41,030 nt of DNA, taken from IMG/VR virus record IMGVR_UViG_3300032085_001587, positions 1 to 41,030 of that record. One strand, written 5' to 3'. Under the pieces are notes generated by a model. The model had not been told where the DNA came from, did no database searches, and saw only the letters and a program-made list of their open reading frames with translations. Below are positions 1 through 41,030 of the stretch, piece by piece; positions within the stretch are counted from its first letter, which is position 1, and each line of letters opens with the position of its first letter. The stretch comes from a virus. Position numbers and translations under genes: made by a program.

Positions 1-24
1 GTTCTAAAAAAAGTTGTAAATTCT

Positions 25-216
25 TCATGACTTCACCACTGTTGATGTTTTGAAACCACCAGATGTACCATCAGCATTTGCAACTAGTGTGTCTAATGGT
101 CCTCTAGTAGGAAAATTCTTTTTGTCTGAAATGTCATCAGACCATACACTATTGCCAGTGTAATATAATGTCTTTGATGACTGAATCGAACATGGTTTAG
201 TGAGATAGTACGTCAT
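25..216 (-). CDS. small conserved-type phage protein, function unknown
   Basis: A 63-residue protein beginning MTYYLTKPC and ending TSTVVKS. An in-frame TTG exists five codons upstream, but the ATG at 216 is preferred because a late-promoter box (ATAAATA, 245-239) lies 23 nt before it, the usual spacing in this window. No Shine-Dalgarno sequence is visible. There is no signal peptide or membrane segment; the middle is polar (VWSDDISDKKNFPTRGPLD). I do not recognise a domain. It is the last gene of the window on the minus strand, and a run of seven T residues follows its stop at the window edge, which could begin a terminator. Confidence 0.6.
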   Translation of the reverse strand: MTYYLTKPCSIQSSKTLYYTGNSVWSDDISDKKNFPTRGPLDTLVANADGTSGGFKTSTVVKS

Positions 217-219
217 TTG

Positions 220-253
220 TGGAGGTGACAATATAATATATTTATCACCTCCA
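220..253 (-). other. 9-bp perfect inverted repeat enclosing a late-promoter box
   Basis: The arms TGGAGGTGA (220-228) and TCACCTCCA (245-253) are perfect complements around a 16-nt AT-only-like loop. The loop and right arm contain the ATAAATA box. It lies just after the stop of the 58-residue gene, so it could act as an RNA hairpin ending or protecting the upstream transcript. No U-tract follows, so intrinsic termination is uncertain. Confidence 0.5.
239..245 (-). promoter_or_regulatory. late promoter box (T4-type)
   Basis: The minus strand reads GATAAATA here, matching the T4 late consensus TATAAATA in seven of eight positions. It lies 23 nt before the ATG at 216, the same distance as the other late boxes in the window. 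Confidence 0.5.
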
Positions 254-260
254 TATATTA

Positions 261-437
261 TCAGGAGAAGAAGTGGTCAGGCACACTCAAATCTTCCACA
301 TATGTCTCAACATGTTCATCACCTTGAAGGTCAAGGATCTTTTCCCAATCTAGATTATGTGCATTGAAATCATCCATGACATCAAGCTCTAGAGTTACAC
401 GGTATTTGGTTTTGCGTGGAAAATAGGTGGCAGACAT
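261..437 (-). CDS. small hypothetical phage protein
   Basis: A 58-residue acidic protein (MSATYFPRKT to PDHFFS). The open frame begins eight codons earlier, but the ATG at 437 has an AGGAG five bases upstream, which decides the start. The sequence TKYRVTLELDVMDDFNAHNLDWEKIL suggests a short beta strand followed by a helix; no known domain is recognised. A sigma70-like promoter (464-492) sits directly upstream, so it is probably a single-gene early unit, followed by the hairpin at 220-253. Confidence 0.65.
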   Translation of the reverse strand: MSATYFPRKTKYRVTLELDVMDDFNAHNLDWEKILDLQGDEHVETYVEDLSVPDHFFS

Positions 438-463
438 GAGAACTCCTGATTGACTACCCATAC

Positions 464-492
464 AATATAGGGTATTTAGGTCAAGAAGTCAA
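464..492 (-). promoter_or_regulatory. sigma70-like promoter
   Basis: On the minus strand, TTGACT (492-487) and TATATT (469-464) are separated by exactly 17 bp. It points at the 58-residue gene starting at 437 and lies between that gene and the stop of the oxygenase gene. Confidence 0.6.
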
Positions 493-496
493 GGTC

Positions 497-1204
497 TTAT
501 GGACAGTCTCTAAACTGTCCATTGAGGATGTTCTCTGTTCGTTTTCTAATTACTGTCTGTGCACTATTACAATATCCATCTAATGTGTCATATACTTTAT
601 CATCATAAGAATATTGTGTCATATAATCATAATATTTGAACTTTCTAAACATATTAATATCAGTCCACCTAGATGTTGTCCAAAAAACAATAGCTAATCG
701 TTCTCCTTTGGTAACAGTATTAACACGATGACCAATTCCAGTCTCATATGTTATACCATGACCTGCTTTTGGTTTAAAAAATTGTTCTTTACCATCCAAC
801 CATAATACTAACTCACCACCATCATATTCATCAGGTTCATTAAGAAAAATTGTAGTAGAAAAATGTCCTAACTTATAATCATCAAAATGTGGTTTATAAT
901 ATCCACCTGTAGGTGTTCTTGTACAATGTATAGATGAACTCTGTTTTGGTTCTGTAAACCTAGTAAATCTTTGATTGTTATCTACATGAGGCCAGAAAAT
1001 ATAACCAGGAAGTTCTTTTTTTGTTCCTTGATTTCTTTTCAGGTCATGTAGATTTCTATCACCAAGCCAATGTAAAGATTTTATTCCATCTTCCCACTCT
1101 TGATTTCTTATCCAATTATGAATAGTTATTAATGCGTCGGAATTGAGGAATTCATTCTCACAAAACCGACCAATAATATTAGGATCAATTTTTGATATAA
1201 CCAT
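497..1204 (-). CDS. 2-oxoglutarate/Fe(II) oxygenase, PKHD/prolyl-4-hydroxylase type
   Basis: A 235-residue protein predicted to use Fe(II), O2 and 2-oxoglutarate to hydroxylate an unknown substrate. The double-stranded beta-helix motifs are all visible: HFD (His106-x-Asp108), distal GHRV (His159), and the 2-oxoglutarate-binding Arg169 in GERLAIVFW. GGELVLW at about 129-135 is also typical. The length fits PKHD-type hydroxylases (about 225 residues). ATG at 1204 is chosen over an in-frame TTG at 1210; it overlaps the upstream gene by 20 nt. Such oxygenases are common in T4-like cyanophages, where targets (virion protein, host factor or nucleotide) are not settled. The tail after residue 180 is aromatic and lysine-rich (FRKFKYYDYMTQYSYDD) with no family match that I recognise. 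Confidence 0.88.
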   Translation of the reverse strand: MVISKIDPNIIGRFCENEFLNSDALITIHNWIRNQEWEDGIKSLHWLGDRNLHDLKRNQGTKKELPGYIFWPHVDNNQRFTRFTEPKQSSSIHCTRTPTGGYYKPHFDDYKLGHFSTTIFLNEPDEYDGGELVLWLDGKEQFFKPKAGHGITYETGIGHRVNTVTKGERLAIVFWTTSRWTDINMFRKFKYYDYMTQYSYDDKVYDTLDGYCNSAQTVIRKRTENILNGQFRDCP

Positions 1205-1847
1205 TCTCAACCAACCATTCCCTTGTCATAGGCGTGGGAGAATAATCGGTCCACATTGTACCACGAGCACAGGATTCAAGTGCTAGTTGAGTCATACCTT
1301 CAGTTTTACCTGCCCAAGTTGCCTCTTTCTCCCATGGTTGTGCCGATACTGGATAAGTACGTTCTACCATTTCTTGCCACAACATAGGAACATCTTCCTC
1401 TGGTTTGATAATAGCAATCATGGAATTATCAATCGTTCCAGCCATACAATCCTGGGCTGCATGCCAACCTTCATGTCTCATCACAGACATAAGAGTACTA
1501 GGACGATGCATAAATGCTCGGTTCAAGAAGAAATTATTTCCTACTGTATGATATACACCACGGTGTCCGACAGGAAAATATTTTTCATCCGCAAGATATA
1601 CTTGAACATCAATAAGAGTCAATGCATTCAAAATACGACTGAACTCTTCTGCAACTGGGTTCCAATCAGAGTCAGGATATTGTTGTACAAGATAATCAAT
1701 ACCCCAAACTGGTTCTACACCTTCAGTGCACTCTTCCAGTAACATACAACCCATTGAATCGTATGAAAATGGTTCAACTTCTGGTTGTGCAATTGCTGGT
1801 AATGTACCAAACATCATCAGACTTAATAGTAAAGCTTTAATCTTCAT
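1185..1847 (-). CDS. secreted HExxH zinc metallopeptidase-like protein
   Basis: A 220-residue protein with an apparent signal peptide: KIK followed by a hydrophobic stretch to about residue 20, with a likely signal peptidase I site after AIA. A zinc-binding HEGWH motif is at 125-129 (RHEGWHAAQDC), and Glu173/Glu175 in PWEKEATWAG could supply the third ligand as in gluzincins. Several cysteines (Cys34, Cys40, Cys134, Cys193) suit a periplasmic disulfide-bonded protein. It starts inside the end of the upstream gene (11-nt overlap) and overlaps the oxygenase gene downstream. A phage-encoded exported protease could act on the host envelope or on incoming phage, but that is inference; the fold is not identified beyond HExxH. 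Confidence 0.7.
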   Translation of the reverse strand: MKIKALLLSLMMFGTLPAIAQPEVEPFSYDSMGCMLLEECTEGVEPVWGIDYLVQQYPDSDWNPVAEEFSRILNALTLIDVQVYLADEKYFPVGHRGVYHTVGNNFFLNRAFMHRPSTLMSVMRHEGWHAAQDCMAGTIDNSMIAIIKPEEDVPMLWQEMVERTYPVSAQPWEKEATWAGKTEGMTQLALESCARGTMWTDYSPTPMTREWLVENGYIKN

Positions 1848-2094
1848 CGTAAATTGAATCTCTCTTTTTTATGTATCGTAACTTTTTCCAATCACGTTGA
1901 TAACATAACAATAAAGTGTGGTACTTACAGTGTATATGATTACGAGTTACCGTACAATATGGTTTTGGTTTTGTACCAAGTTCAATCGTAATATATTCAT
2001 CTTCTTGGTCTCTATAATATACCCACCCTTCGTGAATACCTGCGGTTGTCTCCCATTTTACATAATCATTCACTTGTGGTACATAATCAGACAT
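1837..2094 (-). CDS. small conserved-type cyanophage protein
   Basis: An 85-residue protein beginning MSDYVPQVNDYVKWE. A GTG three codons upstream overlaps the preceding stop, but AAGAG lies about eight bases before the ATG at 2094, which is therefore preferred. The protein looks like a small beta barrel (KWETTAGIHEGWVYYRDQEDEYITIEL), followed by a basic Cys/His-containing tail (PYCTVTRNHIHCKYH, LLCYQRDW). The paired Cys and His residues could hold a metal, but this is only a pattern. It resembles short proteins commonly found in T4-like cyanophages; function unknown. Confidence 0.65.
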   Translation of the reverse strand: MSDYVPQVNDYVKWETTAGIHEGWVYYRDQEDEYITIELGTKPKPYCTVTRNHIHCKYHTLLLCYQRDWKKLRYIKKRDSIYDED

Positions 2095-2099
2095 AATAA

Positions 2100-2282
2100 T
2101 CACTCTTTTGTGGGGACACCGATAGAAGATAATGTTTCTTGTTGTTTAAAATATAGTTTGATATAACAACGTAACATATTTTTGATTTCTTTTATATCAT
2201 CACAAGTATCAATATCTCTTGATGCCCTTTCATAGGCAAAAGACCTTGATGGAGTAGATAATGTTATTGTGTCTGGATTCAT
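2100..2282 (-). CDS. small conserved-type cyanophage protein
   Basis: A 60-residue, probably all-helical protein (SFAYERASRDIDTCDDIKEIKNMLRCYIKLYFKQQETLSS, given here only as a short description of residues 14-53). It begins with ATG overlapping the stop of the upstream gene by four bases (ATGA), implying translational coupling. I recall similar helical proteins in T4-like cyanophages, without known function. Confidence 0.65.
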   Translation of the reverse strand: MNPDTITLSTPSRSFAYERASRDIDTCDDIKEIKNMLRCYIKLYFKQQETLSSIGVPTKE

Positions 2283-2569
2283 GAGAAGAATGCTGCCATG
2301 AGTGGATTGAGATTTAACTTCATAGCTGAGTATGGAGTTGTATCTAAAATATTTACTATTTTACCTGGTTTCTTATAGTTGACAGGAGCCATAAACACTC
2401 CTTTCTTTCTACAAAAGAAACCCCATACTGAACTTGGATGTTTTTCTGAACACCCAACAAAATCATAACCGATGTTTCTTATCCAGATACGTTTGACGGT
2501 CTTTGAATAATCATCGGTCCAATATTCATACCCCTGTGGAGGCTGATGCGGAAATTCCATCTTTTTCAT
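2279..2569 (-). CDS. hypothetical phage protein
   Basis: A 96-residue basic protein rich in aromatic residues. The open frame starts at a TTG (2587), but ATG at 2569 (MKKMEFPHQPP) or ATG at 2560 (MEFPHQPP, preceded by GAAAAAG) is more plausible; I give 2569. It overlaps the upstream gene by 44 nt in another frame, which is long for this window and leaves the start uncertain. GYDFVGCSEKHPSSVWGFFCRKKGVFMAPV looks like a compact beta-rich core with two cysteines. No domain recognised. Confidence 0.55.
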   Translation of the reverse strand: MKKMEFPHQPPQGYEYWTDDYSKTVKRIWIRNIGYDFVGCSEKHPSSVWGFFCRKKGVFMAPVNYKKPGKIVNILDTTPYSAMKLNLNPLMAAFFS

Positions 2570-2717
2570 AACTATAGAGTAGGTCAAGCATCTTTTGACG
2601 CCATTCCATCAATTCATCATAACACCCCTGATTGTATGCACAACCACGGAGACGAGTATCAGGTTTGATTACACTTTCAATCATAAGATTGAGTGCGTCT
2701 TTTTGTGAATCAGTCAT
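2526..2717 (-). CDS. small hypothetical phage protein
   Basis: A 63-residue protein, MTDSQKDALNLMIESV to SASASTGV. The frame is open 13 codons further upstream, but ATG at 2717 overlaps the CP12-like gene's end by eight bases, in keeping with the operon. Predicted mostly helical: two helices around CAYNQGCYDELMEWRQKMLDLLYSYE residues 27-50. No known domain is seen. Confidence 0.55.
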   Translation of the reverse strand: MTDSQKDALNLMIESVIKPDTRLRGCAYNQGCYDELMEWRQKMLDLLYSYEKDGISASASTGV

Positions 2718-2940
2718 CGAAAACTTTACACATTGGTGAACCAGGATGGTCATCACAGAACTTGTCTAGAATTTTATCTTTATGACGTTCTGATGGGTCT
2801 GCAATCTTACCCTCTGTCGTGGGATCCCATTCATCATCAGAATGGGTCTCATTTGTATGCAAGTCTACCTTATAGGCATTGTACTTATCATTTGGGTCAT
2901 AGAGGGGATCATTAACATCCCGTTGACGTGGTTGTGACAT
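2710..2940 (-). CDS. CP12-like Calvin-cycle regulator (C-terminal motif)
   Basis: A 76-residue acidic, probably disordered protein. Its last 20 residues, LDKFCDDHPGSPMCKVFDD, match the C-terminal redox loop of CP12: a Cys, eight residues including a Pro, a second Cys, then V-F/Y-D-D (Cys62 and Cys71). In cyanobacteria this loop binds GAPDH and helps lock GAPDH and PRK in an inactive complex when oxidised. CP12 is a known cyanophage auxiliary gene thought to shift carbon flow towards the pentose phosphate pathway. The N-terminal part lacks the family's usual central AWD-x-VEEL element, so this may be a C-terminal-only CP12-like protein. Identification rests on one short motif. It is second in a run transcribed from the promoter at 3196-3224. 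Confidence 0.55.
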   Translation of the reverse strand: MSQPRQRDVNDPLYDPNDKYNAYKVDLHTNETHSDDEWDPTTEGKIADPSERHKDKILDKFCDDHPGSPMCKVFDD

Positions 2941-2942
2941 GA

Positions 2943-3173
2943 TTAAGTTAGGAACGAAGTTACAACTTTAGATGGTAGTTCATCTAACAAAGAATATTTA
3001 TCGGCCTTGTTGATATTCTGTCTTAATTCACTGAAATACTGAGAGTAATAACCATCTTCTTCAGTAATTAAGTCAAAACATTCTTCATCATTTTCTGCAA
3101 CAACATTCCACACTCCACCATATTCTGATGAGGGAAATGGTACATAATGGTCAACAATGTAGATAAATTTCAT
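2943..3173 (-). CDS. small conserved-type cyanophage protein
   Basis: A 76-residue acidic protein beginning MKFIYIVDHYVPFPSSEYGG. The pattern of a leading beta strand, a VWNVVAEND strand and a helix (DEECFDLITEED) suggests a small alpha/beta fold. It is the first gene after a strong sigma70-like promoter (3224-3196) and is followed two bases later by the CP12-like gene. I recall similar proteins in T4-like cyanophages; function unknown. Confidence 0.65.
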   Translation of the reverse strand: MKFIYIVDHYVPFPSSEYGGVWNVVAENDEECFDLITEEDGYYSQYFSELRQNINKADKYSLLDELPSKVVTSFLT

Positions 3174-3195
3174 TAGTCTTGAGAATTACCTTAAT

Positions 3196-3224
3196 AGTAT
3201 AAGTTAGTTACGAGAGATTGTCAA
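3196..3224 (-). promoter_or_regulatory. sigma70-like promoter
   Basis: Minus strand TTGACA (3224-3219) and TATACT (3201-3196) with a 17-bp spacer, near consensus for a bacterial vegetative promoter. The -35 lies inside the 3' end of the 49-residue gene. It would drive the gene at 3173 and the operon that follows it, down to the oxygenase. Confidence 0.72.
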
Positions 3225-3357
3225 GTTGTCGTTGTAACTCATAATAGACTGAAATAAGTTTGAGATTCATGTAAGTTTCGTAGTCATTACCTTTGATTAG
3301 ATCAAGTGTAGTCTCAATTTGTTGCATAGCAAGAGTGAGTGTTTCCATTTCATCCAT
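3208..3357 (-). CDS. small helical hypothetical protein
   Basis: A 49-residue protein, MDEMETLTLAMQQIETTLDL to RQLDNLS, likely one or two amphipathic helices or a short coiled coil. The frame is open 12 codons upstream, but ATG at 3357 overlaps the stop of the 51-residue gene (3350-3352), consistent with coupling. No homology recognised. Confidence 0.5.
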   Translation of the reverse strand: MDEMETLTLAMQQIETTLDLIKGNDYETYMNLKLISVYYELQRQLDNLS

Positions 3358-3505
3358 TAGAGTTTTTAACCTTGTCCACAAGATAAGCTGCAAACTCCTC
3401 CATCTTATCAGGATGAATAGCCTTGATGCCTACATCTTTGACAGCGTTTTCAATACTTTCGATTTGTGTTTTGTTAAGTTTTTTACTGTTTGATGGTAGG
3501 CTCAT
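3350..3505 (-). CDS. 51-residue hypothetical protein
   Basis: Reading the minus strand from ATG 3505 gives 51 codons and a TGA at 3352-3350. The protein starts MSLPSNSKKLNKTQIESIEN and ends VDKVKNSNG, with a basic N-terminus and two predicted helices around GIKAIHPDKMEEFAAYL. The gene fills exactly the gap between the neighbours: three bases after the upstream stop, and overlapping the downstream start by eight. Lengths, spacing and composition make it a real gene although it is very short. Function unknown. Confidence 0.6.
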   Translation of the reverse strand: MSLPSNSKKLNKTQIESIENAVKDVGIKAIHPDKMEEFAAYLVDKVKNSNG

Positions 3506-3508
3506 GTG

Positions 3509-3781
3509 TTAATTCTCTGTCATATCTTTATCTATCAAATTATAATCTTTGAGTTCTGGTGTGACTACCCCTTCCCAACATTTCTTAAAATTCTCGTCAA
3601 AGTTCTTAGTAAAAACAGGAACAAATGCAAGTAATGCGTGACTAATGTCTACAACATCTTGACGATTATTGCTATTAGATGCTTCTACCAGTTTACCTGA
3701 TAGAAACTCAATGGTAGCAATATGACTGAATGACTGTTCAAGGTCATTCATAAGTTCCCATACCTCATCATATTTTGTCAT
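3509..3781 (-). CDS. conserved-type cyanophage protein, helical
   Basis: A 90-residue helical protein (MTKYDEVWELMNDLEQSF; later FTKNFDENFKKCWEGVV). It starts four bases inside the end of the upstream gene (ATGA overlap at 3778-3781), so the pair is probably co-translated. I remember similar proteins in T4-like cyanophages but no assigned function. Confidence 0.65.
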   Translation of the reverse strand: MTKYDEVWELMNDLEQSFSHIATIEFLSGKLVEASNSNNRQDVVDISHALLAFVPVFTKNFDENFKKCWEGVVTPELKDYNLIDKDMTEN

Positions 3782-3972
3782 TTGATTACGTTCCAGTTTT
3801 CATCGTTAGTTTTGTTCATCCAGAAGTGATACCTTCCACTGATAGAAGAAAGAAACATCTGGTCTTCTGTCTCTTGTTCTACACGACATGAATGAAGTTC
3901 ATGCATGAGATTGTAAAATCGATTCTTCGATTTACTATTTTTTGGTTCAACACAAACGAATTTGGGTTTCAT
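3778..3972 (-). CDS. small conserved-type cyanophage protein
   Basis: A 64-residue protein, MKPKFVCVEPKNSKSKNRFYN to NDENWNVIK, with a basic start and a Cys/His-bearing helix (LMHELHSCRVEQE). It is the first gene downstream of the sigma70-like promoter at 4057-4085; the leader is about 80 nt. No Shine-Dalgarno sequence is obvious. Function unknown. Confidence 0.65.
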   Translation of the reverse strand: MKPKFVCVEPKNSKSKNRFYNLMHELHSCRVEQETEDQMFLSSISGRYHFWMNKTNDENWNVIK

Positions 3973-4056
3973 AGAGTGGTGTCTCTTACAATACAGTGGT
4001 CATTTGAAGGTGAGTAACTTTGTACCTATAACTCATCTATCAACCGGGACAAGCCT

Positions 4057-4085
4057 ATTCTATAGACCTTTTGTATATCTGTCAA
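4057..4085 (-). promoter_or_regulatory. sigma70-like promoter overlapping a stop codon
   Basis: Minus strand TTGACA (4085-4080), 17-bp spacer, TAGAAT (4062-4057). The first three bases of the -10 are the TAG stop of the metalloprotease-like gene. It would drive 3972-3208. Between it and the ATG at 3972 there is an untranslated leader of roughly 80 nt in which I see no other element. Confidence 0.68.
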
Positions 4086-4398
4086 GGTTCTGTTGTTCAC
4101 TCATACGAGCACATCGTTCACACCGAGGAATATTTTTCAAATGTTGAAACATATGATACAATTCATGTAGAATAGTCTTGGTGTGTTCTGCACCATCAAG
4201 TCTCTCATCAATTTGAATTAGAAACTCATGGTCATCTTCTCTCATACACCAACCATCAACACCCTCATCAGATAGGTCCATATAAACTACTGTAAGGTCT
4301 ACTGAATAGTCAGATAGGTATTCTATCAAGAACCACTCAATAAGTGGTCTACAATCGGATATAGGGTGGTCTGGGAGGTTGATACTAATACAATGCAT
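4060..4398 (-). CDS. HExxH zinc-metalloprotease-like protein (SprT-like size)
   Basis: A 112-residue protein. ATG at 4398 is chosen because AAGGA lies seven bases upstream; an open frame extends seven codons further. The zinc motif HELYH is at 78-82 in TILHELYHMFQH, after a beta-hairpin-like segment (EFLIQIDERLDG), the arrangement found in minimal zincin and SprT/WLM-type domains. CERC at 93-96 resembles half of a zinc ribbon. There is no signal peptide, so it should be cytoplasmic, unlike the exported HEGWH protein at 1185-1847. Substrate unknown. Confidence 0.65.
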   Translation of the reverse strand: MHCISINLPDHPISDCRPLIEWFLIEYLSDYSVDLTVVYMDLSDEGVDGWCMREDDHEFLIQIDERLDGAEHTKTILHELYHMFQHLKNIPRCERCARMSEQQNLDRYTKGL

Positions 4399-4486
4399 GA
4401 GATAGTCCTTGATACACAATTCTGGTCCCCCAATTCATCATCCACATGAATGACACAATGAAGATTAGTTTATGAGTAGTGGTCAT
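4385..4486 (-). CDS. possible 33-residue small membrane peptide
   Basis: ATG at 4486 opens a 33-codon frame with a hydrophobic stretch (LIFIVSFMWMMNWG) that could span a membrane. AAGGAG directly abuts the ATG, which is closer than ideal for ribosome binding, and the frame overlaps the next start by 14 nt. The rest of the interval 4399-4568 has no other frame that looks coding. Confidence 0.28.
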   Translation of the reverse strand: MTTTHKLIFIVSFMWMMNWGTRIVYQGLSHALY

Positions 4487-4514
4487 CTCCTTGGTATAAC
4501 TCCACATACTATAA

Positions 4515-4540
4515 GACCCCCACTCGTAAAAGTGGAGGTC
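4515..4540 (-). terminator. hairpin, possible terminator
   Basis: GACCCCCACT (4515-4524) and AGTGGAGGTC (4531-4540) form a 10-bp stem with a six-base loop; the one mismatch is a G-U wobble in minus-strand RNA. It follows the broken reading frames that end at 4569. Only a weak T-rich tail follows (TCTTATAGT), so termination may be partial. Confidence 0.42.
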
Positions 4541-4568
4541 AGTTGTGACAGTTTGTCAAGTGGTCCTA

Positions 4569-4875
4569 TCAGTCAGCATTGTAGTGAAAAGTGCCAATGA
4601 GGTATTTATTAGTGATATCTGCAAGAACTGTACCCCAAGCAGTTCCGCCAATATAACAACTAAAATAATTGAGTGGAGTAGCACCATAAAATGAAATATT
4701 ACCATTATGAGATTTTAGATATTTACAGAATGCCACTCAGGCATTACTGGTGAATTTACAACTACTTCAGTACCAATACCAGTCACTGATGATTCATAAA
4801 GACCTTTGAGTTCATCAACTGTTGTAACATTAGAAATCAATGTTTCTCTTTGCTCTGATAGAAAATTCGAAATAG
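4569..4875 (-). pseudogene. broken reading frame, unrecognised
   Basis: Two minus-strand frames look coding but do not join. The first reads NFLSEQRETLISNVTTVDEL onward, through GIGTEVVVNSPVMPEWHSV, and stops at 4715. The second begins KYLKSHNGNISFYGATPLN and runs to FHYNAD with a stop at 4569. A one-base shift near 4718-4730 would join them into one protein. No start codon with a ribosome site is evident upstream. Gly/Asn/Ser-rich composition is like phage structural proteins, but I do not recognise it. Confidence 0.4.
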
Positions 4876-4996
4876 ATAGTTACTTCCCGTCTCAGAAAGC
4901 AGACCATCTTTTCAAAGATAATATGAAATGGTTGTGTCTGCTTTCTCTTACCTCCATTGAGCAAGAATTCAACACCACGATTTATGTGGTCTTCAT
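4830..4996 (-). pseudogene. small basic protein, start out of frame
   Basis: The minus-strand frame ending at 4830 reads DHINRGVEFLLNGGKRKQTQ and on through FHIIFEKMVCFLRREV to RAKRNIDF, a plausible basic phage protein of about 50 residues. The only nearby ATG (4996) is one base out of frame and stops after four codons; adding a base near 4991-4993 would fuse them. In frame, only GTG/TTG codons at 5057/5054 inside the glutaredoxin end are available. Either a non-ATG start is used or a base has been lost. Confidence 0.4.
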
Positions 4997-5050
4997 TTTT
5001 ATTTATGTTAAGACTTGATGACTTGTTGTTCTCTGAGGAATTTGATTGTG

Positions 5051-5251
5051 TCAACACATCCTCCTAATTTTTTTATTGTCACATACTACTTGCGGAAAAG
5101 TAGAACCCCTACCAAATTTAGCATAGAATTCTTCTCGCGTAAAGTCTTCTTCAAGATTATAAGATACGAACTGTGTTCCTGTCAACTCCAGTACTTGTTT
5201 AATCTTATAACAGTGAGGACAATTTTCTTTTGTGTATACTTTAAAATTCAT
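5051..5251 (-). CDS. glutaredoxin, frameshifted near the C-terminus
   Basis: A thioredoxin-fold disulfide reductase (NrdC/Grx type) that would supply electrons to ribonucleotide reductase or reduce protein-glutathione disulfides. Residues visible: the active site CPHC (Cys11, Cys14) and the cis-proline loop TFPQVV. The frame as given ends RRMC at residue 66. With one fewer A in the seven-A run at about 5068-5074 it would read on as KKLGGCVDTIKFLREQQ and stop at 5008, restoring the family's GGC/D-D-T motif and final helix (80 residues, normal size). GGAAG eight bases before ATG 5251 is a good ribosome site; the gene starts just after the carbamoyltransferase stop. Confidence 0.8.
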   Translation of the reverse strand: MNFKVYTKENCPHCYKIKQVLELTGTQFVSYNLEEDFTREEFYAKFGRGSTFPQVVCDNKKIRRMC

Positions 5252-5254
5252 AAA

Positions 5255-6937
5255 TTAACTTCCGATTAAAAAATAATTTCCAATTACAAGACAATCTAGA
5301 TCAATACTTTCAAAAGTTTTAATAGCATCTTTTGGATTCTCTACAATTGGTTGACCATTATCATTGAAAGAAGTATTTAAAAGAACCGGACAATCAGTTT
5401 CTTTGTTATATTTTTGAAGAAGTGTTGTAACTTCTGGATGCAATTTTTCATTTACAGTTTGAATTCTACATGAGAAATCTTTATGTGTGATCGCACCAAG
5501 TTTCTTTCTTTGATGTGGTTTTACTACCAGAGAGTATAGCATATATTCATTTGGATATACATCTATAAAGTATTCTTCTTGATATTCTTCAAGCATAATG
5601 CCCGCAAATGGACGCCACTCTTCTCTATGTTTAATACGAGTATTGATTGTCTTTTTATTTTCTTTTAATGATGGGTTCATCAGAATTGAACGAGAACCAA
5701 GTGCTCTAGGTCCAAACTCTGAACGATTTTGAAACCATCCAACAATTTTATTATCAGCAAGAAGTTTAGCAACCTTCTCACACAGTTCTTCAAAGTTATC
5801 AAACTTCTTATAGTTTTTCCCTTCAAGTGCTTTCTCAATCTCTTCGTCACTATAAGTGCGTCCAAGAAGTGAAATATTATGTGGGAGAGTTACTTTTTCT
5901 TTTGTCTTAAAAACACCATAACATGCAGCACCAAATGATAATCCAGTATCGTCAGGAAATGGTGGGATGTGCATATTCTTTACAATTTCATTCTTACGAA
6001 TGACAGAGTTTGTGAGAATATTCAGAAACACACCACCAGCAAGGCAAAGATTGTCATCAATATATCCTTGCTCTTTGAGTGTCTTCATATAAACAAGCAT
6101 TCCCTGCTCAAAATTATGTTGAAGAGTTCTTGCTTTGTTCTCTGGACTCATGTTCCCATAAACATAGTCCTGTCCAGGAAAAGAATTGAATGTAACTGAA
6201 GGGATACCTTCGAAAGTTTGTCGATAATCTTTTTCAAACTCCTTTATATTACCATATGCCGAAAGACCCATGACCTTGCCACAGAATGTCTCACGATACT
6301 TTGGATCAGTAATATCAATTTGTTTCTGAACCATCTCAACATAAATTTGATATGCCCAAGCCCAATAATAATTTCCAAAGTTATTCATTTCAGGAATACC
6401 GGGATGATACCTAAAAATACCTTTTTCTTTATTAAAGTATCCTATAGAATGATTCTCTGTAGAAAAAGCATTGCCAGTAGAATTGAATAAAATAGATCCA
6501 GCATTATCCATCGTAATAAATGTTCCTTCATTGTAATCTGAAGAGAACACTGATGAATATGCATGACACATATGATGTGATACTATCTCAACTTTTGCTT
6601 TTGGAAAATATCTTTTAACTTTAGATTGAAGAGTTTGATTAATATAATTCTTATAGAAGTTTGTATTTGCCATCGATGGAACGACAACTACATCAATATC
6701 TTCTTTGGAAAGATTTCCTGTCGATAAACAATAGTCTATCGATTTTCGTGGAAAGTTTCCATCATATTTAATACCAGTAAGTCTTTCTTCACTGATACTA
6801 GTTACATGATTTCCATTAGAAAATAAAGACACACTTGCTCCATGTGTCCAACTTTCATTCATTTGTTCTCTCAAACGAGGATTATCAGAAATTAAAACGT
6901 TCCATCCAATCGCACCATAAAGTCCAATAACATTCAT
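5255..6937 (-). CDS. carbamoyltransferase, NodU/CmcH family
   Basis: A 560-residue enzyme expected to transfer a carbamoyl group from carbamoyl phosphate, via carbamoyl-AMP, to a hydroxyl on a sugar or similar acceptor. Family landmarks occur in order: ISEERLTGIKYDG near 48-60; the metal site HHMCHAYSS (His121, His122, His125) and MDNAG (Asp144); KVMGLSAYG (221-229); AGGVFLNILTN (300-310); FPDDTGLSFGAA (327-338); FGPRALGSRSIL (408-419); and NTSFNDNGQPIVENPKDAI (521-539) in the YrdC-like/C-terminal part. All expected motifs are present, so it looks active. It overlaps the GT9-like gene by ATGA. With the glycosyltransferase and sulfotransferase nearby it probably decorates a glycan on the virion or the host surface; the acceptor is not known. 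Confidence 0.9.
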   Translation of the reverse strand: MNVIGLYGAIGWNVLISDNPRLREQMNESWTHGASVSLFSNGNHVTSISEERLTGIKYDGNFPRKSIDYCLSTGNLSKEDIDVVVVPSMANTNFYKNYINQTLQSKVKRYFPKAKVEIVSHHMCHAYSSVFSSDYNEGTFITMDNAGSILFNSTGNAFSTENHSIGYFNKEKGIFRYHPGIPEMNNFGNYYWAWAYQIYVEMVQKQIDITDPKYRETFCGKVMGLSAYGNIKEFEKDYRQTFEGIPSVTFNSFPGQDYVYGNMSPENKARTLQHNFEQGMLVYMKTLKEQGYIDDNLCLAGGVFLNILTNSVIRKNEIVKNMHIPPFPDDTGLSFGAACYGVFKTKEKVTLPHNISLLGRTYSDEEIEKALEGKNYKKFDNFEELCEKVAKLLADNKIVGWFQNRSEFGPRALGSRSILMNPSLKENKKTINTRIKHREEWRPFAGIMLEEYQEEYFIDVYPNEYMLYSLVVKPHQRKKLGAITHKDFSCRIQTVNEKLHPEVTTLLQKYNKETDCPVLLNTSFNDNGQPIVENPKDAIKTFESIDLDCLVIGNYFLIGS

Positions 6938-7833
6938 TTATCAACTGCTTCTATAATTTTATCAAAGTTAAAGATTTCTTCATCCTCATCCACATAAGGA
7001 TACTCTGCTTCTACTCCAGTAAAATCAAAGTCAAACAAATAACTATTTGGAAGTTTAAAGTTGGCAGGTTTCTCTGCTTGAATATTGGTATGTATATCCC
7101 ATCCAAAGACCTTTGGACTAGTTCCATTCCATAATACCACAGAAGGTAATTTCAATGCTGTTGCTGCGTGTTGTAGGCAACTATCAATAAGTATTCTCTT
7201 CTCACTATTCAGTAAGATACTTACAAGTTCCATATTACTCATTGGATCTTGAACCACTTCCACACCATCCAATGCTTCAGAAGAAGGTTTTTTGACTTGA
7301 AAAATATGATACTTATCAGAATAATGATCTACAAGTTTTTGTGCAAGTGCCACAGGCATATCTCTTGCCCATAGATATGGTCTCTGTTCATTATACATTC
7401 CACCATTAGTTTGAAGAACCATAATCGGTTTTTCGTTTGCACGACTTGCCCAAAATTCTTTTGCAATCTTTTTCTGTAAAGGATTGAATTTAATATCTGG
7501 CATTTCACCACGATATTCTAATCCATACATCTTAGACCAAGTTTGAATCAGAGGCAGTTTTTTATGAATATGATCAGTAGTGAAATAAGGTTCATTATGA
7601 AAAATTATTGAGTCCTCATTTTCAATATAACTTTGGTAAAAATAACTTGTATTACCAAGTTGATATACTCTATCTACAAATGGAAGATTTTGAAATATTT
7701 CAGACCAGACAGAAACAACAATAAGTTGTCTACCTGGATGATTATTTTTAATACATTTAGCTACTGCTGTTGCTGCAATATGTTTACCAAACCCACCTTG
7801 AACATGAAATATAGAATACTTAAGTTTTGCCAT
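6934..7833 (-). CDS. glycosyltransferase, GT9/ADP-heptosyltransferase-like
   Basis: A 299-residue GT-B-type protein. The N-terminal glycine loop QGGFGKHIAATAVAKCIK (12-29) and VVSVWSEIFQNLPFVDRVYQLG resemble the first Rossmann domain of GT9 enzymes. The second domain has the family-like nucleotide-sugar site LIDSCLQHAATALKLPSVVLWNGTSP (215-240; Asp217, His222), corresponding to the T-D-S-x-x-x-H-x-A-A-A pattern. GT9 enzymes transfer heptose to lipopolysaccharide cores; the donor and acceptor here are unknown. It starts four bases after the DUF7936-like gene and overlaps the carbamoyltransferase gene, so the two are almost certainly co-expressed. Confidence 0.75.
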   Translation of the reverse strand: MAKLKYSIFHVQGGFGKHIAATAVAKCIKNNHPGRQLIVVSVWSEIFQNLPFVDRVYQLGNTSYFYQSYIENEDSIIFHNEPYFTTDHIHKKLPLIQTWSKMYGLEYRGEMPDIKFNPLQKKIAKEFWASRANEKPIMVLQTNGGMYNEQRPYLWARDMPVALAQKLVDHYSDKYHIFQVKKPSSEALDGVEVVQDPMSNMELVSILLNSEKRILIDSCLQHAATALKLPSVVLWNGTSPKVFGWDIHTNIQAEKPANFKLPNSYLFDFDFTGVEAEYPYVDEDEEIFNFDKIIEAVDK

Positions 7834-7837
7834 AAAA

Positions 7838-8176
7838 TTACCAAGGAGTTTCTTTGTTTACTGTAGCAGGTGCTGGGGGATTAAGAACAGAGTCAATCCA
7901 TGAAGCATTATTTTGAGTTGTATTTGAATTTGCAAGTTCATCTGCAATCCATCCCAATACAATCTCTTCAGTCAAGTCTGCAAATGCAACAAATCCTTCA
8001 GAATCTGGAGTAACATCTTCAGAATTAACTTGATAAGTTTCAGAACCTTCAATTGTAGTTCTTTCTACATCAGAATCATCAGAGGATACCCATTTAACTT
8101 GAATATTACAAACTATATTGTTTCCATCATTTCTGACTTCAAGATTTTCAATTGTTCTTGTATGTGTAATTGCCAT
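7838..8176 (-). CDS. DUF7936-type protein, function unknown
   Basis: A 112-residue protein beginning MAITHTRTIENLEV, with a strand-rich core (NIVCNIQVKWVSSDD), an acidic middle (VTPDSEGFVAFADLTEEIVLGWI) and a C-terminal tail with PPAPATVNKETPW. This layout, with the MAITHT start, the aromatic W in the L-x-E-x-x-V-x-x-W-I helix and the short proline-rich tail ending in PW, is characteristic of a small protein family (which I remember as DUF7936) seen beside tail or structural genes of marine phages. A late-promoter box at 8205-8199 lies 23 nt before its ATG. Confidence 0.72.
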   Translation of the reverse strand: MAITHTRTIENLEVRNDGNNIVCNIQVKWVSSDDSDVERTTIEGSETYQVNSEDVTPDSEGFVAFADLTEEIVLGWIADELANSNTTQNNASWIDSVLNPPAPATVNKETPW

Positions 8177-8198
8177 TTTGTTTTAGTTAACTCTCTAT

Positions 8199-8205
8199 TA
8201 TTTAT
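8199..8205 (-). promoter_or_regulatory. late promoter box (T4-type)
   Basis: Minus-strand AATAAATA, overlapping the TAA stop of the sulfotransferase gene (8204-8202) and 23 nt before ATG 8176. It probably drives the DUF7936, GT9-like and carbamoyltransferase genes late in infection. Confidence 0.58.
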
Positions 8206-9101
8206 TTAAAGATAATATTATTATCCTTTGTAAGTGGTGCCTTTACCTTAGGGGTTACCGTAACAATATCAGGTGTTCCCCAAAATTCAAGTCTTCTTTT
8301 GTTTTGTTCATAAATATCGATAATTTCTTCAGGGAGAATTGATGCTGGTGGAGGAGAAGTTTTCTTGACCTTAGAACGAACCTGATGCATATCACTTAGT
8401 CCATAAGTTATCAAATCATCTTCCCTATGAATATTTGAGATTGATCCAAAGTCATGATCATAAAACTCTTCCCCAATAAAATCATAGATGTCTTCCATTA
8501 TTTTTTCGGGATTATCTACAAGATCATTATAGTCCACAAAATGCATTTTGTCACGCACATTTTGTTGGAATCCCATCATAATCGCATTCAGTGACTCATA
8601 AACAATACCACCTCCACCAAGAAGATACATACATCTATTCAAATCATTAATAGGAATATCAGTTTTGATTAATTGTTCATCTATAAAATTAATTCTTGGT
8701 TGTCCTTCCTGAAAAGGATTTCGATGAATCATTGTCAGAATAGAAGTTAGAATCTCATCTATTCTACGAACTGGAACAAGAATCTTTGCCTGTTCTCCAA
8801 TGTATCCTTCAATATAAGGAACTCTTGCAGTCCATGCACGATTTTTATCAAAGACAACTGGTTGTTGAACATCACTATAAAAATGATGTGGAATGCTACC
8901 AATGATCTCTCTGACTTGATCTGGTTTTGGATATCCATGATACAACTCATTACCCATAAAGTCTTGCTCTACGGCAAACATTGCACCAAGAACTGGACTT
9001 GATGGTCCAGAATAAAATCTTGGATTCTGATTTAGAATTGATGAAAGCAAAGTACTCCCCGATCTGGGGAGTCCTGCCATAAAGTAAAAAGTTTTATTCA
9101 T
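8202..9101 (-). CDS. PAPS-dependent sulfotransferase
   Basis: A 299-residue protein of the sulfotransferase family, which moves sulfate from 3'-phosphoadenosine-5'-phosphosulfate to an alcohol or amine. The 5'-phosphosulfate loop GLPRSGSTLL is at 10-19. The 3'-phosphate site is the Arg...Ser pair in VRRIDEILTS (Arg112/113, Ser120). YNDLVDNPEKIMEDIYDFIGEE (about 195-216) is the usual later helix region. It is intact and full length. It lies just downstream of the 2586-residue fibre gene, separated by 40 bp containing a GGTATAAT sequence but no convincing -35. Together with the neighbouring sugar and carbamoyl transferases it suggests modification of a phage fibre or host surface glycan. Confidence 0.85.
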   Translation of the reverse strand: MNKTFYFMAGLPRSGSTLLSSILNQNPRFYSGPSSPVLGAMFAVEQDFMGNELYHGYPKPDQVREIIGSIPHHFYSDVQQPVVFDKNRAWTARVPYIEGYIGEQAKILVPVRRIDEILTSILTMIHRNPFQEGQPRINFIDEQLIKTDIPINDLNRCMYLLGGGGIVYESLNAIMMGFQQNVRDKMHFVDYNDLVDNPEKIMEDIYDFIGEEFYDHDFGSISNIHREDDLITYGLSDMHQVRSKVKKTSPPPASILPEEIIDIYEQNKRRLEFWGTPDIVTVTPKVKAPLTKDNNIIFK

Positions 9102-9141
9102 TCATTTATCATTCAATACTATTATATATTATACCATAAAA

Positions 9142-12100
9142 TCAATTATTCAGTAGAGAATTAACTTTTTCTTCCAGTGAAGATAATCTTTCTTTGAGTT
9201 CTTGGTTTTCGACATCAAGTTCTTTGATTGCATTTACAAGAACAGGAAGTAAGTGCTCATGAGTGACACCCCACTTATCTATGTTAGATTTTGATGCAAT
9301 GATTGTTTCATCACCTTCAAGTTCTGCAACCTCTTGAGCACTGAATCCATATCTGACTCTTTCATCAGTAACCTCATTCGTTTCTCTATTCTTGAATGAA
9401 TATTTGATAGGATTAATATTCTGTAAGAATCCTCTTCCATGAGGTACATCACCATAAACACACTTATCTCTAATATCAGAAATAACTGTCCATGCTACTT
9501 GTATTGCGGCACATGAATGATTTGCATTACCCATAACAATACAATTGCTACTTGTCGTCAGATTAATCAGTCCTGATGGAGTGCCTGTTGTTTGACCGGC
9601 ATTTTGACCAAATGCAAGGTTATTACTACCTGCTGTATTATTGCATCCTGCCTGATAACCTAAGAAGTTATTATGAGTTCCAGTGGTGTTGGATCTTCCT
9701 GCATCACGACCTAAGAAGTTATTATAACCTCCAGTGGTGTTGCAGTATCCTGTACATTGACCTAAGAAGTTATTATGAGTTCCAGTGGTGTTGGAGAATC
9801 CTGCATTAAGACCTAAGAAGTTATTACAACCTCCAGTCGAATTTCTGCCCGAATAACGACCAATAAAAATATTATAATCTGCGTCGGCATTTTGGCCTGC
9901 CTGACATCCTATATGGACATTATGACTTCCAGTAGTATTAGAGCATCCTGCTTCACGTCCAATGAAAGTATTAAAACATCCAGTGGTGTTGAATTTTCCT
10001 GCATAAAAACCAAAGAAGTTATTAGAAGTTCCAGTGGTGTTGCAGTATCCTGCACTAAAACCTAAGAAGTTATTATTATTTCCAGAACCAGAAGCACACT
10101 TACCAGCATAAGTTCCTAAGAAGGTATTATGTTGTCCAGTGACCGTTGCGCATTGACCGGCACCAACACCAATCATATTGTTACAGGATCCAGTGGTGTT
10201 GGAGAGTCCTGCATAAGCACCTAAGAAGTTATTACGAGTTCCAGTGGTGTTGCATCTTCCTGCACCATTACCTAAGAAGTTATTAGAACCTCCAGTGGTG
10301 TTGTAGCATCCTGCATAAGCACCTAAGAAGTTATTAAAACTTCCAGTGGTGTTGGAGAATCCTGCACCACAACCTAAGAAGTTATTAGAACTTCCAGTGG
10401 TGTTGCATCTTCCTGCACCCTGACCTAAGAAGTTATTACGAGTTCCAGTGGTGTTGGAGAATCCTGCTGCATTACCTAAGAAGTTATTAGTACCTCCAGT
10501 GGTGTTGTTGTATCCTGCATAATCACCTAAGAAGTTATTAGAAGTTCCAGTGGTGTTATTGAATCCTGCACTCAGACCAAAGAAGTTATTATTATTTCCA
10601 GAACCAGAAGCACACTTACCGGCATAAGTTCCTAAGAAGGTATTATGTTGTCCAGTGACCGTTGCGCATTTACCGGCACCAAGACCAATCATATTGTTAC
10701 AGGATCCACTAGTGTTGGATCTTCCTGCATCAAGACCTAAGAAGTTATTATAATTTCCAGTGGTGTTGTATCTTCCTGCACTAGAACCTAAGAAGTTATT
10801 AGAACCTCCAGTGGTGTTGTAGCATCCTACATTAGTACCTAAGAAGTTATTAAAACTTCCAGTGGTGTTGCAGAGTCCTGCATTCTGACCTAAGAAGTTA
10901 TTAGAACCTCCAGTGGTGTTGTATCTTCCTGCAATATTACCTAAGAAGTTATTAAAACCTCCAGTGGTGTTGGAGCATCCTGCACTATTACCAAAGAAGT
11001 TATTATAATTTCCAGTGGTGTTGAAGGTTCCTGCACTCAGACCTAAGAAGTTATTATAATTTCCAGTGGTGTTGAAGGTTCCTGCACAAAAACCCATGAA
11101 GTTATTATAACCTCCAGAACCAGAAGCACACTTACCGGCATAAGTTCCTAAGAAGGTATTATGTTGTCCAGTGACCGTTGCGCATTTACCGGCACCAAGA
11201 CCAATCATATTGTTACAGGATCCAGTGGTGTTGGAGAGTCCTGTTCCATGACCTAAGAAGTTATTATCAGTTCCAGTGGTGTTGCATCTTCCTGCATAAC
11301 GACCTAAGAAGTTATTATAAGATCCAGTGGTGTTGGAGAATCCTGCATTAAGACCTAAGAAGTTATTATAAGATCCAGTGGTGTTCAATTTTCCTGCATA
11401 ATTACCAAAGAAGTGATTATGAGATCCAGTGGTGTTGCAGGAACCTGCACCACGCATCATTATAATATTTCTACATCCAGTGGTGTTGCAGTATCCTGCA
11501 CCATTACCGAGGAAAATATTCTCACTTCCAGTGGTGTTGGATCTTCCTGCATTACGACCTAAGAAGTTATTATCACTTCCAGTGGTGTTGGATCTTCCTG
11601 CATAAGCACCTAAGAAGTTATTAAAACATCCAGTGGTGTTCAATCTTCCTGCATCATGACCTAAGAAGTTATTTTTTCTTCCAATGGTGTTGGAGCATCC
11701 TGCAAATTGACCAAAGAAGTTATTATAACCTCCAGTGGTGTTGTTTCGTCCTGCACTATTACCTAAGAAGTTATTAAAACTTCCAGTGGTGTTGGAGAGT
11801 CCTGCACAACTACCTAAGAAGTTATTATGACATGCAGTGGTGTTGCAGAGTCCTGCATTAAAACCAAAGAAGTTATTATAACCTCCAGTGGTGTTGTTTC
11901 GTCCTGCATAATGACCTAAGAAGTTATTACAACCTCCAGTGGTGTTTAAGTATCCTGCACTACGACCTAAGAAGTTATTAAAACTTCCAGTGGTGTTGAG
12001 GAGTCCTGCATTAGAACCAAAGAAGTTATTATTATTTCCAGAACCAGAAGCACACTTACCAGCATAAGTTCCTAAGAAGTTATTATGTTGTCCAGTGACC

Positions 12101-15100
12101 GTTGCGCATTGACCGGCACCACGACCGATCATATTGTTACAGGATCCAGTGGTGTTGGAGATTCCTGTTCCATTACCTAAGAAGTTATTAAAACATCCAG
12201 TGGTGTTGCAGTATCCTGCCTGAACACCTAAGAAGTTATTAGAACCTCCAGTGGTGTTGCAGAATCCTGCACTCAGACCAAAGAAGTTATTATAACCTCC
12301 AGAACCAGAAGCACACTTACCGGCATAAGTTCCTAAGAAGTTATTATGTTGTCCAGTGACCGTTGCGCATTGACCGGCACCACGACCGATCATATTGTTA
12401 CAGGATCCAGTGGTGTTGGAGAATCCTGCAAGATAACCAAAGAAGTTATTATTATTTCCAGTGGTGTTGCAGGATCCTGCACTAGCACCTAAGAAGTTAT
12501 TACAACTTCCAGTGGTGTTAGCGTATCCTGCATTACGACCTAAGAAGTTATTACAAGATCCAGTGGTGTTGCATCTTCCTGCACTAGGACCAAAGAAGTT
12601 ATTAGAACCTCCAGTGGTGTTGCATTTTCCTGCACTAGAACCAAAGAAGTTATTATTATTTCCAGTGGTGTTGGAGAATCCTGTATAATTACCTAAGAAG
12701 TTGTTATTATTTCCAGTGGTGTTGTATCTTCCTGCAAATTGACCTAAGAAGTTATTATAATTTCCAGTGGTGTTGGATCTTCCTGCATAATTACCTAAGA
12801 AGTTATTAGAAGTTCCAGTGGTGTTGAATCTTCCTGCACTAAAACCTAAGAAGTTATTAGAACCTCCAGTGGTGTTGAAGGTTCCTGCACAAAAACCCAT
12901 GAAGTTATTATGAGTTCCAGAACCAGAAGCACACTTACCGGCATAAGTTCCTAAGAAGTTATTATGTTGTCCAGTGACCGTTGCACATTGACCGGCACCA
13001 CGACCGATCATATTGTTACAGGATCCAGTGGTGTTGGAGAATCCTGCAAGATAACCAAAGAAGTTATTATTATTTCCAGTGGTGTTGCAGGATCCTGCAC
13101 TAGCACCTAAGAAGTTATTACAACTTCCAGTGGTGTTAGCGTATCCTGCATTACGACCTAAGAAGTTATTACAAGATCCAGTGGTGTTGCATCTTCCTGC
13201 ACTAGGACCAAAGAAGTTATTAGAACCTCCAGTGGTGTTGCATTTTCCTGCACTAGAACCAAAGAAGTTATTATTATTTCCAGTGGTGTTGGAGAATCCT
13301 GTATAATTACCTAAGAAGTTGTTATTATTTCCAGTGGTGTTGTATCTTCCTGCAAATTGACCTAAGAAGTTATTATAATTTCCAGTGGTGTTGGATCTTC
13401 CTGCATAATTACCTAAGAAGTTATTAGAAGTTCCAGTGGTGTTGAATCTTCCTGCACTAAAACCTAAGAAGTTATTAGAACCTCCAGTGGTGTTGAAGGT
13501 TCCTGCACAAAAACCCATGAAGTTATTATGAGTTCCAGAACCAGAAGCACACTTACCGGCATAAGTTCCTAAGAAGTTATTATGTTGTCCAGTGACCGTT
13601 GCACATTGACCGGCACCACGACCGATCATATTGTTACAGGATCCAGTGGTGTTGGAGAGTCCTGCATTAGAACCAAAGAAGTTATTAAAACCTCCAGTGG
13701 TGTTGGAGAATCCTGCACCCCAACCAATGAAATTGTTACAATTCCCAGAAATGTTATATCTTCCTGCACATTGACCAAAGAAGTTATTACCACTTCCTGT
13801 GGTGTTGAATCTTCCTGAAGCTTCCCCAATGATGTTATTATTACTTCCAGTGGTGTTGTTTCCTCCTGCTTCACGACCAATGAAGTTATTAGAAGTTCCA
13901 GTGGTGTTGGAGAATCCTGCAAGATAACCAACGAAGAAATTACTACCTCCAGTGGTGTTGCATCTTCCTGTGCGACGACCAATGAAGACATTACAACCTC
14001 CAGTGGTGTTGAATTGTCCTGCATATTCACCCGCAAAGAAATTATAAGATCCAGATCCTCCTGCTGCAAATCCCGATCTAAATCCAAGGAAAATATTCTG
14101 AGTTCCGGTAGTATTTCCATATCCCGCACCCTGACCTATAGCAACATTACAAGTCCCAGTGATGTTTGATCTTCCTGCATCCTGACCAATAAAGTTATTA
14201 CCAGTTCCAGTGGTGTTGGAGCATCCTGCATTACAACCAAAGAAGTTATTAAAACATCCAGTGGTGTTGCATCTTCCTGCATTACGACCTAAGAAGTTAT
14301 TATCACTTCCAGTGGTGTTGGAGAGTCCTGCATTACAACCAAAGAAGTTATTAAAAGTTCCAGTGGTGTTGGAGAGTCCTGCATTAGCACCTAAGAAGTT
14401 ATTATGAGTTCCAGTGGTGTTGTTGTATCCTGCATTAGAACCTAAGAAGTTATTATTATTTCCAGTGGTGTTGCGTCTTCCTGCATCCTGACCTAAGAAG
14501 TTATTTTTTTTTCCAGTGGTGTTGTTGTATCCTGCATTAGAACCTAAGAAGTTATTATAATTTCCAGTGGTGTTGGAGGATCCTGCATTAGAACCTAAGA
14601 AGTTATTAAAACCTCCAGTGGTGTTGGAGAGTCCTGCATTAGCACCAAAGAAGTTATTAAAACCTCCAGTGGTGTTGCATCTTCCTGCACTATTACCTAA
14701 GAAGTTATTATAACATCCATCAGTAATACTATTACCAGCATTACATCCCATAAAGATGTTAAAGCAGGCAGATCCTGTTGAAGGATCATACCCACCACCA
14801 GTCGTTGCATCACCGGCAAATATATTTCCGTCTGCGTCTTGTCTAAGTTCTTTTGCAAATGAACTAATACCAGCAAATGATGTTGCTGTTACCGTACCAG
14901 CAAATGTGGCATTACCATCAGGAAGAATAGTAGCACCAATTCCAGATGGTCCAGTGGAGTAACCAACATTTAATCCACTTCTGGCAGTTACAAAACCAAC
15001 AGTATCTACACTTGATACATCTTCATATGTCAGTGTTCCACCGATGGTGACATTACCACTGAATGTAGCAGTCCCACCAACAATGTTCTCGGTGTATATT

Positions 15101-16902
15101 GTAGTAACACCGATTGATTCAGCACCAGTGATGAAACCTAGTGTTGAAACACCAGTAACAACTAATGATTCTGCTACAACATTTGCCGTGTAGGCAAGAC
15201 CAGTAATTGTGACCTCACCTTGAGAACCACTTAGAGAAATATTAGCTCCAGCAATAAGAGAGGTAACAATACCCGTTAGGTTATTACCATTCCCATAATA
15301 AGTTGCACCTGTAACAACACCTAAAGTTGTAATACCAGAGACAATAAGTGAGTTTGCACTTACCGTATTGAGTGTCGTAATACCACTAACAACTATTGAG
15401 TCTGTTAAAACATTTGCAGTATTGGCAATACCGGTGATTGTAACATTACCAATCGATTGGTCAATTGTTATATATGGACCAGCAGTAATAGTTGTTACAA
15501 TACCGGTAAGTTCAGTACCACGACCATAGTATGTCGTAATACCAACAGATGCACCAACAGTTGCACCTACTCCTGATGAGGTAATCTTAAAGTCGGCAAA
15601 GGATGAGATACCTACATCAACATTTAGTTGTGTGACAGAAGCAATACCACCGATTACATTCGTTGCAGTAGTGGAAAATCCGACACTTATACCTCCAGGA
15701 GAGGCTAAGTTAAATGCTGTGGTCGCAAATGATGCTGTTGAGGCAGTACCAATCAGATTACCATAGACAGTGACGGCAGCACCAGCAAATGTATTAGTGA
15801 TGATACCGGCATTGATTTCAACAACACCTAAAGTAGAAATACCAGTATTATTAACACTTAAGGAAGTAACAGAAGCAATACCACCGATTACATTCGTTGC
15901 AATAGTGGCAAATCCGACACTTATACCTCCAGGAGAGGCTAAGTTAAATGCTGTGGTCGCAAATGATGCTGTGGTCGCAAATGATGCTGTGGAAGCAGTA
16001 CCAATTAGGTCGCCATAAACAGTGACGGCAGCACCAGCAGTAGCGGTTATGATACCGGCATTGATTTCAACAACACCTAAAGTAGAAATACCAGTATTAT
16101 TAACACTCAATTGTGTGACTGATGCTGCACCACCGACTACACTGGTCGATACACCAGCTTGCTCAACATAAGTCTGTTGTGAAACAGTAATTGTTGCAAT
16201 ACCACCATTATTTCCACCAGTGACAGTAACATCTAGTCCTCTAAAGTCTAGACCAGAATAAGTGGTTCCTAAACCTACTTGGCCACCTTCATCAAATATA
16301 AGAATACCCTCAACAGCTCCCGCGGGTGCAGAAGCTACCCATTGTGGAGGATTATTTGGTCCTCTTGATGCGAGAATAAGATTGGTGCTTCCACTCTCAA
16401 ATGCTGAAGTAATACCTGGTTGTGCCTGATATAATAACTGACCTGTCGCTCCGCCGTAGATATTAGTTGCGTTCGTTGCACTCGTAATACCTGTCAGTCC
16501 AGTACCAGCACCAGTAAATGTGGTTGCAGTAAGAGCACCAGATACAAAGGTATCAACTAAATTAGAAGGACCATTGACAGTGAATGCCGTACCAACTGTA
16601 GCAACACCAGTAATATTAAGATCTTTAGCTACAATTTCATCAAATACTACATCATCTTTTACATATAAATCTCCACCAACATATAAGTCACTTCCAAAAG
16701 TTCCTACACCAACGAATGTAGAGACTCCAGATACATATAAATCTTCTGAAATATTAACCGAACCTACTACATCTACTGCATTCTCTGAGGTAGATGTATT
16801 GACTCCAATACGACCAATTACCTCCAGTGAAGTTTTACCATCACTAAAAGAAGATATACCTACTTTAAGGTCCTTAAAATCTTTACTGGTGTACTTTGTC
16901 AT
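9142..16902 (-). CDS. giant repeat tail fibre with S74 chaperone domain
   Basis: A 2586-residue virion protein, very probably a tail or side fibre. Residues 1-700 carry beta-rich segments of the kind seen in T4-like cyanophage structural proteins (ISEDLYVSGVSTF, AGTGLTGI). Residues about 714-2437 consist of about 100 copies of a 17-residue unit, NTTG-xx-NNFLG-xx-AG-xx, expected to form a long beta-solenoid. The C-terminal 112 residues, from SDIRDK (Ser2475), form a Peptidase_S74 intramolecular chaperone, with the usual GFSAQEVAELEGDE and a coiled coil (VNAIKELDVENQELKERLSS); such domains trimerise the fibre and cleave themselves before that Ser. It starts six bases after the upstream structural gene and has no late box of its own. 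The frame is intact across the repeats. Confidence 0.9.
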   Translation of the reverse strand: MTKYTSKDFKDLKVGISSFSDGKTSLEVIGRIGVNTSTSENAVDVVGSVNISEDLYVSGVSTFVGVGTFGSDLYVGGDLYVKDDVVFDEIVAKDLNITGVATVGTAFTVNGPSNLVDTFVSGALTATTFTGAGTGLTGITSATNATNIYGGATGQLLYQAQPGITSAFESGSTNLILASRGPNNPPQWVASAPAGAVEGILIFDEGGQVGLGTTYSGLDFRGLDVTVTGGNNGGIATITVSQQTYVEQAGVSTSVVGGAASVTQLSVNNTGISTLGVVEINAGIITATAGAAVTVYGDLIGTASTASFATTASFATTAFNLASPGGISVGFATIATNVIGGIASVTSLSVNNTGISTLGVVEINAGIITNTFAGAAVTVYGNLIGTASTASFATTAFNLASPGGISVGFSTTATNVIGGIASVTQLNVDVGISSFADFKITSSGVGATVGASVGITTYYGRGTELTGIVTTITAGPYITIDQSIGNVTITGIANTANVLTDSIVVSGITTLNTVSANSLIVSGITTLGVVTGATYYGNGNNLTGIVTSLIAGANISLSGSQGEVTITGLAYTANVVAESLVVTGVSTLGFITGAESIGVTTIYTENIVGGTATFSGNVTIGGTLTYEDVSSVDTVGFVTARSGLNVGYSTGPSGIGATILPDGNATFAGTVTATSFAGISSFAKELRQDADGNIFAGDATTGGGYDPSTGSACFNIFMGCNAGNSITDGCYNNFLGNSAGRCNTTGGFNNFFGANAGLSNTTGGFNNFLGSNAGSSNTTGNYNNFLGSNAGYNNTTGKKNNFLGQDAGRRNTTGNNNNFLGSNAGYNNTTGTHNNFLGANAGLSNTTGTFNNFFGCNAGLSNTTGSDNNFLGRNAGRCNTTGCFNNFFGCNAGCSNTTGTGNNFIGQDAGRSNITGTCNVAIGQGAGYGNTTGTQNIFLGFRSGFAAGGSGSYNFFAGEYAGQFNTTGGCNVFIGRRTGRCNTTGGSNFFVGYLAGFSNTTGTSNNFIGREAGGNNTTGSNNNIIGEASGRFNTTGSGNNFFGQCAGRYNISGNCNNFIGWGAGFSNTTGGFNNFFGSNAGLSNTTGSCNNMIGRGAGQCATVTGQHNNFLGTYAGKCASGSGTHNNFMGFCAGTFNTTGGSNNFLGFSAGRFNTTGTSNNFLGNYAGRSNTTGNYNNFLGQFAGRYNTTGNNNNFLGNYTGFSNTTGNNNNFFGSSAGKCNTTGGSNNFFGPSAGRCNTTGSCNNFLGRNAGYANTTGSCNNFLGASAGSCNTTGNNNNFFGYLAGFSNTTGSCNNMIGRGAGQCATVTGQHNNFLGTYAGKCASGSGTHNNFMGFCAGTFNTTGGSNNFLGFSAGRFNTTGTSNNFLGNYAGRSNTTGNYNNFLGQFAGRYNTTGNNNNFLGNYTGFSNTTGNNNNFFGSSAGKCNTTGGSNNFFGPSAGRCNTTGSCNNFLGRNAGYANTTGSCNNFLGASAGSCNTTGNNNNFFGYLAGFSNTTGSCNNMIGRGAGQCATVTGQHNNFLGTYAGKCASGSGGYNNFFGLSAGFCNTTGGSNNFLGVQAGYCNTTGCFNNFLGNGTGISNTTGSCNNMIGRGAGQCATVTGQHNNFLGTYAGKCASGSGNNNNFFGSNAGLLNTTGSFNNFLGRSAGYLNTTGGCNNFLGHYAGRNNTTGGYNNFFGFNAGLCNTTACHNNFLGSCAGLSNTTGSFNNFLGNSAGRNNTTGGYNNFFGQFAGCSNTIGRKNNFLGHDAGRLNTTGCFNNFLGAYAGRSNTTGSDNNFLGRNAGRSNTTGSENIFLGNGAGYCNTTGCRNIIMMRGAGSCNTTGSHNHFFGNYAGKLNTTGSYNNFLGLNAGFSNTTGSYNNFLGRYAGRCNTTGTDNNFLGHGTGLSNTTGSCNNMIGLGAGKCATVTGQHNTFLGTYAGKCASGSGGYNNFMGFCAGTFNTTGNYNNFLGLSAGTFNTTGNYNNFFGNSAGCSNTTGGFNNFLGNIAGRYNTTGGSNNFLGQNAGLCNTTGSFNNFLGTNVGCYNTTGGSNNFLGSSAGRYNTTGNYNNFLGLDAGRSNTSGSCNNMIGLGAGKCATVTGQHNTFLGTYAGKCASGSGNNNNFFGLSAGFNNTTGTSNNFLGDYAGYNNTTGGTNNFLGNAAGFSNTTGTRNNFLGQGAGRCNTTGSSNNFLGCGAGFSNTTGSFNNFLGAYAGCYNTTGGSNNFLGNGAGRCNTTGTRNNFLGAYAGLSNTTGSCNNMIGVGAGQCATVTGQHNTFLGTYAGKCASGSGNNNNFLGFSAGYCNTTGTSNNFFGFYAGKFNTTGCFNTFIGREAGCSNTTGSHNVHIGCQAGQNADADYNIFIGRYSGRNSTGGCNNFLGLNAGFSNTTGTHNNFLGQCTGYCNTTGGYNNFLGRDAGRSNTTGTHNNFLGYQAGCNNTAGSNNLAFGQNAGQTTGTPSGLINLTTSSNCIVMGNANHSCAAIQVAWTVISDIRDKCVYGDVPHGRGFLQNINPIKYSFKNRETNEVTDERVRYGFSAQEVAELEGDETIIASKSNIDKWGVTHEHLLPVLVNAIKELDVENQELKERLSSLEEKVNSLLNN
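9590..14760 (-). repeat. about 100 tandem 51-bp coding repeats
   Basis: On the plus strand the units show two nearly invariant DNA blocks, CCTAAGAAGTTATTA and TTCCAGTGGTGTT, separated by short variable codons. The span divided by 51 gives about 101 units. Each encodes NTTG-xx-NNFLG-xx-AG-xx. Seven places carry a longer double cassette with CATVTG and CASGSG in place of NTTG. Unit borders near both ends are degenerate. Confidence 0.92.
12368..13658 (-). repeat. 618-bp near-perfect tandem duplication in the fibre gene
   Basis: 12368-13040 and 12986-13658 appear identical base for base with an offset of 618 bp. The match breaks at 12367/12985 (G versus A) and at 13041/13659 (A versus G). The duplication adds 206 residues, about 12 repeat units, and keeps the frame. 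Confidence 0.9.
15632..15990 (-). repeat. near-identical direct repeats in the fibre N-terminal part
   Basis: About 105 bp starting at 15632 recurs, with few changes, starting at 15866 (offset 234 bp), encoding NLASPGGISVGF-type segments. The right copy also carries an 18-bp tandem duplication (15951-15986, encoding two FATTAS units). A further pair of matching blocks lies near 15822 and 16071. Confidence 0.7.
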
Positions 16903-16907
16903 CGTTA

Positions 16908-17255
16908 TTACTGATTAAGTGTCTCTAAGATAGATGAAATAAATTTCACGTCAGTATTGCTACTTGAAGATATAACAAGAGAATCTCCAGTTTCAAGAAC
17001 AAGTTTACCTCCAAGGAGATTAGCAGCATCATTTGCTGGTACCGGGAAACCCTTTAAAATTTCAGTAGTTACCGCAATACCTGCATTAGTAGTTCTTTCG
17101 TGAGAAAAATTAATAGTTTGTGTATTACTACCAATGTTGGCGGTTTGTGCTAAAAGGACAATAGCACTATAACCAGTAGGTGCCGTATAGATACCTACCG
17201 TATTGAGTCCGACAACCCCTGTGATTGTCTGATAATTATTGAGGGCTAATGCCAT
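16908..17255 (-). CDS. small virion structural protein
   Basis: A 115-residue beta-rich protein: MALALNNYQTITGVVGLNTV, then APTGYSAIVLLAQTANIGSNTQTINFSHE, ending FISSILETLNQ. It resembles small structural proteins I remember from T4-like cyanophages next to large fibre-type genes. ATG 17255 begins one base after the upstream stop, and a strong AGGAGGAG lies within the end of the upstream gene. It is followed six bases later by the giant fibre gene, suggesting a partner, connector or decoration of the fibres; that is inference. Confidence 0.7.
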   Translation of the reverse strand: MALALNNYQTITGVVGLNTVGIYTAPTGYSAIVLLAQTANIGSNTQTINFSHERTTNAGIAVTTEILKGFPVPANDAANLLGGKLVLETGDSLVISSSSNTDVKFISSILETLNQ

Positions 17256-17256
17256 T

Positions 17257-20200
17257 TTATGAATCTCCTCCTAATGCGAGAATGTAAGGTGTAATGTTGG
17301 CAAAGAGACTTCTCTTGTAAGCATTACCAGTAATAGATCCTTCTAGTTGGTTAATGATAACTCCTTTACCAATCTTGAAGTTACCTGCTTGATCGGTAGA
17401 AGTAAAGACAACCAAACCTCCATTTTTATCTACAATTTCATTCTCTGGAATTGCTATACCACCTCTTTGCGGAAGTGCAGTAAGTGCAGTATTACCAGAA
17501 CCAATATATTCAAATGCCTGAGATGAAGCAAGTACTCTACTTTGTTTGAAGAATGGAACTGTTGTTCCTACACCAACCGCATAAGGTACATTTTCAGTGA
17601 ATGTTACAGTAGTGATACCTCCAACAACTGGAGTTGCACTACTGACCACATAGTATGTAGGCAAGACATCAGGAGCGCCTGTAGCAGACCCAGTGAAGGA
17701 TACCGTAGGTGTTCCTGTATAACCCCTACCATTAGAAATCATATCTACAGAAGTCACAGAACCATCAGTCAGTTGTGCAACACCTGTTGCCTTGATACCC
17801 CATGATTCCGAAGGATCGGAGAATGTAACAGTTGGTGGTGTTGTATAACCAGAACCACCACTTGTAATAATAACACCTTTAATAGAGTTATAAATCGAAT
17901 CAAAATATACAATCTGACCATCGTAAGGTAATGATGTAAATGTTTCTACTTGACCACCAGAATGATAAAGTGATGGATATGTAGAGACACCAACATAAGA
18001 AGTAAATTCAGTTGGTGATGTAACACTATTTACGGCAAAGATATTACCAAATGACCCATTGGGGAATGATGAGATTGTACTGATTGCAACCTGACCACCA
18101 TCAATATAACTGTGTGCAATTGTCGAAGGTCCAACATTAACAGTAATATTTGTTGCCCCTACACTGATAACATCAAACACATGATTAGGTACTCCATTAT
18201 TATCACCAGATGCAGGTGGGAAGAATGCGGTTGAAGGACCACCACCAGAGTCACATCTGAATACCAAATCAGTCATTGTAACACTGATACCAGCAACAAC
18301 ATTATGTTCTACATCAGTAGAAATTGTCATAACACCTGTGATGTTATTATATGTTGCAGTAGTAATACCATAATAAGGTGTATTAGTAGTCGTTCCACCT
18401 TCTACATATTCGTGAACAATAGTTGAAATACCAACATTTACAACAAACTGATTATCATCAGGAATTTCCTGAACACTAAATCTCGAAGTAGTTGCTCCAT
18501 TACCATCACCAGCTGCAGGTGGGAAGAACGCTGTAGAGAATCCACCACCAGAATTACATCTGAATACCAAGTTGTTAAGATTGACTGCCGTTTTATAATT
18601 CAGATTATGGTCTGAATTAGTGGTAACAGTCATTATACCGGTTGATGCAGTATAAGATGCTGTTGTGATACCAAACTGTGAAGGTCTCAGTGTTGATGTA
18701 CCACCATTAACATAAGTGTGTACAATAGTAGAGATACCTACATCAACAACAAACTGATTGTTTGCGGGTATTTCTTCTACAATAAATCTACTCGTAGAAG
18801 GGCCGTTGCCATCACCACCAGCTGGTGGGAAGAATGCGGTTGAAGGACCACCACCAGAGTTACACTGGAAGACCAGTTGATTTAAATCAATTGCAGACCT
18901 TCTGTTGAAGTTATGTGCTGCACTAGTTGTAACAGTCATTATACCCGTAGATTGGGTATATGTTACTGCAGAAACACTAAATGGAACCTGTTGTGCGGTT
19001 GATACTTCTCTTACAACATCTTTAGAGTCACAAGAGAACTTCAGATTTCTCATGGAGACTGACATACCAACATTGAAATCGTGGTTGGTTGCCGTTGTAA
19101 TTGTAGTCAGACCAGTTACATTATCGTATGTTGCATTTGTAACATTGACACTATCAACACCAATGTCAATTGGGAATACATTTGAACCCGCAGATGTAAA
19201 TTCAGTAACAGTTCCAATAAAGTTTGTGGGACCAATACCATCTGCAACCAGACCCAATCTACCAAAGGAAGAGTTGGAGTTTGTTAGGTCACACTGACCA
19301 CCGTTGATACAAACAATACTTTGGTCATTGTAGATAGTAAAGATTGAAACTAACTGAGCATAACCTTCATTAGAGATTGAAACACCAATACCACCCTGAT
19401 TGAGTTGAGTATAGGAGTCAACATTCATTGCTCTGGTGTCACCAATGACATGTCTACCATCAATCTTCATACCAATACTGTTGGAGATGAAGTTTGTACA
19501 GTTTCTAATGTAAGGACCCTGTGTCACATAAGACGGTTTGTTGGGATTGAAGGAGATAATTGCCTTACCTTCATTCAATGTTCCAGTGAAGGACATATTC
19601 TCAACATAACTACCATTCGCAACATAAATCAAATCCTCATCAGGATTTTGTGGAATGATTGAAACTTCTCTCAAACTATCACCGAGAAGAGTGACCTGTT
19701 CTGGAAGAATGATTGGGTTATTTTCTGAATAATTACCAGCAGAAATTCTAACGACTGTACTTGCTTCTGCAATCGTAAGAGCAGAACCAACAGTTCTCTT
19801 TGCGGTAGAAAGGAGATAACCATCGTTCTCATCATTACCATCAGGAGTAACATAGATTTGGTTGGTAACAGATACCAGACCAACAACATTAGTCAGGTTT
19901 GAGCCATCACCATAGAATGCTGTAGCACTTACAATACCGGTGTTACCATACATTGTAACTGCGGCACCGACAGATGCAATACCAGAGACATACAGACTGT
20001 CAGTTACAGTTAAGAAACCAACTGTGGATACTCCAGTTACTTCAAGGAATTGAGTAGTGGTAACACCAGCTACTTCAAGGAATTGAGTAGTGGTAACACC
20101 AGTAACACCAAGGTTACCTGCGACAATACCTACCTTCAGAGTTGCAATGGTAGAAACACCAGTGACAACCATATTGGCTGTAGTTGTGACCCCAGAAACA

Positions 20201-21060
20201 CGAAGGTCATTATCTACAACTACATTACCACCAGTAAGTGTTGTAATACCAATAACTTCCAATGAAGTTGCAGAGGAGATGTAACCACTTTGTAAGTTTG
20301 TAGCAATACCTGCAAACTGTGCCCTACGAACATCTAATGATGTCTTAGGATCAATATAGATTGGATTTGAGGTTCCCTGTGCCAACAAGATATTACCTGT
20401 GACACCAACGGGAAGGAATATTGTGGTATCAGGTGCACTTTGAATAGGAATTCTACCAGCAGAACCACCCTCCAGATTTGTTGCGATACCCGCCTTATCG
20501 GTATATGTATCAATTGCCCCAAGATCTTTCCATATAGGTGCTCCAGTTCCGGTTGATACAAGAATTTGCTCGGAAGTACCAACCCCAGTAAATCCAGTAT
20601 CGTTAAGAGCCGCCTGATACAGAACTGCACCACTTGCCCCACCCTTTACATCAGTTGCAAGACCAGCGTTTGCTGCATACTCAGCAAACGCCACAACGTT
20701 CGCAGAAATAGTGACTCTACCTTGACCAGATACCGGACTGATTAGAATACCATCACCAGCAACAATTGTTGTAACAATACCTGTTAGATTTACTCCATCA
20801 CCAAAATAAGTTGCATTAGTGATAATACCGGCAGTGGTGATGCCAGTAAGAGATGAATTAAATAATGATGCACTATTGGTTGCGGTAAGAAACTTTGTAG
20901 TTAATCCCCCACCAACCAGGACATCGTTCGTTACCCCAATACCCAGTGCGGTAAGTATTCCAGTAACAGTAAAATTTCCACTTACCGTAGAAGGACCTAC
21001 AATAATAGGACCACTGTTATTGAACCTATTGGTTATCTTGTCGGCCCTAAGTAAAGACAT
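17257..21060 (-). CDS. large virion structural protein with pectin-lyase-like helix
   Basis: A 1267-residue protein. Residues 1-395 are repetitive beta segments with AGVTTTQFLEV and VSGIASVGAAVTMYG. From about residue 400, IYVTPDGNDENDG and TAKRTVGSALTIAEAS begin a right-handed beta-helix/pectin-lyase-like region running to about 620, with QLVSIFTIYNDQSIV and LTNSNSSFGRLGLV. Residues about 695-990 contain three 101-residue modules with CNSGGGPSTAFFPPAGG cores. The C-terminus (GGITTVTFTENVPYAVG, ending ITPYILALGGDS) is well ordered. It is transcribed from a near-perfect late promoter (21095-21088), 28 nt before the ATG. Likely a baseplate-attached or fibre-base protein; it shares the QLVSIF/NSN block with the 1629-residue protein. 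Confidence 0.8.
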   Translation of the reverse strand: MSLLRADKITNRFNNSGPIIVGPSTVSGNFTVTGILTALGIGVTNDVLVGGGLTTKFLTATNSASLFNSSLTGITTAGIITNATYFGDGVNLTGIVTTIVAGDGILISPVSGQGRVTISANVVAFAEYAANAGLATDVKGGASGAVLYQAALNDTGFTGVGTSEQILVSTGTGAPIWKDLGAIDTYTDKAGIATNLEGGSAGRIPIQSAPDTTIFLPVGVTGNILLAQGTSNPIYIDPKTSLDVRRAQFAGIATNLQSGYISSATSLEVIGITTLTGGNVVVDNDLRVSGVTTTANMVVTGVSTIATLKVGIVAGNLGVTGVTTTQFLEVAGVTTTQFLEVTGVSTVGFLTVTDSLYVSGIASVGAAVTMYGNTGIVSATAFYGDGSNLTNVVGLVSVTNQIYVTPDGNDENDGYLLSTAKRTVGSALTIAEASTVVRISAGNYSENNPIILPEQVTLLGDSLREVSIIPQNPDEDLIYVANGSYVENMSFTGTLNEGKAIISFNPNKPSYVTQGPYIRNCTNFISNSIGMKIDGRHVIGDTRAMNVDSYTQLNQGGIGVSISNEGYAQLVSIFTIYNDQSIVCINGGQCDLTNSNSSFGRLGLVADGIGPTNFIGTVTEFTSAGSNVFPIDIGVDSVNVTNATYDNVTGLTTITTATNHDFNVGMSVSMRNLKFSCDSKDVVREVSTAQQVPFSVSAVTYTQSTGIMTVTTSAAHNFNRRSAIDLNQLVFQCNSGGGPSTAFFPPAGGDGNGPSTSRFIVEEIPANNQFVVDVGISTIVHTYVNGGTSTLRPSQFGITTASYTASTGIMTVTTNSDHNLNYKTAVNLNNLVFRCNSGGGFSTAFFPPAAGDGNGATTSRFSVQEIPDDNQFVVNVGISTIVHEYVEGGTTTNTPYYGITTATYNNITGVMTISTDVEHNVVAGISVTMTDLVFRCDSGGGPSTAFFPPASGDNNGVPNHVFDVISVGATNITVNVGPSTIAHSYIDGGQVAISTISSFPNGSFGNIFAVNSVTSPTEFTSYVGVSTYPSLYHSGGQVETFTSLPYDGQIVYFDSIYNSIKGVIITSGGSGYTTPPTVTFSDPSESWGIKATGVAQLTDGSVTSVDMISNGRGYTGTPTVSFTGSATGAPDVLPTYYVVSSATPVVGGITTVTFTENVPYAVGVGTTVPFFKQSRVLASSQAFEYIGSGNTALTALPQRGGIAIPENEIVDKNGGLVVFTSTDQAGNFKIGKGVIINQLEGSITGNAYKRSLFANITPYILALGGDS
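18085..18975 (-). repeat. three 303-bp coding modules
   Basis: Three consecutive about 303-bp segments encode the same 101-residue module (TGIMTV, HN, LVF-C-SGGG, STAFFPPA-GDGNG, FVV-VGISTIVH-Y--GG). The SGGG cores lie near 18840, 18535 and 18235 on the minus strand. A single-domain expansion inside the 1267-residue protein. Confidence 0.8.
20039..20104 (-). repeat. 33-bp tandem duplication
   Basis: The block around TTCAAGGAATTGAGTAGTGG occurs at 20041 and again at 20074, an exact 33-bp offset, doubling an 11-residue segment (GVTTTQFLEV-A). Confidence 0.75.
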
Positions 21061-21087
21061 TATCTATAATGTTTTATCCGTTGTTTT

Positions 21088-21095
21088 TATTTATA
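21088..21095 (-). promoter_or_regulatory. late promoter, perfect TATAAATA
   Basis: The minus strand reads the complete T4 late consensus TATAAATA at 21095-21088, 28 nt before the ATG of the 1267-residue structural gene. It faces away from the plus-strand copy at 21105-21112. Confidence 0.75.
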
Positions 21096-21104
21096 CCCGA
21101 TACA

Positions 21105-21112
21105 TATAAATA
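21105..21112 (+). promoter_or_regulatory. late promoter, perfect TATAAATA
   Basis: The plus strand reads TATAAATA at 21105-21112, 23 nt before ATG 21136 of the only plus-strand gene. Only nine bases separate it from the opposing late box. Confidence 0.72.
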
Positions 21113-21135
21113 TTTTTCAGGTATGATGATATATC

Positions 21136-21456
21136 ATGAAAAAAGGCGAATTCTGTCCGTTAATCCAAAAGAAGTGTGTTGAAGAAAAGTGTGCTTGGTA
21201 CACATGTGTAAGAGGAACAAATCCTAATACCGGTCAAGAAATTGATGAATGGAAATGTGCCATGTCTTGGATGCCTATGATGGCAGTAGAGATTGCACAA
21301 AAGTCAAATCAAACTGGAGCTGCTGTAGAAAGTTTCAGAAATGAAGTAGTAGAAGCAAATCATCAAAATCAACAACTTTATGCTCATGCCCTTCAACAGG
21401 GAATCAATGTTGCTCAAATAACACCCATTAACCCCCCTATGATAGGGGGTGAATAA
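21136..21456 (+). CDS. cysteine-rich conserved-type phage protein, only plus-strand gene
   Basis: A 106-residue cytoplasmic protein starting MKKGEFCPLIQKKCVEEKCAWYTCVRGTNPNTGQ. Cysteines at 7, 14, 19, 24 and 42 near the N-terminus could bind zinc or an iron-sulfur cluster; the order C-x6-C-x4-C-x4-C then a Trp-x-Cys is suggestive but unproven. The remainder is a polar helix (AAVESFRNEVVEANHQNQQLYAHA) and a Pro-rich tail (ITPINPPMIGGE). I recall such proteins in T4-like cyanophages and pelagiphages, unnamed. It sits between divergent structural operons and has its own late promoter. Ribosome site weak. Confidence 0.72.
   Translation: MKKGEFCPLIQKKCVEEKCAWYTCVRGTNPNTGQEIDEWKCAMSWMPMMAVEIAQKSNQTGAAVESFRNEVVEANHQNQQLYAHALQQGINVAQITPINPPMIGGE
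21433..21449. terminator. hairpin between convergent genes, bidirectional terminator candidate
   Basis: CCCCCTA (21433-21439), three-base loop, TAGGGGG (21443-21449). On the plus strand it lies in the last codons of the 106-residue gene, and CCTTTTTAC follows downstream across the stop. On the minus strand it follows the stop of the 872-residue gene (21463) by 14 nt, with a weak T tail. Confidence 0.45.
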
Positions 21457-21462
21457 GAATAT

Positions 21463-24081
21463 TTAGTCCTTTTTACAAACAATCACATCAATATATTGGA
21501 CTCTAAAGTCCATATTTGCAGAAGAAGAGCCCTCATTAGAGATACTGAGATTGTGTCTGTGATTAGCACTTACCCCACCTGTATTGAAGCTATGGCTGTG
21601 ATTACTACTATTATTTCCGGTATTAAAACTGTGAGTGTGGGCTGCTCCTGATGAGTTAGTGTTTTGTTGTGTGTACCTTACACTAGCTCTACCAACACCA
21701 ATATCATCAACAGCTGATCTATCTCCACCCTGATATCCAGCTCTCTGTTTACCCACATTCTCTACAAACTGACCACTGGCACTACCACTGTTCATAGGGT
21801 GGTTATGATTGGCACTTGCATTTCCAGTACTTCCACCGTGAGTATGATTGGAACTTTGATTTCCAGTACTTCCACTATGAGTATGATTATTACTCTGGTC
21901 ACTTACATTACCAGTATGATTATGTGCCGTGAGGGGAACACTTCTCTCAGAAAATGCACTAGTAAAGGAATTGGTACCACCAGAACCACCACCAGAACCG
22001 GAAACAACACGTAATGTTTTGTTATCATCACCAGTTAGTTTTGTCCAACCGGTTGGTGCAGAAGCCTGATAGAACAACATTTTTGTGCCAGAAGGAATAA
22101 AATTTCCTACGGCATCATATAGTCTTCTAAATGCGTCAACACTTGGAGGTTGAACAGTAGAAGTACCTGTGGGTGGGTAAGTGTTATTGACAATAACCGC
22201 ACCTTGAATTGAGTTTGTTGCGGAAGGTAGTCTTGCAGGAGAAATCGTACCCGTAGTAATCTTATCACCAGCAAGATCAGTAAGACCTGCACCATTACCA
22301 GTAAAGTTTCCTACGGTCAGTCGATTAGTTGATGGGTTGTAGATAAATTGACCAGAAACACTATCAATAAAAGGTCTTTGGTATCCAGCAGCTTGATTGG
22401 TACTGAACAATACCTGGTAATCTACATTAGAACCCGTTTCATCTACATTGATAAAGTCTGCATTCAATGCAATACCAGTCAGATTACCAGTTACATCACC
22501 AACCAAATCACCAACAAGGTTTGAAACAGAGAATGTATTTGTTGATGGGTTATATGTCAGTTCATTACTTTGAGAATCAATATAAGGTCTTTGGAATCCA
22601 CCACCTTGATTAGCACTGAATAATACTTGATGGTTGGTGTTCTGTGTATTGGTATCTACATTGATAAAGTTCGCATTTGTTGCAATACCAAAGAGATTAC
22701 CAATGATATTTTCAACAGTAAGAGTTTCTGTAGATGGATTATATGTTAGATGACTACTATCAGTATCGATATACATCCTCTTATAATCAGTTGCACCTTG
22801 CTCACTGAAGATGACCTGATAATCAGTGTTGGTGTTTATCTTATCTACATTGATATTATCAGCACCAGTAGCAATACCAGATACATTACCTACAAATCTA
22901 GTACAAGATAGTACATTTGTAGAAGGAACATAGGTTAATTGATTAACATCGGAGTCAATTAAGTGCAGTGGGTAGTTTGAACCCAGACCTACATTGTTTA
23001 CAAAAGAAACCTGATGCGTAGCACTACTACTTGTAGTCTGAACACTAACTCTATCCGCACCAGTAGAAACACCAATGAACGCTGTTTGGTCCTGTCTTAC
23101 TGTAACAATACCAGCACTTACACTGTAGTTATTACTCTTGATGTTATTGATTGTACCGATACCCGATACATAGATATTCTCAAAATCTGCATAACCATCA
23201 CTATCTAATCTTCTTCTAACTGTTGCAAAACCAACATCAATATCGGTACCATTATTCTGTAGATATATTGTTGCACCCATACCAGCAACGTTAGATGCCT
23301 GGTAGAAAAGTCTATTCGGTGCATCGAATGGAACTCTGATAGTCAGAATACCAACCTGAGTACCATTACCATCTACACCATTATTGTAGATATTATTCAA
23401 GTCTGCAGTAGGTGTAGTCTTAATATAGAATGGGAAACCACCAGAATCTACATGGAATTCATACTTATTTCCTCTCAATAAGTAAAGGTCTGGGTTATCG
23501 GTATTTTGCGTAAAACCAACACCTACCGGGTCTCCAGTTCCAGCTATAAATCTATAGGTATCACTATTAAATTCTTCTACTGTAAATTTAGTATATAATT
23601 CTGCACTATTTGCAAGTAATGTATTGGTTACTGTGACATTTGTAAAGCCAACAGTTCCACCAGCAGAAATTTGACCTGCCAAAGATGTTGCTTTAATATT
23701 ACCAGTAACTGTCAGGTCACCATAAACATACTCTGCAGTCTGACCAATCGAAACTGGTCCGATAACATCCAGAGTATATGCAGGAATTGAAGAGTTAATT
23801 CCAATTTTTTTGGTAAGAGTAGAACTAGTAAATGCGGTTCCACCAACACCTACTTCAAGACCTATATTGGAAGTAGATACACCCGTAGTTACAAGTCTCT
23901 GTGCAGTAATGGTGGTACCAACTGCTAGTCGTTTACTAACCTCACTATCACCAATAATTACAAGTTTCTTATCAGGTGTTGTAGTTCCAATACCAATTTT
24001 GTCACTATCGGCGTCAGCATAGATTAAATTTTCATTGACTTGAATGCCATTTCTTACGACAAAATCCTTATCTACTGCCAT
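21463..24081 (-). CDS. tail fibre with tail-collar/gp12-like His-rich tip
   Basis: An 872-residue beta-rich virion protein (MAVDKDFVVRNGIQVNENLI). Residues about 390-600 have three repeats of about 64 residues with the pattern ADNINVD, TDYQVIFS, YIDSxSxELTYNPSTN, GNLxG. Residues about 665-690 (IPSGTKMLFYQASAPTGWTKLTGDDN) form a phage tail-collar domain as in T4 gp12. The tip that follows has regularly spaced HxH motifs (NHTHSGSTGNQ, NHTHGGSTGN, NHNHPMNSG, HTHSFNTGN, NHSHSFNTG, NHRHNLS), like the metal-binding HxH of gp12/gp37-type fibres. A receptor-binding tail fibre is the best reading. The late box at 24117-24111 drives it. Confidence 0.85.
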   Translation of the reverse strand: MAVDKDFVVRNGIQVNENLIYADADSDKIGIGTTTPDKKLVIIGDSEVSKRLAVGTTITAQRLVTTGVSTSNIGLEVGVGGTAFTSSTLTKKIGINSSIPAYTLDVIGPVSIGQTAEYVYGDLTVTGNIKATSLAGQISAGGTVGFTNVTVTNTLLANSAELYTKFTVEEFNSDTYRFIAGTGDPVGVGFTQNTDNPDLYLLRGNKYEFHVDSGGFPFYIKTTPTADLNNIYNNGVDGNGTQVGILTIRVPFDAPNRLFYQASNVAGMGATIYLQNNGTDIDVGFATVRRRLDSDGYADFENIYVSGIGTINNIKSNNYSVSAGIVTVRQDQTAFIGVSTGADRVSVQTTSSSATHQVSFVNNVGLGSNYPLHLIDSDVNQLTYVPSTNVLSCTRFVGNVSGIATGADNINVDKINTNTDYQVIFSEQGATDYKRMYIDTDSSHLTYNPSTETLTVENIIGNLFGIATNANFINVDTNTQNTNHQVLFSANQGGGFQRPYIDSQSNELTYNPSTNTFSVSNLVGDLVGDVTGNLTGIALNADFINVDETGSNVDYQVLFSTNQAAGYQRPFIDSVSGQFIYNPSTNRLTVGNFTGNGAGLTDLAGDKITTGTISPARLPSATNSIQGAVIVNNTYPPTGTSTVQPPSVDAFRRLYDAVGNFIPSGTKMLFYQASAPTGWTKLTGDDNKTLRVVSGSGGGSGGTNSFTSAFSERSVPLTAHNHTGNVSDQSNNHTHSGSTGNQSSNHTHGGSTGNASANHNHPMNSGSASGQFVENVGKQRAGYQGGDRSAVDDIGVGRASVRYTQQNTNSSGAAHTHSFNTGNNSSNHSHSFNTGGVSANHRHNLSISNEGSSSANMDFRVQYIDVIVCKKD

Positions 24082-24110
24082 TTATCTTGCTAATCAGGAA
24101 TTATTATTTT

Positions 24111-24117
24111 TATTTAT
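24111..24117 (-). promoter_or_regulatory. late promoter box (T4-type)
   Basis: Minus-strand TTGATAAATA with ATAAATA at 24117-24111, beginning on the last base of the TGA stop of the 1629-residue gene, 30 nt before ATG 24081. The T-rich stretch between box and start holds no other element. Confidence 0.6.
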
Positions 24118-27100
24118 CAACTAATAACTCCGAAGGTTCTCCACTGATTGTTTGTTGTATAGACCCAACCAACTGTTCCACTATTCGTAGGATTGGCATT
24201 GAATACAATATCACCAGGAGTACCAGCCTCTGTCGGGATAGCTATACCAACAGTCAACTTTCTTGAAACTTGAGCATTACCTTGAATAAAGACACTATTA
24301 GTTTCAAAACCTTCATCTGATGTACTGATAACCTTTTTAGTAAATTCTACAGGTCCATTGAACTGAGAAAGGACATTACCTTTATCACCACCATCAACCA
24401 TTATGTTTCTTTCAACCTTAAAGATAGAACCTTCAATATAGTTGAAGTCAGATACATCATCAGAAATACCACTTGAATATGGGTCTTCACCAGTATATGT
24501 TTGAACTGGAGTATCAAATACTTGTTCTCTACCTGTGTTAGATGCAATTCTCTTGTTACCAATGAAGAAGTCACCTCTATCATTCATACCGGTATAGTTG
24601 ACAACACCACCTGAAATCGTTTGAGATTGGGCATTGATTTGTTGAGATAATGTAAGTCTCTTCGTCTGTTTATCTGGGAATGCGGTTGAGTAGTTACCAG
24701 GACCATAACCAATATATTCAAAGGTATGACCAGATGCTCTAATAATTGAGTTCCTTCTAAATTCAACAGGGTAGAATGTAACCCGATTAATAACTGCACC
24801 ATTTACATGAGTGTTTGCAATAGAACCATATACACCTCTAAATACTTTAAGTTGTGTAGTTCCACCTATTCTACTGACTGTAGTTTTAATTCTCATCAAC
24901 TCATCATCAACTCTAAGGAAATCACCGATTCTAAAGTCATAATCAGTCATATTGTTGACATTAATAGTATCAGTTGTTTTACTAGTAACTGCTGTAGAAA
25001 GTGTAGTAGAGATACCTGCGTAGATTTGACTCTCTCTACCAGAAAGTCTTCCGTTTCTTGAAATAAGGTCGCCGAAGTTTCCAGAAGAACCGGATGGGAA
25101 TAGTCTGATAGTTCCATCAATTGTAGGAGTAACTGTATTGATACCTACATCAAGAACTACAGTAGTAAGTCCAATCTTATCGATACAAACAAACGAACCG
25201 TTATAGAATGTTTGTCCTGCACCACTCACAATAATAGAATTATTAACTCTAAAGTTATTATTGAATTTAGTTGTTATCGTTGCAATACCAACATTTTTAT
25301 TATAAACAAAACTATCGGTGTCATAAGATGGTCCAATGATAGTGAAACCACCACCAAATACCTGGTCTGGAGTTAATCCCAACGTACTAATACCAGGAGA
25401 ACCTAATACTGGAGTTACTTCAATCTCATTAGTTTCTGAAATTGCAGAAATTCTATAGAAACTATTATATTTCTTACCATCATAACTATCGATACCAGAT
25501 ATCAAAAGAGTGTCTCCTCTGTTATCATAAATTTTGTTTACACTACCAGTGGCTGCACTGAATCCAGTTGTTGTTGCAATACCAACGACTCGTAATTCAT
25601 CACCAGCAGCAAAAGCTGAACCACCATCCATAATCTGAATATCAATAATCTCACCAGCAGATGTTCCATCGATAGTGACTAGTCCAGTACCAAAATCACC
25701 GATCGATCCACTTGTAATGTTTTGAAGTTTTGCGTTATAGTAATATTGAATTGTATTTGAACCGTCACCATATCCTGCACCAGGGTTATTGATAGTTGGA
25801 ACAGTAATTCTATTCAAACCATGGTCGTATTGGGTAAAGATAGTATATGCAGTTCCTACATTGTTCGATATAATTCCGGTAATTGCAACACCAACCTGAA
25901 TGAACAGGTCTTCCAGTGTTTCAGTAGTGATACTATTTTTTGGGTCATTGATTGAGACCGAACCAATATTATCAGAAAGTGCATAACACGCGGATGCTGG
26001 TGCATCTGTGACTGGGTTATCTCTATCTAACTGTGGGTAGTAGTTAGTGATTGGTTGTGAGAACGCATAATTATTATTGTTGAATGGGAAAACTTTTGGT
26101 TCGTTCGAAGAATTGATTATCGACAGGTGGTAAACACCATCTTGTTCCCCATTGATATACTCATTGATAGTTTGTACATCATAAACATAAAAATCTTTCG
26201 CAAGGTTTCTTCTAGAGAAAGTTGGAAGTTCAGTAGTTCTCTGTGATGTATCGTTAATAAATGTACCGGCAGAAAGAGGAATGGAATTTACAGTAAATGT
26301 CTTTGCACTTGCAATACCAGTAACTTCGTATGTACCATTGTAACCAGAGTTACCTGTACCAACCGTTGGGAACAAAGTACTTCTTACATTATTAATAACA
26401 ACAGTAGAACCAATAGAAAGTCTATGTGGTTGTTCTGTCGAATAGTATGTAATTCCTGCTTTATAATCAACACCCGAGATGAAACTAAAGTTTCTCATCT
26501 GAGAGTCATTACTCATTGTCACAGAACCTGGATTAAACTCCAATGCAACTTCTTCATTAGTTGAACCAGTAACATCACTTGATTCTTGAAGAATAAAACC
26601 ATCTAGTGGTTGTCTTGCAGAAGATACTCCAGTGTTTGCAGGAATAACAAATCTCAACTGTACAATTCTATCATCAGACTGTCTAGAATCTTTCTTTCTA
26701 ATGGTATATGTTCTAGAAGTAATATTTCCAAGTCCACCACCATTCAATTTAGAAAACAAATTGTTCTCTGTTGATGCAGATGATACATTTACATACCATT
26801 GAGATTCATCAACATCATATTGAATAGGATGTCCTACATCACCAGGGTCTTTATCATTAACTCTACTCTCTACAATAATAGTATCACCAAGATTATTAAT
26901 ACCAACCTTGTTACCAGTCAAAGAATCGTTGAATGACTGTGCTAGTTGTATTTGGTTTGATGGTAGACCGTCAACAATTGCAAAATAAACTCTATTACTA
27001 TCAAGACCATCAGGAAGTCTTCCATTATTTGAAATGGCTCTTATAGTCTCACCTTGTTTGAACTGATGATCCTCAGTAAACATTAGGGTAGAGTTTGTAA

Positions 27101-29006
27101 TACTATTACCAGTAGAAACATTTCTACCAACTCTTGCAAGTTTTCTTCCAGTTATTTTCTTTGTTGCATATGCAGTGTCGTCCATAACGACTCTTGCTCT
27201 AAAGACTTCAGTCTGTCCTCCTACTGGAATCACAACATTCAATGTCTCGTTATTGTTTGCACCAAATCTATAACCGTTAACTACACTTGGAGGTTGTACA
27301 TCTTGATTGGTATAGTTATAGAGATACATTCTACTTGTATCTGCTACACCTACAGTTTTTGTAATATCAATTGAGGGATATTCAACTGTAGTAAATTCAG
27401 GTTTGAGTGATTGTGGTGGAATAATTTGTGTGATATATCCAACATCATCTTGAGTAAATGCCTTATCTCTATAACCTCTAGAAATAAGTGCGGTTTGTCC
27501 AAAGTTTGAATTGGAGTTAGTAACCGAGAAGTCACCACCAGATTCAGTTAAGAATTGTTCTGCATAACCAATAGCAAAGATAGAAACCAACTGAATCAAA
27601 GAATTGTTTGATGCCTTGATGTGATAATTTGCATATTGTGGTTTATATACAGCATTAATATCTGTATGTAAATTAGCAACTACATTGGAGTCATCAAATG
27701 AACCACTTGTAGTATTATACCTTACAAAAGCTCTATCATCAACTTGAAGACCAATTCCAGTGAATTGTGCAACAACCATGGACTTAAATCCATCTGCCTT
27801 ACTACCGTCGGCATGCATGCCACACATACCATAAACAGATCTCTGTGAGATGTTGAAGATGTATGGTGATGCACTGGTTACGGTATCAGAAGAAAGTTCT
27901 ACAGAAGAACCTAGAGGATTTGGTAGTGCATTAGCAGGAGGTACTGGAAGTTCATATGTAAACTCTGTAACACCGTCAGCATTAGTATCTAACACTTGGT
28001 TTACAAGATACGTACCATTATATCTTGTATCACTTACATTGTTGATGATAACATTGGTATCAACGTTTAGACCAAAAATACCAGCAGAAAGTTTTACGTT
28101 GACTTGAGTAGAAGGAGTAATACCATCACCAGCCTTGATACTACTGATACCGACTGAACCAGATACTGGCCCAACAATACGATATTCATCAATCTTGGGT
28201 TGGATATCAACGTTTGCATTTGGATAATCAGGTTCAATCTCTCTTCCACTTGCAGAACCATATGCAATACCAACCTTTTCATAATACATTTCTAGATCAG
28301 TACGATCTGTAGTATAGTTAATGAAATCATCATTGATATTTACATTGTTCTTACCATCTGCATACTCGAAAGATGTAAGTCTATGGTGAGAGAATGTTGG
28401 TGTGAATGTAGAAGGACTGTAATCTTTATATGCGGGTTTCTGGGTATCAGCATCCTTCAAGGTAAACTGGAACATGTAACATCCACCAGTCAATCTAAAG
28501 ATTGCGGATCTTTCGATTAAATTATTTTCTGGATTAGGAACATAGATTGGTCTGATAACAGTCTTTCTTAAATCCTGACCAATAATGGACACACCTCTGG
28601 GGATAATGACTCCACCATGAATACTATTCAGTTTATAAAGAATGTTATTACCATCGGTAATATCAAAGTTAGATGTATTACTGAATGACTGAAAATCATT
28701 CGAGTTAACACCACTTCTCAACAAGAAAGTATTAGACCCTGTTGGAATCCAACCCGGTCTGTTATCAATATAATGTGTACCAGGGAACAGATAGATTGAA
28801 GTTTTCTCAAATCTATCATTATCAAGACCTCTCTGATAAGAAAATCTAGATGCCTCAATCAATGCTCTTTGTAGAGTTTTGAATGGTCGGGCAAAAGAGT
28901 TACCTTGGTTCTCAATACCATCTGTTGCGTCTAGATTACTAGGGTCAACATATAAAATATTTCCTTTTACGTTCTTTAGAAAGTTATCTAATCGAGATAG
29001 AGGCAT
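24117..29006 (-). CDS. large virion structural protein, baseplate/fibre-like
   Basis: A 1629-residue protein. MPLSRLDNFLKNVKGNILYVDP followed by NSFARPFKTLQRALIEASRFSYQRG (residues 36-60) opens a pectin-lyase-like beta-helix fold; RPIYVPNPENN and IGQDLRKTV follow. Residues about 470-500 carry a QLVSIFAIGYAE and TNSNSNFGQTALI block also found in the 1267-residue protein. Later parts are beta-rich with many ITTTVSRI and GNSGYNGTYEV-type segments. I remember a conserved, very long structural protein with this MPLSRLDNFLKN start in T4-like cyanophages, position just before tail fibre genes; its exact place in the baseplate is unknown. Late box at 29040-29034. Confidence 0.82.
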   Translation of the reverse strand: MPLSRLDNFLKNVKGNILYVDPSNLDATDGIENQGNSFARPFKTLQRALIEASRFSYQRGLDNDRFEKTSIYLFPGTHYIDNRPGWIPTGSNTFLLRSGVNSNDFQSFSNTSNFDITDGNNILYKLNSIHGGVIIPRGVSIIGQDLRKTVIRPIYVPNPENNLIERSAIFRLTGGCYMFQFTLKDADTQKPAYKDYSPSTFTPTFSHHRLTSFEYADGKNNVNINDDFINYTTDRTDLEMYYEKVGIAYGSASGREIEPDYPNANVDIQPKIDEYRIVGPVSGSVGISSIKAGDGITPSTQVNVKLSAGIFGLNVDTNVIINNVSDTRYNGTYLVNQVLDTNADGVTEFTYELPVPPANALPNPLGSSVELSSDTVTSASPYIFNISQRSVYGMCGMHADGSKADGFKSMVVAQFTGIGLQVDDRAFVRYNTTSGSFDDSNVVANLHTDINAVYKPQYANYHIKASNNSLIQLVSIFAIGYAEQFLTESGGDFSVTNSNSNFGQTALISRGYRDKAFTQDDVGYITQIIPPQSLKPEFTTVEYPSIDITKTVGVADTSRMYLYNYTNQDVQPPSVVNGYRFGANNNETLNVVIPVGGQTEVFRARVVMDDTAYATKKITGRKLARVGRNVSTGNSITNSTLMFTEDHQFKQGETIRAISNNGRLPDGLDSNRVYFAIVDGLPSNQIQLAQSFNDSLTGNKVGINNLGDTIIVESRVNDKDPGDVGHPIQYDVDESQWYVNVSSASTENNLFSKLNGGGLGNITSRTYTIRKKDSRQSDDRIVQLRFVIPANTGVSSARQPLDGFILQESSDVTGSTNEEVALEFNPGSVTMSNDSQMRNFSFISGVDYKAGITYYSTEQPHRLSIGSTVVINNVRSTLFPTVGTGNSGYNGTYEVTGIASAKTFTVNSIPLSAGTFINDTSQRTTELPTFSRRNLAKDFYVYDVQTINEYINGEQDGVYHLSIINSSNEPKVFPFNNNNYAFSQPITNYYPQLDRDNPVTDAPASACYALSDNIGSVSINDPKNSITTETLEDLFIQVGVAITGIISNNVGTAYTIFTQYDHGLNRITVPTINNPGAGYGDGSNTIQYYYNAKLQNITSGSIGDFGTGLVTIDGTSAGEIIDIQIMDGGSAFAAGDELRVVGIATTTGFSAATGSVNKIYDNRGDTLLISGIDSYDGKKYNSFYRISAISETNEIEVTPVLGSPGISTLGLTPDQVFGGGFTIIGPSYDTDSFVYNKNVGIATITTKFNNNFRVNNSIIVSGAGQTFYNGSFVCIDKIGLTTVVLDVGINTVTPTIDGTIRLFPSGSSGNFGDLISRNGRLSGRESQIYAGISTTLSTAVTSKTTDTINVNNMTDYDFRIGDFLRVDDELMRIKTTVSRIGGTTQLKVFRGVYGSIANTHVNGAVINRVTFYPVEFRRNSIIRASGHTFEYIGYGPGNYSTAFPDKQTKRLTLSQQINAQSQTISGGVVNYTGMNDRGDFFIGNKRIASNTGREQVFDTPVQTYTGEDPYSSGISDDVSDFNYIEGSIFKVERNIMVDGGDKGNVLSQFNGPVEFTKKVISTSDEGFETNSVFIQGNAQVSRKLTVGIAIPTEAGTPGDIVFNANPTNSGTVGWVYTTNNQWRTFGVIS

Positions 29007-29032
29007 CTTACCGGCACGTTAGTCATTATGAG

Positions 29033-29578
29033 TTATTTATTCCATCTCCTATATAACCTACCAAGAATATACCCTTCACCAGGACACTCTACAGACATCA
29101 TTGTGTCTATTCCATTGTTCCACCATCTTCTTCCATAGTTATAATTTTTCTCACCACTTTGATCTCTGGGTTTCAGTCCTTCAACAATTCTTTGTCTATG
29201 GTAATCACTAATAGGTTTTCCCCTTCTGGAATTTGAATAGTTTTTCTGATGTTCTGGTGTTCTCTTATATCCTCTTATACCATCACTTATCTTCTTCCTT
29301 GTCTCCTCACTGAAAATTCTTCCAGGAACGCCTTCTCCACCATCAGTCAAATTTCTCAATATTCCTGTTCCAATATCCTTTCTTCCTAATACACTTATCA
29401 TATAGATTTCGTGTTTTGCTGCCACCTCAGCAGTCAAATTCTTCTTCAAATAAATTCTTCTGTCTCTCGGAGGAAGATTTACCGTATGTAATTTACTATG
29501 TATTCTATTTGATTTTCCTTTACCAATATAATAAGGTGTCCCATCTTCACGAAGATATGCGTAAGTATAATAAATCAT
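29033..29578 (-). CDS. GIY-YIG homing endonuclease with NUMOD3-like DNA-binding repeats
   Basis: A 181-residue free-standing homing endonuclease. The GIY-YIG nuclease core is at 1-80: YTYAYLREDGTPYYIGKG (4-21), Arg25 in KSNRIH, and the metal-binding Glu57 in KHEIYMI; NLTDGGEG (77-84) closes it. Two NUMOD3-like blocks follow, SEETRKKISDGIRG and TPEHQKNYSNSRRGKP, then a C-terminal RRWWNNGIDTMMSVECPGEGY region. All catalytic residues look intact, so it should be active. It is inserted between two large structural operons and carries its own late box (29608-29602). Such enzymes spread by cutting alleles lacking them; the target is probably near the insertion point, in the neighbouring structural genes. 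Confidence 0.88.
   Translation of the reverse strand: MIYYTYAYLREDGTPYYIGKGKSNRIHSKLHTVNLPPRDRRIYLKKNLTAEVAAKHEIYMISVLGRKDIGTGILRNLTDGGEGVPGRIFSEETRKKISDGIRGYKRTPEHQKNYSNSRRGKPISDYHRQRIVEGLKPRDQSGEKNYNYGRRWWNNGIDTMMSVECPGEGYILGRLYRRWNK
29034..29040 (-). promoter_or_regulatory. late promoter box (T4-type)
   Basis: Minus-strand AATAAATA overlapping the TAA stop of the homing endonuclease (29035-29033), 28 nt before ATG 29006 of the 1629-residue gene. Confidence 0.58.
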
Positions 29579-29601
29579 AATAATACTAAAGAGACATTAG
29601 A

Positions 29602-29608
29602 TATTTAT
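29602..29608 (-). promoter_or_regulatory. late promoter box (T4-type)
   Basis: Minus-strand AATAAATA with ATAAATA at 29608-29602, 24 nt before ATG 29578 of the homing endonuclease and just past the intrinsic terminator, so the endonuclease is a separate transcription unit. Confidence 0.58.
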
Positions 29609-29613
29609 TACAT

Positions 29614-29642
29614 AAAAAAACCACCCAGAATACTGGATGGTT
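29614..29642 (-). terminator. intrinsic terminator
   Basis: On the minus strand AACCATCCAG (29642-29633) pairs with CTGGGTGGTT (29628-29619) around a short loop, with one G-U wobble, followed by seven T residues (through 29614). It closes the four-gene unit transcribed from 30643. The 45 nt between the 56-residue gene's stop (29688) and the stem contain no gene. Confidence 0.85.
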
Positions 29643-29687
29643 AATTAACACAATAGAGTGCTTCCTTTACACGGTTCTTATATTATA

Positions 29688-29858
29688 TTACGGATTCATA
29701 TCTGTGTCAAGTAAATATTCTACAGTATTTGCAATATCATTCATTGCATCTCGTAAGTCTTCCTGTCCACCAGAATGTTGATCATTTGAATCTATATCAG
29801 ATACAAGAGACCATCTCCATTCTCTCATAGGTTCAGAGTACCAAAGTTGTATATTCAT
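29688..29858 (-). CDS. 56-residue hypothetical protein
   Basis: ATG at 29858 opens 56 codons ending TAA at 29690-29688. GAGGGG lies five bases upstream, a strong ribosome site. The protein reads MNIQLWYSEPMREWRWSL, then an acidic helix (GGQEDLRDAMNDIANTVEYLLDTDM), with no membrane segment. It fills the space between the 97-residue gene and the terminator and is the last gene of the unit. Similar small proteins, beginning with a Trp-rich strand followed by a helix, are familiar from cyanophages; function unknown. Confidence 0.68.
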   Translation of the reverse strand: MNIQLWYSEPMREWRWSLVSDIDSNDQHSGGQEDLRDAMNDIANTVEYLLDTDMNP

Positions 29859-29886
29859 TCGACCCCTCTATTTTATATAGTAATCT

Positions 29887-30180
29887 TTATAATGTGCGTT
29901 CTAATCTGTTTATTGCTTGGTCAGGAAAGTCTCTAGGACGACTATCACCAGCATTATCAGTTCTAGCAGAACCTTCGTTTGCTTTCATAGTATGCTGAAA
30001 GTTTGATCTCTTATATCTTAAACCCAATGGGTCAGGAATCCAGTATGTCACCTGCCATTCTTGGTCAGGACATAACTCAAGATGTTTCTCTACTGTATGA
30101 TTAAAGATACCCAGTTGGACATGTCCATCATGAGTAACACATCTACCCTTACCAATATCAACCACAAATAATTGACTCAT
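29887..30180 (-). CDS. small conserved-type phage protein
   Basis: A 97-residue protein from MSQLFVVDIGKG to NRLERTL. ATG 30180 is preferred over the upstream open frame because AAGGGAG is directly in front of it and the ATG overlaps the previous stop as ATGA. Beta-rich, with WQVTYWIPDPLGLRYKRSNFQHTM and a basic, Arg-rich C-terminus (RTDNAGDSRPRDFPD). No domain recognised. Confidence 0.62.
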   Translation of the reverse strand: MSQLFVVDIGKGRCVTHDGHVQLGIFNHTVEKHLELCPDQEWQVTYWIPDPLGLRYKRSNFQHTMKANEGSARTDNAGDSRPRDFPDQAINRLERTL

Positions 30181-30332
30181 TCTCCCTTCCAAGTTGGTGG
30201 ATGAAAAACACAATACTCATTGAAGGTAATTTTCATCTCCTTTTGAGTTAAGTTGCAATTCTTTGCTGCCTTGGGAAGATTCCATTTGGCAACAAACAAC
30301 ATTTCCATAGACTGACGGGTTTCTGGTCTCAT
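30177..30332 (-). CDS. 51-residue hypothetical protein, possibly 5'-frameshifted
   Basis: As it stands, ATG 30332 opens 51 codons (MRPETRQSMEMLFVAKWN to HPPTWKGE), ending TGA at 30179-30177 with an ATGA overlap to the next gene. A helix-turn-helix-like segment, NLPKAAKNCNLTQKEMKITFN, may bind nucleic acid. Upstream, ATG 30378 overlaps the previous stop as ATGA and reads MNRPDLYEEILNCYE, but in another frame. Removing one T near 30333 would join them into a natural 66-residue protein (CYEMRPETR). The alternative frame ends at 30217 with an unconvincing C-terminus. Confidence 0.6.
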   Translation of the reverse strand: MRPETRQSMEMLFVAKWNLPKAAKNCNLTQKEMKITFNEYCVFHPPTWKGE

Positions 30333-30374
30333 ATTCGTAACAGTTTAGAATTTCTTCGTAAAGGTCTGGACGGT

Positions 30375-30593
30375 TCATTCTGCAGAAGTAACCAAAGGTT
30401 CTGCGTAAACAATGTCGTCTTCTTTAATCAATGCACGGACCAATTCAAGGACATTCATGAATTGGTCTACATTCTCACAATCAATAGTTTTACTATTACC
30501 ATCACTTGAGTAAAGATAAAACTTACGAAGACTTGCATCGACCACAACACGGGTCAAAAAGTCTTGATCTTCTTCTTGTGGTTTGTAGGTCAT
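30375..30593 (-). CDS. small conserved-type cyanophage protein
   Basis: A 72-residue protein, MTYKPQEEDQDFLTRVVVDAS to AEPLVTSAE. AGGAG lies four bases before the ATG. Predicted alpha/beta: RVVVDASLRKFYLYSSDG, TIDCENVDQFMNVLELVRALI. First gene behind the sigma70-like promoter (30643-30615). I recall near relatives in T4-like cyanophages; no function is known to me. Confidence 0.7.
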   Translation of the reverse strand: MTYKPQEEDQDFLTRVVVDASLRKFYLYSSDGNSKTIDCENVDQFMNVLELVRALIKEDDIVYAEPLVTSAE

Positions 30594-30614
30594 TGAACTC
30601 CTGTCTACTCTACT

Positions 30615-30643
30615 AGTATAACGGTTCTGGGTACCTCAGTCAA
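30615..30643 (-). promoter_or_regulatory. sigma70-like promoter
   Basis: Minus-strand TTGACT (30643-30638), 17-bp spacer, TATACT (30620-30615). It sits between the tail operon and the four small genes and, with the terminator at 29614-29642, frames a complete early-type transcription unit. Confidence 0.75.
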
Positions 30644-30654
30644 GTGGGTGTGTG

Positions 30655-31368
30655 CTAGTTCTTCTTCTGGCCTCTGACATCGTAGTCGTATCCTGAAATA
30701 GAGAACTGATCAGAACTACCTGGATATTTGGCAGGAGTATCACCTTCATACTCAACAATCAATGGTTCTCCATCAATTCTTTGTGCGGTAATCGTATAGA
30801 AACACTCAATAGGACCACCCAGATTGTTTCTAATCTGTATTCTCTTACCCCATTCAATTGACTCAATAAAAAGTTCTTGATAAGAACCAATTGGAGTCAG
30901 ATTGACACTGATTGACTCAGGATCAACTAATCCTTGCCAATATGTAGGACATGTAATCGTAGTGCCTGTACACTTTCCTCTAATATAAACACCAGCCTCT
31001 GGACCCTCCATACAGATATGTCTCAGTCTATGACCCTCTTTGTTAGGGTGTTTGATATCAAATCCTTTCCACGACTGGACGTTGATATTTCCTTGGAATG
31101 TAGGAGCAGTAACTGTACCGGAGAAAGTTGCAGTAGCACCAGCTAACGTGGCATTAACTCGAAGTTGATCAATCTGTGCAGTAGAATGATAGTATGGTGG
31201 ACACTGAGGTTTTGAATATGGGTTGGGAGTGGGAACTTCGGCATAGTTGTTAAATGCCTTTTGAATATATGAGAAATTGCCTGATGGTAACCCTGTGGCT
31301 TGACCATCTGAACAATCTTGTTTTCCTGGGTTGCCCGGCCTAAATGGACCAAATAATGAGTCTGTCAT
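30655..31368 (-). CDS. virion structural protein, first of three tandem paralogs
   Basis: A 237-residue protein. The N-terminal 95 residues (SLFGPFRPGNPGKQDC, ATFSGTVTAPTFQGNI) end in a fibre-like beta strand. The C-terminal domain starts GFDIKHPNKEGHRLRHICMEGPEAGVYIRGKC (residues about 102-133) and continues LVDPESISVNLTPIGSYQELFI, with ECFYTITAQRIDGEPLIVEYEGDTPAKYPG and a GYDYDV end. The same domain occurs in the next two genes. Overlaps its upstream neighbour by ATGA. It is likely a baseplate or fibre attachment protein. Confidence 0.78.
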   Translation of the reverse strand: MTDSLFGPFRPGNPGKQDCSDGQATGLPSGNFSYIQKAFNNYAEVPTPNPYSKPQCPPYYHSTAQIDQLRVNATLAGATATFSGTVTAPTFQGNINVQSWKGFDIKHPNKEGHRLRHICMEGPEAGVYIRGKCTGTTITCPTYWQGLVDPESISVNLTPIGSYQELFIESIEWGKRIQIRNNLGGPIECFYTITAQRIDGEPLIVEYEGDTPAKYPGSSDQFSISGYDYDVRGQKKN

Positions 31369-32141
31369 GATTTAATATCGTAATGGTATCCTACAATTGA
31401 ATATTGATCGTTATTTCCTGGATAATCTGCAGGTGTTTCACCTGGATACTCAGGAATCAAACTTTCGCCATCTTTTCTCTCTGCATAAGCATGATAGAAA
31501 CAATGGATTGGGACATCAGATCGTGATTGAAGATATATTTTATCTTCGTCAATGTTCTTCACGATAATGTCTTGATGAGTTCCTATTGGTGTCAAACTGA
31601 CCGTGATAGATTCTCTATGAACAAAATCCTTCCAGTATATAGGAAGGTCAATATAATCTTTATCCTTTAGTGTTCCTCTAAAGTATACATCATTGGTAGG
31701 TCCTTCTGGACAAGTATGTCTCAATCTCCAACCATCTTTAGATGGATGAGGAATATCAAAGTTCTTTTTAAGAGATAGAATATGAACTCCACAATTAGAA
31801 ATTATTTCACCTTGTGCTGCCACATGTTGACCAACAACAACAGAAGCGTTGGTATTGACCATACCCATCAAAGCTGTCGAACCAACAACAGCCAAAGAGA
31901 ATGGATTCGATGGAGGACCGTAACAGAATCCACCAGGAATTAGAGGAGGTGTTGACTCTGGATTGATAAGAGGGCCAATCATCGATGAGGCCCATACATT
32001 AGGGAAAGTTGGAGTCCCGGTAATGGTAGGACCTTGTATAAAACCAGATCCACGAATTTCTGCTGGTCCTCTACCCAAACATTCTGGGTTTCCTAGTCCA
32101 ACAAATAATCTCTTACCTACATTTAAGTCAGGTACCTTCAT
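31365..32141 (-). CDS. virion structural protein, second of three tandem paralogs
   Basis: A 258-residue protein. N-terminal residues 1-120 are Gly/Pro-rich (MKVPDLNVGKRLFVGLGNPECLG). The shared domain begins FDIPHPSKDGWRLRHTCPEGPTNDVYFRG, with LTPIGTHQDIIV and AYAERKDGESLIPEYPGETPADYPGNNDQYSIVGYHYD. Against the first paralog the last 60 residues align almost without gaps by eye. Start and stop overlap both neighbours by ATGA. Confidence 0.78.
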   Translation of the reverse strand: MKVPDLNVGKRLFVGLGNPECLGRGPAEIRGSGFIQGPTITGTPTFPNVWASSMIGPLINPESTPPLIPGGFCYGPPSNPFSLAVVGSTALMGMVNTNASVVVGQHVAAQGEIISNCGVHILSLKKNFDIPHPSKDGWRLRHTCPEGPTNDVYFRGTLKDKDYIDLPIYWKDFVHRESITVSLTPIGTHQDIIVKNIDEDKIYLQSRSDVPIHCFYHAYAERKDGESLIPEYPGETPADYPGNNDQYSIVGYHYDIKS

Positions 32142-32473
32142 GATTTAACCTTCCCCTCCGTTTTAAGTCTTGGTACATCCTTTCGTTCACCATATACATG
32201 ATAATAACAATCAATAGGAATACCTGGGTTTGAACCTAGTATGACCTCATTATTCTGAATACCTTTCACAATAATACTTTGTTCCATACCAATTGGTGTA
32301 ATTGATACTGTAATAGAAAGTTCTTCTACAAGGTCTCTCCAGACCTCAGGCAGTTCAATTCTATCGTGACCTCTCAATCTACCTCTATAGTATACACCAT
32401 GTTCAGGACCGTGTAAAGAAGAGTATTCAAGTCTTTTTCCTTTCTTTTGTGGATGTGGAATATTTAAAGTCAT
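32138..32473 (-). CDS. minimal third paralog, domain only
   Basis: A 111-residue protein consisting of the shared domain alone: IPHPQKKGKRLEYSSLHGPEHGVYYRGRL, LVEELSITVSITPIGMEQSIIV, CYYHVYGERKDVPRLKTEG. The last EY-x-G-TPA-YPG part of the other two is missing. Start overlaps the previous stop as TAATG (32473). Confidence 0.78.
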   Translation of the reverse strand: MTLNIPHPQKKGKRLEYSSLHGPEHGVYYRGRLRGHDRIELPEVWRDLVEELSITVSITPIGMEQSIIVKGIQNNEVILGSNPGIPIDCYYHVYGERKDVPRLKTEGKVKS

Positions 32474-33054
32474 TAGTCTATCGGTAGATTTTGTATTTCA
32501 TTTGTTGATGGAAGGAGTGAACCTTTGATTGATGTTGCACCATCTGCACAATCGATAAATCCACCGTACATATTTAAGATTCCATTTCCAATAAGTTCAA
32601 CTGTTTTTTCCGAGAAGATCTTAGTAGACACTACAGATGATACAACAACAGTCTGTCCTTTGACAATAACCTTTTCATTACCACTGATAGTAACGTTACC
32701 ATTTACACCATCAGCACCTGTTGCAATGATATCTACGTTGACACCATCTATTCTAACTCTTCCACTTGGTGCTCTAAGAACTAAATCACCACTGACTGCT
32801 TCAACATATACACCCGGAATATCTTCATCTACATTATCACCAGCCCTTACCTGAAATGAACCAGGTGAACGACATATAGTTCCGTGTTTCCGATGAGGTG
32901 CACCAGATGCATCCATCGTAATATAATGGTTCTTTGTTTTTCCGTTTCTCAACAATACTGCAGAAAGAACATTATCTTGTGTGATATGTCCAAACTGCAG
33001 TTCACCTTGAGCAGTTCCATATCTAATAGTATGATAATTCTTTAGTTCTGCCAT
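32473..33054 (-). CDS. small beta-rich virion protein
   Basis: A 193-residue structural protein, MAELKNYHTIRYGTAQGEL to NEIQNLPID. Short alternating beta strands (VYVEAVSGDLVLRAPSGRVRIDGVNVDIIATGADG) with Gly turns look like a beta-helix or spike. GAPHRKHGTICRSPGSFQVRAGDN is a basic loop. It begins one base inside the gp5-like gene's stop and ends one base inside the next start. Position directly after gp5 suggests a spike or hub component; no specific family recognised. Confidence 0.65.
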   Translation of the reverse strand: MAELKNYHTIRYGTAQGELQFGHITQDNVLSAVLLRNGKTKNHYITMDASGAPHRKHGTICRSPGSFQVRAGDNVDEDIPGVYVEAVSGDLVLRAPSGRVRIDGVNVDIIATGADGVNGNVTISGNEKVIVKGQTVVVSSVVSTKIFSEKTVELIGNGILNMYGGFIDCADGATSIKGSLLPSTNEIQNLPID

Positions 33055-35564
33055 TAAACTTTACCTACACAATCAATAACGGTTATAACTTTATCTTGGA
33101 ATGTTGGTTCTTTGAGTTCATCATTACCAACTCTATCTATACAAAGTTTTGGTCGTAATACCGCATTATAACCTGTTTCAGACTGAATGTAAAGTCTTGG
33201 ATATTCAGTAAATCCTTCTCCACTTTCAGTAACCTTGATAGAAGTTACTCTACCTCGTGCATCAAATTTAGGTTCTGCAACTGCACCAATATCTGGTTCA
33301 ATAACAATTTTGTCTCCTGGAGAGTAATTGATACCACTTTCATCGATAAAGATTTCACAAAGATATAGAATAACAGGATAAGAACCATTAGATGATGTTG
33401 GATAGTCACCTGATGGTCTTCTATATTCAGGTTTAGGTGTAGTAAAGACACCAGGTAGTTCAATAAGAACAGGATTACCACCTCGGATAGTTTCACCACC
33501 ACCTTGTCCACCGTCAGTAGAACCATTATTACCATCACCATTACCTCCCCCACCAGTTCCACCACCAATACCACCAGTGCCACCATCTCCACCAGTACCA
33601 GGTTCACCTACTATAGGGTCAAATGGTGTTATTGTAGTATCTCCACCTGGTTGTGGATCTGTTACTACAACTGTACCTGGAGGAAGAGTAATAGTAGTAC
33701 CAGGATCAACAGTAACTACTTCACCTGGTGGGATAGGTGTCCATGTTCCGTCAGGGTTTTTTATAACGGTATCATCTGGATCTGACCAAGTGTATTCATT
33801 ACCACCTCTACTTCCATCAGGTGCAGGAAGATAACCAGTTCCGGGTTCTACAATTTCAACATCTGTAATACCAGTTTGAGTGTTACCCTCATCATCAGTA
33901 TAAGTATCTACAATAGGTCTAATGTATGCACCTTTACCCTTACCACAGTTATCATATACCTTTCCATAAGATTTGTCATCATATCCAAATCCAAAACTTA
34001 TCATATCAATTCCAATAACCTCACCCAAGGAACCAATAATAAGATTACCAGTAGCATTACTACCAGAACCAAAGAATTGTGCCACTGGTGGTCCACAAAA
34101 TACAGGTCCAGTATCACAACTAGATTGGTTGAATACATCATCAAAATCCATGTTGAATGCATTATCAATACTGTTTCCTATATTTTCTCCAGAAGTTTGA
34201 AATGATGCTGCAATGTTCTTTGCTTTACCAATAATAGATTCAATATCTCCTGCAGATACTTTACTGGCACCACTTAAAATATTCCACTCATCAACTCTCG
34301 AACACTGCGGTTTTTCCTCACAACTTAAGAATGAAAGTACATCAGTAATAATACCTAGAATCTCTCCAACGATACCAGCAGACTGACCAACCAATGATGT
34401 AATTGATGATAGTGCATTGTTTATAATATCAGATATTCCACTAATAAGTTTTCCTAGAATATTACCGATTAAATTTTCTACCAGACATTCTAGTCCATTA
34501 ATAACTTTATTTGCAGCATCTTTAAGAAAATTACCAATCATAGACAACAACTGATTTATCAAATTTCTAAAAAGACATGCAATCAAATCATTGATATCCT
34601 CTACTGCAATTTTAAGTTCAGGTCTTTCATTTGGAAATAGAAGAGAATATGTCTTTTTGAGTGCATTATTAGTGGTCTTAATGACAAACTTTTGAATTTC
34701 AGTAAAAATCCACTTTATTCCACTTGCAACAAATTTTGTTGCCTTTTGAAGTTGTTTATCAATTGCATCTTGAATATCAGAAACCTGAGTTTGTACTGCT
34801 TGACTATAGTCATAAACTGACTTCTGAATTTTTTGGATTTCTACAACAACATTCTGAATTTCTTTTTGTATTTTACCTAGGGGTATAGGTTCACAATCAG
34901 ATGGAACTGCTAATGGTTGTGTAGATTCATCCTTCGAAGCTTCAGATGCTGCATCTATTATTGATATAGAACCAGTAACAGATTCCATCAAGAAGGGATT
35001 GTTAGGTGTTCCTCCTGATGTTCCGGGAACAAACATGTTCCCACCATTATCTTCAGTCTGATCGGGATTAATAATTTCCCCACCATTTGCTATTTTTTGT
35101 GTATAAAAAGGTACATAATCATCTGGTAAGAATCCACTAAAATTATTAAATCTTACTCCATCTGGTCTATTTTTCGCAATTGCCTGATATTCATTTCTTC
35201 CAATAACCGCACTGATGATGGGTATTTGACCTTCTTCACCATCAAGAAAATAACCACGAACACAATCACCTTGAGCCAAGTTTGCAGTTTGTGATGATGA
35301 CCTACCGCCACCACCAGCAGTTACTGGATATTCAACATATGCCCACTGTAATTCTTCATCAGTAACTTCTTGAGTATCATAAGGTGAATACCCTATAATT
35401 GCAACTCTATATCTCTCACCAAAACCTCTTATAAGTTCATTGGATTCTTTAGGATTATCTGGTTTATTTTCTTTCCACGAGTCTTCACTGGCAATTTGAC
35501 CTACCCACCAAATATACCCATCTCTTCCTATTGAATGTGTCTTAATTATACTTTGATCTAACAT
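33054..35564 (-). CDS. gp5-like baseplate hub OB-fold protein
   Basis: An 836-residue protein whose N-terminus matches the pattern of T4 gp5/VgrG-type OB domains: RDGYIWWVGQIASEDSW, RYRVAIIGYSPYDTQEV, LQWAYVEYPVTAGGG, GDCVRGYFLDGEEGQIPIISAVIG (residues about 12-122). The middle (about 225-470) is helical (VVVEIQKIQKSVYDYSQAVQTQ). Residues 590-655 are Pro/Thr-rich and 650-690 Gly-rich (GGIGGGTGGGG), a probable flexible linker before a C-terminal beta region. No lysozyme domain is visible, unlike T4 gp5; hydrolase domains are in the two genes upstream. Overlaps both neighbours by one base (TGATG and TAATG). Confidence 0.78.
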   Translation of the reverse strand: MLDQSIIKTHSIGRDGYIWWVGQIASEDSWKENKPDNPKESNELIRGFGERYRVAIIGYSPYDTQEVTDEELQWAYVEYPVTAGGGGRSSSQTANLAQGDCVRGYFLDGEEGQIPIISAVIGRNEYQAIAKNRPDGVRFNNFSGFLPDDYVPFYTQKIANGGEIINPDQTEDNGGNMFVPGTSGGTPNNPFLMESVTGSISIIDAASEASKDESTQPLAVPSDCEPIPLGKIQKEIQNVVVEIQKIQKSVYDYSQAVQTQVSDIQDAIDKQLQKATKFVASGIKWIFTEIQKFVIKTTNNALKKTYSLLFPNERPELKIAVEDINDLIACLFRNLINQLLSMIGNFLKDAANKVINGLECLVENLIGNILGKLISGISDIINNALSSITSLVGQSAGIVGEILGIITDVLSFLSCEEKPQCSRVDEWNILSGASKVSAGDIESIIGKAKNIAASFQTSGENIGNSIDNAFNMDFDDVFNQSSCDTGPVFCGPPVAQFFGSGSNATGNLIIGSLGEVIGIDMISFGFGYDDKSYGKVYDNCGKGKGAYIRPIVDTYTDDEGNTQTGITDVEIVEPGTGYLPAPDGSRGGNEYTWSDPDDTVIKNPDGTWTPIPPGEVVTVDPGTTITLPPGTVVVTDPQPGGDTTITPFDPIVGEPGTGGDGGTGGIGGGTGGGGNGDGNNGSTDGGQGGGETIRGGNPVLIELPGVFTTPKPEYRRPSGDYPTSSNGSYPVILYLCEIFIDESGINYSPGDKIVIEPDIGAVAEPKFDARGRVTSIKVTESGEGFTEYPRLYIQSETGYNAVLRPKLCIDRVGNDELKEPTFQDKVITVIDCVGKV

Positions 35565-36877
35565 CAGATTGCACCACCAAAACCTGTAGTTTTACCGAAA
35601 GAGTCTCTTACCAAACCCAAACTCGTATATGTTTCTCTTGGAGTCACTCTATGACATACACTTGCTACCATATATTTACCTCCACTTTGTTGGTTAGTTT
35701 CTTTATTTAATTTAGTTTCTAGTTGAGGGAAATCACATTCAATTATATCACCTGCCTTAATTGAAAAATCACCAGCAATCATAATATGTGTTTGAACCGT
35801 AAACATTTGATTGTATCTCATTATTGTCTGGACAAGTGCTTGTTCAGAATCAAAATTCTGTTTTGTGTTATCATTCTTCCAGGTATCTAATTGTTCATTA
35901 CCTGTCCCATTTGGATTGACACCAATATCTTTAAGGTATGTAAAATACCTAGTCGGACTTTTAATAAATTTTTCATTTACATTGATATAATCTCTACCAG
36001 CAGTTTTTACACTATCTTTTGCAGTATCAATATTATAATCTATCTTTTTATGAATCATTCCAACAAAATCAAAATAAACCGTATTATTACTATAAGCACC
36101 AATACTTATATTTCGAGTCATATCAATATCACTCTCAATATTATATGATAATATACTTGCATCATAACCAGCAACTAATTTTCCAGTATCATTATATAAA
36201 AATTTCTTTATTGGTTCTTTTGAAAAAAGACCGTCAATTGATTTAAAACATAAACCGTCTCTTGTCTGAAAGAATAAGAACCCACCAGGTCCACTATTTT
36301 GTCCAGAAGATGTTGGTATTGATTTAGAAGCCAACCAAGTACAAGTATAAAAGGGACTTCTAGTATTACCCATAAAATTATAGGTGTTTGAAGTATCATC
36401 AATATCAATTAGTTCTTCTGTTCCTAATACATCTGCTAAAATTACTCCAACATTTGTACCAATATTACCCTCATATCTTTTAGTAACTCTTGTCTGTTCG
36501 TTCAAAAAATATTCTTGAGATACAAAATCGAGTTGATAGACATCTTTAGTTGTATCGGGAATTCCATTTTTTACTCGATTGACATACATACCACGGTCAA
36601 TCTTTATCTCATTTCCAATAACATCTTCAATAATAATATCTGTCTTTTCACCACCCCTGATTGGTAGAAAGTCTAATGTACTTGGTGCAGAACCTTCAAG
36701 TTGTTCACCTGTCTCTACAACAATTGCACTGGATGTAATATAATTTGACAATACATTTTCATAATAACGATATTCTACAACACCGTTAGACAAATCAATC
36801 TGTCTACCACCTTTATTCGAAGTGATAGTGAATTTCTTTAGATTACCTGGACCTGTTTGGGGGTTATTTAATACCAT
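35564..36877 (-). CDS. baseplate hub protein, gp27-like candidate
   Basis: A 437-residue protein, MVLNNPQTGPGNLKKFTITS to TTGFGGAI. It is beta-rich with a VVEYRYYENVLSNYITSSAIVVETGEQLEG start, DFVSQEYFLNEQTRVTKRYEGNIG, IGAYSNNTVYFDFVGM and a conserved-looking IKAGDIIECDFPQ; this layout resembles the beta-barrel hub proteins (T4 gp27, P2 gpD). Its position between gp5-like and tail-hydrolase genes supports a hub role, but identity is by context more than by motif. A good ribosome site, AAGGAT, precedes ATG 36877. Confidence 0.6.
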   Translation of the reverse strand: MVLNNPQTGPGNLKKFTITSNKGGRQIDLSNGVVEYRYYENVLSNYITSSAIVVETGEQLEGSAPSTLDFLPIRGGEKTDIIIEDVIGNEIKIDRGMYVNRVKNGIPDTTKDVYQLDFVSQEYFLNEQTRVTKRYEGNIGTNVGVILADVLGTEELIDIDDTSNTYNFMGNTRSPFYTCTWLASKSIPTSSGQNSGPGGFLFFQTRDGLCFKSIDGLFSKEPIKKFLYNDTGKLVAGYDASILSYNIESDIDMTRNISIGAYSNNTVYFDFVGMIHKKIDYNIDTAKDSVKTAGRDYINVNEKFIKSPTRYFTYLKDIGVNPNGTGNEQLDTWKNDNTKQNFDSEQALVQTIMRYNQMFTVQTHIMIAGDFSIKAGDIIECDFPQLETKLNKETNQQSGGKYMVASVCHRVTPRETYTSLGLVRDSFGKTTGFGGAI

Positions 36878-36878
36878 A

Positions 36879-38993
36879 TTATCCTTTATACAGTTTGTTT
36901 TCCATCATAATCTGTAAGTATGTATCTCTTGAAGACCCACCACCAATAATAGCAGGAGGTCCACCACCAGAACTAGTATTACCACCTCCTTCAGTAGGTA
37001 CTGCAATGGGCATGAATATAGTTCTCATTCTTTCATAATCTGTCTGTCTACTAATTTCTTCTGCAGTTTGTCTTTCCGAAGGTGCAGTAATTTGTGGTGC
37101 ACTAACTTGTGGCTGAGAAGAAGCTCGACTACTCAAACTTTTCAAATATTGAATTGGGTCTACTGTTCCTGCAAAACTACTAGAGTTTGTAGCTTTCCCC
37201 TTTCTTATTTCATAATGAAATACACCTGTCTGTCTAGTCCCCTTTTGTAAAGGTGTTCCTGCTGCAATAATATCACCAGCCTTTACCAAATTAGTATCAC
37301 CCTCGGCAACTCTTTCAGTAACACCAAGTTCTTTGTTATAAACATCAACAACATTACCATAACCACCACCGGCATTTGCTGCATAGATTACTTCACCACC
37401 TATTCTTGAGTAGAATGTTCCATTTGGTCCTGCATCAAAATCTTGACCTGCATGTCTTCTATTTCCATCATCTCTTGATGCACCATATTGTTGTGCAGCA
37501 GCCAAACTTGCACCACCAGTTCCGGTAGGTGGTAGTGGTGGTAAATCTGCTTGAGATGGTATTGAACCAGATCTTAGTGAAGGTGGTATTGGTACTGATT
37601 GTCTTCTTTGTTGTTGTGCCTTTCTAATATTATTTGCAAATGTGTCTGATTTTGTTCCTGCACCATCAGCACCACTATTAGTTCTTCCACGGGATAACCA
37701 CTCAGCTGCTGATCTCCATCCAAGGTTATGTGCATAACCAAGAACTTGAAGTTTTTCCTCCTTAGGTAGTTCTTTATATTCGGGACTACGATTCATCAAA
37801 TACTGATGATTGGCACGAGTATATGCAGCAAAGTATCTTTCCTGCATTTGTTTATCTTCTCTAAATGTCTTTCTTGCTGCTTCACTATCTCCTTGATATG
37901 TTTCACCTAACAATCTTGCAGCATCCTCTCTTGCAGTTGCACCCATTTGATATCTACCGGCATACATACCAACACCAAACTCATCCTTAGAACCACCCTG
38001 AATATCATATTTTCCACCAGATTCAATCTGTGCAACAGTATCCCTATACAAAGTAAATTCAGATTCACCAAATCCAGCCTGAGATACTTGTTCTTTTGCC
38101 TTTGCGCCTCGTTCTATACCACCAGATGCAAGTAATCCACCAGAAGATGTATCATATTGAGAACTATCAGTGTTTGTCGATACATTGTTAGAACCACCAG
38201 TGACTACACCTTGAATCTGATTGAGTGCATTTTGAACGGTATTACTAATATTTTCAAGACCAGGAAAATTGTCCTGAAGTGTTTTAATTAGATTTTCAAT
38301 TTGTGTTTTTACAAAATCAACCGGTGGAGATTTAAGTATGTCATTTATAATAGGCAGTACAGTATCAATAAGAAACTTACCCGCTTCCAATAATGGTTGG
38401 AAAAGATATTTGTTGAGTAATTCAAATAACTTCTTAACTTCTTCTACAACATACTTTATAGTTTCGATAATTGGTTTGATATTATCAAGTATCATTAGTA
38501 TGATACCACCAAGTAGGATGTTCACAAAGAAGTTTTTAATCCTATCAAAAAATGGAATTTTACTGAGTAACTTTTTACCTAAAGATAAAACACCGCCTAT
38601 CATTCCAAACCCAACTTCTCTCAGACGGGCTAACATTTTGTTTTTTCTTTGAGTCTTTGCTTGATTATCTTTTCTCTTAAACTTTATAAAATTCTTAATA
38701 GTACGTGTTAATTTAGATATCGATGATTGAATTGATTCAAGTACATTATCTAATTGACTATTACCCGTATTTGGTTTTAGGGTCTTTATCTTGGGAGTCG
38801 ATGAACCACCTTTAAAAAACTTGGTACTTGATACTTGTGCAGGTGCAAGTTTCTTCTGGGCCGAAGGTTTTTCGGCATCTTGTTTTTCTTTACGTTGAAC
38901 AATTTTTCCTGCAACTTCTTTACCGGACTTTGGTTTCTTTTTACCAGAACCAATTAGACCTTTTGCTGCACCGAGTAATAGTGGTAATGCCAT
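36879..38993 (-). CDS. tail/hub protein with SLT-lysozyme-like and M23-like domains
   Basis: A 704-residue protein. Residues 1-120 are Lys-rich and disordered-like; 145-175 (PFFDRIKNFFVNILLGGIILMILDNI) form a hydrophobic segment also seen in the next gene. A lysozyme/SLT-like domain spans about 312-440, with the catalytic-type Glu324 in AQIESGGKYD and AGRYQMG (345-351). A Peptidase_M23-like domain spans about 490-600: HAGQD (His514, Asp518), then GVFHYEIRKG (His593). The first His of the usual HxH pair is Val591, so peptidase activity may be lost. The domains should cut host peptidoglycan on DNA entry. Starts five bases after the next gene's stop. Confidence 0.78.
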   Translation of the reverse strand: MALPLLLGAAKGLIGSGKKKPKSGKEVAGKIVQRKEKQDAEKPSAQKKLAPAQVSSTKFFKGGSSTPKIKTLKPNTGNSQLDNVLESIQSSISKLTRTIKNFIKFKRKDNQAKTQRKNKMLARLREVGFGMIGGVLSLGKKLLSKIPFFDRIKNFFVNILLGGIILMILDNIKPIIETIKYVVEEVKKLFELLNKYLFQPLLEAGKFLIDTVLPIINDILKSPPVDFVKTQIENLIKTLQDNFPGLENISNTVQNALNQIQGVVTGGSNNVSTNTDSSQYDTSSGGLLASGGIERGAKAKEQVSQAGFGESEFTLYRDTVAQIESGGKYDIQGGSKDEFGVGMYAGRYQMGATAREDAARLLGETYQGDSEAARKTFREDKQMQERYFAAYTRANHQYLMNRSPEYKELPKEEKLQVLGYAHNLGWRSAAEWLSRGRTNSGADGAGTKSDTFANNIRKAQQQRRQSVPIPPSLRSGSIPSQADLPPLPPTGTGGASLAAAQQYGASRDDGNRRHAGQDFDAGPNGTFYSRIGGEVIYAANAGGGYGNVVDVYNKELGVTERVAEGDTNLVKAGDIIAAGTPLQKGTRQTGVFHYEIRKGKATNSSSFAGTVDPIQYLKSLSSRASSQPQVSAPQITAPSERQTAEEISRQTDYERMRTIFMPIAVPTEGGGNTSSGGGPPAIIGGGSSRDTYLQIMMENKLYKG

Positions 38994-38997
38994 TATC

Positions 38998-41030
38998 CTA
39001 TACCGCCATAAGGTTAAAAATTGAACTGGTCAATTGTGGAGATGAGTTATTCCTATCTGTTGATGAGAATGATGCTGCGGCAGCTCGACCACCACTTGCA
39101 CTTGCAATTTCATCACCACCAGCACCTTCACCACCTACCGGCAATGTCGCAGAAGCCTGATTACCAGGTGGTCTTGGTGGTTCTTGTTTTTGTACTGGTT
39201 CAATTTTTGGCCCAACACTGGGAAGAACTCCCCTCAAAATTTTGTTTATCATCTCTTGAGTTGCCGGTCCCGCATTACCACTCTTCGCTTCCAGCAAGAG
39301 ACTACGAAGTTTTGGGTCATCGATTGCACCAATCTCAAGAAGAGTGCCACCACCAGCAGTAACACCTTTTGAGGAAGGTTTAAAACTTTCACTATACCTA
39401 CCAAACTCTTTCATCAAAGAACGATCAGTAGCGGATTCATTTGCCGATGGCAAAACACCTGCCTTACCAAATCCTCTTGCATCAGCGTGAATATCAACAT
39501 ATTGATGTCCTTCAGTACTCTCAACTTCTTGGGGTACTTTTCTCAACCCATCCCAACTATAAATGTCTCTGAAACCAATCTTATCAGTTAGTCCCCTTGC
39601 CTCCACTTCTTTTTTCAGGTTGTCTACAACAAATCTCGAAAGTTGTGATTCTGTCACACCAGTTGCATTAGCTGGAGTATTAAGACCTGAAGAACCGTCA
39701 TCTGCAGTACCTTGGACAGGTCTACCATCTGTACCCAACATACTACCCGGTCGATTAGGATCCTCAGCATGACCTGCACCAAAAATAATTTTTTTCACAC
39801 TACCATCAGAAGAAGGCATCATTGGTGTCTGTGGTGTGGATGTTGGAGTTACTTTTACATTATCGGCACTTTTATTAAGAGTGTCTTTTATCTCATCTGG
39901 GATAAACTTTGCGATTCTAGGATCTTTAAGTAACTCATTAAAATCAATATCACCAATTAGTTTCTGTTCTATTTTAACACTTTGTTCTTTATTGATAGAA
40001 AAAGTTTTTTCTTGTTTTTCCAAGTCCTTGACAAATTTTTCCTGTCTTTCAATTTTGTCTGCAGAAGCACCGGAAGATCTTAATCGTTCAAGTTCTGCAT
40101 TCCCTTTTTTCAAATTTAATTGGATTCTATACAAATCATCATTAACAGACTTGGTAATTCTTATTCTCTTTTGTAATTCCTTAAGTTTTTCAAGTTGGTC
40201 TTCTAAAAATTCTCTTTTCTCACCTTCACTATATGGTTTTGCCCAATCAGGAAGTCCAAAAATATTTGTTCTTTTATCTGTTTGTTGTAATAACAGACTC
40301 AAATTTTGACGAAGACTTTCTACTGATTTGTCACTATACCTTACTCCATCTTCTGTTTCCTTTTGACCACCACCTCTCTGTCTGTTAATGAGATCCTGAA
40401 GTGCCTTTCCTCCTTCTTGACCTCCCTTCCAAAGCAATAATGCAGCAACAATAGGTGCAAGTATAGGTGCCATTGCAGAAAGTACACCAAACAATCCAGT
40501 TACCAAAGGAGTAAACAATGTTAAGAAACCAAGTATCTGTCCACCAATACCAATTCCAACTATTGCGGCAATACCAATAAGAATTTTATCTAGATTGTCC
40601 GTAATAAATGTAACTACATTCTGTATTTTCTTTTGATTTTCTGGGTTTTGGATCCAGTCAAGCATTTTTAATACAAAACCACCAGCCAAGATATTTCCAA
40701 AGAATCTCTTGATCATATCAAGGAAACCCATCTTTGGAGGTTTGAATCCTTTTAGAGCCTTAGTTGCCTCTTTCTTTGCACTCTTTTCAGACTTCTCTTC
40801 TTCTGCCTTTTGATCAGCCTTTCTTGCAGTCTTTGCTTCTTGTTCAGACTCTTTCTTTTCTTCACCTAGTATATCAGCAAGAAGACTATCAATACCAACC
40901 AGAGTTTGATTGATATTTTCAAAAGAGTCAGTAACTGCTTTACCTTTCGTCTCTATTTTATTTGATTCACTTTCTTTAGAACCACTTAGAAGTTTTTGAG
41001 TGTTAACTGCAGACTTGTTATATTTTCTAC
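38998..41030 (-). CDS. tail/hub protein with amidase_3-like domain, 5' end beyond window
   Basis: The frame is open to the window's right edge: 676 residues are visible, and it continues past 41030. The first internal Met (40731, MGFLDMIKRFF) is not the true start. Lys/Glu-rich N-terminus, then IKRFFGNILAGGFVLKMLDWIQNP, helix-rich 40700-40440 and a coiled-coil-like region. A C-terminal amidase_3-like domain has IIFGAGHAEDP (zinc His at 39769-39771), YVDIHADARGFGKAG (His at 39487-39489) and TLLEIGAIDDP (Glu at 39334-39336), the order expected for N-acetylmuramoyl-L-alanine amidases. It would cut the peptide-glycan bond in host peptidoglycan. The IK-x-FF-x-NIL-x-GG segment is shared with the downstream gene. 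Confidence 0.75.
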   Translation of the reverse strand, partial: RKYNKSAVNTQKLLSGSKESESNKIETKGKAVTDSFENINQTLVGIDSLLADILGEEKKESEQEAKTARKADQKAEEEKSEKSAKKEATKALKGFKPPKMGFLDMIKRFFGNILAGGFVLKMLDWIQNPENQKKIQNVVTFITDNLDKILIGIAAIVGIGIGGQILGFLTLFTPLVTGLFGVLSAMAPILAPIVAALLLWKGGQEGGKALQDLINRQRGGGQKETEDGVRYSDKSVESLRQNLSLLLQQTDKRTNIFGLPDWAKPYSEGEKREFLEDQLEKLKELQKRIRITKSVNDDLYRIQLNLKKGNAELERLRSSGASADKIERQEKFVKDLEKQEKTFSINKEQSVKIEQKLIGDIDFNELLKDPRIAKFIPDEIKDTLNKSADNVKVTPTSTPQTPMMPSSDGSVKKIIFGAGHAEDPNRPGSMLGTDGRPVQGTADDGSSGLNTPANATGVTESQLSRFVVDNLKKEVEARGLTDKIGFRDIYSWDGLRKVPQEVESTEGHQYVDIHADARGFGKAGVLPSANESATDRSLMKEFGRYSESFKPSSKGVTAGGGTLLEIGAIDDPKLRSLLLEAKSGNAGPATQEMINKILRGVLPSVGPKIEPVQKQEPPRPPGNQASATLPVGGEGAGGDEIASASGGRAAAASFSSTDRNNSSPQLTSSIFNLMAV

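Follow-up and report, generated by a model that had tools for sequence, protein, structure and literature searches.

The fibre gene and its repeat array

The window analysed here, the whole 41,030-nucleotide stretch of the IMG/VR record IMGVR_UViG_3300032085_001587, encodes tail and baseplate proteins, an endolysin or M23 peptidase and tail fibres, together with a NUMOD3 homing-endonuclease-like protein, a carbamoyltransferase and a sulfotransferase. The NUMOD3/homing-endonuclease-like gene (29033-29578) lies inside the tail fibre gene cluster, and two adjoining paralogous genes at 30655-32141 belong to PHROG 17490. A tail protein next to the fibre gene described below is closest to those of the Synechococcus phages S-H68, RB11-B and S-B05 (48-49% identity), and a search of the phage collection returned no near-identical phage records. 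The source is probably a marine, cyanophage-like myovirus with cyanobacteria as host.

A giant tail fibre gene occupies positions 9142-16902 on the minus strand. From its ATG start a single uninterrupted frame encodes 2586 aa, and the product matches the virion structural and tail spike families PHROG 23837, 6002 and 4636 (E 1.6e-101, 9.9e-68 and 3.1e-64, respectively). Its N-terminal module (residues 1-714; 14761-16902, minus strand), probably involved in virion attachment, is common to array-less relatives, RB11-B and S-B05. It is followed by an array of repeats of the form NNFLG-xx-AG-xx-NTTG-xx (9571-14760, minus strand), in which three variable dipeptides, hereafter slots, occupy unit columns 6-7, 10-11 and 16-17. 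Splitting of the protein gave 101 consecutive units spanning residues 715-2444, with starts from 715 to 2428, and Tandem Repeats Finder reported a period of 51 with 98.7 copies at 9646-14719; chance or low complexity as the source of the repeats was ruled out by these two approaches. The initial annotation, which had described about 100 copies of a 17-residue repeat in one protein with the frame intact through 5 kb of repeats, is borne out on both points. Its description of an unbroken, regular array holds as far as the units are consecutive: unit spacings are mostly 17 aa (83), with 18 aa (15) and 16 aa (2) also found, a few units are degenerate, and a 36-aa block (NNMIGxGAGxCATVTGQH-NxFLGTYAGKCASGSGxx), made of two 18-aa units, is scattered through the array in seven copies (13528-13635, 12910-13017, 12292-12399, 12031-12138, 11107-11214, 10591-10698 and 10075-10182, the first on the minus strand). 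The array also contains an exact 673-bp duplication on the minus strand (copy 1, 12986-13658; copy 2, 12368-13040), corresponding to a 12-unit block shifted by 618 bp, the two copies overlapping by 55 bp. As this duplication is verifiable only with reads, the count of 101 units could be 12 off if it is an assembly effect.

The gene ends in an S74 chaperone (residues 2475-2586; 9145-9480, minus strand). Peptidase_S74 (PF13884) was matched at 27.8 bits, over the cut-off, and at 20.7 bits in the whole-protein scan, just under the cut-off of 22. SDxxxK is the catalytic motif of the S74 family (PMC10769870); here it reads SDIRDK (Ser2475/Lys2480; 9463-9480, minus strand), of which S, D, R and K are invariant in 21 relatives. 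A C-terminal helix is predicted in a model of low overall confidence, and this S74 domain model was set aside because its confidence was too low for use. By analogy with S74 family members, the domain may form trimers and cut itself at the serine. Given the tail and baseplate cluster and a Peptidase_S74 end with SDxxxK, the gene is best read from its sequence as an S74-chaperoned trimeric tail fibre. The fibre reading of the initial annotation is upheld as a prediction from sequence, drawing on the tail gene cluster and the S74 C-terminal chaperone.

The N-terminus and the array behave in sequence comparisons as separable modules: RB11-B keeps the local gene order with a 472-residue counterpart that has the N-terminal module without the array, and in the related records L048 and L051 the N-terminal-type gene and the array gene are separate open frames. 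Other arrangements were seen among relatives. In L016 (IMGVR_UViG_3300049043_000112, 236 kb) four genes in a row each carry an array of the same type. In L009, a 2493-aa ORF has a long array ending at the 83rd unit, a non-repeat neck and a second short array of the last eight units, which begins again with the first-unit motif NIFMGCNAGNSITEGDY. Directly downstream of the window fibre gene lies a sulfotransferase (PF13469, 52 bits; 8202-9101) and, two genes beyond it, a carbamoyltransferase (5255-6937), and in HTVC111P and HTVC112P a glycosyltransferase directly follows the fibre gene. The fibre itself or a glycan of the host might be the substrate of these enzymes.

Predicted fold and slot composition

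A ten-repeat segment modelled as a single chain with AlphaFold2 from 36 aligned sequences yielded a regular solenoid (pLDDT 86.2, pTM 0.84), in agreement with the solenoid proposed initially. Each 17 residues contribute two short strands, one covering columns 2-4 and the other about 11-14. In this layout turns contain slots 6-7 and 16-17, a strand edge carries slot 10-11, and all three probably face outwards. A fold search of the ten-unit model against the PDB gave no match at E below 0.001, and a PDB sequence search gave marginal matches only; the best match among viral models was D6PIN1 (TM 0.74, E 3.6e-4).

Column entropy is about 0-0.7 bits in the framework, 1.6 in column 4 and 2.4-3.6 in the slots. 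A fixed framework with varying slots, as first described, is therefore apparent; the slots do not vary wholly freely. In the window they hold mostly Ser (20%), Asn (12%), Cys (11%), Tyr (9%), Phe (9%) and Arg (9%), with Val, Ile and Pro at or below 0.5% and Met almost absent. Cysteine makes up 0.6% of ten other large window proteins and 6-22% of slot residues among the related array genes compared; by slot, over all 54 arrays of the comparison below, it ranges from 6 to 29%, with 29% in slot 11, 18% in slot 16 and 17% in slot 7. Cys pairs within one dipeptide are depleted (5 seen for 19 expected, 25 for 49 and 10 for 31). A disulfide ladder was rejected: same-slot neighbours have no general Cys enrichment, slot 11 being depleted and slot 16 enriched. 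Linkage between slot positions is strongest inside dipeptides (z 3.1, 3.4 and 5.8) and mostly missing between them, a weaker link between 6 and 10 being the exception, which fits three semi-independent slots. Along the array slot identity is flat over lags 1-5, with no order.

Slot codons change mainly at their first two positions

Slot evolution was analysed on the 70 distinct regular units of the window and restricted to codons ending in T or C (NNY), in which a third-position T/C change is always silent. In slot codons the proportion of unit pairs that differ is 0.543 at position 1, 0.677 at position 2 and 0.072 at position 3, compared with 0.063 for framework position 3. The slot replacement-to-silent ratio is 8.5 (bootstrap 95% 5.5-14.9, an interval that serves as a guide only because the units are related). 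Framework codons of the 70 units are near-identical including their third positions, column 4 excepted. Ten more arrays have the same slot codon pattern. Across 54 non-redundant arrays, slot pN stays at 0.45-0.67 while framework pS takes any value from 0.05 to 0.77; three records from contig 3300031957_002670 were left out as non-independent (L002, L036 and L059), the first two being 100% identical to the window across the overlap. On these comparisons slots saturate before the silent sites of the framework. Saturation of both measures brings slot pN/pS close to 1 in the oldest arrays, and the selection signal therefore rests on young arrays. The early claim of a fixed framework with diversifying slots is in this way supported, with slot replacement about 8-fold over silent change in the window and slot pN staying high in the 54-array comparison.

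Several processes were ruled out as makers of this pattern. Short-tract gene conversion does not account for it because the conserved third base sits amid variable bases (16.3 lies between 16.2 and 17.1), and regional hypermutation in the window is dismissed since silent sites in the slots change about as little as those of the framework. Codon preference fails as well, since one residue has different third bases by column and the pattern varies by lineage. This column-specific yet lineage-dependent third base looks like an inherited memory of the founder unit rather than a codon optimum. Unconstrained slots are ruled out in young arrays, where replacement is far above silent change. The excess of replacements is observed, and we infer that its cause is selection on the slots for amino-acid diversity.

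The same codon pattern could be written by a diversity-generating retroelement or another codon-phase-specific mutator: NNY codons with a fixed third base and two free bases would be the outcome of AAY template codons, and fibre proteins are known retroelement targets (PMC8144416). However, no reverse transcriptase match was found in the eight records searched, namely the window's own record, which is a genome fragment, and seven related ones, including two longer than 229 kb, and within the window there is no template-like copy outside the array. Retroelements mutate with adenine bias (PMC8144416), and the framework adenines (AAT AAC, AAC ACC ACT) are invariant; slots 11 and 17 have mostly T rather than A at position 1, Gln, Lys and AGA codons are found in slots, and unit order and number change too. 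Because no reverse transcriptase was found in these eight records and the framework adenines are fixed, the sequences make a retroelement an unlikely source of slot change, and to a mutator of this general kind we would give only a very small chance.

Arrays are replaced between close relatives

The initial annotation had suggested an alignment of this gene between close relatives. Such comparisons revealed changes in both unit number and slots. L035 and the window have 99.3% DNA identity across the 714 N-terminal residues and share the first unit; in later units the framework is 97% identical in DNA and slots agree at 15%, which is background. Of the eight units of L035, four have a counterpart at another place in the window array that agrees at at least 5 of 6 slots, compared with 0.3 expected, and thus units are relocated in addition to being altered. 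At the opposite end of the gene, six records (L005, L006, L009, L010, L011 and L012) have a 130-residue C-terminus 98-98.5% identical in DNA, and in the five compared the slots of the last units agree at only 13-29%. L005 and L006 come from one metagenome; their sequences match without a difference for about 18.8 kb, up to a shared contig end, and yet have none of their 41 and 33 units in common. This comparison comes from one assembly with a long shared end, in which assemblers can collapse small backbone differences. Their backbone is matched at 99.9-100% by L017, from another sample. HTVC111P and HTVC112P align at 85-89% either side of the fibre, most of which is unalignable. Turnover is not universal, since the cultured phages P-SSM2 and P-SSM5, whose repeat type is related yet distinct, are 99.77% identical through the array and differ there no more than by the general 0.2%. 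In P-SSM5 (L137) the annotation splits the repeat fibre (2060-5343) into two frames with a frame change between them, whereas P-SSM2 has it as a single frame (PSSM2_298). Related genes have anywhere from 12 to 101 units, which does not have the look of a conserved ruler; the length-adjusting role once considered for the array finds little support.

The array contigs are metagenomic, and in such data assembly can join repeats wrongly or merge closely related strains. An account without selection takes the slots as merely unconstrained and the array differences as assembly chimeras or recombination with distant phages. It agrees with the slot ratios of old arrays, with contigs that often break within arrays and with the exact 673-bp duplication. 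It does not agree with the young arrays, where a lack of constraint cannot lift replacement about 8-fold above silent change, nor can short-tract conversion homogenise a third base between variable bases. In addition, the control pair L003 and L004, from two samples, have identical arrays, which indicates that arrays can be assembled reproducibly. We regard this account as quite unlikely. The contigs of the close relatives L013 and L017 end at the array's 3' edge or close to it, which would be expected of a population with several arrays attached to one backbone.

Slots might also differ for folding only, unlike neighbours preventing register slips or aggregation in a homotrimeric solenoid whose shaft is otherwise passive. 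One framework in all coils and the unordered slot content over lags 1-5 are in keeping with this. Yet folding needs differences within an array and not the observed replacement between near-identical relatives, and it leaves the restricted polar, aromatic and Cys repertoire unexplained; we hold it to be improbable. Combined, variation at fixed slots and array replacement are as expected, on sequence grounds, for a putative rapidly evolving host-binding surface.

A model for the fibre

We consider it probable that the gene encodes a tail fibre (long adhesin) of a cyanophage-like myovirus with an N-terminal attachment module, a solenoid shaft, an S74 domain for trimerisation and cleavage, and slots selected for change. 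The N-terminal 714 residues would attach the fibre to the virion, as suggested by their conservation in array-less relatives. The 101 repeats are predicted to form a beta-solenoid shaft with one coil per 17-residue repeat, which at 0.48 nm per coil would be roughly 48 nm long. The S74 domain, judging from its family and motif, would trimerise and fold the fibre and then cut itself off before Ser2475. The framework would build the coil and present the three dipeptide slots at turns and strand edges, probably outward; the slots would change under selection for amino-acid diversity, which the observed excess suggests, and the arrays appear by comparison to be reshaped by duplication, deletion, relocation and exchange of units. 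The likely benefit would be that the fibre makes numerous weak contacts, open to change, with the varying glycans of host surfaces, binding of which is the most likely putative purpose of the slots.

A further and more tentative proposal, which may well prove wrong, is that unit recombination and selection together keep about 600 surface positions changing as a diversity generator free of any retroelement. If so, genomes in a population would be identical apart from the fibre gene, of which many alleles would coexist, and host recognition could shift without a dedicated mutator enzyme. Slot replacement about 8 times silent change, recurring in many arrays, provides a clean sequence signature of an ever-changing phage surface in a class of marine fibres whose usual annotation is 'hypothetical'. 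Should host glycans be what the slots bind, recognition of hosts by these phages would have a code that can be counted, and recombination would provide an alternative to diversity-generating retroelements. Array turnover may also account for assemblies of such phages breaking at the fibre gene.

Comparison with known systems

The codon-phase hypervariation and the array turnover appear new, 17-residue repeats and S74 fibres being of already known kinds. S74-chaperoned fibres and spikes (PF13884; endosialidase, the T5 L-shaped fibre, Bdellovibrio MAT fibres) share with the window fibre the S74 end with SDxxxK, a beta-structured shaft and a tail gene cluster, and differ from it in the shaft, which in the window is a 101-unit array of 17-residue repeats with hypervariable dipeptide slots. 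No earlier description of such a hypervariable-slot, 101-unit S74 shaft was found in the open-licence literature. The proteins of PHROG 23837, 6002 and 4636 and marine phage fibres such as HTVC111P gp52, Venkman gp55 and P-SSM2 PSSM2_298 are similar in repeat type: their 17-residue repeats contain a turn of the NTTG type (NTAVGxxALxxNTTGxx in the isolates), and most of them have an S74-like end. The window fibre is distinguished from them by NNFLG...AG, far more units, high slot Cys and fast array turnover.

YadA-type heads, left-handed beta-rolls of a trimeric adhesin with short N-x-x-x-G coil repeats, resemble the fibre in their working, with 14-15 residues per coil compared with 17 in the window. 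No YadA model was among the Pfam matches of the fibre up to E 10, and no YadA head fold was among the 50 PDB matches listed, where a monomer model may miss one. The chlorovirus glycoprotein repeat (PF06598) was ruled out as the identity of the array, which has no match to it, sub-threshold matches all being in the gene at 17257-21060. Retroelement targets, Bordetella phage Mtd and others, are alike in outcome, with replacement-rich change, a fixed third base and a fibre protein as the target. In contrast, in the window neither reverse transcriptase nor template was found, the framework adenines are fixed, and about 100 small variable sites take the place of one short variable region.

The closest published settings found in the open-licence literature are the tail fibres of marine metaviromic islands (PMC3909814) and the elongated FhaB-like proteins in a hypervariable region of Ostreococcus viruses (PMC12906663). 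Both are repeat-rich, S74/YadA-associated genes for host recognition, in regions varying between near-identical viruses. The variability they are reported to show is that of whole genes or domains, whereas in the window it is a slot-level, codon-phase diversification of the repeat units.
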